A DNA stretch of 45,085 nucleotides. Origin: Mycobacteriales bacterium (lineage in GTDB: Bacteria; Actinomycetota; Actinomycetes; Mycobacteriales; QHCD01). Shown here in pieces: positions 1-45,085 of the stretch. Position numbers and translations under genes: made by a program. The notes beneath the pieces are model-generated. The model did not search any database. It was given only the letters and a program-made list of their open reading frames with translations, and had not been told where the DNA came from. The stretch covers positions 1-45,085 of the forward strand of contig DASXJE010000068.1 of the NCBI GenBank assembly GCA_036497565.1, in the 5' to 3' direction. How positions within the stretch are numbered: position 1 is the stretch's first letter; each line of letters begins with the position of its first letter.

Positions 1-666
1 TTCGACAGCATCACCCTGCTGCTGCTCATCCTGGCGCCGGTGCTCTTCCTGTTGACGCTCGCGCTGTCCCGGACCCGGCGGCGCACGCTGCTGCAGCTCA
101 CCTTCGCCAGCGCTTTCACCCTGGTCGTCGTACGGCGGCTCACTTACTACATGGAGGGCCGGCTCGCCGGCGCGGCCAAACCGCAGAACCGCCCCGCGGT
201 ACGCGAGATCATCAGCACCGTGCTCGGCGGATACTTCACCCTCACCGCGTGGCTGCTGGCCGGTGCGCTGATCATCGCGGCCATCGCCCTGGTGACCGGT
301 CCCTACCGGTGGGCCCGCGCCCTCCGGCACTGGATCTACGTCGCCGCAGTGGCGGTCGGCCACGCCGTCGCGGGGGTCTCCCGCGCCCTCTCCGGCCGGG
401 CCAAAGACGACGGCACCCGCCGGTGGGTGGCCGCGCACAAAGGCTGGCTCTACGCCGGCGGCGCTGTCCTCGGGCTCATCCTGCTCCTCGCGATCGATAT
501 GACGCCGGTGTGGATCCTCGTCACCGTCGTCCTGGTCGGCGCCTACGAGTTCGGGGTCTACTGGCTCGCGAAGAGCCCGCCACCGGTGCCCGCGGAGCAC
601 AACGGCCACGGCGGGCCACCGCCGACGGTGGGGGTCGGCGCCCACCGGGGTGACGGGCAGCCGTAG
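1..666 (+). CDS. C-terminal part of a multi-pass membrane protein of unknown function
   Basis: The reading frame is open from the first base, so the start lies outside the window; at least 221 residues are present. I see hydrophobic segments near the left edge, around the middle (AWLLAGALIIAAIALVTG) and near the end (two close segments separated by only a few residues), with Arg-rich loops between them. The tail is Pro/Gly/His-rich and probably cytoplasmic. No catalytic motif is recognisable and I do not assign a family. The gene is convergent with the helicase gene, with a palindromic repeat in the gap. A GTG at position 40 could be mistaken for a start but has no ribosome binding site. Confidence 0.75.
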   Translation, partial: FDSITLLLLILAPVLFLLTLALSRTRRRTLLQLTFASAFTLVVVRRLTYYMEGRLAGAAKPQNRPAVREIISTVLGGYFTLTAWLLAGALIIAAIALVTGPYRWARALRHWIYVAAVAVGHAVAGVSRALSGRAKDDGTRRWVAAHKGWLYAGGAVLGLILLLAIDMTPVWILVTVVLVGAYEFGVYWLAKSPPPVPAEHNGHGGPPPTVGVGAHRGDGQP

Positions 667-696
667 CGGGAGCACCTCCGCCCGCCTTCGCGACCT

Positions 697-748
697 TGAT
701 CGTGATCGGAAAGAGCCGCGGAACGCCGTACAAATCCGATCACGATCA
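697..748. repeat. Dispersed palindromic element, copy 1
   Basis: Arms TGATCGTGATCGGA (697-710) and TCCGATCACGATCA (735-748) are exact inverted copies around a 24-base centre holding AGCCGCGGAACGCCGT. Copy 2 at 43301-43364 has the same arms and nearly the same centre. It lies between two convergent genes, so the RNA hairpin could end transcription from both sides. Its presence at two distant loci points to a repeated extragenic palindrome or a small non-autonomous element. Confidence 0.85.
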
Positions 749-766
749 TGGAAATCGGGGCGGCGG

Positions 767-2890
767 TCAGCCTTCGACGCCGAGCACGAGCGGATAGACC
801 CGCCCGGCGCCGGCGCGCCGTAACTGCCGGGCGATCACCGCGAGCGTCCAGCCGGTGGATCGGTAGTCGTCCACGAGCAGGACCGGCGCGCCGTCGAGAC
901 CACCGACCGCGCGCGCCAGATCGTCGGGCAGCTCGTAGGCGTCGTGGACGGCACGTAGCCTCTGCGCGCTGTTGGACCGGGTCGGCGCGGAGGCACCGAC
1001 ATGCGCGACGGTGCCGAGGTACGGCAGCCGGCCGATCTCGGCGATCCGGCCGGCGAGGCTCGCGACGAGCTGGGGCCGGGTGTGCGAGCCGACGCCGACG
1101 ACCGCGGCCGGGCGCTCCTCCCATCCCCAGGCGGCGAGCACCTGCACCGCCGCGCCGAGCAGGTCCGCGGACAGGTCGCCGTCGGGACGGTCGGCGGCGA
1201 GGGCGTCGCGGACCCGGGGGCCGTAGCCGAGATCGGTGAAGCGGGCGACTGCGCGGCCCGGTTCGGTCGTCTCCTCGGCCGGGATCTTGCCCTTGAGGTC
1301 GATCCCCAGGGCCGTCATGGCCGTCGGCCATTGCCGTCGCGGGTCGATCGTGACGCCCGGGCGGGCCAGCCGGTCGGCCGCGGCCTGCACCGTGACGTCG
1401 GTGACGCCGGTGGGGAGCGCGATCCCGCCACAGTTGTCGCACCGCCCACACGCCTGCGCGTAGGGGTCGTCCAACTGCTCACGCAGGAAGAGCATCCGGC
1501 ACCGGTCGGTACGCAGGTAGGCGCGCATCGCGGCCTGTTCGTCCCGGCGGACCTGCGCCACCTTCGCGTAGCGATCGGCGTCGTATTGCCAGGTCTCTCC
1601 GGTCGGCTCCCAGCCGCCACGCACCCGGCGGACCGCACCATCGACGTCGAGCACCTTCAACATCGTCTCGAGCCGCGTCCGCGATAGGTCGACGTAGGTC
1701 TCCAGCGCGGCGGTCGAAAGCGGCCCGCCGGCGTCGGCGAGCGCGGAGAGGGCGACGCGTACCTGACCCTCCTGCGGGAAGCCGGCCGAGGCGAAGTAGT
1801 CCCAGATCGCCTGGTCCTCGTGGCCCGGCAGCAGGATCACGTCGGCGCTGGCCACACCCCGGCCGGCCCGGCCGACCTGCTGGTAGTAGGCGATCGGCGA
1901 TGCGGGCGCGCCGAGGTGGATGACGAATCCGAGGTCGGGCTTGTCGAAGCCCATCCCCAGCGCGGACGTGGCGACGAGCGCCTTGACCCGGTTGTTGACG
2001 AGGTCGTCCTCGGCGGCCAGCCGCTCGGTCTGCTCGGTCTGCCCCGAGTAGGCGGCGACGTCGTAGCCGTGGCCGCGCAACTGGTCGGCGACCTCCTGCG
2101 ACGCGGCGACGGTCAGCGTGTAGATGATCCCGGATCCCGGCAGCTCGCCCAAGTGATCGGCCAGCCAGGCCAGCCGGGTCGGCTCGTCGGGCAGGTCGAG
2201 CACCGCGAGGCGCAGCGACTCGCGGTCGAGCGCGCCGCGCAGCACGAGCACATCGGCGTCCTCCTGGCCGAGGCCGAGCACGTCGGCGACGTCGTCGACG
2301 ACCCGGCTGTTGGCCGTCGCGGTCGTCGCGAGCACCGGGATGCCGTCCGGGAGCTCGGTCAGCAGGGTGCGCAGCCGCCGGAAGTCGGGACGGAAGTCAT
2401 GCCCCCAGTCGCTGATGCAGTGTGCCTCGTCGACGACCAGGAGCCCGCAGGTGGCGGCCAGCTGCGGGAGCACGTTGTCCCGGAAATCCGGGTTGTTCAG
2501 CCGCTCGGGGGACAGCAGCAGCACGTCGATGTCGCCGCGGCGTACGGCGTCGTAGGTCTCGTGCCACTGCTCGGTGTTGGTCGAGTTGATCGTCGCGGCG
2601 TGGATTCCGGCCCGCTCGGCCGCCGCGATCTGGTTACGCATCAGCGCCAGCAACGGGCTGATGATCACGGTCGGTCCGGCGCCGGCGTCGCGAAGGAGCC
2701 CGGTCGCCACGAAGTAGACGGCGCTCTTGCCCCATCCGGTGCGCTGCACGACCAGCGCCCGCCGGCGGTCCGCGACCAGCGCCTCGATCGCGGTCCACTG
2801 GTCGGACCGCAGCGTCGCGTCGTCGCCTGCAAGCGCCCGCAGCAGCGTCTCGGCCTGAGGTCGCGACGCAGTGCTGCTGTGAACCGGCAT
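767..2890 (-). CDS. recQ: RecQ-family ATP-dependent DNA helicase with C-terminal phosphoribosyltransferase-like segment
   Basis: 707 residues. It should unwind DNA 3'-5' using ATP in recombination and repair. Visible motifs: Walker A GWGKS (residues 52-56), DEAH box (154-157) followed by the RecQ-type CISDWGHDFRPDFR, helicase motif VATSALGMGFDKPD and a QxxGRAGR-type arginine finger, then a Cys cluster (CRMLF...CGRCDNCGG) matching the RecQ zinc site. No HRDC domain is visible. Instead the last 40 residues contain LLVDDYRSTGWTL, the PRPP-binding loop signature of phosphoribosyltransferases. I chose the ATG at 2890 because the frame upstream runs into the tRNA gene and encodes only a tRNA-derived artefact peptide. 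Family assignment is firm; the role of the C-terminal part is unknown. Confidence 0.9.
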   Translation of the reverse strand: MPVHSSTASRPQAETLLRALAGDDATLRSDQWTAIEALVADRRRALVVQRTGWGKSAVYFVATGLLRDAGAGPTVIISPLLALMRNQIAAAERAGIHAATINSTNTEQWHETYDAVRRGDIDVLLLSPERLNNPDFRDNVLPQLAATCGLLVVDEAHCISDWGHDFRPDFRRLRTLLTELPDGIPVLATTATANSRVVDDVADVLGLGQEDADVLVLRGALDRESLRLAVLDLPDEPTRLAWLADHLGELPGSGIIYTLTVAASQEVADQLRGHGYDVAAYSGQTEQTERLAAEDDLVNNRVKALVATSALGMGFDKPDLGFVIHLGAPASPIAYYQQVGRAGRGVASADVILLPGHEDQAIWDYFASAGFPQEGQVRVALSALADAGGPLSTAALETYVDLSRTRLETMLKVLDVDGAVRRVRGGWEPTGETWQYDADRYAKVAQVRRDEQAAMRAYLRTDRCRMLFLREQLDDPYAQACGRCDNCGGIALPTGVTDVTVQAAADRLARPGVTIDPRRQWPTAMTALGIDLKGKIPAEETTEPGRAVARFTDLGYGPRVRDALAADRPDGDLSADLLGAAVQVLAAWGWEERPAAVVGVGSHTRPQLVASLAGRIAEIGRLPYLGTVAHVGASAPTRSNSAQRLRAVHDAYELPDDLARAVGGLDGAPVLLVDDYRSTGWTLAVIARQLRRAGAGRVYPLVLGVEG

Positions 2891-2984
2891 ACGACCATCG
2901 TCCCAGCCGGCGCCGACAACCCAACACCGGCGGCCGGCACCGGCGGCATTCCGAGGGGGAGAACCCGAAAGGTGCGACCCGGAG

Positions 2985-3067
2985 TGGGCGAGGGGGGAGT
3001 TGAACCCCCACGTCCTTGCGGACACACGGACCTGAACCGTGCGCGTCTGCCATTCCGCCACTCGCCC
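2985..3067 (-). tRNA. tRNA-Leu (anticodon CAG)
   Basis: An 83-nt cloverleaf on the minus strand. The acceptor stem GGGCGAG pairs with CTCGCCC, the anticodon stem CACGG/CCGTG holds loop TTCAGGT giving anticodon CAG (complement at 3032-3034), a long variable arm GTGTCCGCAAGGACG is present as expected for a class II tRNA, and the T arm GGGGG-TTCAACT-CCCCC closes it. The discriminator is A; CCA is not encoded. A leucine tRNA upstream of fhaA is also the arrangement I recall from mycobacteria. Confidence 0.96.
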
Positions 3068-3079
3068 GAGCGGTCTCCG

Positions 3080-3085
3080 ACACTA
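3080..3085 (-). promoter_or_regulatory. Putative -10 element of the tRNA-Leu gene
   Basis: On the minus strand TAGTGT ends 12 nt before the mature tRNA 5' end. It fits the TAnnnT actinobacterial -10 consensus and is identical to the hexamer before the TOBE gene. No convincing -35 box is visible. Confidence 0.4.
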
Positions 3086-3228
3086 GCATGCAGCGACCGG
3101 ACGCCCGGACCCGCGATCGGTCGCCGATACCCCCGCTGACCTGGCGTCGAGCACCCGCCCGGGTCCGCCTCGGGGTCCCCGGCACCGGCCAGGGCGACGC
3201 GCAGAGAGCCCGGCCCGACCGGCCCGGA

Positions 3229-3234
3229 TACGAT
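3229..3234 (+). promoter_or_regulatory. Putative -10 element for the fhaA-pknB operon
   Basis: TACGAT lies 25 nt before the fhaA start codon, leaving room for a short leader with the GGAGG at 3249-3253. This is a motif match only. The rest of the 3068-3259 gap shows no other feature. Confidence 0.3.
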
Positions 3235-3259
3235 CAGCCCGAGGAAACGGAGGACGACC

Positions 3260-4096
3260 GTGGGTGTGCTGCAGCGCTTCGAGCAACGGCTCGAAGGCCT
3301 CGTGGGTGGCACCTTCGCGCGCCTGTTCAAGGGCCAGGTCGAGCCGGTCGAGGTCGCGAAGGCGCTCCAGCGTGAGGCCGAGGACAAGAAGGCCATCCTC
3401 GGCGCCAACCGGGTCCTCGTGCCCAACCGCTACACCGTCGAGCTCGGCCCGGCCGATCACGACCGGCTCTCCCCATGGGCCGGGCAGCTGACCCGCACCC
3501 TCGCCGAGATGGTCCAGGAGTACGTCGACGACGAGGGCTGGTCGGCCTACGGCGACATCGAGGTGGCCTTCGCCCGCAACGATGCGCTGCGCACCGGGGT
3601 GTTCCGCGTGAGCAGCGACGTCGACGTCGACGTCGGCCCCCGCCGGCGTCCGCACGACTCACTCTCCATGCCGGCCGTGCCGAGCGAATCCCCGAGCCAG
3701 CCCGCCGGCACGCCGCGCAGCGCACCCGGTCCGGCACCCACCCAGGCCGTGCCGCCCGTGCCGGCCCAGACACCGGCCGCGGCGACCGCCGCTCCCCGCC
3801 GGCCGACCCCGTCGCCCGTGCTGATCGTCGATGACTCCGGCCGGCGGTTTCCGGTGCGGCCCGGCTCGACCCTCATCGGCCGCGGGCAGGACGCCGACAT
3901 CCGGCTCGCCGACACCGGCGTCTCCCGCCGCCACGCGGTGGTCCGGTACGACGGCCAGGCGGTGCTGATCGAGGACCTCGGCTCCACCAACGGGACGCTG
4001 GTCAACGGCCAGCGGGTGCGCACCTCCCGGCTCCAGCAGGGCGACGTGATCCGGGCCGGTCACAGCGTCATCGTCTTCCGGATCGAACCGTCGTGA
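3260..4096 (+). CDS. fhaA: FhaA, DUF3662 and FHA domain protein
   Basis: 278 residues. The N-terminal DUF3662 domain (about 1-120) begins with the characteristic MGVLQRFEQRLE. A Pro/Ala-rich linker (about 135-185) follows, then an FHA domain (about 187-276) with phosphothreonine-binding signature residues G207-R208, S222-R-R-H225 and N244 in GSTNG. In mycobacteria FhaA is a substrate and partner of PknB and helps control lipid II flipping through MviN and hence wall synthesis. The GTG start is preceded by GGAGG at 7-nt spacing. It is the first gene of the operon; fhaB starts 22 nt downstream. Length and domain order are as usual for the family. Confidence 0.95.
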   Translation: MGVLQRFEQRLEGLVGGTFARLFKGQVEPVEVAKALQREAEDKKAILGANRVLVPNRYTVELGPADHDRLSPWAGQLTRTLAEMVQEYVDDEGWSAYGDIEVAFARNDALRTGVFRVSSDVDVDVGPRRRPHDSLSMPAVPSESPSQPAGTPRSAPGPAPTQAVPPVPAQTPAAATAAPRRPTPSPVLIVDDSGRRFPVRPGSTLIGRGQDADIRLADTGVSRRHAVVRYDGQAVLIEDLGSTNGTLVNGQRVRTSRLQQGDVIRAGHSVIVFRIEPS

Positions 4097-4118
4097 CCCC
4101 GCCGAGGCAGGGGCCGCG

Positions 4119-4592
4119 ATGAACGCCCCCATCGTCATCCAGGCCATGCGCTTCGGCTTCCTCGTGCTGCTCTGGCTCTTCGTCTACGCGGCACTGCGGG
4201 TGGTCCGGTCCGACGTCTTCGGCCACTCCCGGCCGCGGCCGGCACCGAGTACGGCGCGGACGACGCAGGCCAGCAAGGCCAAGCCGAAGAAGCGCGGGCG
4301 GGCCGCGCGCCAGCTCATCGTGACGGCCGGTTCGCTGCAGGGCACCAAGATCCGCCTCGACGAGCAGCCGGTCACGATCGGGCGTGCCAACGACTCCACC
4401 CTGGTCCTGACCGACGACTACACGAGTTCCCGGCACGCCCGGCTCACCGCCCGCGACAACGACTGGTACGTCGAGGATCTCGGCTCGACCAACGGCACCT
4501 ACCTCGACCGGACGAAGGTGGCCGGGCCGACCCTGGTGCGCCCCGGCGTACCGATCCGGATCGGCAAAACGGTCCTCGAGTTGCGCTCATGA
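4119..4592 (+). CDS. fhaB: FhaB/FipA, membrane-anchored FHA domain protein
   Basis: 157 residues. A single transmembrane helix lies near the N-terminus (about 12-30), followed by a basic linker (KAKPKKRGRAARQ) and a C-terminal FHA domain (about 65-155) with GR88-89, SSRH103-106 and N125 in LGSTNGT. In mycobacteria the protein is phosphorylated by PknA/PknB and links kinase signalling to the divisome. It sits between fhaA and pstP as in other actinobacteria. The assigned ATG follows a GAGGCAGGGG stretch. Nothing appears degenerate. Confidence 0.95.
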   Translation: MNAPIVIQAMRFGFLVLLWLFVYAALRVVRSDVFGHSRPRPAPSTARTTQASKAKPKKRGRAARQLIVTAGSLQGTKIRLDEQPVTIGRANDSTLVLTDDYTSSRHARLTARDNDWYVEDLGSTNGTYLDRTKVAGPTLVRPGVPIRIGKTVLELRS

Positions 4593-4632
4593 TCTCGACG
4601 GCCCCGTCGTCCGAGCCGTCCCGGAGTGCCCA

Positions 4633-6030
4633 GTGACCCTGGCACTGCGATACGCGGTGCGGTCCGATCGCGGCCTCACCCGCAGCAACAACGAGGATTC
4701 GGTCTACGCCGGTCCGCGGCTGCTCGCCGTGGCCGACGGCATGGGCGGCCACGTCGGCGGGGCGGAGGCGAGCCGCACGGTGATCGCGGCGATCACCCCG
4801 CTGGACGACGACAACCCGCACGGCGATCTCATCTCGCAGCTGCGCGATGCGGTCGACGGCGCCAACGCCGACCTGCGCCAGGTCGTCGCGGCGAAGCCCG
4901 AGCTCGACGGCATGGGCACCACCTTGACCGCCATCCTCTTCGCCGGCAGCCGTCTCGGTCTGGTGCACGTCGGCGACTCCCGCGGCTATCTGCTGCGCGG
5001 CGACCAGCTCGCGCCCATCACCCGCGACCACACGTTCGTGCAGTCGCTGGTCGACGAGGGCCGGCTCACGGCCGAGGAGGCGAGCACCCACCCGCAGCGC
5101 TCACTCATCCTGCAGGCCCTGACCGGCCGCGAGGTGGAGCCCGACCTGTCCATCCGCGAGGCCCGCCTCGGCGACCGCTACCTGATCTGCAGCGACGGCC
5201 TGTCCGACGTCGTCTCGGCCGAGACCATGGTCGAGGCGCTGCGGATCGAAGACCCGCATGGGGCCGCCGACCGGCTGGTCGAGCTCGCCCTGCGCGGCGG
5301 CGGCCCCGACAACATCACCTGCATCGTGGCCGACGTGATCGACGTCGAGTACGGCGACGACGAGCCGGTCGTCGACGGCGCGGCCGGCACCGGCGGACGC
5401 CGACGCCCACTGAGGCCCGACAGCGCAGCGGCGCGGGCCGCGATGACCGAGGCGGCGGCCGCCCCGCCGGACGACGACGGGCCCTCGGGTCCGGACGACG
5501 ACGCGGACGACGAAGATGAGCCGCCGCGCCGGAGTCGCGCCCGGCGCAGGGTCGTGATCGGCTTGGCCGTGCTCATCGTCCTCGCCGGAGGCCTCTTCGG
5601 CTTCTACCGGTGGACCCAGACGCAGTATTTCGTCGGCGTGCAGGGCAACCGGGTCGCGGTCTACCGCGGTCTGCACGTCTCGCTCGCCGGGCTGCGGCTC
5701 TACCACCGGGTGGACACCAGCGCCCTGCGCCGCCAGGACCTGGTGCCGGTGGCCCGCAACCAGGTCGACAGTGGCATCAGCGCCGACAGTCGCGGGCAGG
5801 CCGACGCGATCCTCGCCAACCTGGTCAGCAACCAGACGCTCCCGCCCTGTCCGAAGCCGACCCCGAGTCCCACACCCACGCCGCGGCCGACACCGAGCGC
5901 GCGGTCCACCAAGCACACCCCGCCGGCCCGGTCGGGCCGACCCACCCCGAAGTCGACACCGACCCGCACCCCCTCGCCCAGCCCCGCGGTGCCGCTCCCC
6001 ACCCAGGTGCGCGGGAGGGATTGCCGATGA
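4633..6030 (+). CDS. pstP: PstP, PP2C-family serine/threonine protein phosphatase
   Basis: 465 residues. The cytoplasmic PPM phosphatase domain (about 5-238) shows the metal-binding aspartates: D35 in ADGMGG, D115 in GDSRG, D188 in CSDGLSD and D226 in GGGPDN. An acidic linker (about 275-297) and an Arg cluster precede a single transmembrane helix (about 305-325); the extracellular part ends in a Pro/Ser/Thr-rich tail. PstP removes phosphate from PknB and its substrates, so it is the off-switch of this operon's kinase. The GTG at 4633 fits the conserved N-terminus. The stop overlaps the rodA start by 3 bases (ATGA). Confidence 0.96.
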   Translation: MTLALRYAVRSDRGLTRSNNEDSVYAGPRLLAVADGMGGHVGGAEASRTVIAAITPLDDDNPHGDLISQLRDAVDGANADLRQVVAAKPELDGMGTTLTAILFAGSRLGLVHVGDSRGYLLRGDQLAPITRDHTFVQSLVDEGRLTAEEASTHPQRSLILQALTGREVEPDLSIREARLGDRYLICSDGLSDVVSAETMVEALRIEDPHGAADRLVELALRGGGPDNITCIVADVIDVEYGDDEPVVDGAAGTGGRRRPLRPDSAAARAAMTEAAAAPPDDDGPSGPDDDADDEDEPPRRSRARRRVVIGLAVLIVLAGGLFGFYRWTQTQYFVGVQGNRVAVYRGLHVSLAGLRLYHRVDTSALRRQDLVPVARNQVDSGISADSRGQADAILANLVSNQTLPPCPKPTPSPTPTPRPTPSARSTKHTPPARSGRPTPKSTPTRTPSPSPAVPLPTQVRGRDCR

Positions 6031-7424
6031 CCACGGCGATCCGCCAGGTGCCCCAGCGGCGCGGGGTCGAGTTGGCGATGCTGCTCTTCGCGGTCCTCGC
6101 CGTCGTGGCCGCCGACGCGATCGTGGATGAAAACACCCGGGGCCACCTCGAGAAGGACATCGTCTATTACGGCGTCGGGTTCGCGGTCATCTGGCTGATC
6201 GCCCACGTCGTGGTGCGCCTCGTCGCGCCGTACGCCGATCCGTTGCTGCTGCCCGCCGTCGCGCTGCTCAACGGTCTGGGTCTGGTGCTCATCCACCGGC
6301 TCGACTTCGCTGCCGAGGAGCAGGCGAGGCAGAGTGGTCAGCCGGTGCCGTCGTCGGACGCCCGGCTGCAGATCGTGTGGACCTGCATCGGATTGGCGTT
6401 GTTCATCCTCGTCCTGGTCGTCGTCCGCAACCACCGGGTGCTCTCCCGCTACGCCTACACCCTGGCCCTGGCCGGCCTCCTGCTTCTGGTGCTGCCCGCC
6501 GTGCTGCCGGCCCGGTTCAGCGAAGTCAACGGCGCCCGGGTCTGGATCCGGGTGGCCGGCTTCTCGATCCAGCCGGGCGAGTTCGCCAAGCTGACGTTGA
6601 TCATCTTCTTCGCCAGCTACCTCGTGGCCAAACGCGACGTGCTGTCCCTGGCCAGCCGCCGGGTCCTCGGCATCGACCTGCCGCGCGGCCGCGACCTCGG
6701 CCCGGTCCTGGTCGGCTGGGTGATCAGCCTGCTGATCCTGGTGCGGGAAAACGACCTGGGTCAGTCACTGCTGCTCTTCGGCCTGTTCGTCGTGATGCTC
6801 TACGTCGCCACCGAACGCACCTCCTGGCTGCTGATCGGTATCGTGCTGTTCGTCGGCGGCGCCTACACGGCGTACATCGCATTCGCACACGTGCAGGAGC
6901 GGGTCGAGATCTGGCTGCACCCGTTCAAGTACCAGGCCGACCAGGGCTACCAGATCGTGCAGGCGTTGTTCGGTCTGGGCACCGGCGGTCTCTTCGGGAC
7001 CGGTCTGGGTGCCGGACGTCCGGAGACCGTGCCGTTCGCGGCGACCGACTTCATCGTGTCCACGGTCGGAGAGGAGCTCGGGATGTTCGGCCTGGTCGCG
7101 ATCCTGGTGCTCTACGCCGTGATCTCGATCCGCGGCTTCCGGATCGGCCTCGCCGTGCGCGACCCGTTCGGCAAGCTGCTCGCCACCGGGCTGGCCTTCT
7201 CCTTCGGCCTGCAGGTCTTCATCATCGTCGGCGGGGTCACCAAGCTGATCCCGCTCACCGGCCTGACGACCCCGTTCCTCTCCTACGGCGGGTCGTCGCT
7301 GGTGGCCAACTTCGCGCTCATCGCCCTGCTGCTGCGCATCTCCGACGCGGCCCGCCGGCCCGGGTCCGAGCCGGCCCCGCGGACGCCGACCGCGGAGGCG
7401 GCGACCGAGGTGGTGCGTCGATGA
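6027..7424 (+). CDS. rodA: RodA/FtsW-type SEDS peptidoglycan polymerase
   Basis: 465 residues, about ten membrane segments. SEDS proteins polymerise lipid II into glycan strands together with a class B PBP. Family signatures: WIRVAGFSIQPGEFAKL (173-189), ENDLGQSLL (241-249), the TDFI motif with the candidate catalytic aspartate D341 followed by VGEELG, and the C-terminal GLTTPFLSYGGSS. The start is the ATG at 6027 with GGGAGG at 6013-6018 and ATGA overlap with pstP; the longer upstream frame is only read-through of pstP sequence. The next gene, pbpA, encodes the expected partner and again overlaps by 4 bases, so the two are translationally coupled. Confidence 0.96.
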   Translation: MTTAIRQVPQRRGVELAMLLFAVLAVVAADAIVDENTRGHLEKDIVYYGVGFAVIWLIAHVVVRLVAPYADPLLLPAVALLNGLGLVLIHRLDFAAEEQARQSGQPVPSSDARLQIVWTCIGLALFILVLVVVRNHRVLSRYAYTLALAGLLLLVLPAVLPARFSEVNGARVWIRVAGFSIQPGEFAKLTLIIFFASYLVAKRDVLSLASRRVLGIDLPRGRDLGPVLVGWVISLLILVRENDLGQSLLLFGLFVVMLYVATERTSWLLIGIVLFVGGAYTAYIAFAHVQERVEIWLHPFKYQADQGYQIVQALFGLGTGGLFGTGLGAGRPETVPFAATDFIVSTVGEELGMFGLVAILVLYAVISIRGFRIGLAVRDPFGKLLATGLAFSFGLQVFIIVGGVTKLIPLTGLTTPFLSYGGSSLVANFALIALLLRISDAARRPGSEPAPRTPTAEAATEVVRR

Positions 7425-8884
7425 ACAAGCCGATCCGCCGCATCGTGGTCGCCGTCCTCGTCCTGTTCGGCGCGCTCATCGCCAACCTCACCTACGTTCA
7501 GTTCGTCGAGGCCAACTCGCTGGCCACCAACCCGGCCAACTCCCGGGTGCTGCTCGGCGAATACGAGCACCCGCGCGGCAACATCGTCGCCGACCAGGTC
7601 GCGATCGCCTCGTCGAAGGCGACCAACGACCGGCTGAAGTATCTGCGTACCTACTCCCAGGGCCAGGTCTTCGCGCCGACGACCGGCTTCTATTCGCTGG
7701 TCTACGGACCGGCCGGCATCGAACGGGCCGAGAACAGCGTGCTGGCCGGCACCGACGACCGGCTCGCGCTGCGCCGGCTCTCCGACCTCTTCACCGGCCG
7801 CGACCCCAAGGGCGGCAACGTCGTCCTGACGATCTCGCGCAAGGCGCAGGAGACGGCCTACGAGGCGATGGCCAAACAGACCGGCGCGGTGGTCGCACTC
7901 GACCCGCGCACCGGTGCGATCCTGGCCATGGTGAGTACGCCGTCCTACAACCCCAACCTGCTGTCGTCGCACGATCCGGACAAGATCCGGGCGGCGTACA
8001 ACCGGTTGATCAACGCACCGGGCGACCCGCTGCTCGACAAGGCGATCGCGCAGACCTACCCGCCGGGATCGACGTTCAAGACCGTGATCGCCGCGGCCGC
8101 CTTGAAGGCGGGCCGCACCCCGCAGACCCAGCTCCAGGCGCCTACCGCGCTGACACTGCCGCAGACCAGCCACCAGCTGCACAACTTCGACGGCGAGCAG
8201 TGCGGCAACGGCCAGACCGACAGCATGATCGACGCGCTGACGATCTCCTGCAACACCGCCTTCGCCAAGCTCGGCATGGACCTCGGCGAGAAGGCGGTCC
8301 GGCAGCAGGCGGAGGCCTTCGGCATCGACGATCAGAGCTTCCAGATGCCGCTGACCGTCGCGGGGAGCAGCATCGGCGACATCCCGAGCGCCGCCGCGTT
8401 GGCGCTGTCCTCGATCGGCCAGCAGGACGTGCGACTCACCCCGCTCCAGGCGGCGATGATCGCGTCGGCGATCGCCAACAAGGGCGAGCTGATGTCGCCG
8501 TACCTGGTCAAGCAGATCCAGGCCCCGGACCTCACCGTCGTCGACACCACCAAGCCGCAGTCCAAGGGCCAGGCGGTGTCGCCGAAGGTGGCCGGTGAGC
8601 TGACCACGATGATGAAGAGCGTCGTCGACAACGGCACCGGCAAGCCGGCGCAGATCCCCGGCGTGCAGGTCGCCGGCAAGACCGGCACCGCCGACAACGC
8701 GCCCGGCAAGGCGCCGCACGCCTGGTTCATCGGCTTCGCACCGGCCAACAACCCGAAGGTGGCGGTCGCGGTCATCATCGAGCACGGTGGTGTCGCCGGC
8801 AACGAGACCACCGGTGGTCTGGCGGCCGCTCCGGTCGGCAAGGCCGTCATGCAGGCGGTCCTCTCGCAGCGGGGTGGTCACTGA
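7421..8884 (+). CDS. pbpA: PbpA, class B penicillin-binding protein (D,D-transpeptidase)
   Basis: 487 residues. An N-terminal signal anchor (about 8-27) leads to an extracytoplasmic part. The transpeptidase active site is complete: S217-TFK in PPGSTFKT, S276-C-N278, and K420-T-G-T in VAGKTGT. The N-terminal dimerisation region is short, as in actinobacterial PbpA. It cross-links peptidoglycan made by the adjacent RodA, and its phosphorylation by PknB is established in mycobacteria. ATG overlaps the rodA stop; its own stop overlaps the pknB start (TGATG). Confidence 0.96.
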   Translation: MNKPIRRIVVAVLVLFGALIANLTYVQFVEANSLATNPANSRVLLGEYEHPRGNIVADQVAIASSKATNDRLKYLRTYSQGQVFAPTTGFYSLVYGPAGIERAENSVLAGTDDRLALRRLSDLFTGRDPKGGNVVLTISRKAQETAYEAMAKQTGAVVALDPRTGAILAMVSTPSYNPNLLSSHDPDKIRAAYNRLINAPGDPLLDKAIAQTYPPGSTFKTVIAAAALKAGRTPQTQLQAPTALTLPQTSHQLHNFDGEQCGNGQTDSMIDALTISCNTAFAKLGMDLGEKAVRQQAEAFGIDDQSFQMPLTVAGSSIGDIPSAAALALSSIGQQDVRLTPLQAAMIASAIANKGELMSPYLVKQIQAPDLTVVDTTKPQSKGQAVSPKVAGELTTMMKSVVDNGTGKPAQIPGVQVAGKTGTADNAPGKAPHAWFIGFAPANNPKVAVAVIIEHGGVAGNETTGGLAAAPVGKAVMQAVLSQRGGH

Positions 8885-10677
8885 TGACCACTCCTCGCCG
8901 GCTCGGTGAGCGCTACGAACTCGGCGACCCGCTCGGGCACGGGGGCATGGCCGAGGTCCTGCACGGCCGCGACGTCCGACTCGGCCGCGAGGTCGCGATC
9001 AAGCTGCTGCGCGCCGATCTGGCCCGCGACCCGTCGTTCCAGACCCGGTTCCGTCGGGAGGCGCAGGCCTCGGCCGCGCTGAACCACCCGTCGATCGTCG
9101 CGGTCTACGACACCGGCGAGGACCGCAGCGGCCCGAACGGCGCGACGCCGTTCATCGTCATGGAATACGTCCAGGGCCGGACGCTCCGCGAGATCCTGGC
9201 CGACGAGGGCCGGCTCATGCCGGACCGCGCCATGGAGGTGACCGCCGACATCTGCGCGGCGCTCGATTTCAGCCACCGCAACGGCATCATTCACCGCGAC
9301 GTCAAGCCCGGCAACGTGATGATCACCCGCACCGGCGCCGTGAAGGTGATGGATTTCGGCATCGCCCGTGCCGTCACCGACAGCGCGGCGACCGTGACCT
9401 CGACCGCGCAGGTCATCGGTACGGCGCAGTACCTTTCCCCGGAGCAGGCCCGCGGCGAGAACGTCGATGCCCGCTCGGACGTCTACTCCGCGGGTTGTCT
9501 GCTCTACGAATTGCTCAGCGGCTCGCCGCCGTTCACCGGCGACTCCCCGGTCGCGGTCGCCTACCAGCACGTGCGTGAGAACCCGAACCCGCCCAGCTCG
9601 CTCAACCCCGACGTGTCCGCGGCGGCAGACGCCATCGTGCTCAAGGCGATGGCGAAGAACCCGGCCAACCGCTACCAGAGCGCCGGCGAGATGCGCGCCG
9701 ACCTGCTGCGGGCGACCTCCGGCCGCCCGGTGCTCGCCGAACCGGTGCTCTCCGACGACGACCGCACCACCGTTCTCGGTGACACCGACACCGAGTCCGC
9801 GGCCGCCGCGGCGGGGCGGCGACGACGGCGCACCATCGGCTTCGCGCTGCTCGCGCTGCTGGTGATCGGGGTGATCGTCGCCGGCGCGCTGCTCATCCCG
9901 AAGCTGCTGGGCAGCGACGCCGACCAGTCCACCGTCCCGTCGCTGACCTCGCTCACCCGCAGCCAGGCGCAGGACCGGCTCAAGGCCAACGGCCTCAAGC
10001 TCGGCAAGGTCACCCCGCTCGCCTCCGACCCGACCCAGAAGGGCAAGGTCCTGACGCAGAGCGTGTCGCCCGGCACCAACGTCAACCGGGGCAGCGCGGT
10101 CAACGTGCAGATCGGGAGCGGTCCGGCGACCACCGCCGTACCGCCGCTCAAGGGCCTCTCGCTGGCTGCCGCGCGACGTGCCCTGGCCGCCGCACATCTC
10201 AAGGTCGGCGGCCCGATCTCCCAGGCGAGTACGCAGGCCCAGGGCACCGTGCTGGACAGCCAGCCGCCGCAGGGTCAGAACGTCGCGCCGGGCAGCACCA
10301 TCACGCTGATCGTGTCCAGCGGCAAGGTCAACGTGCCCAGCGTCCTCGGCAAGACCGACGCGCAGGCGCACCAGATCCTCGCCAACCGCGGCTTCACCAA
10401 CGTCAACAGCGTCACCCAGGTGGGCAGCGGCACCCCCGGCACCGTGATCAACCAGAACCCGGCCGGTGGCACCAATGCCGGCCCGGCCACCGCGATCACG
10501 CTGACCATCGACCAGGCACCGCCCAGCCCCACGCCGAGCCCCACGCCCAGTCCCACCCCGAGCCAGGGGCCGAGCCCGACGCCCTCCCCGACCGCGACAT
10601 CGACCACGAGCGCGCCGGCGAGTCAGTCGGCCAGCCCGAGTGCGGGCTCCTCGGCGAGCCAGAGTCCGGCCGGCTGA
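8884..10677 (+). CDS. pknB: PknB, PASTA-domain serine/threonine protein kinase
   Basis: 597 residues. The kinase domain (about 10-275) has the Gly loop GHGGMAEV, lysine K40 in VAIK, HRD (137-139), DFG (157-159) and an activation loop with T172/T174 ahead of GTAQYLSPEQARG. A juxtamembrane Arg cluster precedes a transmembrane helix (about 317-338), then three PASTA repeats (about 348-413, 415-480, 482-543) that bind muropeptides or lipid II, and a Pro/Ser/Thr-rich low-complexity tail. Related kinases carry three or four PASTA repeats. It is the last gene of the operon and meets the lipoprotein gene end-to-end with only 9 bases between. No pknA gene accompanies it, in contrast to mycobacteria. 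Confidence 0.96.
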   Translation: MTTPRRLGERYELGDPLGHGGMAEVLHGRDVRLGREVAIKLLRADLARDPSFQTRFRREAQASAALNHPSIVAVYDTGEDRSGPNGATPFIVMEYVQGRTLREILADEGRLMPDRAMEVTADICAALDFSHRNGIIHRDVKPGNVMITRTGAVKVMDFGIARAVTDSAATVTSTAQVIGTAQYLSPEQARGENVDARSDVYSAGCLLYELLSGSPPFTGDSPVAVAYQHVRENPNPPSSLNPDVSAAADAIVLKAMAKNPANRYQSAGEMRADLLRATSGRPVLAEPVLSDDDRTTVLGDTDTESAAAAAGRRRRRTIGFALLALLVIGVIVAGALLIPKLLGSDADQSTVPSLTSLTRSQAQDRLKANGLKLGKVTPLASDPTQKGKVLTQSVSPGTNVNRGSAVNVQIGSGPATTAVPPLKGLSLAAARRALAAAHLKVGGPISQASTQAQGTVLDSQPPQGQNVAPGSTITLIVSSGKVNVPSVLGKTDAQAHQILANRGFTNVNSVTQVGSGTPGTVINQNPAGGTNAGPATAITLTIDQAPPSPTPSPTPSPTPSQGPSPTPSPTATSTTSAPASQSASPSAGSSASQSPAG

Positions 10678-10686
10678 CCGGTCGGC

Positions 10687-11265
10687 TCAGTCGAGCTCGA
10701 TGTTGAAGGTCCAGACGGCGAGCACGTGGCTGCCCGACCGCCAGGTGACCTGAGCGGCTCCGGTCGGGAAGGTCCCGCCGACGGTCAGCGTCTGTGCCAG
10801 GCCCGGGCGCGCGTGCACCCGGGTGGCGCCCCGCGGGGTCAACGCGACGGCCTTGCCGGTCTCGTCGCGGGAGGAGAGTTGGCCGGCATCGGCGATCAGG
10901 TCGCCCCGAACTGCCTGCAGCCGCAGGGTGATCGTGGCCTTGGTGGAATCCGGCGGACGCCGTCGGGTGGCGGACCGGGTCGGCGCGGTGTGGACCTGCC
11001 GGGGGCCGAGCGCCGTGGCCAGCACGGTCGACCCGCCGGGCAGCGTGACCCGCACCGGGCCGCCGATCGCGAGGACGGCCGGGCGGCCCGGAACGGCGGT
11101 CGGGGTGGTGACGGCGGGCCCGGCCGACGGGATCGGCACAGCCCCGAGTGACGCGACCACCTGCGCGGGGCTCGGGTCGTGCGGCGCCGGCGGGTCGCTG
11201 CACCCGGCGACCCCGGCGATCGCGACCGCGGCGACCGCCAGGACGAGGAGCCGGCGTGCGGTCAA
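10687..11265 (-). CDS. Putative secreted lipoprotein of unknown function
   Basis: About 192 residues from a TTG start at 11265, which places a signal sequence (TARRLLVLAVAAVAIAGVAGC) at the N-terminus with the lipobox VAGC and lipidated Cys near residue 22. A Pro-rich stretch follows, then a beta-rich region with several TxTLxxxx-type strands. The start sits 4 nt after the stop of the phosphoesterase gene, and the G-rich tail of that gene can serve as ribosome binding site, so the two are probably co-translated. The longer frame starting at 11478 lies wholly inside the upstream gene and is rejected. I recognise no family. Confidence 0.7.
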   Translation of the reverse strand: MTARRLLVLAVAAVAIAGVAGCSDPPAPHDPSPAQVVASLGAVPIPSAGPAVTTPTAVPGRPAVLAIGGPVRVTLPGGSTVLATALGPRQVHTAPTRSATRRRPPDSTKATITLRLQAVRGDLIADAGQLSSRDETGKAVALTPRGATRVHARPGLAQTLTVGGTFPTGAAQVTWRSGSHVLAVWTFNIELD

Positions 11266-11269
11266 CTGA

Positions 11270-12733
11270 TCAGTGCCCGCCCACCGGGACGGGAACCGAC
11301 GCGTGCTCGACCTTCGGTGTGGGTGTGGAGTTGATGCTCCCGGTAGCCGGGTAGACCGAGCTTCCGCTCGGGGCCGGCTCGAGCGCCTGCCCGGTCGGGT
11401 TGTTGTAGATGTCGGGCCCGAACGGACGCAACCCGTCGGCGCCGGCGTACCCGAGGTGGCCCCGGCCGTCGACACCACCGGTCGTGATGCCGAACAGGTT
11501 CTCCATGCTGCGCAACCAGCTGTAGTGGTTGTAGGGCTGGTCGCTGATCGACCCGGGCTTGATGAACCGGCTGATGAAGACCGCGCCGGTGATCCCGCCG
11601 CCTGGGGTGGTGTCCTGGCCGAAGGCCTGATCCCCCGGCTGGGTGGTGTTCGGCCCGGGCAGCTCGTTGCAGCAGGCGACGATCGACTGGGCCGTGTCCG
11701 TCGGGACGTTCAAGGACGGATCGCTGTTGCCCATGTAGTCCGCGATCGAGTTGCCGTACATCTTGTACGGCGGGAACGCCTCGTCGAACACGATCTGGAT
11801 CTCGCCGTCCTTCTGGAAGGCGGGCGAGGCCATGATCTGCGGAATCCACTTCTTCAGGAACAGGTCGGCGGCGAACAGGCCACCCTGATGGTCGTGCGGG
11901 TTGCCCGTGCCGTTGGGCCCGACGCACGTCGCGTCGTGCGCGTTCGAGCAGTTGTTCGGCGTGATCCAGGAGAACTCCGGCGTCGAGGCGACCGTCTTCA
12001 GGTCGTCGCCCAGCGACGGAATCCGCGGGTGTCCGGGGATCGCCTTCAACCCGTCGAGCGGGACGACATTGCGGCAGTCCGCCGGGCTGTCGAAGACCCG
12101 GTGGAAGAACGCGGCCGGATTGTGCTTCGCCACGTACTGGTCGGTGGGTGTCGCGCTCCCCGGGTCGACGACCCCGGTCCCGGCCGGGTCGCCGGGGATC
12201 CCGCAGTGGTAGACCTCCTCGCGGGCCGGATCATTGCCCATGTCCTGGGCATAGATCTTCCAGCTCTTGTGCACCCGGTCGAGTTGGTTGAACAGGGTCC
12301 GGACCGAATGCGGATAGACGCACCCGGTGGAGGCGTAGGTCTGCCCGTCCGGCGCGGGGAATCCGGGCCGGGCGTTGGCGTAGATCGGGCAGTCCGCCTG
12401 GTTGTCCGGCGCGGGCGACTGGCCGCCGACCAGGCTGAGGTAGTTGTCCAGCGAGAAGTGGCCGGTGCCGTAGTACTGCCGCAGCAGTTCCCCGTAGCTG
12501 GGCAGCGTCTTCCACAGATAGCTGTTCTGGTTCAGCCCCGTGAACGTCGCCTCGTAGGACTTGTTCTCGAAAATGATCGTCCAGACGTGGCCGATCTTCG
12601 GCGGCTGGAAGGCCGCGGCGCTCGCCGGACTCGCCGCCGCTCCGCCCGCACCCGAGACCAACGCGGTGATCGCGGCGACCGCCGCGACTCCCACCGCTGC
12701 CCACCGCCCGCGCCGCCCCACCCGTGCCGTCAT
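11270..12733 (-). CDS. Secreted phosphoesterase (acid phosphatase / phospholipase C-like)
   Basis: 487 residues. The N-terminus has a basic start (MTARVGRRGR), a hydrophobic core and an Ala-rich cleavage region, so it is exported. The mature part begins with IGHVWTIIFENKSYEATF, the typical opening of the Pfam phosphoesterase family (AcpA, phospholipase C), followed by SLDNYLSLVGGQSP and later IQIVFDEAF, which supply metal and active-site residues in that alkaline-phosphatase-like fold. Likely it hydrolyses phosphate esters outside the cell; the substrate cannot be told. The ATG at 12733 has GGGGAG five bases upstream; the frame extends further but without a better site. It is co-directional with the lipoprotein gene downstream and inserted between pknB and trpG. 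Confidence 0.85.
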   Translation of the reverse strand: MTARVGRRGRWAAVGVAAVAAITALVSGAGGAAASPASAAAFQPPKIGHVWTIIFENKSYEATFTGLNQNSYLWKTLPSYGELLRQYYGTGHFSLDNYLSLVGGQSPAPDNQADCPIYANARPGFPAPDGQTYASTGCVYPHSVRTLFNQLDRVHKSWKIYAQDMGNDPAREEVYHCGIPGDPAGTGVVDPGSATPTDQYVAKHNPAAFFHRVFDSPADCRNVVPLDGLKAIPGHPRIPSLGDDLKTVASTPEFSWITPNNCSNAHDATCVGPNGTGNPHDHQGGLFAADLFLKKWIPQIMASPAFQKDGEIQIVFDEAFPPYKMYGNSIADYMGNSDPSLNVPTDTAQSIVACCNELPGPNTTQPGDQAFGQDTTPGGGITGAVFISRFIKPGSISDQPYNHYSWLRSMENLFGITTGGVDGRGHLGYAGADGLRPFGPDIYNNPTGQALEPAPSGSSVYPATGSINSTPTPKVEHASVPVPVGGH

Positions 12734-12738
12734 GCCAA

Positions 12739-12744
12739 CTCCCC
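12739..12744 (-). promoter_or_regulatory. Ribosome binding site deciding the phosphoesterase start
   Basis: GGGGAG on the minus strand, 5 nt before the ATG at 12733. It favours this start over the upstream in-frame one at 12772. The remaining gap to 12908 shows nothing I can name. Confidence 0.55.
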
Positions 12745-12908
12745 GTGTCGGTGTGACATCGACCCGCAGCACCTGCGCGGCCCATCCGCAATGGAGGGCC
12801 GCTTGGTGAAGAATTGGGGGTACGGAGTCCCGGTGTCAATGGTTTGCGCCGATTACGCCGCCGCCGATCGCTTTGTGCAGAGTGGGGCGCGAGGGGAAGA
12901 AGTGGCGC

Positions 12909-13565
12909 TCAGGCGGGCCGGAGCGAGGCCAGCCGCAGCCGCTCGACCTTCGCGGCGAGGTCCGGAGCGCGGTTGCGCGCCGTGGGAAGGCCGCAGGAGG
13001 CCAGCCAGGTCCCGAGCAGGAGATGCCCGCCCTGGGTCAGGACCGACTCGGGATGGAACTGCACGCCCTCGATCGGCAGGTCGCGGTGTCGCAACGCCAT
13101 GACGACACCGGATTCGGTCCGGGCGGTGACCACCAACTCAGCGGGCAGGGTCGACTCGACCGCGGCGAGCGAGTGGTAGCGCGTCGCGGTGAACGGGTCC
13201 GGGAGATCGGCGAGGACCCCCGCACCGGCGTGCCGCACCTCGCTCGTCTTGCCGTGCAGCAGCTCGGGCGCCTGGATCACCCGCCCGCCGTAGGCGACCG
13301 CGATCGCCTGGTGCCCCAGGCAGACACCGAGCAGCGGCGTACCGCGCTCCGCGCAGGCGTGCACCATCGGCACGCTCACCCCGGCCCGCTCCGGCACGCC
13401 GGGTCCGGGGCTGAGCAGCACCGCGTCGACACCGAGGGCGTCGAGCTCGTCCGGACCGACCTCGTCGTTTCGCCGTACGACGCACTCGGCCCCCAGCTGC
13501 GCCAGGTAGTGGACGAGGTTGTAGACGAAGCTGTCGTAGTTGTCGACGACGAGGACGCGGGTCAT
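12909..13565 (-). CDS. trpG: Class I glutamine amidotransferase subunit of anthranilate/aminodeoxychorismate synthase
   Basis: 218 residues, the usual size. It starts with the family hallmark VLVVDNYDSFVYNL, has the oxyanion region LLSPGPG, nucleophile C82 in GVCLGHQ and the catalytic pair H171/E173 in QFHPES. It releases ammonia from glutamine for a TrpE- or PabB-type chorismate-using partner, which is not in this window. The equivalent gene lies beside pknB in mycobacteria (annotated trpG), so the location supports orthology; whether it serves tryptophan, folate or both cannot be decided here. It follows a dehydrogenase gene by 9 nt and may share its transcript. Confidence 0.92.
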   Translation of the reverse strand: MTRVLVVDNYDSFVYNLVHYLAQLGAECVVRRNDEVGPDELDALGVDAVLLSPGPGVPERAGVSVPMVHACAERGTPLLGVCLGHQAIAVAYGGRVIQAPELLHGKTSEVRHAGAGVLADLPDPFTATRYHSLAAVESTLPAELVVTARTESGVVMALRHRDLPIEGVQFHPESVLTQGGHLLLGTWLASCGLPTARNRAPDLAAKVERLRLASLRPA

Positions 13566-13574
13566 GGGGTCACG

Positions 13575-14561
13575 TCACGAGCCGTCGAGGCGCACCGACG
13601 TTCCGGAGGCGGCGGAGGCGTTGGCGGCCTCCATCAACCGGGTCAGATCGGCACCGATGTCGACGTTGTGACCAGCCCAGCTCCCGTCGGCGGAATGCCG
13701 CACCCACTGGACGAACGCCGTCGGCTGGTCGTCGGGGATCGGCAGCTCCGACCACCCGGAGTCGTCACCGGCGCGGACCTTGAGCGTCGACGCGGACGTG
13801 TCGAAGAGCAGGCTGCCTGCGGTGCCGTAGATCTCGATCGTGAACGGCGACTGCGCGGCGGCGAATCCGGCCTCCACCACCGCGAGCTTGCCGTTCGGGT
13901 AGCTGAGCACCGCCACGGCGTTGTCCTCGACCGCGTGGCCGGTCACGCTGCCGTAGCTGGCGGTGAGGCTCTCCGGCATCCCACCGGCGAACAGCCGGGC
14001 GAGGTACATCGGGTGACAGCCCAGGTCGACCATCGCGCCCCCGCCGCAGGCCTTGGGGTCGAAGAAGCGGTCCGGCAGCCAGGCCTTCCCGACCGCTCCG
14101 TTGTGGGCGAGGCGGGTGCGGACCAGGGTGATCTCCCCCAGCCGACCGCTCGCCACCACGTCGGCGATGGCCTGGGTGTAGCCGTGGTAGAGCCGCGGCA
14201 ACGACAGCACCAGGGCGACCCCGGCGTCGCGGGCGGCGGCGATGAGCGCGTCGGCGTCGGCGGTCGAGAGGGCCAGGACCTTCTCGGTGAAGACGTGCTT
14301 GCCGGCCCGGATGGCGGCCCCGATCACCTCGGGATGGAGGTTGGTAGGGGTATCGACGATCACGCCGTCCAGGTCGGGGGTCGCGAGAAGCTCGGCGAGG
14401 TCGTCGTAGTACTTCACGCCGAGCTTCTCCGCCCCGGCCCGGCCGCGCTCCGCGTCGTCGTCCCAGGCCCCGACGATCTCGACGTCGGGGTGCTCGGTGG
14501 CCTGGCGGGCGTAGTCGCCGGCGTGGACGTGCCAGAAGCTGAGCATCGCGACGCGCAACAT
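13575..14561 (-). CDS. Gfo/Idh/MocA-family NAD(P)-dependent oxidoreductase
   Basis: 328 residues. The Rossmann N-terminal half opens with LRVAMLSFWHVHAGDYA, a His-bearing variant of the usual glycine-rich GxGxxG loop. The second landmark, normally EKP, reads TEKVLAL (E93-K94-V95), so the Pro is replaced. The C-terminal half carries GGAMVDLGCHPMYLARLF, which holds the catalytic Asp/His region of the family. Substrates are usually sugars, cyclitols or related alcohols; none can be assigned. GGAAGG lies upstream of the ATG. It is divergent from the PPK2 gene across an 87-bp gap and 9 nt upstream of trpG, a placement not seen in the classical pknB neighbourhood. Confidence 0.88.
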   Translation of the reverse strand: MLRVAMLSFWHVHAGDYARQATEHPDVEIVGAWDDDAERGRAGAEKLGVKYYDDLAELLATPDLDGVIVDTPTNLHPEVIGAAIRAGKHVFTEKVLALSTADADALIAAARDAGVALVLSLPRLYHGYTQAIADVVASGRLGEITLVRTRLAHNGAVGKAWLPDRFFDPKACGGGAMVDLGCHPMYLARLFAGGMPESLTASYGSVTGHAVEDNAVAVLSYPNGKLAVVEAGFAAAQSPFTIEIYGTAGSLLFDTSASTLKVRAGDDSGWSELPIPDDQPTAFVQWVRHSADGSWAGHNVDIGADLTRLMEAANASAASGTSVRLDGS

Positions 14562-14648
14562 GCGGGAGCCTTCCGTCGGGGAGCCGGTATCGGCATTACG
14601 ACCCTACCCAGCGCCCGGCACCACCCGGCATGGGCCACAGTGATCGAC

Positions 14649-15560
14649 ATGGACAAGCGAGTGCGGTTCGTCCGCGACCTGGTCGAGCCACTTCGGGTGC
14701 CGGCGGGATCGCGGGTCACCCTCCGGCGCGATCACGACGCGGGCTACACGGGCGGGATGCGCAGCAAGACAGAGGCCAAGGCCCGCCTGGCCGAGGGTGT
14801 CAAGCTCATCGCCCACCACCAGGACAGGCTGGCGGCCCAGGACACCGTCGGCGTACTCCTGGTGCTGCAGGGCCTCGACGCGGCGGGCAAGGACAGCACC
14901 ATCAAGCACACGATGCACGGGATCAACCCGCAGGGCGTCGAGGTCACGAGCTTCAAAGAGCCGTCAGTGGAAGAACTCCAGCACGACTTCCTCTGGCGCT
15001 ACCAGCGGTCGATCCCGGAACGCGGCCGGATCGGGATCTTCAACCGGTCCCACTATGAAGAGGTGCTCGTGGTCCGCGTGCACCCTGAGCTGCTCGCGGC
15101 CGAGCGGATCCCTGCCGAGGCCAGGGCGAGCGGCGTATGGAAGCGGCGCTACCGGGACATCAACGACTGGGAGCACCATCTCGTCGACAACGGCATCCGC
15201 GTCGTCAAGGTGTTCCTCAACCTCTCCCGCGAGGAGCAGGCCAGACGCTTCCTCAAGCGGATCGACCGCCCGGAGAAGAACTGGAAGTTCTCCCCGAGCG
15301 ACGTGCGGGAGCGCCGGTTCTGGGACGACTACCAGGTCGCCTACGACCACATGCTCAGCCACACCAGCACACCGTGGGCGCCGTGGTACGTCGTCCCCGC
15401 CGACCACAAGTGGTTCGCCCGGCTGGCGACCGCGGCGGTCCTCCTCCGCGAGCTCGCCGACATCGACCCGCGGTACCCGAAGCCCTCTCCCGAGGCGGTC
15501 CAGGAGATGGCGACCGCCCGCGCCGAACTGCTCACGGAGATGGGAGCCCTCAGACGGTGA
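14649..15560 (+). CDS. PPK2-family polyphosphate:nucleotide phosphotransferase
   Basis: 303 residues. The P-loop GLDAAGKD (75-82) and the lid/Walker B region GRIGIFNRSHYEEVLVVRVHP (about 126-146) are the PPK2 signature; the single-domain length fits class I or III enzymes. Such kinases move phosphate between polyphosphate and nucleoside phosphates, so the gene links energy storage to nucleotide pools. The N-terminal DHDAGYTGGMRSKTEA is typical of the actinobacterial group. I use the ATG at 14649; a GTG three codons earlier is an equal alternative as neither has a clear Shine-Dalgarno. The last 11 bases overlap the convergent oxidoreductase gene. Confidence 0.92.
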   Translation: MDKRVRFVRDLVEPLRVPAGSRVTLRRDHDAGYTGGMRSKTEAKARLAEGVKLIAHHQDRLAAQDTVGVLLVLQGLDAAGKDSTIKHTMHGINPQGVEVTSFKEPSVEELQHDFLWRYQRSIPERGRIGIFNRSHYEEVLVVRVHPELLAAERIPAEARASGVWKRRYRDINDWEHHLVDNGIRVVKVFLNLSREEQARRFLKRIDRPEKNWKFSPSDVRERRFWDDYQVAYDHMLSHTSTPWAPWYVVPADHKWFARLATAAVLLRELADIDPRYPKPSPEAVQEMATARAELLTEMGALRR

Positions 15561-16497
15561 AGTCGAGCACGAGCCGCCCGCGTATCCCACCGGCCTCGAG
15601 CAGCTTGTGTGCCTCGGCGGCTTCTGCGGCGGGGAGCACCTGCGCCACCCGAAGGGTGAGGACCCCCTCCTCGGCCTGTCGGCGGAGCTGGTCCAACCGC
15701 ACGGTGTCCTCCGCGGAGGCGGCGACCTGGATCTCGTGGACGCGGATCGCTCGCTCACCGGCGCTCTTCCAGCCACGGACGACGGCGAGACCGCCACCGT
15801 CCGCGATCGCCGGAAGTGTGCGCGCGAGCTGCACCGCCCCGTCGGCCACTCCGGCGACGCCCGCCGGTGCCACGGCGCGGATGGCAGCGGAGATCCCGTC
15901 GCCGCGGGGCACGATCTCGTCGGCGCCGAGCGTCCGCACCAGATCCCGGTCGGCGTCCGAGCCATCGGCGATCACCCGCAGGCCGTCGGCTTTCGCGAGT
16001 TGGATGACGTATCCGCCGTAAGCGCCGGCGGATCCGGTGACTCCCACCGCCTGTCCAGGCCGAAGTGCCAGGGCGTCGAGCGTCAGTCGCGCGGTGAGGG
16101 CGTTCATGAGGAGGGTGGACGCGGCCGGGAGATCGAACCCGGCCGGCGCGGGGACGACCGACGCGGCGGGCGCGACGATCTGCTCGGCATATGCGCCGCC
16201 GTGCGGGCCCCTCGGCACCATCACCACGATCACGCGGTCTCCGACCGCCAACCGACCGTCCCCGTCCGGGCCGATCCGATCGACGATGCCCGCGGCGTCC
16301 ATGCCGGGGACGAACGGCGGGCGCCTCCCGGCGAGCCGGGACGCCTGCGCTCCGGCGCGGAACAGGGTGTCGGTCGGATTCACCGCCGCTGCGTGGACCC
16401 TGATCCGGACCTCGCCCGGTCCCGGCTGCGGCTCGGGCAGCTCCACGGTCTGCAACGCATCGGGACCACCGAATTCGCGTACTCCGATTGCTCTCAT
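15550..16497 (-). CDS. Zinc-free medium-chain alcohol dehydrogenase / quinone oxidoreductase-like protein
   Basis: 315 residues. The start MRAIGVREFGGPDALQTVE and the catalytic-domain sequence HAAAVNPTDTLFR are typical of the NADPH:quinone oxidoreductase branch of the MDR superfamily. The nucleotide-binding loop is VTGSAGAYGGYVIQLAK (about 150-166), a variant of the AxGGVG loop. Cysteine zinc ligands are missing, as expected for this branch. It probably reduces quinones or activated alkenes with NADPH. The ATG at 16497 matches the family N-terminus; longer forms add an unrelated leader. The gene converges on and overlaps the end of the PPK2 gene. Confidence 0.88.
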   Translation of the reverse strand: MRAIGVREFGGPDALQTVELPEPQPGPGEVRIRVHAAAVNPTDTLFRAGAQASRLAGRRPPFVPGMDAAGIVDRIGPDGDGRLAVGDRVIVVMVPRGPHGGAYAEQIVAPAASVVPAPAGFDLPAASTLLMNALTARLTLDALALRPGQAVGVTGSAGAYGGYVIQLAKADGLRVIADGSDADRDLVRTLGADEIVPRGDGISAAIRAVAPAGVAGVADGAVQLARTLPAIADGGGLAVVRGWKSAGERAIRVHEIQVAASAEDTVRLDQLRRQAEEGVLTLRVAQVLPAAEAAEAHKLLEAGGIRGRLVLDFTV

Positions 16498-16534
16498 GCC
16501 GCCGCAACCACACCGGGCGGCCGGGTCATTCCGG

Positions 16535-17338
16535 CTAGCGGGCGACCCGGGCATAGCCGAGCTGCACCGATCCGTCGTACGCCGGCATCTGCACCCGGCG
16601 GCTGCGGCTGACCTGGTAGCCGAGCCCGAAGGCGGCGGCCGCCTCGCGGTAGACCACGACGCCGCGTTCCCGGCCGAGCGCCCGGCTCATGCCGGCGACG
16701 TCGCCGATCGCGGTGATCCGGTAGGGCGGGGAGTAGGTGCGTCCGTAGAGCAGCAGGACGTTGCCGACGCAGCGGATCGCCCCGGTCGTGATCAACCGCT
16801 GCCCCATGATCGTCATCGCCTCGGCGCCGCCGGCCCACATGGCGTTGACGACGGACTGCACGTCCTGCTGGTGCACGACGACGTCGTCGGCACTGCGGGC
16901 GCCGGGCGGCAGTCCGCCGCCGGCCTGCCGCGGCGCGTCGTCGAGGGTCACGGTGAGCGCGGGGCCGTGGACCGCGCGCAGACCCACCGGCAGCTCGAGT
17001 GAGTCGGCCGCGTTCCCCGCGGCCGTGGCCCGCCGGTCGCCGCGCCCGTCCGCGGCCTCGAGCCGGCCCACCTGGCGCTGCAGCCGGGTCACCTGGGCGG
17101 ACAACCCCGCCACGGTGCGCTCCTCGGCCGGGATGAGCTGGGCGAGATCGAGTCGGCGGCCGGCCCGCAGGTCGGTGCCCCGCGCGGTCTCGGCACTCGT
17201 GGCGAAGAGGACCCCCGCGAGCAGGCACGCCACCGGCACCAGGACCCGCCAGACCGGCGAACGCCGCACCGTGCCGCCGCCCCCGGACGGCGCGAACCAT
17301 CGCCGTACGACGTTCCTTACTCGCTCCAACGCTCCCAC
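16535..17338 (-). CDS. DUF881-family membrane-anchored protein
   Basis: 267 residues from a GTG. A cytoplasmic basic N-terminus is followed by one transmembrane helix (about 29-47), a coiled-coil stretch (about 68-95, VAGLSAQVTRLQRQVGRLE) and the DUF881 domain with GPALTVTLDDAP, the HQQDVQSVVNAMWAGGAEAM block and the GNVLLLYGRTYSPPYRITAIGD-like core. A DUF881 gene beside crgA is a conserved actinobacterial arrangement (Rv0012 in M. tuberculosis), which supports a link to division or the envelope; the molecular function is unknown. It is divergent from crgA. Confidence 0.9.
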   Translation of the reverse strand: MGALERVRNVVRRWFAPSGGGGTVRRSPVWRVLVPVACLLAGVLFATSAETARGTDLRAGRRLDLAQLIPAEERTVAGLSAQVTRLQRQVGRLEAADGRGDRRATAAGNAADSLELPVGLRAVHGPALTVTLDDAPRQAGGGLPPGARSADDVVVHQQDVQSVVNAMWAGGAEAMTIMGQRLITTGAIRCVGNVLLLYGRTYSPPYRITAIGDVAGMSRALGRERGVVVYREAAAAFGLGYQVSRSRRVQMPAYDGSVQLGYARVAR

Positions 17339-17387
17339 TCCGGTACAGCCAGCCGACCGCGGGCCTGCGCGACCGGTCAGTCGCGTC

Positions 17388-17393
17388 TACGCT
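17388..17393 (+). promoter_or_regulatory. Putative -10 element of crgA
   Basis: TACGCT, 28 nt before the crgA GTG and upstream of its strong AGGAGG-type binding site. It is a TAnnnT motif match only. Confidence 0.3.
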
Positions 17394-17421
17394 AACCGGC
17401 AGGAGCCGCAGGAGGAGAGCC

Positions 17422-17691
17422 GTGCCGAAGTCTCGAGTTCGCAAGAAGAACGTCTACACGGCGCCGTCGGACGTCCTGCCGTCCGCAGCGACCCGCGAGA
17501 AGCGCAAGGGCCCGAGCCCTACGTGGTATCCGATCGTGATGGTCTCGCTGATGGTCATCGGCCTGATCTACATCGTGATGAACTACCTCGCGCCCGACGC
17601 GCTGTTCTTCCCGTCACTGGGCAACTGGAACTTCGCGGTCGGATTCGGCCTGATGGTCGGCGGACTCGTGATGGCCGTCCGCTGGCGCTGA
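17422..17691 (+). CDS. crgA: CrgA, small septation-regulating membrane protein
   Basis: 89 residues. The start MPKSRVRKKNVYTAP and the two closely spaced transmembrane helices (about 34-54 and 67-86, ending VMAVRWR) are diagnostic. CrgA binds FtsZ, FtsQ, FtsI and FtsW partners and tunes divisome assembly in Streptomyces and Mycobacterium. The GTG start has GGAGGAG just upstream. It stands between the divergent DUF881 gene and a PH-domain gene. A pair of DnaA-box sequences follows 29 nt after its stop. Confidence 0.96.
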   Translation: MPKSRVRKKNVYTAPSDVLPSAATREKRKGPSPTWYPIVMVSLMVIGLIYIVMNYLAPDALFFPSLGNWNFAVGFGLMVGGLVMAVRWR

Positions 17692-17720
17692 ACGACACCC
17701 GTGTGATTCGTCCCCAGGGG

Positions 17721-17739
17721 TTGTCCACAGTGTGGATAA
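17721..17739. promoter_or_regulatory. Inverted pair of DnaA boxes (possibly also the crgA terminator hairpin)
   Basis: The sequence TTGTCCACAGTGTGGATAA contains TTGTCCACA on the plus strand, the actinobacterial DnaA-box consensus, and TTATCCACA on the minus strand, the classical consensus, back to back with a single G between. With flanking GGG/CCC it can also form a hairpin of about 11 pairs (one G-U), but no U-run follows. The neighbourhood is known to be close to oriC in relatives. Binding by DnaA is inferred from sequence only. Confidence 0.6.
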
Positions 17740-17800
17740 CCCGGTTCGACGGATAGCCGATCCGACCGTCCGCTCCACCCCGTTCTGTCATGCTGCCGAC

Positions 17801-18217
17801 ATGCGATGGGCACCACGGACCCCAGAGGTGGTCGCGGTGTCGGTGCTCGGGGTGATCGCCCTGGCGCTGGCCGCGACGACCGACGCGGCCGGCGCCCTGC
17901 TCGGAGTCGTCGCCGGGGTGGGCCTGCTGGCGTTCGCGGCGGTCGATGCGATCGTTCGCCCGCGGTTGGCCGCCGACGACGCCGGCCTGTCGGTGCGCTC
18001 GCCCAGCTACCGGGTGCGACTGGACTGGTCCGACATCGACCGGCTGAGGGTCGACGAGCGGAGCCGGTTCGGCGTACGGGTCCGGACCTTGGAGATCGAC
18101 GCGGGCGAGACGCTGCTGCTGCTCGGGCGGCACGCGCTCGGCGCCGACCCGCGCGACGTACACGCCGCCCTGCTGGGCATTCGCGGCATGCCCGGTGCCC
18201 GCGACTCCGCGAGCTGA
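17801..18217 (+). CDS. PH-domain-containing membrane protein
   Basis: About 138 residues. Two adjacent hydrophobic segments (about 13-45) anchor the N-terminus; the rest (about 52-125) resembles the bacterial PH domain found in actinobacterial membrane proteins: DDAGLSVRSPSYRVRLDWSDI followed by LRVDERSRFGVRVRTLEID and a short helix. A PH-type protein often lies beside crgA in actinobacteria (Rv0010c in M. tuberculosis). I choose the ATG at 17801 because the in-frame start at 17732 would make the DnaA-box region coding and adds non-conserved sequence. Function unknown. Confidence 0.8.
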   Translation: MRWAPRTPEVVAVSVLGVIALALAATTDAAGALLGVVAGVGLLAFAAVDAIVRPRLAADDAGLSVRSPSYRVRLDWSDIDRLRVDERSRFGVRVRTLEIDAGETLLLLGRHALGADPRDVHAALLGIRGMPGARDSAS

Positions 18218-18225
18218 GGATCCGG

Positions 18226-19113
18226 CTAGCTGAGCATCCGGTCGAGCGCCCCGGTGCGCCAGACCGTGAGCCCCACCATGATCGCGACGAGCAACGCGAC
18301 CCCGCCGACCTGGTAGAGCGCGCGGTGCATCCGCGGCGCGTAGACGAAGATCACGGCGGCGACCGCGCCGGCCACCAGGCCGCCGAGGTGACCGAGCCAC
18401 GAGATCCCCGGGACGCTGAGCGTGATGTAGACGTTGATCAGGATCGTCGGGACGAGCGCCCAGATGTTGAGGCCCATCTTGCGGTAGACGACGATCAGCG
18501 CCCCGAACAGCCCGAAGATCGCCCCGGACGCTCCGGCGACGTTGTTGAACCTGTTGTCGAAGAGGTAGACCGACAGCGCGCCGCCGAGCGCGCCGAGCAG
18601 GTAGATGGACAGGTAGCGCCAGGCACCGAACACCCGCTCCAACGCCGGGCCGAGCACGAACAGCGAGAACATGTTGACGGCCAGGTGCAGCACCCCGAAG
18701 TGCAGGAACGCCGATCCGAGGAATCGCCAGAACTCGTTGTTCTCGGCGATGACGGTGGGGTTGAGGACCAGTTTGCCGAAGATCCGGGACGACTCGTTGT
18801 GGCTGAAGCCGGCCGGCGAGGTGACCGCGGTGGCGATGAACGCGACGACGTTGAGCCCGATCAGCACCAGCGTCATCAGCCCGGCCCGCGCGACGACCTT
18901 GCCGCCGTAGGGCAGGGTCGGCGTACGGACCCGAGACGACGATCGCCGGCCTACGCAGTCAGGACACTGGAAGCCGACCGGCGCGTCCCGCAGGCAGGTC
19001 GGGCAGATGGGACGGTCGCAGCGGGTGCAGCTGACGAACGTCTGGCGGTCGGGGTGGCGGTAGCAGCGCGGCGCGAAGTCGGCATCGGCAGGTTGCTGGT
19101 GCGGCTGACTCAT
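18226..19113 (-). CDS. Rhomboid-family intramembrane serine protease with N-terminal zinc-binding segment
   Basis: 295 residues. The N-terminus has five Cys and two His (CYRHPDRQTFVSCTRC, CPTC, CPDC; residues 17-53), a B-box/zinc-ribbon-like module. Six or seven membrane helices follow. The rhomboid catalytic dyad is visible: S196 in GASGAIFG and H242 in LGHLGGL; the HFGVLHLAVNMFSL motif (about 138-151) supplies the conserved His/Asn of helix 2. It cuts membrane proteins within the bilayer; its substrates are unknown. It converges on the PH-domain gene with an 8-bp gap and lies 71 bp downstream of ppiA on the same strand. Confidence 0.93.
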   Translation of the reverse strand: MSQPHQQPADADFAPRCYRHPDRQTFVSCTRCDRPICPTCLRDAPVGFQCPDCVGRRSSSRVRTPTLPYGGKVVARAGLMTLVLIGLNVVAFIATAVTSPAGFSHNESSRIFGKLVLNPTVIAENNEFWRFLGSAFLHFGVLHLAVNMFSLFVLGPALERVFGAWRYLSIYLLGALGGALSVYLFDNRFNNVAGASGAIFGLFGALIVVYRKMGLNIWALVPTILINVYITLSVPGISWLGHLGGLVAGAVAAVIFVYAPRMHRALYQVGGVALLVAIMVGLTVWRTGALDRMLS

Positions 19114-19184
19114 CGCACCCGCTCCGAATACCGACTACCTGTCGTACCGTCCATCCCGCTCGTGCTCGCCGGCGGCGCCGGGCG

Positions 19185-19715
19185 CTAGCCCTCCGGCCGT
19201 TCGATCGTGACCGATTCGATGACCACGTCGGTGGTCGGCCGGTCGTTGCGTCCGGTCGGGGCCGCGGCGATCGTGTCGACCACGGCCCGGCCGGCGTCGT
19301 CGGTCACCTGACCGAAGATGGTGTGCTTGCCGGTCAGCCACGGGGTCGGGTCGACCGTGATGAAGAACTGCGACCCGTTGGTGCCCGGGCCGGCGTTGGC
19401 CATCGCGAGCAGGTAGGGCCGGGTGAAGGCGAGCTCGGGGTGGATCTCGTCGCCGAACTCGTAGCCCGGGCCGCCGGTCCCGGTGCCGAGCGGGTCGCCG
19501 CCCTGCACCATGAATCCCGGGATGACCCGGTGGAAGATCGTGCCGGCGTAGAGCGAGTCCTGCCGCTTCGCGCCGGTGGTCGGGTCGGTCCACTCCCGGT
19601 CACCCTGGGCCAACTCGACGAAGTTCCGGACCGTCTTCGGCGCCTGGTCGGGGAAGAGCTCGAGCCGGACATCTCCGGCACTCGTGTGCAGGGTCGCGTA
19701 ATGCTGCGTGGCCAC
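19185..19715 (-). CDS. ppiA: Cyclophilin-type peptidyl-prolyl cis-trans isomerase
   Basis: 176 residues, the usual length for a cytosolic cyclophilin (no signal peptide). Active-site blocks are intact: FHRVIPGFMVQGGDP with the catalytic Arg, then FAMANAGPGTNGSQFFIT-like sequence (here LLAMANAGP...GSQFFIT) and W in TPWLTGKHTIFGQV. It speeds cis-trans isomerisation of X-Pro bonds during folding. Its place next to the rhomboid and crgA genes matches ppiA (Rv0009) in mycobacteria. The gap to the next gene (19716-19859) has scattered AT-rich hexamers (for example GATAAT near 19816) but no certain promoter. Confidence 0.95.
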   Translation of the reverse strand: MATQHYATLHTSAGDVRLELFPDQAPKTVRNFVELAQGDREWTDPTTGAKRQDSLYAGTIFHRVIPGFMVQGGDPLGTGTGGPGYEFGDEIHPELAFTRPYLLAMANAGPGTNGSQFFITVDPTPWLTGKHTIFGQVTDDAGRAVVDTIAAAPTGRNDRPTTDVVIESVTIERPEG

Positions 19716-19859
19716 CGGTGCGGCTCCTTCGACGGGGATGGCAGTTCGCTCATGGTCTCACGCGCGGGTTACCGTGCCTCGTGAAGGGTACGAGCGTCTA
19801 CTAGACCGCGACGGCAGATAATCCGGCCGCCGTCGACAGTGCTTCCGGGAGGGACCCTG

Positions 19860-20510
19860 ATGTCAGGTTCAAAGGTGAGTGCACGTATGACTCCGGCGGT
19901 GCGTACGGCGGGCGATGCGACCGGGACCGCGGCGAGTGAGGTGGCGCACGCCGTCGAGGTGCTGCGCGAGCAGGCCGGCCCCGCCGTCTCCAGCGCGGTA
20001 GACGCAGTGCGGGAGAAGGGTCTGCCGGCGGCCGTCGCCGCCGTCGAGACGGTTCGGGAAAAGGCCGGACCCGCCGCGGTGGTCGCGGTCGAGGTCGTCC
20101 GCGAGAGGGGCCTGCCGGCGGCCGTCGCCGCCGCGGACACCGTCCGGCACCGGGCCGGCCCCGCGGCCAGCGCCGCAGTGGACGCGGTCCGTGACCACGC
20201 ACCGGTGGTCGCCGCCGCCGCCGGCACCGTGCGTTCGCGCGCCCGGACGGTGGAGAAGCAGACCCGCGGACAGCGCCGCGAGGCGCGTCGCCGGGCGCGT
20301 CGGATCGGTGCCGCCGCACGCGGCGAGCAGCCCCGCCGCTGGCCGTTCATCCTCGGCGCCTTCCTGCTCGGCGCGGCGCTCGGAACGACCGCCGGGCTGG
20401 CCCGCCGTCGCGCCGCGCAGAGTTCCGCGCCGGCCTACGGCGAGGATCTCAACGGCTCGGGTACGCAGGACACCACCCGCCTCACCGAGGAGCAGAACTC
20501 CGAGCACTGA
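19860..20510 (+). CDS. Alanine-rich protein with six 15-residue repeats and a transmembrane anchor
   Basis: 216 residues; ATG at 19860 preceded by GGGAGGG at about 8 nt. Residues 36-124 consist of six near-15-residue units beginning with R(E/H/D) and alternating between RExAGPAxxxAVxxV and RExGLPAAVAAxxTV. A basic segment (RRARRIGAAARGEQPRR) precedes one transmembrane helix (about 161-179) and an acidic, polar tail. The repeats should form Pro-kinked amphipathic helices, comparable in character to YtxH-like or membrane-stress proteins, but I cannot name a family. No nearby gene explains its role. Confidence 0.8.
   Translation: MSGSKVSARMTPAVRTAGDATGTAASEVAHAVEVLREQAGPAVSSAVDAVREKGLPAAVAAVETVREKAGPAAVVAVEVVRERGLPAAVAAADTVRHRAGPAASAAVDAVRDHAPVVAAAAGTVRSRARTVEKQTRGQRREARRRARRIGAAARGEQPRRWPFILGAFLLGAALGTTAGLARRRAAQSSAPAYGEDLNGSGTQDTTRLTEEQNSEH
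19965..20231 (+). repeat. Tandem 45-bp coding repeat, six units
   Basis: Six consecutive units of about 45 bp encode the 15-residue repeats; units 1, 3 and 5 resemble each other (AGPA type), as do 2 and 4 (GLPAAVAA type), so the real period may be 90 bp. Phrases such as GGTCTGCCGGCGGCCGTCGC recur nearly unchanged. Confidence 0.75.
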
Positions 20511-20518
20511 GGCGCCGG

Positions 20519-21628
20519 TCAGCGCCGGCGCTTCGCCCGCCGTGGTGCGCGAGCGGCTGACTTGCGGCCGGACGGGGGACGGGCGGTGCTGTCCCGCTCG
20601 ATGAGCTCTGCCGCGACCCGGACGGTGCGCGGCGGCCCGGGCGAGCCGAGGACCAGGTCCATCGCGCGCTCGCCTATCTCGCGCAGCGGCAGCCGGACCG
20701 TCGTCAGGGCGGGCGTGATGTCGCGAGCCAGCTCGATGTCGTCGTACCCGACGATGGAGACGTCGTCCGGGACGCGTCGGCCGGACTCCCGCAGGTAGGA
20801 GATCGCGCCGGTGGCCATGAGGTCGTTGGCGGCGAAAATCGCCGTGAGCTGGGGGCGACGCTCGAGCAGCGCCGCCGCGGCGGCCGCGCCGCCCTCGCGG
20901 CTGAAGCCGCCCTCCTCGATGGCGTCGTCGGGGATGGGGGCGCCGAGCCGCCCCATTTCGCTGCTGAAGCCGGTCAGCCGCTCCCGCACCGTCGTCAGGC
21001 CGAGCGGGCCGCAGGCGATGCCGACCGAGCGGTGCCCGAGCGCGCGCAGGTGCCGGGCAGCCTCCTTCGCGCCGGCCCGGTGCGCCGGGGCGACGGTGTC
21101 GCCGGACATCCCGTGCCGGCCGATGCCCACGACCCGACCGCCGGTGCCGAGGTAGGAGTCGACGGCCCGGGCGACCCGCCCGGACTGGTCACGATCGGCG
21201 AAGCCGCTCCCGGCGAGGACGATCGCGCGGGCCCGCTGGGCGCGGAGCCGGTTGATGTATTCGACCTCCAGCTCCGGATCGCGGGAGGTGCTGGTGACGA
21301 GCAGGAGCAGGCCGTTGGCCCGGGCGACCGCCATCGCACCCGAGGCGATCGCGGAGAAGTACGGGTCGTCGACGTCGTGGATGACCAGCCCGACGATGTC
21401 GGTCGCCGCCCGCGCCAGCGCCTGAGCCGGGCCATTGGACACGTAACCGACCTGGTCGGCCACGGCGAGGACCTTCTCCCGCAGGGCCTCGCCGACCACC
21501 CGCTCGCTGCCATTGAGCACCCGGGACGCGGTCGCCAGCGACACACCGGCGAGGTCGGCGACGTCCTTGAGCGTGGCCGACGCCGAGCGAACCGGTGCCG
21601 AGGTCCGTGTTGACGAGGAGGCGCGCAC
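20519..21628 (-). CDS. LacI-family transcriptional regulator
   Basis: 369 residues. The N-terminal LacI helix-turn-helix reads TLKDVADLAGVSLATASRVLNG (residues 19-40), followed by the hinge helix (SNGPAQALA) and a periplasmic-binding-protein-like sensor domain with FAANDLMATGAISYLRESG and PDDVSIVGYDDIELA, typical of sugar-responsive members. The C-terminus is unusually Arg/Lys-rich. I start at GTG 21628, where TATAGT on the minus strand lies 6 nt upstream, consistent with a leaderless transcript; the longer frame enters the divergent gene. It probably represses the divergent dehydrogenase-DUF993-isomerase genes through the palindrome at 21654-21669. The inducer is unknown. Confidence 0.92.
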   Translation of the reverse strand: MRASSSTRTSAPVRSASATLKDVADLAGVSLATASRVLNGSERVVGEALREKVLAVADQVGYVSNGPAQALARAATDIVGLVIHDVDDPYFSAIASGAMAVARANGLLLLVTSTSRDPELEVEYINRLRAQRARAIVLAGSGFADRDQSGRVARAVDSYLGTGGRVVGIGRHGMSGDTVAPAHRAGAKEAARHLRALGHRSVGIACGPLGLTTVRERLTGFSSEMGRLGAPIPDDAIEEGGFSREGGAAAAAALLERRPQLTAIFAANDLMATGAISYLRESGRRVPDDVSIVGYDDIELARDITPALTTVRLPLREIGERAMDLVLGSPGPPRTVRVAAELIERDSTARPPSGRKSAARAPRRAKRRR

Positions 21629-21634
21629 GCAGCG

Positions 21635-21640
21635 ACTATA
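21635..21640 (-). promoter_or_regulatory. Putative -10 element of the LacI-family gene, leaderless
   Basis: TATAGT on the minus strand ends 6 nt before the GTG at 21628, so transcription would begin at or next to the start codon. No Shine-Dalgarno is visible before that GTG. Confidence 0.45.
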
Positions 21641-21653
21641 TGGTGTCAGAGGC

Positions 21654-21669
21654 GGGCAAGCGTTTTCCC
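21654..21669. promoter_or_regulatory. LacI-type operator between divergent genes
   Basis: GGGCAAGCGTTTTCCC is a 16-bp imperfect palindrome around a central CG (12 of 16 positions symmetric), the shape of LacI/GalR family operators. It lies between the regulator start (21628) and the divergent dehydrogenase start (21725), where it can control both. Its use by this regulator is inferred from position. Confidence 0.65.
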
Positions 21670-21724
21670 ACACGCTCCCGGCCGGATCTGCGCAGCATGA
21701 CGGACCACGCTCGGAGGGCCATAG

Positions 21725-22876
21725 ATGAGCCGCAGGACCATCGGTATCGCGATGAACGGTGTCACCGGCCGGATGGGCTACCGACAGCATCTGCTCCGCT
21801 CGATCCTGGCGATCCGGGAGCAGGGCGGCCTCACGTTGCCCGACGGCACCGTGGTGTGGCCGGAGCCGCTGCTGGTCGGCCGCAACGCCGAGCGCCTCGC
21901 GCCGATCGCCGAGCGTCACGGCCTGACCCGCTGGACAACGTCGTTGGACGAGGCACTCGGCGATCCGGACATCGAGATCTACTTCGACACGCAAGTGACC
22001 GCGGCGCGCGAGAAGGCCCTGCTGCAGGCCATCGAGGCCGGCAAGCACATCTACACCGAAAAGCCGGTCGCCGATGCGCTCGAGGGCGCGCTCCGGCTGC
22101 TGCGCGCCGCCGAGGCGGCCGGCGTCCGGCACGGCGTCGTCCAGGACAAGCTGTTCCTGCCCGGCCTCATCAAGCTCCGGCGTCTCGTGGAGGGCGGATT
22201 CTTCGGCCGGATCCTCTCTGTTCGGGGTGAGTTCGGCTATTGGGTGTTCGAGGGCGACTGGCAGCCGGCGCAGCGGCCGTCGTGGAACTACCGCGCCGAG
22301 GACGGCGGCGGCATCGTCGCGGACATGTTCTGTCACTGGCGCTACGTGCTCGACCAGGTGATCGCGCCGGTCCAGGCCGTCACGGCGCATGCGGTGACCC
22401 ACATCCCGGACCGCTGGGACGAGCACGGCGAGCACTACCGGGCCACCGCCGACGACGCGGCGTACGCGATCTTCGAGTTGGCCGGCGGCGTGGTCGCGCA
22501 GGTCAATTCCTCGTGGGCGACCCGGGTGCACCGCGACGAACTGGTGGAGTTCCACGTCGACGGGACCGAGGGCAGTGCAGTAGCCGGGCTGCGGTCGTGC
22601 ATCGTGCAGCACCGCGCCGGCACGCCGATGGCCGAGTGGAACCCGGATCTGCCGGTGCCGGTCGACTTCCGCTCGCAATGGCAGGACGTCCCGGACAACG
22701 CGGCGTTGGACAACGGCTTCAAGCGGGAGTGGGAGCTCTTCCTCTCCCATGTCGTGGCCGATACGCCCTTTCCGTGGAACCTGCTCGAGGGCGCGAAGGG
22801 CGTGCAGCTCGCCGAGCTCGGTCTGCGGTCCTCGGCAGAGGGCCGTCGACTGGAGGTCCCGGAGCTGCGCCCGTGA
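21725..22876 (+). CDS. Gfo/Idh/MocA-family oxidoreductase, first gene of a putative sugar-degradation operon
   Basis: 383 residues. The N-terminal Rossmann loop is GIAMNGVTGRMGYRQH, followed by the family EKP motif (E112-K113-P114 in YTEKPVAD) and a C-terminal domain with GGGIVADMFCHWRYVLD, which contains the catalytic His/Asp region. It should oxidise a sugar, sugar derivative or cyclitol with NAD(P). Compared with the other two Gfo/Idh proteins here it has a longer N-terminal part (an extra segment around residues 30-47). It is divergent from the LacI gene, and its stop overlaps the DUF993 start by 4 bases (GTGA), so the products are made together. Confidence 0.9.
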   Translation: MSRRTIGIAMNGVTGRMGYRQHLLRSILAIREQGGLTLPDGTVVWPEPLLVGRNAERLAPIAERHGLTRWTTSLDEALGDPDIEIYFDTQVTAAREKALLQAIEAGKHIYTEKPVADALEGALRLLRAAEAAGVRHGVVQDKLFLPGLIKLRRLVEGGFFGRILSVRGEFGYWVFEGDWQPAQRPSWNYRAEDGGGIVADMFCHWRYVLDQVIAPVQAVTAHAVTHIPDRWDEHGEHYRATADDAAYAIFELAGGVVAQVNSSWATRVHRDELVEFHVDGTEGSAVAGLRSCIVQHRAGTPMAEWNPDLPVPVDFRSQWQDVPDNAALDNGFKREWELFLSHVVADTPFPWNLLEGAKGVQLAELGLRSSAEGRRLEVPELRP

Positions 22877-24033
22877 GCGTCTCGCTGCGCCTGCCCGCTC
22901 CCGCGGGCGTCGTCCGCACCATCACGCTCGACGAACCGCCGAAGTGGCCGACCGGCGGGGCGCTCCGCTCCCGGTCCGTCTACGCCGCCGCGCATGTGGT
23001 CGCCGATCCGCTGGCCGACAACGCGCCGGGCGCCCCGGCGGTCGTCGACTGGGACGCGACCCTCGCCTTCCGTCGCCACCTGTGGTCGCTGGGGCTCGGC
23101 GTCGCCGACGCCATGGACACCGCGCAACGCGGCGCCGGGCTGGACTGGCCGGCGGTGCAGGAGCTGATCCGACGGTCCGGCAAGGAGGCGGCGGCGGTCG
23201 GCGGTCGGCTCGTGTGCGGTGCCGGCACCGACCAGTTGACCGGGCCGGCGCGCGACCTGGACGAGGTCCGGGCGGCGTACGAGGAACAGCTCGCGCTCGT
23301 CGAAGACGTCGGATCCCGCGTCGTGCTGATGTGCTCGCGCGAGCTCGCCGCGCTCGCCCGGTCGGCCGAGGACTACCACGCGGTCTACGCGCCGCTGCTC
23401 CGGCAATCGCGGGACCCGGTGATCCTGCACTGGCTCGGGCCGATGTTCGACCCGGCCCTGACCGGCTACTGGGGATCGACCGACCTCGACGTCGCGATCG
23501 CATCGCTGCTGACGCTGATCGCGGACCATCGCGACAAGATCGACGGGATCAAGCTCTCGCTGCTCGACTCCGACCGGGAGATCGCGCTGCGCCGTGCGCT
23601 TCCGGACGGCGTACGGCTCTACACCGGCGACGACTACCACTACCCGCAGCTGATGGCCGGCGACCAGCACGGCCACAGCGACGCCCTGCTCGGCATCTTC
23701 GACCCGATCGCACCGGCCGCTTCGGCCGCGGTGCGGGCGTTGGACGACGGTGATCCGGCCCGGTTCCGCAAGATCCTCGACCCGACGGTGCCGTTGGCGC
23801 GGCACCTGTTCGGCCCGCCGACCTACCACTACAAGACCGGCGTGGTCTTCCTGGCGTGGCTGGCCGGACACCAGGATCATCCGCTGATGGTCGGCGGTGC
23901 CCAGGCCGGGCGGTCCGTTCCGCACCTCGTCGAACTCGTCGCCCTAGCTGCCGCGGCGCACATCCTGCCGGACCCCGAGCTCGCCGCGGACCGGATGCGT
24001 CGCTTCCTGGCGATCGCCGGGTTCGGGCCGTGA
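22873..24033 (+). CDS. DUF993 family, dihydrodipicolinate-synthase-like TIM-barrel protein
   Basis: 386 residues. The block VYAAAHVVADPLADN with VDWDATLAFRRHLWSLGLGVADAMDTAQRG (about 36-87) is the recognisable DUF993 opening. Later motifs HWLGPMFDPAL and DGIKLSLLD carry K227, in the position expected for a Schiff-base lysine of class I aldolase or DHDPS-like barrels, followed by LYTGDDYHYPQL. A retro-aldol or lyase step in sugar breakdown is a plausible guess, not established. GTG 22873 overlaps the preceding stop and its own stop overlaps the next GTG, so it is the middle gene of a coupled trio. Confidence 0.88.
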   Translation: MSVSLRLPAPAGVVRTITLDEPPKWPTGGALRSRSVYAAAHVVADPLADNAPGAPAVVDWDATLAFRRHLWSLGLGVADAMDTAQRGAGLDWPAVQELIRRSGKEAAAVGGRLVCGAGTDQLTGPARDLDEVRAAYEEQLALVEDVGSRVVLMCSRELAALARSAEDYHAVYAPLLRQSRDPVILHWLGPMFDPALTGYWGSTDLDVAIASLLTLIADHRDKIDGIKLSLLDSDREIALRRALPDGVRLYTGDDYHYPQLMAGDQHGHSDALLGIFDPIAPAASAAVRALDDGDPARFRKILDPTVPLARHLFGPPTYHYKTGVVFLAWLAGHQDHPLMVGGAQAGRSVPHLVELVALAAAAHILPDPELAADRMRRFLAIAGFGP

Positions 24034-24866
24034 CCGCCCACCCCCGCCTGTCGTTGAACCAGGCGACGACCAAGCGCTGGACGTTGCCCGAGACGGTGGC
24101 CGGCTGCGTCGAGGCGGGGATCGGCGGGATCGGGCTGTGGCGTGACCGGGTGGCCGAGGTCGGCGCCGGACGCGCGGCCCGGATCGTCGCCGATGCTGGG
24201 CTCACGGTGACCAGCCTGTGCCGGGGCGGCTTCCTCAGCGACGGTGAGCCGGCGGCGCGCAAGGCGGCGTACGACGACAACCGGCGCGCGATCGACGAGG
24301 CGGCCCTGGTCGGCGCGCCGGAACTACTGCTCGTGGTCGGCGGACTGCCCGCGGGCAGCCGCGACCTGGCCGGCGCGCGGGCGGCGGTGGCCGATGCCCT
24401 GACCGAGCTGGCGCCGCATGCGCGCGCAGCCGGGGTCCGGCTGGTGCTGGAGCCGCTGCACCCGATGTTCTGTGCCGATCGCGCGGTCGTCTCGACGCTG
24501 GGTCAGGCGCTCGACATGGCCGATGCGTTCGAGCCGCGCGAGGTCGCGGTGTGCGTCGACACCTATCACGTCTGGTGGGATCCGACGTTGGCCGCACAGC
24601 TGGCCCGGGGCGGTGAGCGGATCGCCCTCTACCAGGTGTCGGACTGGGTGCTGCCGCTCGCGGCCGATGCGCTGCTCTCCCGCGGGCACCTCGGCGACGG
24701 TTCTATCGACACCGCTTCCATCACCGACCTGGTCACTGCCGCCGGCTACACCGGGTGGATCGAGGTCGAGATCTTCCGGCAGGACGTCTGGGACGCGCCG
24801 GGACGGGACACCGTCGCGCGAGTGGTGTCGACGTTCGACGCGATGATGCGTTCCACACATTCCTGA
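24030..24866 (+). CDS. Sugar phosphate isomerase/epimerase-like protein (AP-endonuclease-2 fold)
   Basis: 278 residues. A TIM-barrel of the xylose-isomerase-like superfamily: LSLNQATTKRWTLPETV at the start, LVLEPLHPM with a metal-ligand Glu, AVCVDTYHVWWDP with Asp/His ligands, ALYQVSDW, and the closing GWIEVEIF with the final Glu. Members isomerise or epimerise free or phosphorylated sugars and keto-sugars, or cleave 3-keto-glycosides when paired with Gfo/Idh dehydrogenases. GTG 24030 overlaps the DUF993 stop. The pairing with a dehydrogenase and an aldolase-like protein suggests consecutive steps of one pathway. Confidence 0.88.
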   Translation: MTAHPRLSLNQATTKRWTLPETVAGCVEAGIGGIGLWRDRVAEVGAGRAARIVADAGLTVTSLCRGGFLSDGEPAARKAAYDDNRRAIDEAALVGAPELLLVVGGLPAGSRDLAGARAAVADALTELAPHARAAGVRLVLEPLHPMFCADRAVVSTLGQALDMADAFEPREVAVCVDTYHVWWDPTLAAQLARGGERIALYQVSDWVLPLAADALLSRGHLGDGSIDTASITDLVTAAGYTGWIEVEIFRQDVWDAPGRDTVARVVSTFDAMMRSTHS

Positions 24867-24877
24867 GAGCGCTCTCA
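24864..24877. promoter_or_regulatory. Perfect 14-bp palindrome, LacI-type operator candidate
   Basis: TGAGAGCGCTCTCA is exactly self-complementary with the GCGC centre typical of LacI-family operators in actinobacteria. It overlaps the isomerase stop codon and lies about 60 bp before the aldo/keto reductase start. It differs in sequence from the operator at 21654, so another regulator may use it. With no loop or U-run it is a poor terminator. Confidence 0.5.
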
Positions 24878-24925
24878 CCCCCGGCTCGACGGCGACGCGG
24901 ATGTGTGCCGATTCTGGGACGGGAC

Positions 24926-24931
24926 TAGGGT
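24926..24931 (+). promoter_or_regulatory. Putative -10 element of the aldo/keto reductase gene, leaderless
   Basis: TAGGGT lies 7 nt before the ATG at 24939; no Shine-Dalgarno is visible, which fits a leaderless transcript. Confidence 0.4.
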
Positions 24932-24938
24932 TTGCAAC

Positions 24939-25964
24939 ATGGATTACAGAGTGCTTGGAAAGACAGGTGTAAAGGTCAGCCCGTTGTGTCTGGGCGCGAT
25001 GATGTTCGGCGCCACAGGCAATCGCGACCACGACGACTCGGTGCGGATCATCCGGCGCGCCCTCGACGCCGGCATCAACTTTGTCGACACCGCGGATGTC
25101 TATTCGCACGGGGAATCCGAGGAGATTGTCGGGAAGGCGCTCTCCGGCGGCCGCCGCGACAATGTCGTGCTGGCGACGAAGGCGCACGGCAGCATGGGGG
25201 ACGACCCCAACGCGCAGGGCAACTCGCGGCGCTGGATCGTGCAGGAGGTCGAGAACAGCCTGCGGCGCCTCGGGACGGACTGGATCGACCTCTACCAGAT
25301 CCACCGGCCGGACGCGACGACGGACATCGACGAGACGCTCGGCGCGCTGACCGACCTGGTCCGGGACGGGAAGATCCGCTACTTCGGCTCGTCCACCTTC
25401 CCGGCGTACCAGATCGTCGAGGCACAGTGGACGGCCGAGCGCCGCGGGCGTGAGCGGTTCATGTGTGAGCAGCCGCCGTATTCGATCCTTGTCCGAGGGA
25501 TCGAAGCCGACGTGCTGCCGGTCTGTGAGAACTACGGCATGGGCGTCATCCCGTGGAGCCCGCTGGCCGGTGGTTGGCTCAGCGGCCGCTATCGCAAGGG
25601 TCAGGACGCTCCGAACACCCACCGCGCGCAGCGGCTCCCCGAGCGCTTCGACCTCTCCGTGCCGGTCAACCAGCGCAAGCTGGACGCCGTCGAGGACCTC
25701 GCGCAGCTCGCGGAGAAGGCCGGCATCAGCCTGGTCGAGCTCGCGGTCGCGTTCGTGATCCGGCACCCGGCGGTCACCTCCGCGATCATCGGGCCGCGGA
25801 CGATGGAGCAGTTGGAGACGCAGCTCGGTGCGGCCGACGTCACGTTGAGCGACGAGCTGCTCGACGCGATCGATGAGATCGTGCCGCCCGGCACCAACGT
25901 CAACCCCGGTGACGCCGGCTGGAAGCCGCCGGCGCTGACGGAGTCGGGCCTGCGGCGGCGCTGA
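24939..25964 (+). CDS. Aldo/keto reductase
   Basis: 341 residues. Begins MDYRVLGKTGVKVSPLCLG as usual for this family. The catalytic tetrad is complete: D50 and Y55 in NFVDTADVYSHG, K81 in VVLATKAHG, H122 in DLYQIHRPD. The NADPH-binding end SAIIGPRTMEQLE is present. It reduces aldehydes or ketones, or oxidises sugar alcohols, with NADP(H). The gene is downstream of the sugar trio but separated by 72 bp with its own putative operator and -10, so it may be regulated apart. I prefer the ATG at 24939 over an upstream in-frame ATG at 24903, which would extend beyond the conserved N-terminus. Confidence 0.92.
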   Translation: MDYRVLGKTGVKVSPLCLGAMMFGATGNRDHDDSVRIIRRALDAGINFVDTADVYSHGESEEIVGKALSGGRRDNVVLATKAHGSMGDDPNAQGNSRRWIVQEVENSLRRLGTDWIDLYQIHRPDATTDIDETLGALTDLVRDGKIRYFGSSTFPAYQIVEAQWTAERRGRERFMCEQPPYSILVRGIEADVLPVCENYGMGVIPWSPLAGGWLSGRYRKGQDAPNTHRAQRLPERFDLSVPVNQRKLDAVEDLAQLAEKAGISLVELAVAFVIRHPAVTSAIIGPRTMEQLETQLGAADVTLSDELLDAIDEIVPPGTNVNPGDAGWKPPALTESGLRRR

Positions 25965-26018
25965 CCGTCACACGACGCTGAGGCGGCTCGGCGGCGAGGC
26001 GTTTGGCATGCTGTCCGC

Positions 26019-27236
26019 GTGCCGATGATGACCCTCGCCGCCGCGCCGTACCCGGTCCTGCGCCGGTCGGCCATGGCGACCGGGCTCGTCTTCGCGCTGT
26101 CCGGGCTGGTCCAGGCCAGCTGGGTGTCGCGGCTGCCGGAGGTTCGCACCCGGTTGCACGCCGACCCGGGATCGCTCGGTCTGGCCCTGTTGGGGATCGC
26201 CGTCGGGTCGATCCTCGCGACGCCGATGACCGGCAGACTGGTCCGGCGTTTCGGGAGCCGGACGGTGGTCGCCGCGAGCTGCGGGCTGTCCACACTCGCT
26301 CTGGTCGGCGCCTCCCTGGTCCAGTCGGTGGTCGAGCTCGGACTCGTGCTGTTCGTGTTCGGCGTCGGCTACGGGTCGTGGGACGTCGCGATGAACATCC
26401 ACGGACACGGCGTGGAGGCGTCGGCGGGTAAGGCGTGGATGCCCCGCTATCACGCCGCCTGGAGCGTCGGCAGCTTCCTCGGCGCCGGTCTCGGCGCGCT
26501 CGCGGTCGCGATCGGTGTCCCGGTCGCGGCGCACTTCTCGGTCGCCTCGGCCGGCGTGTTCGCGGCGGTACTCGGTCTGCTGATGCTCTTCCTCGCCGAC
26601 GACGACGCGACGAGTGGCTCCGAACTCGACGACGCGGCCACCGCGGCCCGGCAGGAGCAACGCGCGGGTCGGCTCTTCAGCCTCTCCCTGCTCCTGCTCG
26701 GCGTCGTACTCGGCTGCTCGACGCTCATCGAAGGCGCCGCGTCGGACTGGCTGGCGATCTATTTCGACGATGTCCGGCACGTGACGCCCGCGGCCGGGGC
26801 GGCGGCGTTCACGACCTTCGCGGTAGCGATGGCCGCGAGCCGCGGTGCCGGCACCTGGACCATCAACTGGCTCGGGCGGGCGGGCGCCGTACGCGCGAGT
26901 TCGGCGGTGGCGCTGGTCGGCGTCGGCATGCTGCTGCTCTCCCCCGTCGTCGCCCTCGCTTACGTCGGAGCGGCGCTGTGGGGCCTGGGTACGGCGATCG
27001 TCTTCCCGGCCGTGATCAGTGCGGCCGGCGACACCCCCGGCCGCTCGGCCGAGGCGATTTCGATGGTCGCGCCGATCGGCTACAGCGGATTCCTGCTGGG
27101 GCCGCCGCTGATCGGACTGCTCGCCCGGTCGATCGGGATCGGGCATGCGCTGTGGGTGGTCGGCGGGCTCGCCGCCATCATGGTCGCCTTCGCCGGAGCG
27201 ACCCGTGAGCGCCAGCGCGACGAAGCGATGCCGTAG
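26019..27236 (+). CDS. Major facilitator superfamily transporter
   Basis: 405 residues, about 12 membrane helices. The loop after helix 2 reads GRLVRRFGSRTVV, the MFS motif A region. The repeated architecture with a central charged loop (about 190-215) is standard. The set of motifs (GYGSWDVAMNIHGHGVE, FHAAWSVGSF-like MPRYHAAWSVGSFLGAGLGAL) is that of the FucP/YbjJ-like group annotated as sugar or unspecified transporters. GTG 26019 is used; ATGs follow at 26025 and 26028 and cannot be excluded. It stands alone between the aldo/keto reductase and TOBE genes. Confidence 0.88.
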   Translation: MPMMTLAAAPYPVLRRSAMATGLVFALSGLVQASWVSRLPEVRTRLHADPGSLGLALLGIAVGSILATPMTGRLVRRFGSRTVVAASCGLSTLALVGASLVQSVVELGLVLFVFGVGYGSWDVAMNIHGHGVEASAGKAWMPRYHAAWSVGSFLGAGLGALAVAIGVPVAAHFSVASAGVFAAVLGLLMLFLADDDATSGSELDDAATAARQEQRAGRLFSLSLLLLGVVLGCSTLIEGAASDWLAIYFDDVRHVTPAAGAAAFTTFAVAMAASRGAGTWTINWLGRAGAVRASSAVALVGVGMLLLSPVVALAYVGAALWGLGTAIVFPAVISAAGDTPGRSAEAISMVAPIGYSGFLLGPPLIGLLARSIGIGHALWVVGGLAAIMVAFAGATRERQRDEAMP

Positions 27237-27446
27237 TCAGTCGACGGCGAGCATCACCTCGGTGGCCTTCACCAGCGTCGTGACGGGCTTGCCGGGACCC
27301 AGATCGAGGTCGTCGGCGGCGTCCCGGGTGATCGCCGCGGTGACGGTCTGGCCGCCGTCGAGGATGACCTTCACCACGGCCATGGCCTCGCCGTAGGTGA
27401 CCGACTCCACGGTTCCGGGCAGCTGGTTGCGGGTCGACAGACGCAT
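27237..27446 (-). CDS. TOBE/Mop-type molybdate-binding protein
   Basis: 69 residues from the ATG at 27446. The whole protein is one TOBE domain: MRLSTRNQLPGTVESVTYGE, VKVILDGGQTVTAAITRDA, LGPGKPVTTLVKATEVML. Such molbindins bind molybdate or tungstate and act as storage proteins or sensors. The start is set by GGAGG 5 nt upstream; the in-frame ATG at 27458 lies before that site. The stop directly abuts the MFS stop on the other strand. No molybdate transporter gene is near. Confidence 0.9.
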   Translation of the reverse strand: MRLSTRNQLPGTVESVTYGEAMAVVKVILDGGQTVTAAITRDAADDLDLGPGKPVTTLVKATEVMLAVD

Positions 27447-27451
27447 GCGGA

Positions 27452-27456
27452 CCTCC
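27452..27456 (-). promoter_or_regulatory. Ribosome binding site deciding the TOBE gene start
   Basis: GGAGG on the minus strand, 5 nt before the ATG at 27446. It rules against the in-frame ATG at 27458. Confidence 0.6.
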
Positions 27457-27482
27457 ATGGCGGGTGGGATCGTCAGCTGCCG

Positions 27483-27488
27483 ACACTA
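27483..27488 (-). promoter_or_regulatory. Putative -10 element of the TOBE gene
   Basis: TAGTGT on the minus strand, the same hexamer as before the tRNA-Leu gene, 36 nt upstream of the ATG. A motif match only. Confidence 0.35.
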
Positions 27489-27533
27489 GCCAGCGCGAGC
27501 CGCCGACCGCACGAGCCGGGACATCGACCCGGG

Positions 27534-27539
27534 CTACGG
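27534..27539 (+). promoter_or_regulatory. Putative -10 element of the FUSC-family gene
   Basis: TACGGT about 31 nt before the ATG at 27571, leaving space for the weak binding site GGGAG near 27560. A motif match only. Confidence 0.25.
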
Positions 27540-27570
27540 TGGACGGCATCTCCGAGTCACGGGAGCCGGC

Positions 27571-28890
27571 ATGTGGGGCGGTGACTGGCGGACGACGCTG
27601 ACTGCGGTCGAGTCGGCCACCCGCGCACGGGCGCTGCGACTCGTCCGGCGTGGCCGCACCCCGGGGCTGCGTACGGCGAAGACCACTCTCGCCGCTGTCC
27701 TGTCCTACGTCATCGCCAAGCAGCTGGGGACCAGTGCGCAGCCGGTGCTCGCGCCGCTGACCGCGATCCTGGTGGTCCAGCTGACCATGTACGAGACGGT
27801 CACCCACGGCCTGGGCCGGGTCGCCAGCGTCCTCGCCGGGGTGCTCGTCGCCGTCGGTGTCGCGTCGTTCGTCGGCCTGACCTGGTGGAGCCTCGGCATC
27901 GTCGTCGCGGTGTCCCTCGTCGTCGGACGGCTGTTGCGGCTGGGACCGAACCTGCTCGAGGTGCCCATCTCGGCGATGCTGGTGCTCGCGGTGGGCGGGG
28001 CGGAGACGGTGGCGGCCGGGCGGGTCTACGAGACGGTGATCGGTGCGGCCGTCGGCGTCGCCGTCAACGTCGTGATCGCCCCGCCGCTCTACGTGCAACC
28101 TGCCGGCGACGCCGTGAGCGAGCTGGCCGACCGGATGGCGGAGTTCGTCCGCGGCCTCGCCGGAGAGCTCCGGTCCGGCTGGTCGCGGGATGCTGCGGAT
28201 CGCTGGCTCAACGCCGCCCGGGCTCTCGACCAGGAGGTGGCCCGCGCGGACCGGACGCTGGGCCGGGCCGAGGAGAGCGCCCGGCTCAATCCCCGCGGCG
28301 CCAAGGCCCGCGAGGCGCAACCGCCGCTGCGCACCGCGCTCACCGGCCTCGAGCTCAGTCAGGCGGGGCTGCGCAGCCTCGCCCGGGCGCTGCTCGACCG
28401 CACCTATTTCGTGCCCGGCGACGAGGAGGGGACGGCGTACGGCGAAGAGGTGCGGATGGCCCTCGCCGACGTCCTGGACGCCGCCGCCAGCGCACTGCAG
28501 CACGTCACCGGGGTCACCTCACCGACCGGATCGCCGGACGACGCCCGCCGGGAGGTCGACGCCGCGCTGACCGAATTTCATCGGCGCCGGAACCGGCTCG
28601 CCGAACTGCTGCTCGTCGACCCGTATGCAGACCAGGGTGCCTGGCAGCAGCACGGCGCCCTGCTCGCCGCCGTCGACCGGCTGCGGATCGACATCGAGGC
28701 GGCGGTCCGGCCGCCGAACCGGTCCTGGCGGCCGACGCCGGTCACCGACCGGCAGCGTCAGGCGGTCCGCCGGATGTTCGACGCCCGCGCCGCCCGGCAG
28801 GAGGCCCGACAGGAGGCGCGGGAAGAGGCCCGCGAAGTAACGCGCGACGAGGAGCGGCGAGACGACCGCCGGCCACCCCCGGTCCCCTGA
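27571..28890 (+). CDS. FUSC/aromatic-acid-exporter-like membrane protein
   Basis: 439 residues. The N-terminal 170 residues form about six membrane helices with RTAKTTLAAVLSYVIAKQL and a VQLTMYETVTHGLGRV loop as in the ArAE/FUSC group; the rest is cytoplasmic and helical, ending in a highly charged Arg/Glu repeat (ARQEARQEAREEAREV) likely to form a coiled coil. Related proteins export aromatic acids or are uncharacterised. It is a single-gene unit with its own promoter-like sequence and with hairpins directly after the stop. Confidence 0.85.
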   Translation: MWGGDWRTTLTAVESATRARALRLVRRGRTPGLRTAKTTLAAVLSYVIAKQLGTSAQPVLAPLTAILVVQLTMYETVTHGLGRVASVLAGVLVAVGVASFVGLTWWSLGIVVAVSLVVGRLLRLGPNLLEVPISAMLVLAVGGAETVAAGRVYETVIGAAVGVAVNVVIAPPLYVQPAGDAVSELADRMAEFVRGLAGELRSGWSRDAADRWLNAARALDQEVARADRTLGRAEESARLNPRGAKAREAQPPLRTALTGLELSQAGLRSLARALLDRTYFVPGDEEGTAYGEEVRMALADVLDAAASALQHVTGVTSPTGSPDDARREVDAALTEFHRRRNRLAELLLVDPYADQGAWQQHGALLAAVDRLRIDIEAAVRPPNRSWRPTPVTDRQRQAVRRMFDARAARQEARQEAREEAREVTRDEERRDDRRPPPVP

Positions 28891-28917
28891 CCAAAACGCA
28901 CTAGGAGTGCGTTGTGG
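28891..28917 (+). terminator. Hairpin A, likely terminator of the FUSC gene
   Basis: CCAAAACGCACT-AGG-AGTGCGTTGTGG begins at the first base after the FUSC stop: a 12-bp stem with one mismatch and a 3-nt loop. It is the first of three related hairpins. There is no long U-run; the stem's own GUU-rich 3' side resembles actinobacterial terminators. Confidence 0.55.
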
Positions 28918-28941
28918 GGGCCGGCACCGGCGTGTCGCGGA

Positions 28942-28968
28942 CCAAAACGCACTCCGAGTGCGTTTTGG
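28942..28968. repeat. Hairpin B, perfect palindrome
   Basis: CCAAAACGCACT-CCG-AGTGCGTTTTGG, an exact 12-bp stem with a 3-nt loop. It shares 11-12 stem bases with hairpin A, lying 24 bases further on. Reading the same on both strands, it could stop transcription in either direction. Confidence 0.7.
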
Positions 28969-29010
28969 GCGCGCCCGGCGGGAGGTGCCCACCACGCCCG
29001 CGGCCCTGCT

Positions 29011-29041
29011 GGACAAAACCCACTAGTAGTGGGTTTTGTCC
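29011..29041. repeat. Hairpin C, perfect palindrome
   Basis: GGACAAAACCCACT-AGT-AGTGGGTTTTGTCC, an exact 14-bp stem with a 3-nt loop. It keeps the same AAAACnCACT core as hairpins A and B but with CCC in place of CGC. It ends 89 bases before the next start codon. Confidence 0.7.
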
Positions 29042-29117
29042 ACGCGGGCGGACGGGGACGGCGGACGGGGCGGACGGGGGCGGGCGGCAGGTGGCGGCGG
29101 CACGCGGTGGCGTTGGG

Positions 29118-29123
29118 TAGCTT
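29118..29123 (+). promoter_or_regulatory. Putative -10 element, leaderless, for the 124-residue protein gene
   Basis: TAGCTT lies 7 nt before the GTG at 29131, the spacing of leaderless actinobacterial transcripts. Confidence 0.4.
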
Positions 29124-29130
29124 GGGACGG

Positions 29131-29505
29131 GTGGAAGAGAACCGGGCCCGGCACGTCGTCGACGCACTGCGTGAGCGCGGCGTCGACGCGGACATGTCCA
29201 AGCAGGGCGTCTACCAGTTCGGCATCAGCATCCGGCTGTCCGGCGGCCGTGAGGCGATCTGGGACTCCGACGACACCGCCGGGCTCGAGGCGCAAGTCAT
29301 GCGGGACGGGATGCTGGTCGGCTACGTGCCGGTCATCGACGGGTCCGAGGACTTCAACGAGCCGCAGGTGATCGACGCGATCGTCCGCACCGACTACGAC
29401 CAGCCGGTCGCCCGGCGGCGGAGCACCGCGCCCGCTCCGGCACCGGCGCTGCCCCGCAAGGGCGGGGTCTTCCGCCGGTTCCTCGACGGCTTCCGCTACC
29501 GCTAG
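29131..29505 (+). CDS. Conserved-looking hypothetical protein, 124 residues
   Basis: Starts at GTG 29131 (VEENRARHVVDALRERGVDA), where coding-like composition begins; the frame is open further upstream only through the hairpin region. The protein is soluble, with a compact N-terminal alpha/beta part (about 1-90) holding YQFGISIRLSGGREAIWDSDD and VIDAIVRTDYDQP, then a Pro/Ala linker and a basic tail (FRRFLDGFRYR). No signal peptide, membrane helix or catalytic motif is seen and no family is recognised. Its stop overlaps the end of the convergent pseudogene. Confidence 0.7.
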   Translation: MEENRARHVVDALRERGVDADMSKQGVYQFGISIRLSGGREAIWDSDDTAGLEAQVMRDGMLVGYVPVIDGSEDFNEPQVIDAIVRTDYDQPVARRRSTAPAPAPALPRKGGVFRRFLDGFRYR

Positions 29506-30082
29506 TCGTCAGCCGGCCGGCGTACGACGTTGATGTTGAAGTCCGGGTGGCCGAGCGTCTGCATCAGCGAGAGCCACAGCGGCATGTACATCTCGGTTGC
29601 GCGAGCGGCCCGGATCCCGCCGAGGTCGACGATGCTGTCCGCGGGCCAGCCGAAGGTCTGCACCAGATCGGTGACCGTCCGCTTCGCCGACTCGTCCTCG
29701 CCGGCGACGAAGACCTGGTGATCGCCGGGCACCCGGGACGGCTCGACCATGACCAGGCAGTTGACCGTGTTGAGGCTCTTGACGACTTGCCCTCGAGGTT
29801 GTCGGCTCCGGCCGCGTCGAGGGCGGCGAGCGTCGCCGCACCGGCCGTGGCGTTGATGACCAGTTCGGCGGCCGCCGCAGCGCCGGCATAGGTGTCGAGG
29901 GCCACCGACTCGTGCTCGGACCGCCACTGGGCGAAGGGCGGGTTGCCCATCTGATCGGGTTCGGTGCGGTCGAGTGTGGCCTGCGGATCGCGGGTGCCGA
30001 CTGTGACGTCGTGCCCGAGGCCGGTGAGCTTGGCAGCGAGGACGCAGCCGACCATGCCGGTGCCGAATACCGCGATCCTCAT
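29502..30082 (-). pseudogene. Broken NADPH-dependent F420 reductase-like gene (internal deletion with frameshift)
   Basis: The 5' part (99 codons from ATG 30082, with GGAG upstream) has the Rossmann loop MRIAVFGTGMVG, GHDVTVGTRDP and LVINATAGA, ending ADNLEGK. The family then continues in another frame with VVKSLNTVNCLVMVEPSRVPG through to FNINVVRRPADD. At the junction (about 29785-29791) the roughly 30-35 residues that normally separate these blocks (the DVxNPLDF...SLGE region) are missing and the frame shifts. The intact protein reduces F420 with NADPH. The start of the gene follows the PPOX-family gene by 10 bp. The remnant has no stop-rich decay, so the loss looks recent. Confidence 0.75.
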
Positions 30083-30092
30083 GGCTTGCTCC

Positions 30093-30638
30093 TTAGCCGG
30101 GCATCCCCGGTAGTCCGTCGATGCTGACGGCGTTCTTGTCCGCACGGTAGCCCGCCATCCACTCCGGTCCGCGCCGTTCCGCCTGCTGCGCGAGCAGGTC
30201 GCGCTCGCCCACCATCTCCATCACGGGTACGCCGAAGCCGCACGAGTCGCTGACGCGCAGGACGTCGACGATCACCGCCGCACGGGTCCCGGGATGCTGC
30301 GGGTGGCGGGCCACGAGGTCTTCGTAGTCGGCGTCACCGGGGAGGGCGACCCGGCCGCTGCCGTGGAAGCGCACGATCCGGGGCCGCGGCCCGAAGGAGC
30401 AGAACATCAGGCAGATCCGGCCGTTCTCGCGCAGGTGCGAGATCGTCTCGATGCCGCTTCCGGTGTAGTCGACCCAGCCGACCCGGCGCGGGCCGAGGAC
30501 GGAGAAGGTGTCGTGGCCGCGCGGGCTCACGTTGACCAGACCGTCGCCCGCGAGCGGCGCGGTGGCAACGAAGAACATCGGCTGTTCGCCGACCCACTTC
30601 GTCAACGCGTCGTCGATCCCGTCGTAGATCTTTCCCAT
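30093..30638 (-). CDS. Pyridoxamine 5'-phosphate oxidase-family (split-barrel flavin/F420-binding) protein
   Basis: 181 residues. Begins MGKIYDGIDDALTKWVGEQPMFFVATAPL, then GLVNVSPRGHDTFSVLGPRRVGWVDYTGSGIET and NGRICLMFCSF, the usual pattern of the general PPOX group that binds FMN or F420. The C-terminal CGFGVPVMEMVGERD is conserved in this subgroup. Substrate unknown. It lies 10 bp upstream of the F420-reductase remnant on the same strand, which hints at an F420-linked function for this pair. Confidence 0.88.
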   Translation of the reverse strand: MGKIYDGIDDALTKWVGEQPMFFVATAPLAGDGLVNVSPRGHDTFSVLGPRRVGWVDYTGSGIETISHLRENGRICLMFCSFGPRPRIVRFHGSGRVALPGDADYEDLVARHPQHPGTRAAVIVDVLRVSDSCGFGVPVMEMVGERDLLAQQAERRGPEWMAGYRADKNAVSIDGLPGMPG

Positions 30639-30672
30639 CGGCTCAGGTTATCGGGCCGCCGACCCGCCGCGA

Positions 30673-32370
30673 TCAGCGTGACGGCAGCGGCCGGTCCACG
30701 TCCGCATCGGCGACGGCACGACGGCAGGCGAGCAGTGCCGTGTCGTCGCCCGCGCGGCCGCCGGAGAATTCCCGCACCCGGGCGAACACCTGGCTCAGCA
30801 CCTCGTCGAGGAGTTCGTCCGCGTCGACCGCGAGTAGGGAGTTGAGCAGCCGGTCGAGGCCGAACTGTTCGCCGGTGTCATCGCGGGACTCGACCAGCCC
30901 GTCGGTGTAGGCGACCAGCATGTCGCCGGCCAGGAACGGGTGTTCCATAGTGCTCCAGCTCCAGGTGCTGACCACCGGTGACAGCAGCGGACCGGTCGCC
31001 GGGAGCTCGATGACCTGAAGGCCGGACGGCGTCGTCCGAATGGGTCGTTCGCCGTTCCGTGGCGGCGTGCCGGCGCCCATCGACCGGGCGATGATCAGTG
31101 AGGCCGGGTGACCGGCGTTGGCGTAACTCACCGCCTGGGCGCGGACGTCGATGATCGCGATGAAGATGGTGGCGAACTGGTCATCCGGTACGTCGACGAG
31201 GTGTTGGTGGGCGGCCCACGACAGGGCCTCTCCGGGGCTTCGGCCCGCCTCCAGGCCGGCGACCAGCAGCTCCTTCAGTTGAAGAGCGAACACGGCGGGG
31301 ACGGGGCCGTGGCCGGACACATCGCCGAGCAGCAGGCCGAGCCGGCCGCCGTCGAGCTCGACGGTGTCGTAGAAGTCGCCCGCCAGCACGCCTTCTGCAG
31401 GGTCCAGCCGGCCCGCCACCTCCGCCCCGGGGACACTGATGAGGGTCGGGGTGAGGGCGTGACGCAGCGCCGCCACCGCCGGACCGCGCTGCTCCAACGC
31501 CTCCAGCGCGGCTTGGGCGCTGTCGATCTCGGCGACCAACTGACGGCGCATCCCCTCGACGTCGTGCCCGAGTGCGCGGAACTCCGGCGGCCCGCTGGCG
31601 GCCACCGGCCGATTCAATTCGCCGTCGGCGACGGCTCGGGCGTATCGCTGCACCGCACGCAACGGCTCGAGGACGTCGCGGTGCAGTGTCCACCACAGCA
31701 CCCCGACCAACAACGCCAGCAGCACCAGCGAGACGATGACGAGGATCGTGAGCCGGTTGGTCAGCGTCCGCACTTCACTCGTCGCCGACCTGTCCAGCTG
31801 CGCGAGGGTGGCCTGCGCGGCCGCCACGCGGTGGCGGAGAGCGTCGAAGAGCACCTTCGCGCGAGCAGTACGGACCAGCGTCTGGGCCTGCTTGAAATGG
31901 CCGGCCATGGCGGCCGCAAGCTCCGGTCCGATGCCCGACCGCAGCCAGGTGTCGTGCGCCGTCCGCACCCGGTCGATCTGGGTGGAGGCCGACGGCAACG
32001 AAGCCACCTGCCGTTGCAGATCGCTCAACACCGCGGGTAGCTGCTTGGACGCCTGCTGATACGGCTGAAGGAAGGCCGGGTCGCCAGTGATGATATAGCC
32101 GCGCCCCCCGGACTCCTGGTCGACGAAGAGGGCAAGGGCCCGACCGAGCTCGACGGTCGCCGGGCTCAACTGGTGCTGCTGGCGGTCCTCGGCATGGCGC
32201 AGTGAGACGACGGTCACGGACAGCGCCGCTGCGGCGGCGATGACCACCACGACCACGATGGAAAGCAGCACCTGCACCCGGCGCCGCAACGACCAGCCGG
32301 CCGTCGTACGCGCGCCGTCGCCTGCCCCCCGACCCACCATCAACCGATCCTTGCTGTCGGGCGAGCCCAC
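30673..32370 (-). CDS. Membrane PP2C (SpoIIE-type) phosphatase with CHASE3-like sensor and HAMP domain
   Basis: 565 residues. Order: transmembrane helix (about 30-53), extracellular CHASE3-like region (about 60-195, with QESGGRGYIITGDPAFLQPY), second helix (about 208-231), HAMP (about 232-285), SpoIIE/PPM phosphatase (about 305-555). Phosphatase metal motifs are all present: AGDFYD, LLGDVSGHG, AYTDGLVE and GDDTALL. Such proteins dephosphorylate anti-sigma-factor antagonists and so connect an outside signal to the general stress response; no partner gene is in the window. The start is GTG 32370; an ATG ten codons later is possible. Confidence 0.9.
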   Translation of the reverse strand: MGSPDSKDRLMVGRGAGDGARTTAGWSLRRRVQVLLSIVVVVVIAAAAALSVTVVSLRHAEDRQQHQLSPATVELGRALALFVDQESGGRGYIITGDPAFLQPYQQASKQLPAVLSDLQRQVASLPSASTQIDRVRTAHDTWLRSGIGPELAAAMAGHFKQAQTLVRTARAKVLFDALRHRVAAAQATLAQLDRSATSEVRTLTNRLTILVIVSLVLLALLVGVLWWTLHRDVLEPLRAVQRYARAVADGELNRPVAASGPPEFRALGHDVEGMRRQLVAEIDSAQAALEALEQRGPAVAALRHALTPTLISVPGAEVAGRLDPAEGVLAGDFYDTVELDGGRLGLLLGDVSGHGPVPAVFALQLKELLVAGLEAGRSPGEALSWAAHQHLVDVPDDQFATIFIAIIDVRAQAVSYANAGHPASLIIARSMGAGTPPRNGERPIRTTPSGLQVIELPATGPLLSPVVSTWSWSTMEHPFLAGDMLVAYTDGLVESRDDTGEQFGLDRLLNSLLAVDADELLDEVLSQVFARVREFSGGRAGDDTALLACRRAVADADVDRPLPSR

Positions 32371-32403
32371 GGCAAGGAAACGGCTCCACGCGCCGCGACC
32401 GGG

Positions 32404-33507
32404 TCAGTCATGGAGCCACCGATCGCGGCCGTCGGAGGCAACTGCGCAGATCAGCTTGCCGTAGCGGGTGACGACAGTTTGATCTTCGGTCGCGCAGAAT
32501 TCCCCTGGACGGACCGCGGAGGTGCTGGACGGAGGTGCGGAATCGGTCTGCTGGATGCTCGCGTCGACAATTGTCGAGCCGCTGACCGTATATGTGCCGG
32601 AAAAGTGCTGCGACGACCCGTCGGAGTGGTACGCCGTCAGATCGACGCGCACAGTCTCGCCGGTTACGCCGACAACCTGCAGAATGTCATGATCAGTGCC
32701 TGCGAAGCCCTGCACGAAAGCGGCATACGACGCGGCGAAATGATCACCGCCGAGGCGCCATGCGGTCGCGTAGTCGCGCGAATTGATCGCGGCGTAGTAG
32801 GACTCGACGACGGTTGACGCGTCCGCGGTAGGCGTGCGCACCGGCGCGGGTGTCGACGCCGCCACGGATTCGTAGCGATCCCACGCGGTCACCCAGTTGT
32901 TCGCGATCGCCTGTTGCGCGGTCCGCAGCGGGAGCCGGCCGGAGCAGACGAGCGCGTGCAGGTGATTCTCCAGCGCGTCCTTGTCGGGGCCGGAGGTGTC
33001 GTTCTCCGTCTGCGGCTCCGGCCACAGGTTGGTCGTGCTGTTGTCGCCGCCCACCTCCAGCGGGACGAGGTGGTCCAACTCGTACGCCGAGTGCTGGGCA
33101 TAGGGGATGCCGTAGGCCGCGAAGACCGCGTGGCGCTCGCTCGTGGTGACGTCGCGGTGCGCCGACGACCAGCCCGGGGTGCACACCTGGGCCGCCGTCG
33201 CGGCGAGGAAGACCGCGCCCGGGGTGAGGTGCCGGTCCGGCAGCGGGAGCCCGGCCGATGCCGGCCGCGGCGGTCTCGCGGTCCGATGTGGCCGGGCCGG
33301 AGCCGGCGGCCGGGAGGTGTGCGGCGCCGAGGTCGGCGGCTGCGTCGTCCTGGACGGTACGGCGGACGGCGACGTCGACTGAGAGGCAGCCGGCGACTGC
33401 GTCGCCACGCCGCTCGGTGTAGGACTCGGTTCGGACGCGGTCGTCGCCGCGGTTGAGCATCCCGACACCACGAGGGCGCACGCGAGCCCGATAACTGCCT
33501 TCTTCAT
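32404..33507 (-). CDS. Secreted lipoprotein with HNH-type nuclease domain
   Basis: 367 residues. Signal peptide MKKAVIGLACALVVSGC with lipobox VSGC (Cys 17), then a long Ser/Thr/Pro linker (about 20-90). The central domain (about 92-210) carries YELDHLVPLEVGGDN and NLWPEPQTEN, that is D145-H146 and N160, matching HNH endonucleases of the secreted type. A second domain (about 225-320, SYYAAINSRDYATAWRLGG) resembles NTF2-like lipoprotein domains, and a Cys-containing tail (FCATEDQTVV...KLICAV) follows. It would act on DNA outside the membrane; nutrient, defence or competition roles are all open. No immunity gene is apparent. Confidence 0.82.
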   Translation of the reverse strand: MKKAVIGLACALVVSGCSTAATTASEPSPTPSGVATQSPAASQSTSPSAVPSRTTQPPTSAPHTSRPPAPARPHRTARPPRPASAGLPLPDRHLTPGAVFLAATAAQVCTPGWSSAHRDVTTSERHAVFAAYGIPYAQHSAYELDHLVPLEVGGDNSTTNLWPEPQTENDTSGPDKDALENHLHALVCSGRLPLRTAQQAIANNWVTAWDRYESVAASTPAPVRTPTADASTVVESYYAAINSRDYATAWRLGGDHFAASYAAFVQGFAGTDHDILQVVGVTGETVRVDLTAYHSDGSSQHFSGTYTVSGSTIVDASIQQTDSAPPSSTSAVRPGEFCATEDQTVVTRYGKLICAVASDGRDRWLHD

Positions 33508-33523
33508 TGGTCCCCCGCAGCCG

Positions 33524-33529
33524 ACGCTA
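33524..33529 (-). promoter_or_regulatory. Putative -10 element of the HNH lipoprotein gene
   Basis: TAGCGT on the minus strand, 16 nt before the ATG at 33507, with GCGGGGGA between as ribosome binding site. The rest of the gap 33530-33620 shows nothing I can name. Confidence 0.35.
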
Positions 33530-33620
33530 GTGGCCCTGCCGATCGGGCGCGGACATTCGCCGTTTCGCGGGGCCGACGAGCGATGTCTCTGTCGCTGCGT
33601 GGTTGACCGGTGACTTTCGG

Positions 33621-34868
33621 TCAGGCGTTGCTGCGGAACACCGTCCGGAAGTGGTCGTCGGCGTACTGCCGGGCGAGGAGTACGGCGCCGCGGATCGGTG
33701 CGTCGGCGCCGAGTGCGGCCGGCCGGAGGCTCAGCCCCCGAACCGCCTGGGGAAGGGCGTCACGGCGCATCGCCGCCTCCATCGGCTCGAGCAGCAGCGG
33801 GCCGACGTCGGCGAGGCCGCCGGTGACGATCACGATTCCGGGGTTGACGATGTTGACCAGCCACGAGGTCGCCGTACCGAGGATCTCGGCCGCCTGCTCG
33901 ATCAACGTCAGCGCGAGGCGATCGCCGGTCGCGGCCGCCGCGGCGACGTCCCGGGTGGTCACCGGCCGGGATAGCTCGCCGAGGGTCGAGCGACGACCGG
34001 CCGCGAGAGCGCGGGCGGCGGCACGTTCGATGGCCGGGCCGGACGCGACGGTTTCCAGGCACCCGACCTTCCCGCAGTTGCAGGTCTCCGTCGCGCCCGG
34101 GACGGTGCAGTGGCCGAGTTCGCCGGCGACTCCCGCTCCGCCGAGGACGACCCGGCCGCCCCGGAGCATGCCCGCGCCCACGCCGGTCGAGGCGTAGACG
34201 CAGACCACGTCGTCGTAGCCCCGGGCGGCGCCGTCCTCGGCCTCGGCGACCACCACTGCCTGCGCGGTGTTGTGCACGAAGATCGGCGCCGAAAACTCCT
34301 GGCCGAGCAGGTCGGCGACGGCGACGTCGTGCCAGCCGAGGTTGGGCGCGAGCAGGCAGACCGACGTCGTCGGGTCGACGATCCCGGGGACGACGACGCC
34401 GACGGCCGCCACCGAGGAGTCCTGCGCGCCGGCTTCGTGGAGCAGGTCATGGATCAGCCCGGCGGCCGCCCCGATCGTCGACCGCGGCGGGCCACCGGGT
34501 GTCGTCGCGCTGCATCGGGCGAGCGTGTCCCCGAGCGCGTCGGTGACCACCACCGTGGTGGTCCGGGCTCCGATCGCGACACCGACGAGGTGCCGCGAGG
34601 ACGGGTCGACGCTGAGCAGCCGCGGGGGGCGCCCGCCGGCGGGAGCGCTCGCGCCCTGGCCGCTCTCGTGGACCACGCCGGCGGCGATGAGCTCCTCGAC
34701 GACGCTGGAGACGGTCGCCTTCGCCAGACCCACCTGACGCGACAGGGCGGCACGGGACAGCGGTCCGTCCGTCCGCAACAGGGACAGCACGGCCTCGGAG
34801 TTGATCCGCCGGGTGACGTCCTGGCGGGCGCCCCTGCCGCCGGTCACACCCTCGCCGGTGCGCGTCAT
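33621..34868 (-). CDS. ROK-family transcriptional regulator
   Basis: 415 residues from ATG 34868. The N-terminal winged helix (about 15-75) reads INSEAVLSLLRTDGPLSRAALSRQVGLAKATVSSVVEELIAAGVV. The ROK sugar-kinase-like domain follows, with LVGVAIGARTTTVVVTD and the zinc-binding TCNCGKVGCLETVASG. Such XylR/NagC-type proteins repress sugar genes and respond to a sugar or sugar phosphate. In the region ASTGVGAGML the phosphate-binding loop is retained, so kinase activity cannot be excluded. No divergent target gene adjoins it; the nearest candidates are the solute-binding protein operon at 35943 and beyond. Confidence 0.9.
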   Translation of the reverse strand: MTRTGEGVTGGRGARQDVTRRINSEAVLSLLRTDGPLSRAALSRQVGLAKATVSSVVEELIAAGVVHESGQGASAPAGGRPPRLLSVDPSSRHLVGVAIGARTTTVVVTDALGDTLARCSATTPGGPPRSTIGAAAGLIHDLLHEAGAQDSSVAAVGVVVPGIVDPTTSVCLLAPNLGWHDVAVADLLGQEFSAPIFVHNTAQAVVVAEAEDGAARGYDDVVCVYASTGVGAGMLRGGRVVLGGAGVAGELGHCTVPGATETCNCGKVGCLETVASGPAIERAAARALAAGRRSTLGELSRPVTTRDVAAAAATGDRLALTLIEQAAEILGTATSWLVNIVNPGIVIVTGGLADVGPLLLEPMEAAMRRDALPQAVRGLSLRPAALGADAPIRGAVLLARQYADDHFRTVFRSNA

Positions 34869-34975
34869 CGTGGCCTGCCCGGGACTCGACGGGTGCGGGG
34901 ATCGAAGACCGGGCGATGCCACGACCAGGCATCCCAGGTTCGGTCGGTGACCTTACTTACCGCGGCGCTCATCGG

Positions 34976-35875
34976 CTAGCCGGAGTCCGGCCAGATTCGC
35001 GCGGCCAGGGCGGTCAGGTTGTGCCGGCCGAATACCGCGTCGATGCGGCTGGTGTCCGACGTCGCCCGGAAGACCGACGGTGGCGCCCCGAAGGCGGCGC
35101 TGAAGCTGCGGGAGAAGTGATAGGGACTCGCGTACCCGCACGCCTCCGCCGCCTGCACGACGGTGACGTTGCTGTGCACGAGCAGGCTCGCCGCGTGCGC
35201 GAGACGGAGCAGTTCGAAGGCCTTGGCCGGCCCGAGCGCGAAGGCGGCGCGGAACTGCCGGGACAGATGACCCTTCGACGTACCTGCGGCGGAGGCCATC
35301 TCATCGAGTGGGATCGGGCGCATGCCACGCGGCCACAGTCGATGCACGTAGGCCGCGAGCCGCTCGATGGAGTCGGGTAGTACGTCGGCCGGGCCGAGCT
35401 CGACGAGCGTGCCCGAGGCGACCAGGCGGACCACTGCCTCGAGGGCGGCCTCGGCCGGTTCCCGCCATCCGGCCGGGCGGAGCTGACCGAGCTGGAGGAG
35501 GTAGCGCAACAGCGCGTGCCGCACGTCCGAACCGGGTATCGCGATGACGGTTGGCCGGCCCTCAGGCACGCCGCCGTCGCGCAGCTCGAAGTCGACGTAG
35601 GCGTGCGCGCAGCGCCGACCGGCCGCCGGACGCGGGCCGGCATCCGACTCGTCCTCCCAGTACACCGTCGCGGCGACGCCCGCAGGCGCGAGCAACAAGT
35701 GGCCGGGCGTGAGCACCGCCGAGCGACCGGCACAGATCCACCGGGCGGCGCCCGACTGCATCCACACCAGCTCGTGACACGGCAGGATGCGCGGCCCGTA
35801 GACGCTGCCCACCGGCGCCTCGCCGCGTCCGATCGCGCGCACGCAGACCTGCGAGCGGTAGCCGGTCGATGACAC
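34976..35875 (-). CDS. AraC-family transcriptional regulator
   Basis: 299 residues from GTG 35875. The N-terminal cupin-like sensor half (VYGPRILPCHELVWMQSGAARW, LTPGHLLLAPAGV) is followed by the C-terminal double helix-turn-helix with PIPLDEMASAAGTSKGHLSRQFRAAF and VVQAAEACGYASPYHFSRSFSAAFG. It probably controls the divergent solute-binding protein-dehydrogenase-dioxygenase operon, whose start is only 67 bp away. The inducer is unknown, likely the transported sugar. Confidence 0.92.
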   Translation of the reverse strand: MSSTGYRSQVCVRAIGRGEAPVGSVYGPRILPCHELVWMQSGAARWICAGRSAVLTPGHLLLAPAGVAATVYWEDESDAGPRPAAGRRCAHAYVDFELRDGGVPEGRPTVIAIPGSDVRHALLRYLLQLGQLRPAGWREPAEAALEAVVRLVASGTLVELGPADVLPDSIERLAAYVHRLWPRGMRPIPLDEMASAAGTSKGHLSRQFRAAFALGPAKAFELLRLAHAASLLVHSNVTVVQAAEACGYASPYHFSRSFSAAFGAPPSVFRATSDTSRIDAVFGRHNLTALAARIWPDSG

Positions 35876-35906
35876 GATCAGTCATCATCATGCGTCCGGC
35901 GGGTAT

Positions 35907-35922
35907 GGGCAAGCGCTGCCCC
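35907..35922. promoter_or_regulatory. LacI-type operator-like site before the solute-binding protein operon
   Basis: GGGCAAGCGCTGCCCC matches the operator at 21654-21669 in 13 of 16 positions, including the whole left half GGGCAAGCG. It lies in the 67-bp gap between the AraC gene and the solute-binding protein gene. It may be bound by the LacI protein encoded at 20519-21628 or by a relative. Confidence 0.45.
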
Positions 35923-35942
35923 GTCGGTCGAGAGTGTCGGCC

Positions 35943-38066
35943 GTGACCGATCGCGGCAGCATGTCCCGGCGGACGTTCCTCTACGGCTCGGCGCTCGTCG
36001 CCGGGTCGGCGATGCTGAGTGCCTGCACGTCGGGGACGAGCAACGCCGGGAAGGACGTCGGCAGCACCGCACGCGGCTCCGCGCGCACTCCCCTGACCGC
36101 GCCGAAGTCCCTCCGCGAGTCCCCGACCCTGGCCGGCCAAGTCAAGGCCGGCACGCTGCCGGCGGTGGCGAAGCGGCTGCCCGGCCATCCCTACGTCGTC
36201 CCGCACCACTGGGTCGAGCGCGGCCGGTACGGCGGCGTACTCAACATGATCGCGTTCTCGAGCGAGGGCGCGGCGGCGACCGACTCCAACCGCGAGTTCT
36301 ACTACGGCAACTCGCTGCTCCGCTGGCTGAACGACGGCCTCGACGTCGGTCCTGGCCTGGTCGAGAAGTGGTCGACCAACTCCGACACGTCGGAGTGGGT
36401 GCTGCACCTGCGGGCGGGCGTGAAGTGGTCCGACGGCCACCCGTTCGGCACCGACGACATCCTCTTCTGGTGGGACGACCTGGTGCTGCCGGCCCACTAC
36501 GCGCAGGTCCCGCCCGACGAGTGCCGGTCCGGCAAGGGCACTCTCGTCAAGATCACGGCCGTCGACGACGTCACCCTGAAGATGACCTTCGACGCACCGG
36601 CGCCGCTCACGGCCGACCGGCTCGCCGAGTGGGCCAAGGGGGCGATCGGGCACAACGGCCCGATCTGGGTGATCCCCAAGCACTACGCCAAGCAGTTCCA
36701 CCCGAAGTACAACAAGAGCGTCCCCAAGAACTGGGACATCGTCGGCGGGCTGTGGGAACAGAAGACCGACTGGATGCGCAATCCGGCCTGTCCGACCCTG
36801 ATCGGCTACCGGTGCAAGTCGTTCAACAACAACACCGGTGTCGTCCTCGAACGCAACCCCTACTACTGGGCGGTCACCAGGGACGGTGACCAGCTGCCCT
36901 ACATCGACGAGGTCGTCATCAAGACGACGCAGGACGCGCAGGTCGGTCAGCTGCAGGTGCGGCAGGGCTCGGTCGACTTCTGCCACGGTCCGTACAACCA
37001 GATCGACCTGTCCGACGTGTCGACGCTGAGCCAGTCGACGAAGAAGGCGGGCACCCGGATCGTGCTGTGGGACAGCGGATCGGGCACCGGGTCGATGTTC
37101 TTCCTCAACTACGACTATCCCGACCCGAAGCTGCGCAAGCTCTTTCGCGAGCCGAAGTTCCGCCAGGCGATCTCGCACGCCTTCAACCGCGCGGAGGCGC
37201 AGCGCGCACTCTACTTCCAGACCGGCGAACTGACGACCGGGACGATGAGCCCCAAGGCCTCCGAGTTCCGCGGCGCCAAAGGGCAGCAGATCTACGCCCG
37301 GTGGCGCGACTCCTACAAGTCACACGACCCGGCGAAGGCGAAGGCACTGCTCGCCGAACTCGGCCTGAAGGACACCGACAACGACGGCTACGTGGAGTTG
37401 CCCGACGGGTCGAAGCTCACGATCCGGATCGACTACTCGGCCGACATCAGTCCGACGGAAGGGGCGAAGGACGATCAGCTCGTCCGCGACTGCAAGGCGA
37501 TCGGTCTGCACATGGTGCGCAACCCCATCTCTCCGCAGACCTACGGCGACCTGTGGGCCGCGGGACAGCTCATGGTCCACACCAACTGGGAGGTGAGCAA
37601 CGACCCGAGCTGTCTCATCTATCCGCAGTGGCTGGTGCCGATCGAGAACGCGCGCTGGGCACCGCTCGAGGGTCAGCTCTACGCGCTGCGCGGCACGGCC
37701 GCCGAGCACGAACAGCAGAACGTCGATCCGTGGAAGCGCAACCCGCCGCGGCTCGAGCCCGAAGCGGGCGGGCCGATCGCCGCGCTGTGGGATCTCTACG
37801 ATCGCAGCAAGGTCGAACCGGACGAGCAGAAGCGGACCGAGCTGGTCTGGGAGATGATCAAGATCCACATCGACCAGGGCCCGTTCTTCATGGGCACCGT
37901 CGCCGGGTATCCCCAGGTCGTGGTGACCAAGACGGATCTGAAGAATGTCCCGGGCCGGGAAAACCTCGCGCAGGGCGGCTTCACCAACACGTGGGGCCTC
38001 CCGACGCCGGCCGTCTACGACCCGGAGGTCTTCTACTGGCAGAACCCGGCCGAGCACACCGCCTGA
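35943..38066 (+). CDS. ABC transporter substrate-binding protein, family 5 (peptide/sugar type), Tat-dependent lipoprotein
   Basis: About 707 residues. The N-terminus has a twin-arginine-like SMSRRTFLYG, a hydrophobic core and the lipobox LSAC. The mature part is an SBP_bac_5 domain: LRWLNDGLDVGPGLVEKWS, WVLHLRAGVKWSDGHPFGTDDILF, PYLDE-type block (here LPYIDEVVIKTTQDAQ), KFRQAISHAFNRAE. It binds an oligopeptide, oligosaccharide or other solute outside the cell. Start alternatives are GTG 35934 and ATG 35961; all keep the signal sequence. No permease or ATPase gene is adjacent, so the transporter must be encoded elsewhere. It is the first gene of an operon with a dehydrogenase and a dioxygenase. 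Confidence 0.9.
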   Translation: MTDRGSMSRRTFLYGSALVAGSAMLSACTSGTSNAGKDVGSTARGSARTPLTAPKSLRESPTLAGQVKAGTLPAVAKRLPGHPYVVPHHWVERGRYGGVLNMIAFSSEGAAATDSNREFYYGNSLLRWLNDGLDVGPGLVEKWSTNSDTSEWVLHLRAGVKWSDGHPFGTDDILFWWDDLVLPAHYAQVPPDECRSGKGTLVKITAVDDVTLKMTFDAPAPLTADRLAEWAKGAIGHNGPIWVIPKHYAKQFHPKYNKSVPKNWDIVGGLWEQKTDWMRNPACPTLIGYRCKSFNNNTGVVLERNPYYWAVTRDGDQLPYIDEVVIKTTQDAQVGQLQVRQGSVDFCHGPYNQIDLSDVSTLSQSTKKAGTRIVLWDSGSGTGSMFFLNYDYPDPKLRKLFREPKFRQAISHAFNRAEAQRALYFQTGELTTGTMSPKASEFRGAKGQQIYARWRDSYKSHDPAKAKALLAELGLKDTDNDGYVELPDGSKLTIRIDYSADISPTEGAKDDQLVRDCKAIGLHMVRNPISPQTYGDLWAAGQLMVHTNWEVSNDPSCLIYPQWLVPIENARWAPLEGQLYALRGTAAEHEQQNVDPWKRNPPRLEPEAGGPIAALWDLYDRSKVEPDEQKRTELVWEMIKIHIDQGPFFMGTVAGYPQVVVTKTDLKNVPGRENLAQGGFTNTWGLPTPAVYDPEVFYWQNPAEHTA

Positions 38067-38098
38067 GCGCGCCATTCACCCGGAGGAAGCACGTACCG

Positions 38099-39127
38099 AT
38101 GCCCACTGTCGATGACCAACCCCTCGGCGTACTGCAGATCGGCGCCGGCGCCGCCGGTATGGCGCACCTGCGCGTGGCCGGAAACCATCCCCGGTGCCGG
38201 CTGATCGCGGCCGCCGACGTGTCGCCGCCGGCACGTGCGGCCGCCACGGCGGAGTTCGCGGTCCCGGCGTACGCCGACTACCGGGAGCTGCTCGACCGGC
38301 ACGCGGCTGAGGCGCAGATCGCCATCGTCGTCGTCCCCCATCACATCTACCCGGACGTGATCGATGCGCTTGCCGGCACCGACCTGCACATCCTGAAGGA
38401 GAAGCCGTTCGCCCGGAATCTCGACGACGCCCGACGGATGGCGGAGCGGCTCCGCGACCGCGGTCGGGTGTACATGACGTCGGGGCAGCGGCTGCTCGAC
38501 CCGGCGTACCGCCGAGCGCTCGACCTCGTGCGCAAGGGCGAGCTCGGCGACATCTACCTCGCCGAGGGCCGGATCCTCTACGCGTGGAATCCGGACGGGC
38601 AGAACTGGGGTTGGCGAGGCGATCGCGACCTGTCCGGCGGGACGGCGATCCTCGACGCGGGTTGGCACATGCTTGGTGCGCTGACCGCGTGCAAGGGTCT
38701 GCCGGAGCGGGTGTTCGCCACGATCGGTTCGATGCGGGCCTGCCCCGGGGACTGGACGTCGGACGACAAGGGTGCGATGACGCTCGAGTACGCCGACGGC
38801 TCGATCGCCACCGTTGTCAGCAGCCACGTCGCGCTCCCGGACCGGTTCGAGCTGTTGCTGCACGGGACGTCGGGAAACCTCGAGGTCAACCTCTCGCGCC
38901 TTGTCCGCTACGACCGCACCGCCGCTGCCGGCGCAGCCGAGGAGTGGACGCGCAGTAATCTCCTCGCCGAGCAGCTCGACCATTTCCTCGCCTGTGTCGA
39001 CGGGCGGGAGACCCCGGAATCCGGCCTGAACGAATCGCTGGACCTGCAGCGCATCGTCGAAGCGGCCTACCGTTCGGCGGCGACCCGGCAACCCGTCGAT
39101 CTGGGTGACACGGAGGTATCGGTATGA
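38099..39127 (+). CDS. Gfo/Idh/MocA-family oxidoreductase of the solute-binding protein operon
   Basis: 342 residues. LGVLQIGAGAAGMAHLRVA gives the Rossmann loop, E101-K102-P103 in LKEKPFA is the family motif, and GGTAILDAGWHMLGALTACKG is the catalytic region with Asp/His. It should oxidise a sugar, cyclitol or related compound with NAD(P). The ATG at 38099 has GGAGG about 11 nt upstream, and the gene follows the solute-binding protein stop by 32 bp. Its stop overlaps the next ATG by 4 bases. Sequence differs clearly from the other two Gfo/Idh proteins of the window, so this is not a recent duplicate. Confidence 0.9.
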   Translation: MPTVDDQPLGVLQIGAGAAGMAHLRVAGNHPRCRLIAAADVSPPARAAATAEFAVPAYADYRELLDRHAAEAQIAIVVVPHHIYPDVIDALAGTDLHILKEKPFARNLDDARRMAERLRDRGRVYMTSGQRLLDPAYRRALDLVRKGELGDIYLAEGRILYAWNPDGQNWGWRGDRDLSGGTAILDAGWHMLGALTACKGLPERVFATIGSMRACPGDWTSDDKGAMTLEYADGSIATVVSSHVALPDRFELLLHGTSGNLEVNLSRLVRYDRTAAAGAAEEWTRSNLLAEQLDHFLACVDGRETPESGLNESLDLQRIVEAAYRSAATRQPVDLGDTEVSV

Positions 39128-39972
39128 GCAGCGAGCGGCGCCAGTCCGTGGAGGAACGGGCGGACCTCGGCCCGGAACTGGACGGCGTGCACCCCGTGAC
39201 CGAGGCGGAGGTCGGCACGTTCCAGCGGGACGGACAGGTCATCATCCGCGGCCTGGCCTCCCCCACCGAGGTGGCGGCGTACCGCACGCTGATCGAGGAG
39301 GCGGCGCTCGGCACGCCGAAGCACGCCGCGTCGGCGGATGAGGGTGAGGTCTACGCCCAGGCCTTCGACCAGTACATCAACCTGTGGCAGCGGGATGCGC
39401 GGGTCGCTGCCTTCACCCTGTCCCGCCGGTTCGCCCGGGTGGCCGCCGCGTTGCTCGAGGCGTCCGGTGTGCGGCTCTACCACGATCAGGCGCTGTTCAA
39501 GCAGGCGGGCGGTGGCCGTACGCCGTGGCACCAGGACATGCACTACTGGCCGCTGTCCACCGACCATGCACTGACGATGTGGATGCCGTTGGTCGACCTG
39601 ACCCCTGACATGGGTGAGCTGATCTTCGCGGCCGGTTCGCACCACGACGGGGCGATGGCCGACGTACCGATCTCCGGATCGTCCGACGCCATCCTCGAGA
39701 AGGAACTCGCGACCCGCGGCTATCCGCTGAAGGCCACCGGCACGATGGCCGCCGGTGACGCGTCGTTCCATGCCTCCTGGACGCTGCACTCGGCCAGCGC
39801 GAACCGAACCGGAACCCAGCGGGAGGTCATGACGCTGATCTGGTTCGAGGACGGTGCCCGGCTGATCGCGCCGACCAACGACGGTCAGCGCGCCGATCTC
39901 GAAAACTGGTTCCCGGGACTCATGCCCGGCGATCTCGCCGCCAGCCCGTTGAACCCGAATCCGCTCGACTAG
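39124..39972 (+). CDS. Phytanoyl-CoA dioxygenase (PhyH)-family non-heme iron oxygenase
   Basis: 282 residues. The double-stranded beta-helix iron site is visible: H136 and D138 in TPWHQDMHYWPL, the distal His H222 in WTLHSASANRTG with the 2-oxoglutarate-binding Arg R228 just after. VTEAEVGTFQRDGQVIIRGL is the usual N-terminal start. The enzyme should hydroxylate or cleave a small substrate using 2-oxoglutarate, iron and oxygen. ATGA overlap with the dehydrogenase gene shows coupled translation, so both probably act on the same imported compound. The 120-bp gap to the next gene has no clear terminator. Confidence 0.9.
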   Translation: MSSERRQSVEERADLGPELDGVHPVTEAEVGTFQRDGQVIIRGLASPTEVAAYRTLIEEAALGTPKHAASADEGEVYAQAFDQYINLWQRDARVAAFTLSRRFARVAAALLEASGVRLYHDQALFKQAGGGRTPWHQDMHYWPLSTDHALTMWMPLVDLTPDMGELIFAAGSHHDGAMADVPISGSSDAILEKELATRGYPLKATGTMAAGDASFHASWTLHSASANRTGTQREVMTLIWFEDGARLIAPTNDGQRADLENWFPGLMPGDLAASPLNPNPLD

Positions 39973-40092
39973 GGCCGGTAACGCCTACGGACGGCGGGCC
40001 AGCAGGTCGACGACGGGGCTGTTCCGACGGCGCGGCCGTACGTCGAGTTACCTCAGTGCCCGACCCCGAAATGACACCGGAGGCGTGGAGCC

Positions 40093-41484
40093 GTGACGAC
40101 CGTGTTACGGCGCGCGCCGACGACCCGACGACTGACCCTGCCGACGCTGCTTGCGGTCACGTTGATGGGCACGTTGATCAACAACATCCTCAACGTGCCG
40201 CTCCGGGCGATCAGCAGCGACTTCCATGTCGCCCCGTCCTCGGGTGTACTGGTGGTGAGCGGGTTCGTACTGGTCCTCGCGGCGGCCATGCCGCTCTCGG
40301 GATGGGTCGGGGACCGCTTCGGGCGACGCCGGACGATCATCGTCGCGCTCGCACTCATGGCGGCGGCCATGGTCGGCGCGGCCCTCGCACCGTCCCTCCC
40401 GGTGTTGATCGCGCTGCGCGCCGTGCAGGGCCTCGCGTGCGCCGCGTTCCCGCCGGCAGTGATGGGAATGCTGTCCAGCATCTACGGCCCCGGGCAACGG
40501 GGCCGGATGATGAGCGCCTGGGCCGGTGCGAACGGTCTCGGCCAAGCGATCGGCCCCCCGGTCGGCGGACTGCTCGCCGGCCTCGCTGGGTGGCGGTCGA
40601 TCTTCTGGCTGCTCGCGCCGCTCGCCGTCGGCGTACTGATCGCGACGGTCCGCACAGTCCCGGACGACCGAGGCCGGCCCACGCCGCTGCACCTGCCGGG
40701 AGCGGTATCGCTGACGGTCGGCGGTGCGCTGCTGATGACCGCCGCGACGGCCATACCGCAGGAGGTCGTACCGCGCTGGCTCGTGGTCGCGCTGGCGCTC
40801 GCCGGGGTCGGCTTCGTCGCGCTGTTCGTCCTCCTGTCGACGCGGGCGGCGGACCCGATCATTCGGCCGAGGCTCATCATCGAGTCGCGGTTCATGCGCA
40901 GCGCGGTCGCGGCGTTCGCCCAGATGTTCTGCCTCGCGACCGTGCTCGTCGGAGTTCCGCTTTACGTCACGGGTGCGCTCGGGCGCACGACCACCGTGAC
41001 CGGATTGCTGGTCTTCGCATTGCCCGCCACGATGGCTGCGGGCGCGCCCGTGGTCGGGCTGGTCAGCGAACGGATACATCCCCGGCGGGTGCTGCGGGCC
41101 GGGCTGGTGCTGCTGGCCACGGTCGAGCTGGCCCTCGGCTGGTGGGTCGGCACCGGCCATCGCAGCCTGCCGGGGCTCGTGGTGCTGCTGATCGCGGTCG
41201 GCGTCGGTGTGGCGCTCGTGCAGACGCCGTCGGCGACCGGTGCCACCCGATCGCCGGCCGGGCGGGCCGGCGTCGCGCTCGGGTTGTTCAACATGATGCG
41301 GTTCGCCGGGACGGCACTCGCCGCGGCCTGGGTGGCGGTGACCTACCCGCAGGGCGACCTCTTCCTGCTGTTCGCCGGCTGCGCCGCCGTCGCCGCGATC
41401 GGCCTGCTGGTCAGTTTCGCCGGCCCCGATCCGGTCGACCGCGCGATCACGGAGCAACCGGACCGGGCGGTCATCTCGGGTTGA
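40093..41484 (+). CDS. MFS transporter of the drug:H+ antiporter (DHA2-like) type
   Basis: 463 residues with 12-14 membrane helices. Motif A between helices 2 and 3 reads GWVGDRFGRRRT, and the helix 5 antiporter motif region QAIGPPVGGLLAGLAGWRSIFW is typical of EmrB/QacA-type exporters. It probably exports drugs or metabolites with proton antiport, though sugar-acid uptake cannot be excluded. GGAGGCGTGGA lies just upstream of GTG 40093. It converges on the PucR-family gene with a 14-bp overlap at the ends. Confidence 0.88.
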   Translation: MTTVLRRAPTTRRLTLPTLLAVTLMGTLINNILNVPLRAISSDFHVAPSSGVLVVSGFVLVLAAAMPLSGWVGDRFGRRRTIIVALALMAAAMVGAALAPSLPVLIALRAVQGLACAAFPPAVMGMLSSIYGPGQRGRMMSAWAGANGLGQAIGPPVGGLLAGLAGWRSIFWLLAPLAVGVLIATVRTVPDDRGRPTPLHLPGAVSLTVGGALLMTAATAIPQEVVPRWLVVALALAGVGFVALFVLLSTRAADPIIRPRLIIESRFMRSAVAAFAQMFCLATVLVGVPLYVTGALGRTTTVTGLLVFALPATMAAGAPVVGLVSERIHPRRVLRAGLVLLATVELALGWWVGTGHRSLPGLVVLLIAVGVGVALVQTPSATGATRSPAGRAGVALGLFNMMRFAGTALAAAWVAVTYPQGDLFLLFAGCAAVAAIGLLVSFAGPDPVDRAITEQPDRAVISG

Positions 41485-43177
41485 GGTCGCGGTCGACGGC
41501 CTCGGTCGTCTCCGCGAGCAGGTCGAGCTTGTAGGCCAGCCACACGGTGAACTGGTGCTCGGCCTTACGGAGATCGAGGCGCAATGCGCGGGACGCGCGG
41601 TCGAGCTTGTAGAGCATCGTGTTGCGGTGGATGTGCAGCTCGCGGGCGGCGGCGTTGAGGTTGCCGCCGGACTCGATGTAGGTCATCACCGACGCCTCGA
41701 TGTCGCTCGCGCCGGCCCGGGGGCTGCGCAGCGGGGCGAGCACGTCGCGGGCGAACGACCGGCCCTGCTCGCTGGCGGCGAGTTCGGCGAGCGTGGTGTA
41801 GACCCGAAGGTCGTCGAAGCCGCAGGCCCGGTCGAGGCCCAGCCGGCCGCGGAGGCCGAGCGCCAGGCGCGCATCACGGTAGCTGTCGACGATGCGGGTC
41901 GCGCCGATGGCGGGGCGGCCGTAGGCGAGCGCGACCGGATGGTCGACGCGACGGACCAACTCCTGTTCGAGCGCGGCTGCGTAGTCGGCCAGTGCGCTGC
42001 CCGCGGCCTCCGCCGGGTCGTCGCGGCCGTCGACGGCGAGCCGCCGGACCACGGCGACCACCTCGCCGACGACGGTGGCCAAGGTCTGGCAGTTCGGCCG
42101 CGGCACCAGCCGGGCGGTCTGCTTGGCGAGCTGGGAGAGCGCGGTCACCGCCTCGTCGCCGGCCTCGACGAGGTCACGCACCACGATCACGCCGTAGCTG
42201 CCGTCGGTCGGGAAGTCGTAGTGCGCCGCGCGCGCCTCCAGGTCACGCGCGGTCGCGAACCTCCCGTGCAGCAGGGCATGCACGAAGTCGCCCCGGGTGC
42301 GCTCCTCGGCCTGCTCGACGCTGCGCATCCGCAGCATCTCCGTCCCGACGATTGTGGCACCTTGATCGACCACGACCCGGTGCTCGGCGATGTCGCGCGG
42401 ATGCGGCGTGGCGTCGCACTCGACCAGCACCACCCAGCCGTCGTGCCGGCCGGCGAGCAGGATCGGGTTGACCACGCAGGTCGCGTCGACGCCGTCGAGC
42501 CGCAGCGGCCACACCGCCGGGTCGCCGTGCTCCGGCTCCATGCCGATCGGCGAGATCTCGGCCTCGGTCCGCACCGCGGCAGCGACCGCGGCGGGCTCGA
42601 GGACCCGGTCGCGGCTCTGCTCGAAGGCGAGCACGTGGTACTGCGGATCGAGGATCGCCACCGCGCAGCCGGACAGCCGGGCCATCTGATCACACAGCGC
42701 CGCGATCCCGGAGCCGCGGTAGAGCAGCTCGACCAGAGACCGGTGCACGGTGAGCCCGTAGCGCAGCACGTGGGTCTCGCGGGCCAGCGTGAGGTCGGCG
42801 ACCAGGTGGCTGAGCTCCCGGAACCCGACCCGCCCGCCGACCAGCACCAGCGGTACGCCGGTGGCCGGCGCGACGGCGTCCTCCTCGGCCCCCGCGACGA
42901 TCACCGCCGCAGCCGCCCGGCGCTCCAACAGCTTCAGCTCGGCGTCGTCGAGCTGGCCGGACCGGGCGTAGATCACGACGCCGTCGAGTTGGTCGTCGGT
43001 CGACAGCGCCTGCTCCCACGGCAGGCACCAGGTGACCGGCGTGCACAGCAGGTCGGTCTCGACCGTCGTACGGGCCTGGCGTAGCAGCCGCTCCTGCAGC
43101 AGGCGACCGACGGTGAGCTGGTCGTCGGCCACCTCGGCGACCCCGCCGTCGTACGCCGCCCCCGTGACGTCTTCCAT
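41471..43177 (-). CDS. PucR/CdaR-family transcriptional regulator
   Basis: 568 residues. The N-terminal PucR-type domain (LTVGRLLQERLLRQART... with VVIYARSGQLDDAELK) is followed by a middle region of GGDEF-like character (YDFPTDGSYGVIVVRD, RPAIGATRIVDSYRDARLAL) and the C-terminal helix-turn-helix ASVMTYIESGGNLNAAARELHIHRNTMLYKLDRA. Members control purine, sugar-diacid, amino acid and similar catabolic genes. CdaR-like proteins respond to glycerate and control galactarate/glucarate genes, which is notable as a galactarate dehydratase-like gene starts at 44753. The ATG at 43177 has AAGGAG 5 nt upstream. Confidence 0.9.
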   Translation of the reverse strand: MEDVTGAAYDGGVAEVADDQLTVGRLLQERLLRQARTTVETDLLCTPVTWCLPWEQALSTDDQLDGVVIYARSGQLDDAELKLLERRAAAAVIVAGAEEDAVAPATGVPLVLVGGRVGFRELSHLVADLTLARETHVLRYGLTVHRSLVELLYRGSGIAALCDQMARLSGCAVAILDPQYHVLAFEQSRDRVLEPAAVAAAVRTEAEISPIGMEPEHGDPAVWPLRLDGVDATCVVNPILLAGRHDGWVVLVECDATPHPRDIAEHRVVVDQGATIVGTEMLRMRSVEQAEERTRGDFVHALLHGRFATARDLEARAAHYDFPTDGSYGVIVVRDLVEAGDEAVTALSQLAKQTARLVPRPNCQTLATVVGEVVAVVRRLAVDGRDDPAEAAGSALADYAAALEQELVRRVDHPVALAYGRPAIGATRIVDSYRDARLALGLRGRLGLDRACGFDDLRVYTTLAELAASEQGRSFARDVLAPLRSPRAGASDIEASVMTYIESGGNLNAAARELHIHRNTMLYKLDRASRALRLDLRKAEHQFTVWLAYKLDLLAETTEAVDRDLNPR

Positions 43178-43182
43178 GGCGA

Positions 43183-43188
43183 CTCCTT
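43183..43188 (-). promoter_or_regulatory. Ribosome binding site deciding the PucR-family start
   Basis: AAGGAG on the minus strand, 5 nt before the ATG at 43177, which makes the in-frame ATG at 43276 unlikely. Confidence 0.6.
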
Positions 43189-43300
43189 GGACACCGCGCA
43201 CAACCGTGGCGACTGCCGCCACTGCAGACTCGCCATTGTTGCCGCGCGACGCACCCGGCAGGCTGGAATCGCTCAAAAACTGCCCGGCCCCAACAACTAA

Positions 43301-43364
43301 CTTTCATGATCGTGATCGGATAAAGCCGCGAAACGCCGTCCAGATCCGATCACGATCATGAAAG
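43301..43364. repeat. Dispersed palindromic element, copy 2
   Basis: A perfect 21-bp inverted repeat, CTTTCATGATCGTGATCGGAT (arms 43301-43321 and 43344-43364, written here only from the left arm's 21 bases less flank as ATGATCGTGATCGG), encloses a 22-base centre with AAGCCGCGAAACGCCGTC. It is nearly the same as the element at 697-748 in both arms and centre. It sits between the PucR gene start and the thioesterase gene end, both on the minus strand, so it could end thioesterase transcription. Confidence 0.88.
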
Positions 43365-43378
43365 GTAATCGCGGACCG

Positions 43379-43813
43379 TCAGCCGCGCGCGTCCAACGGG
43401 ATGACCCGCGCCGTCGCCGTACCCGTCGCGACCGTCACTCCGTCGGCGTCGGTGAGCGTCGCGTCCAGGAAGGCGAAGTCGTCGACGCGGGCGACGACCC
43501 GGCCGGTTCCCACGATGCGTCCGGGCCGCGTGGGTCGCAGGAACGAGCAGGTGAGGTCGAGCGTCTCCTGGAATTCGTCCGGGCCGAGGCTGGCCAGCAG
43601 GGCCGGCCCCACCGTGTCGAACAACATCGCGGCGAGGAACCCGCCGAGTACCTCGCCCATCGGATTGGTGAAGTCCTCGGTGGCGACGAAGGCCATCTCG
43701 ATCCGAACCGCGACCTCGTCGTACACGACGACCTCGGCGCCCAGTGTCGCCGCCGCGCGCGGGATCGGGCGACGTCCTTCGACCGCGTCCCAGAACGGAC
43801 CAGTTCTGTTCAT
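43379..43813 (-). CDS. Hotdog-fold thioesterase (PaaI-like)
   Basis: 144 residues from ATG 43813; an in-frame ATG 24 bases upstream is possible. The hotdog core shows NPMGEVLGGFLAAMLFDTVGPALLASL, where the family has a catalytic Asp on the central helix, and TLDLTCSFLRPTRPGRIVGTGRVV, with ATGTATARVIPL at the end. It should hydrolyse acyl-CoA or a similar thioester; the substrate is unknown. It lies 44 bp downstream of the AraC gene on the same strand and may be co-transcribed. Confidence 0.87.
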   Translation of the reverse strand: MNRTGPFWDAVEGRRPIPRAAATLGAEVVVYDEVAVRIEMAFVATEDFTNPMGEVLGGFLAAMLFDTVGPALLASLGPDEFQETLDLTCSFLRPTRPGRIVGTGRVVARVDDFAFLDATLTDADGVTVATGTATARVIPLDARG

Positions 43814-43857
43814 TCGCCGACCGTACGGCGCCGTCATGCCGGCAGATTGAACGAAAT

Positions 43858-44637
43858 TCACCCCGCTGCGCGCGGCGGGCCGGGAAGCCGACCGGGGGAC
43901 GTCCCGGCGAACTCGCCGAAATCGCGGATCAGGTGAGCCTGGTCGGCGTAGCCGGTCTCGAACGCGAGCCGCGCCCAGTCCGGCCGTGGCTCGCGGCTCA
44001 TCCGGCCCAGCACCCGTTCGAACCGCATCATCCGTGCGGCGAGCTTCGGGGTGACACCGACCTGCTCGGTGAATCTCCTGATGAGGTGCTTGTGGCTCCA
44101 GCCGATCTCCCGCTGCAGCCCGCCGATCGTCAGGGTGCCACCGGTAGCGACCAGCCGGTCCCACGCGAACTCCACCTCGCGAGCGACGGCCGGGCCGGTG
44201 TCGAGGCGGTCGAGCAGGAACCGGTCGAGCACCGCGAAGCGTCGTGACCACGTCGGCTGCTTGCGCACCATCTCCCCGAGGCGAGCGACTTCGCGACCGA
44301 GCACGTCGTTCATATCGACGAGCTGATCGCGCAACCGGTGCATCGGCAGACCGAGCAACCGATAGGCGCCCAGCGGCGAGAGCGCCACCTCGACGTATTG
44401 CGGCGCGCACCCCCCGTCGATGACCGCGTAGGTGCTCTGTACGCCGTTCACGAACTCCGGCGGCCGCACGGCCGAGTCCTCGATCTTCAGCACCAGCTGC
44501 ACCGAGAGCGACGCGGGCAGCACGAACCGTCCGGCACGATCGGGGGGACGCACCGTCCAGCCGCGATAACCGCGCGGAACCGACCCGCGCAGGCCCGGAT
44601 GGGGCGGTCGCGAGACCGGAGCGTGCGGTGACCGCAT
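43858..44637 (-). CDS. AraC-family transcriptional regulator
   Basis: About 259 residues from ATG 44637; a GTG at 44673 is an alternative and adds 12 residues. The N-terminal part (RGSVPRGYRGW, SVQLVLKIED) is the sensor-like domain common in actinobacterial AraC proteins; the C-terminal helix-turn-helix pair reads LTIGGLQREIGWSHKHLIRRFTEQVGVTPKLAARMMRFE and DWARLAFETGYADQAHLIRDF. It is divergent from the galactarate-dehydratase-like gene, about 115 bp away, and is a candidate regulator of it or of the thioesterase downstream. Confidence 0.9.
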   Translation of the reverse strand: MRSPHAPVSRPPHPGLRGSVPRGYRGWTVRPPDRAGRFVLPASLSVQLVLKIEDSAVRPPEFVNGVQSTYAVIDGGCAPQYVEVALSPLGAYRLLGLPMHRLRDQLVDMNDVLGREVARLGEMVRKQPTWSRRFAVLDRFLLDRLDTGPAVAREVEFAWDRLVATGGTLTIGGLQREIGWSHKHLIRRFTEQVGVTPKLAARMMRFERVLGRMSREPRPDWARLAFETGYADQAHLIRDFGEFAGTSPGRLPGPPRAAG

Positions 44638-44727
44638 GTGGTCAGGATGGCGGATCGACCTCGAAGGTTCCACCCATCTCAGCGGTCCGGGCGGGTGGGC
44701 AGGCCGGGCTTGCGGCGCTGAGTTATC

Positions 44728-44743
44728 GCGTAAGCGTTAGCCT
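44728..44743. promoter_or_regulatory. Weak LacI-type operator-like site and -10 before the dehydratase-like gene
   Basis: GCGTAAGCGTTAGCCT shares the central AAGCGTT with the operator at 21654 and 11 of 16 positions in all. TAGCCT at 44738-44743 is a possible -10 element 9 nt before the ATG. Both are suggestions from sequence only. Confidence 0.25.
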
Positions 44744-44752
44744 TGATCCCCC

Positions 44753-45085
44753 ATGGAAACCGCCGCGCACCCCCTTGATGCCACAGGTTCGGGAGACCTG
44801 TCCGCAGGCCCACGTGATCGCATCAGCTGGGTCAGGATCGCGCACATCAACCTCCCGCTCGAGACGCCGGTCAGCGATGCCAAGGTCCTGACGGGTGTGC
44901 AGCGGCCGCTCACCCACGTGGCCATGTTGTTCGCCGAAATCGTGACGGCCGACGGATCTGAAGGACTCGGCTTCAGCTACGCGAAGCGTGCCGGCGGCCC
45001 CGGTTTGTACGCACACGCTAAGCAGATTGCCGCCGAGCTCCTCGACGAGGATCCGAACGATATCGGCCGCCTGTGGCGCAAACTC
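44753..45085 (+). CDS. N-terminal part of an enolase-superfamily sugar-acid dehydratase (L-talarate/galactarate dehydratase-like)
   Basis: The first 111 codons are present; the gene runs off the right edge. After a poorly conserved leader of about 24 residues the sequence RISWVRIAHINLPLETPVSDAKVLTG and GLGFSYAKRAGGPGLYAHAKQIA follows, which I recognise as the capping domain of mandelate-racemase-group dehydratases, closest in memory to L-talarate/galactarate dehydratases. Such enzymes dehydrate a C6 sugar diacid. The catalytic barrel lies outside the window, so the substrate is a guess. The ATG at 44753 is the only good start near the homologous region. Confidence 0.8.
   Translation, partial: METAAHPLDATGSGDLSAGPRDRISWVRIAHINLPLETPVSDAKVLTGVQRPLTHVAMLFAEIVTADGSEGLGFSYAKRAGGPGLYAHAKQIAAELLDEDPNDIGRLWRKL

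Follow-up and report, generated by a model that had tools for sequence, protein, structure and literature searches.

REPs are classified by tag and by tyrosine transposase. The GTAG and CGTC REPs are short, many-copy intergenic palindromes and lie mostly between convergent or same-direction genes, near the 3′ end of the upstream gene; they sometimes supply its stop codon, several families occur per genome, and the CGTC REPs have no dedicated transposase (PMC3733652). These super-families are mainly gamma- and alpha-proteobacterial, and Di Nocera et al. (2013; PMC3733652) mention neither Mycobacterium nor Streptomyces. REPINs are inverted doublets that form hairpins and have less conserved spacers (Bertels and Rainey 2011, PMC3116915), and BIMEs are mosaics of palindromic units in which unlike units alternate in short clusters (PMC2817692). 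Below we compare with these systems a set of palindromic units from a Mycobacteriales genome, two of which lie near the ends of the 45,085-nucleotide stretch of DNA analyzed here (the window).

The 52-bp unit of family A

The sequence-only reading of the window had proposed that positions 697–748 and 43301–43364 have their arms and a similar centre in common, and our searches confirmed this and located neither feature elsewhere in the window. Copy 1, a 52-bp unit at 697–748 (core sense on the plus strand), has perfect 14-bp arms, the left one (TGATCGTGATCGGA) at 697–710 on the plus strand and the right one at 735–748 on the minus strand, around a 24-nt centre, and its stem extends to 694–751 when one T·T mismatch is allowed. 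The 21-bp stem ascribed to copy 2 (43301–43364, centre 22 nt) is indeed perfect, and the part of it that matches the 52-bp unit of copy 1 in register is 43307–43358, again with the core sense on the plus strand. The cores lie at 714–729 (AGCCGCGGAACGCCGT, one base from consensus) and 43324–43339 (AGCCGCGAAACGCCGT), both on the plus strand; these are the only places in the whole window where AGCCGCGRAACGCCGT is matched with 0 mismatches, and the only arms there at <3 mismatches are the four arms of these two copies.

The two-copy observation was correct but understated. The source genome (4.8 Mb in 316 contigs, a single draft assembly that is 97.8% complete) contains 33 copies of this unit at ≤1 arm mismatch, here called family A, so the reading's own counter-case, only two copies with loops alike by chance, does not hold. 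Each copy measures exactly 52 bp between the arm ends, with 14-bp arms TGATCGTGATCGGA around 24 bp that contain the core GCCGCGAAACGCCG, and the consensus is CATGATCGTGATCGGA-TAAA-GCCGCGAAACGCCG-TACGA/G-A-TCCGATCACGATCATG; a nearly invariant C-A/T-G lies just outside the arms. A reversed-pattern control gave 0 matches genome-wide. The arms have 0 mismatches in 30 copies and 1 in 3, and none was found with 2–3 in the genome. Divergence between copies is 0.6% in the arms, 4% in the core and 45% at nine loop positions that adjoin the core. The bases at these nine occur in free combination (24 loop types among the 33 copies), so that recency alone does not account for how constant the arms are. 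The core AGCCGCGAAACGCCG is nearly confined to the units (1 of the 33 matches listed falls elsewhere), and arms at 0 or 1 mismatch are confined to the 52-bp units throughout the genome. The suggestion of a lineage-specific REP/MITE-like family thus holds in its REP half, with 33 intergenic copies that are absent from relatives (below), and lacks support in its MITE half, since isolated arms are lacking.

Related families and their placement

A search of intergenic stretches brought to light family B, which has 39 copies in the source genome and the same layout, length and core as family A. Its arms are TGATC[AAGAGG]GGA rather than TGATC[GTGATC]GGA, the hexamer being changed in both arms; 33 of the 39 B copies have arms without any mismatch and the others carry one, and no A or B copy mixes the two arm types. 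Four stem pairs distinguish the A arms from the B arms, every one of them compensated, and among 22 distinct A/B copies, in which these 4 stem pairs have compensatory changes, 98.9% of cells pair, versus 22–55% in slid controls. Two further families, C (palindrome AAAACGCACTnnnAGTGCGTTTT) and D (palindrome AAAACCCACTnnnAGTGGGTTTT), account for 103 hairpins that mostly stand in pairs at a distance of 28 bp, with GGTCCACGACACGCCGTACGGACCGTCC-like spacers between them (layout 23+28+23 bp) whose core, CGACACGCCGTACG, is one base off the A/B core. A C pair and a single D hairpin, kin of family A by their core, lie in the window itself: the C element (28891–28968, minus strand) consists of a pair of AAAACGCACT...AGTGCGTTTT-type hairpins that enclose a CGACACGCCG core, read as GCGACACGCCGGT at 28926–28938 on the minus strand, and a single D hairpin (TGGACAAAACCCACTAGTAGTGGGTTTTGTCCA, strand not assigned) adjoins it at 29010–29042. 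Family E, with a different core, was seen in partial sequence as double palindromes TTGAACGTSACGTTCAA / ATCAACGTCACGTTGAC with GCGCTCTAGCCGC between them and CCATTCCGC...GCGGAATGG outside them, in about a dozen copies in the 1.2 Mb sampled (L039:8311, L041:1256, L044:5502, L115:9674–9989 and others). The single family of the sequence-only reading therefore stands as family A, and families B to E, including the C pair and D hairpin of the same window, had been missed. The hairpins are far more stable than shuffles, whether folded as RNA or as DNA.

Where do these units lie relative to genes? Genes were called with a home-made codon-usage caller, so that single distances are approximate. Fifty-eight of the 72 A and B copies lie ≤60 bp from a gene 3′ end (28/33 A; 30/39 B), and random placement in gaps puts only 8.0 ± 2.5 A copies there, versus the 28 observed. 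Thirteen A copies lie between convergent genes, versus 3.7 ± 1.8 at random, and five between divergent genes; C/D units have the same 3′-end tendency (20/33 in the partial sequence sampled), and none of the placed A, B or C/D units lies >49 bp within a called gene. Several A and B copies supply, with the first TGA of the unit, the stop codon of the gene beside them, and three genes terminate within a family B unit. The orientation of the core is random with respect to gene direction (26 sense, 19 antisense, P 0.37), for which reason we rejected a strand-specific role of the core in RNA. Elsewhere in the window, positions 3260–10677 hold a same-strand gene run that is headed by FhaA (3260–4096, the one gene of the run that was checked) and resembles an FHA/PknB-type cluster; in actinobacteria such clusters are usually near oriC.

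Units also keep particular company. Those ≤300 bp apart are A with B (six times) or C with D (eight times); two units of one type never neighbor each other, and neither do members of the A/B and C/D groups. If the pairs are taken as independent, the simulated chance that all 14 of 14 neighbours fall within a group is 0.0003, and the calculated chance that, given the group, partners are always unlike is 7e-5. One convergent gap holds an A-B-A triple (L065:3081–3305).

In the nearest 3–12 nt, the sequence on both sides of A and B units consists of about 50–67% C and 8–14% G when read towards the hairpin, versus 40% C and 33% G in control regions after stops, and this is true of any gene context, the gene-start side included. 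Copy 1 in the window offers examples at 670–696 and 749–775. The folding of natural flank pairs is more favorable by 1.9 kcal/mol than that of swapped pairs. Pairing between the flanks was considered as the cause of their C-richness and set aside, since covariation is weak (190 pairs versus 179 ± 6.6, P 0.05); the C-rich flanks are thus not well explained by base pairing. Examined by eye for a target-site duplication, the family A flanks continue the palindrome (C-A/T-G) rather than repeat directly.

Comparison with described repeats

These units resemble the GTAG/CGTC REPs in being many short extragenic palindromes (33 A, 39 B and 103 C/D) of multiple families, in lying mostly between convergent or same-direction genes, in the location of A and B downstream of genes and in supplying stop codons, and the CGTC REPs in particular in having no dedicated transposase; they differ in the untagged foot of the hairpin and in the asymmetric core that is common to families with different arms. 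Neither the GTAG nor the CGTC tetranucleotide is found at the hairpin end in families A, B, C or D; the tetranucleotide just before the foot is mostly a YYCA sequence in A/B (for example TCCA, TTCA or CCCA) and is GACC or GGAC in C/D. Like REPINs, they consist of two inverted, conserved blocks and a spacer that together form one hairpin (14+24+14 bp in A/B and, as above, longer in C/D), with fixed spacing, a variable spacer and compensatory changes; unlike REPINs, they occur in a genome that has no Y1/RAYT gene, have a spacer that is partly conserved across families and include no A singlets. They are like BIMEs in forming short clusters of alternating unlike units, and unlike them in that the clusters contain two or three units and invariably combine A with B or C with D.

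The REP-associated tyrosine transposase, which the sequence-only reading had recommended looking for, did not appear: Y1_Tnp (PF01797, RAYT) has 0 matches at E ≤ 0.001 in the 97.8% complete source assembly, and a control search with the same model found matches in 5 of 14 genomes, E. coli included. The known REP mobilizer is therefore absent from this genome or missing from its assembly. The hairpins do not have the features of intrinsic terminators (they lack a T-tract, purines follow the stem, the loop is 22–24 nt and no terminator match falls on them), and Rfam gave no match above the gathering score.

The patterns for family A, the A/B core and the C/D hairpins were searched against about 396 further genomes of this order, one of them of the same family and none of the same genus. 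None of these genomes, the sole family-mate included, had a family-like copy of A, B or C/D, and five single near-matches to the A/B core pattern were taken as chance. No recurrent palindromes stood out in 311 kb of this family-mate, in an output that consisted mostly of masked N stretches. Family A is also absent from a collection of 84,980 species, which may omit the source genome; seven A-arm matches there are due to chance, their centres being unrelated. The A, B and C/D arms and core have no match in viral contigs, and family B has none in plasmids.

Possible origins and meaning

The above counts demonstrate the pattern itself, and we infer from the symmetrical arms and fixed length that the units spread by copying of their hairpin form. 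We think it probable, with some reserve, that they are REP-dimer (REPIN-like) repeats, untagged and lineage-specific, which a putative enzyme spread as hairpins and which are tolerated, or used, as bidirectional 3′-end hairpins. A unit consists of inverted arms that enclose an asymmetric, fixed-length core, so that either strand of the unit folds into a single long hairpin; multiplication would have gone through a putative enzyme that is still present or has since been lost, and units would persist just after stop codons, where a hairpin may be harmless or useful. Their siting and stability suggest that in transcripts from either side a unit may serve as a 3′-end hairpin, as an aid to termination or a shield against 3′ exonucleases. 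We count in favor of the REP-dimer reading the copy numbers, the constancy of the A arms relative to the variable loop positions, the fixed unit length, paired families, compensatory stem changes and unmixed arms, together with the 3′-end siting, stop overlap, unlike neighbors and hairpin stability, and also the published siting and stop overlap of REPs (PMC3733652) and hairpin doublets of REPINs (PMC3116915). We count against it the lack of a mobilizing enzyme, of a GTAG/CGTC tag and of any observed pair of empty and filled sites, the near-absence of decayed A copies (unusual for REPs, and also what a host-selected site would give) and the partial conservation of the spacer across different arms, unlike REPINs.

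The idea that two unrelated terminators resemble each other by chance is refuted and has practically no probability left, given 33 equal-length copies with one core versus none in the control. The units could instead be immobile and selected by the host as a bidirectional 3′-end element, a standardized terminator or a Rho-linked hairpin; in one version C-rich, G-poor RNA would enter from either side, Rho would load on it and the hairpin would protect the trimmed 3′ end. We regard this as possible but unlikely. The excess of units near gene 3′ ends and in convergent gaps, the C-rich, G-poor flanks relative to control, the better folding of natural flank pairs and the rarity of decayed A copies all fit it, but the hairpins have neither a T-tract nor a terminator-like match, a terminator needs a stem rather than 28 nearly invariant arm bases and a core, the gene-start side carries the same C-rich flanks, five A copies lie between divergent genes, and all the families are absent from relatives, which need terminators too.

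A DNA site for a sequence-specific architectural or regulatory protein, of the matS or parS sort with two half-sites around a core, would agree with arms that are strongly conserved while nine loop positions vary freely and with a core orientation that is random to genes; we nonetheless consider it improbable, since A and B differ in both half-sites at once and the C/D arms are unrelated while the core is kept, so that one protein would not recognize all of them through the arms, and since strong siting at gene 3′ ends would not be expected of it. Equally doubtful is that the units are MITEs of a classical DNA transposon, with arms that are terminal inverted repeats for the transposase of a full element. 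Inverted arms, intergenic dispersal and fixed length are what such elements would have, but the absence of free A arms at 0 or 1 mismatch means that no assembled full element has such ends, the symmetry of the arms continues into the flanks without a target-site duplication apparent by eye, and the C/D arms are themselves palindromes.

To return to the REP-dimer reading, REP precedent does not account for one feature, the core that different stems have in common. Somewhat speculatively, and we would not call it likely, the core could be the real functional site, CGAMACGCCGTACG being recognized in the loop of an extruded hairpin by an enzyme other than Y1/RAYT that accepts any inverted repeat presenting it. 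If true, this would explain one loop on four stems and the joint changes of the arms, and perhaps why neighbors are always of unlike types.

The units described here are actinobacterial REP-like dimers without tag or tyrosine transposase, of several families, with interchangeable stems and one common loop motif. If they move, there is a mobilizer of a kind not yet known, whose target is indicated by the loop core; if they do not, the units form a standardized 3′-end device. Either outcome bears on how CGTC-type REPs that lack a transposase spread.

Follow-up and report, generated by a model that had tools for sequence, protein, structure and literature searches.

A solute-binding protein, Gfo/Idh dehydrogenase and PhyH dioxygenase operon as a candidate satellite of a shared ABC importer in Actinobacteria

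Layout of the operon and predicted roles of its products

How can an operon that encodes a substrate-binding lipoprotein and two oxidative enzymes serve uptake when no permease lies beside it? This question is raised by a 45,085-nucleotide stretch of DNA (henceforth referred to as the window) from the draft assembly of a Mycobacteriales bacterium (high-GC, 4.8 Mb in 316 contigs; completeness 97.8%, contamination 4.4%). A reading of the window made from the sequence alone (the sequence-only reading) had recognised three co-directional genes for a family 5 solute-binding protein (SBP), a dehydrogenase and a PhyH dioxygenase, and had proposed that an imported ether, methylated sugar or phosphonate-like compound is oxidised in two steps. 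We confirmed the three genes on the plus strand between positions 35961 and 39972, and all of their products scored over the Pfam curated cut-offs. The SBP gene (35961..38066; PF00496, 187.1 bits against a cut-off of 32.4) is followed after 32 nt by the gene for a Gfo/Idh/MocA-family oxidoreductase (38099..39127; PF01408, PF02894 and PF22725 with scores of 60.5, 61 and 74.2 against cut-offs of 24, 22.9 and 27, respectively), which overlaps by 4 nt (ATGA at 39124) with that for a PhyH-type Fe(II)/2-oxoglutarate dioxygenase (39124..39972; PF05721, 91.5 bits against 22). GGAGG sequences were seen by eye 5' of the Gfo/Idh and PhyH starts, with a spacing of 12 and 7 nt, respectively. The SBP frame is open over 35934-38066 and offers three starts, GTG at 35934, GTG at 35943 (the choice of the sequence-only reading) and ATG at 35961, the last of which fits the Tat motif best. 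Together with PF00496, a Tat signal over its cut-off (NCBIfam TIGR01409, 17.2 against 16.7) and, by eye, an SRRTFLYG motif and the lipobox LSAC bear out the earlier description of the binding protein as a family 5 Tat lipoprotein. On the minus strand lie an AraC-family regulator gene divergent from the operon (34976..35875; PF12833, 66.5 bits) and, adjoining it, a gene for a ROK/NagC-like repressor (33621..34922; PF00480, 193.4 bits) whose membership of the system is uncertain. Elsewhere in the window, the gene at 22873-24033 is a DUF993 gene, and by eye the genes at 3-11 kb resemble the actinobacterial FHA, RodA, PBP and PknB cluster. When all open stretches of at least 50 aa in the entire 45 kb were compared with home-made HMMs (E 1e-3), none matched a permease or an ABC ATPase.

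We next considered which compound the SBP might bind. A dedicated oligopeptide ABC transporter (Opp4A/OppA/DppA) was not recognised, the best equivalog model (NF045467) giving 82.9 bits against 650 and no permease or ATPase being found in the window. The predicted structure of the SBP (pLDDT 87) matched best to 5ipw, which is annotated as OppA, and thereafter to the galacturonate-bound SPH1118 and to MelB bound to galactinol, melibiose or raffinose; a sequence search of structures agreed with this ranking. SPH1118 of Sphingomonas and MelB of Agrobacterium (PDB 7veu and 6epy) are likewise large family 5 SBPs and both are sugar binders (pectin/galacturonate and raffinose/melibiose, respectively), but they share only 21-23% identity with the window SBP in the structural alignments. 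Since these two are among the closest matches of both the model and the sequence, our best guess is that the ligand would be a sugar or sugar acid, which we consider likelier than a phosphonate. The phosphonate-like substrate of the sequence-only reading is disfavoured in the case of methylphosphonate, as the methylphosphonate hydroxylase PhnY* was rejected as an identity for the PhyH protein (NF052437, 35.1 against a cut-off of 500 bits).

One of these structural relatives bears on an alternative in which the orphan SBP would not serve transport at all and would be a mere surface scavenger or a sensor, the loaded lipoprotein signalling to a membrane receptor: SPH1118 bears the title 'chemotaxis-dependent binding protein', and the Dpp system of P. 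aeruginosa, according to the DppA paper, doubles as a chemosensor. However, neither a sensor kinase nor a chemoreceptor was among the seven scanned genes around the operon, where the regulators are of the AraC, ROK and PucR types, and the members of the SBP subfamily that are linked to permeases sit in importer operons. We regard a role in sensing or scavenging as improbable.

As for the enzymes, H136, D138, H222 and R233 of the PhyH protein were invariant across nine aligned rows; with the roles that we assume for them from the general PhyH pattern (an HxD...H iron triad and a 2-oxoglutarate arginine), the predicted iron and 2-oxoglutarate residues are intact. The PhyH model (pLDDT 86) came closest to SnoK, MysH, SnoN and EvdO2, its best structural matches, at 18-24% identity. 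The solved SnoK and SnoN are enzymes of natural-product pathways, as are MysH and EvdO2, whereas the window PhyH belongs to a predicted uptake operon. The PDB sequences nearest to the Gfo/Idh protein include scyllo-inositol/L-glucose dehydrogenase and aldose-aldose oxidoreductase. A search of 394 class genomes at E 1e-45 gave no match to the Gfo/Idh protein outside the host itself. PhyH relatives (36-45% identical, E 1e-30) were present in 21 of the 393 other genomes. A divergent AraC gene adjoined PhyH at all nine class-relative loci examined and at several PhyH loci of the host (four of the AraC labels were confirmed with Pfam). AraC would control the window module. A second PhyH copy of the host, 42% identical and located on contig C41, adjoins a Gfo gene. 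Across the genome, 4 of the 26 host PhyH genes had a Gfo gene no more than 3 kb away, where 1.16 would be expected (P 0.03); this fell to 3 of 25 (P 0.10) when the window was set aside, and hence a pairing of PhyH with Gfo in the host is not established.

Binding proteins and importers of the host assembly

The SBP subfamily has seven members in the host assembly, namely the window SBP and six paralogues, 61-73% identical to it and full or nearly full in length, on contigs C164, C23, C106, C208, C259 and C140 (an extra short piece on C144 was left out of the seven). What the sequence-only reading had missed is that the absence of a permease is common to most members of the subfamily and that a cognate importer exists on C164, the only one of the seven contigs on which the SBP gene is succeeded by genes for two permeases and two ATPases, and by one for a 177-aa protein that matched no Pfam family. 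The cognate PermB (of the C164 type) is present in a single copy, the other 12 PermB matches in the assembly being 25-34% identical. By comparison, all nine other SBP5 genes of the host have a PermB-like gene within 4 kb; two further SBP5 pieces are at contig edges, one with genes for two ATPases and a permease behind it (C214) and the other without a permease on its contig (C123). Transporter genes adjoined 10 of the 11 other SBP5 genes or fragments versus one of the seven subfamily members (Fisher P 0.0025), and the difference persisted without the C214 and C123 pieces (9/9 versus 1/7, P 0.0009) and when C140 was also omitted (P 0.002). Since the assembly is a draft of 316 contigs and the downstream side of the C140 SBP lies off its contig, a second importer could be missing. 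In this draft, then, the host has several paralogous SBPs and one cognate translocator, the pattern by which a multi-SBP system with a shared translocator is recognised. Contamination as the source of the SBP contigs was rejected, albeit by a weak test: the 4-mer profiles of the seven contigs revealed none that was foreign, their correlation with other sampled host contigs being 0.989-0.994 and higher than that with six other actinobacteria.

We consider it reasonably probable that the operon is an AraC-controlled module for the capture and oxidation of a carbohydrate-like substrate, with a satellite SBP that feeds the C164 importer shared with the paralogous SBPs; no permease lies beside the operon probably because the window SBP and its sister SBPs feed one shared importer. 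The satellite lipoprotein would bind a carbohydrate-like compound at the cell surface and hand it to the ABC importer (two permeases and two ATPases) encoded on C164, which would be common to about six paralogous SBPs besides the window SBP. Inside the cell, Gfo/Idh and PhyH would then act in sequence on the compound. Their reaction order and chemistry are guesses, the most plausible chemistry being that a sugar hydroxyl is oxidised to give a ketone and that a substituent is lost or labilised through a hydroxylation. Docking of the satellites on a shared importer, like the sugar-type ligand, we infer from the comparisons of sequences and models described here. The earlier reading is borne out in part: uptake and oxidation without a local permease is supported, in keeping with the likeness of the SBP to sugar binders and the intact PhyH residues.

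The satellite could alternatively use a different importer, either another peptide- or sugar-type permease of the genome or a carrier of the major facilitator superfamily (MFS) encoded downstream. The MFS gene (40093..41484; PF07690, 175.9 bits) starts 120 nt past PhyH on the same strand and is a possible read-through member of the operon; no terminator-like site was found on the plus strand between 34900 and 41600. However, its product resembles DHA2 drug-efflux transporters (TIGR00711, 132.1 bits, below the cut-off of 230.2), and we know of no MFS carrier that uses an SBP. Similarly, the assembly contains nine other PermB-like genes that might serve, but these are 25-34% identical to the cognate PermB and all have an SBP gene of their own no further than 4 kb away. 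Compared with the C164 importer, a different partner for the window SBP seems to us unlikely.

Orphan binding proteins in other genomes

To place the host in context, we searched for the subfamily in other bacteria. In 60 relatives of the host (one of its family, the rest of its order) the best match had an E of 1.8e-8, and so the window SBP has no close relative there; among 394 class genomes, the host's own included, only two others had a match at E 1e-60 (31-33% identical), and the subfamily is consequently not traceable in near kin. Among the best 80 of 200 matches, with one genome per species, members were found in Microlunatus, Actinopolymorpha, Kribbella, Nonomuraea, Streptomyces and some Chloroflexi. 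Ten of these genomes contained 51 SBPs of the subfamily (identity of about 47% or above) and 12 cognate PermB genes (at least 60% identity), with at least one PermB in each genome. The numbers of SBP to PermB genes were 14:1 in A. pittospori, 15:1 in A. rutila, 8:1 in A. alba, 4:2 in M. endophyticus, 3:1 in M. parietis, 2:1 in M. speluncae, 2:2 in Kribbella, 1:1 in Nonomuraea and 1:1 in each of two Streptomyces. The 51 SBPs derive from 62 rows, from which nine at 32-34% identity and a fragment with a stop (G452) were dropped and in which two pieces (G444) were merged; a truncated A. rutila copy (L109) was left out of the count. With the host included, the hub importer was found at least once in each of 11 genomes. 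Of the 58 SBPs (the 51 and the host's seven), 12 had a permease pair within 150 nt downstream, two more had a cognate-type permease pair within 6 kb, three had only other permeases within 6 kb (on the opposite strand in two of the three) and 41 had no permease in the stretch examined, which extended up to 6 kb on each side and in some cases fell short of 6 kb on one side, at a contig end or where a shorter stretch was analysed. The Chloroflexi copies (L085, L086, L088, L089, L091-L093 and L095) are not among the 58; no permease adjoined two of them (L085 and L086), as judged from the SBP neighbourhoods. Further PermB genes at 42-50% identity (25 rows in 7 of the 10 genomes) could be partners of some satellites. 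Genes at these loci were called with a simple codon-usage caller and neighbours were labelled with home-made HMMs, and small genes and distant relatives may therefore be missed; all of the labels in a subset scanned with Pfam were confirmed.

Several satellites are accompanied by enzyme or regulator genes. In the host, the C208 SBP is preceded by genes for a 5-dehydro-4-deoxyglucarate dehydratase (PRK03620 subfamily model, 398.9 against 278 bits; KdgD equivalog, 301.7, below 373.95) and a glucarate-dehydratase-like protein (251.6 bits, below the cut-off of 828.7), while the C140 SBP has Gfo, ThuA and LacI as neighbours, the C259 SBP has PhyH and a divergent AraC, and the C106 SBP has an aldehyde dehydrogenase. 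Actinopolymorpha satellites adjoin Gfo-ThuA-LacI, PhyH or an alpha-amylase, and some adjoin the housekeeping genes tsaD and uvrD. In the neighbourhood survey that the sequence-only reading had recommended, the SBP-Gfo-PhyH trio was not found at the other 57 SBPs (same strand, within 4 kb), but combinations of an SBP with PhyH, or with Gfo plus ThuA, were. Six of 56 SBPs (those of the two Streptomyces genomes, for which there was no PhyH count, being left out) had a PhyH gene no more than 3 kb away, where 1.74 would be expected (Poisson P 0.009); the corresponding numbers were 5 against 0.98 (P 0.003) within 1.5 kb and 8 against 3.22 (P 0.017) within 6 kb. As the window itself had been picked for its SBP-PhyH pairing, the figures were also calculated without it, giving 5 of 55 against 1.70 expected (P 0.03) within 3 kb and 4 of 55 (P 0.017) within 1.5 kb. 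This excess could be raised by clustering among the PhyH genes.

A tree of 61 SBPs (quick method, midpoint root, SH-aLRT support, without bootstrap) resolved two groups with SH-aLRT values of 97 and 99. One comprised the Actinopolymorpha copies, minus one long-branched A. rutila copy, and one Kribbella copy; the other comprised the copies of the host, Microlunatus, Streptomyces and Nonomuraea and the other Kribbella copies. Given these separate groups, the SBPs probably multiplied in two lineages or more. The tree does not support a simple duplication confined to the lineage of the host, as hub and satellite SBPs from other genera fall among the seven of the host. Between A. pittospori and A. 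rutila, twelve pairs of satellites were 73-83% identical with a dN/dS of about 0.12-0.35, and the hub pair of the same species had a dN/dS of 0.33 (by simple counting, with dS unreliable at high GC). Judged from these conserved Actinopolymorpha copies and their low dN/dS, orphan satellites are maintained. This bears on a third alternative, namely that the window operon is a relic that has lost its permease and retains a functionless SBP, or that its genes are merely adjacent. Some satellites in other genomes are indeed broken, and the exact trio was not found at the other SBPs examined. However, the frames of the window genes are intact, with a 4-nt overlap and ribosome-binding sites, orphan satellites that are conserved in other species show a low dN/dS and PhyH recurs beside orphan SBPs, and a relic appears very unlikely to us.

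Known multi-receptor importers and a possible hub-and-satellites network

That several SBPs share one translocator is already established. In P. aeruginosa, several paralogous SBPs (DppA1-A5) use one DppBCDF permease/ATPase set, with dppA5 distant from the operon (PMC4206461, PMC12728205), and four of the five have distinct ligand profiles and DppA5 has none (PMC12728205). The likeness to the host lies in multiple paralogous SBPs, a single translocator and an SBP gene remote from the operon. Unlike the Dpp system, which takes up peptides through five SBPs, four of them adjoining the permease operon, the host has seven SBPs that are almost all dispersed, are of the sugar type and in some cases have enzymes and regulators of their own; two Actinopolymorpha have 14-15 SBPs, again almost all dispersed. 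For E. coli DppABCDF, a structural report describes a 'scoop' of DppB that enters the SBP cleft (PMC12136057). The Opp system of Borrelia burgdorferi, with five binding proteins and two named permeases (PMC5736914), is likewise one of many SBPs and few translocators, but serves peptide uptake in an amino-acid auxotroph. Finally, the Cbc choline/betaine/carnitine transporter recruits several SBPs and is cited in PMC8110962 as a precedent for orphan SBPs that use membrane parts encoded elsewhere; it differs from the window system in its class of ligand. What is new here is the scale, with 14-15 receptors at dispersed loci, together with the sugar-type family and the fact that some receptors come bundled with enzymes and regulators; searches of the open-licence PMC literature gave no title or abstract that described the SBP subfamily, the trio or these elements.

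We tentatively propose that some Actinobacteria may operate a hub-and-satellites network, in which one sugar-type ABC importer would serve up to about 15 dispersed lipoprotein receptors, several of them in locally regulated catabolic modules (AraC and PhyH in some, LacI, Gfo and ThuA in others, or glucarate genes). To use a further nutrient, such a bacterium would then add one receptor and its enzymes and no new membrane transporter, and the window operon would represent a plug-in of this kind, carrying a previously undescribed PhyH and Gfo/Idh route. If this is true, many 'incomplete' actinobacterial ABC importers would be complete systems with a shared port, and counts of transporters would understate the range of substrates. 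It would also mean that the substrate of an SBP could be guessed from the adjoining enzymes, and that the knock-out of one permease should abolish growth on many unrelated compounds.

PhyH genes and a probable second carbohydrate locus

The host genome (4.8 Mb) carries 26 PhyH genes, several of which have a divergent AraC gene beside them, and between 25 and 53 PhyH genes were counted in three Actinopolymorpha genomes. A further carbohydrate locus is likely at 20519-24866 of the window, made up of genes for a LacI regulator, a Gfo/Idh enzyme, a DUF993 protein and a TIM-barrel protein that resembles xylose isomerase; no ABC transporter was found for it within the 45 kb.

Hub operons and satellite decay

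Eleven of the hub importer operons, which combine a subfamily solute-binding protein with two permeases and two ATPases, end in a gene for a protein of ~160-195 amino acids. The host copy (L057 2883-3416) is one of these and has no Pfam match; the protein may be an accessory part. Decay also occurs among the satellites, i.e. subfamily binding-protein genes without an adjoining cognate permease, since one Kribbella copy is broken by a stop codon (L205 6001-8079) and one A. pittospori copy is split into two pieces (L202 8001-10111).

Gene neighbourhoods of the satellites

In three Actinopolymorpha species a 348-amino-acid gene lies directly 3' of a satellite (L192, L211 and L229, ~6500-11500). 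At L192 this gene is TsaD, and ahead of the pair stand a short gene of the TsaD family and one for a GNAT acetyltransferase. LacI-ThuA-Gfo clusters, labels confirmed by Pfam for some parts, adjoin satellites in the host, Actinopolymorpha and Microlunatus endophyticus (L061, L197, L220, L233, L225). Directly 5' of a sister satellite on host contig C208 (L060 5610-10176) are genes for 5-dehydro-4-deoxyglucarate dehydratase and a glucarate-dehydratase-like protein, and the position of these dehydratase genes suggests that the ligand of this binding protein is an aldarate.
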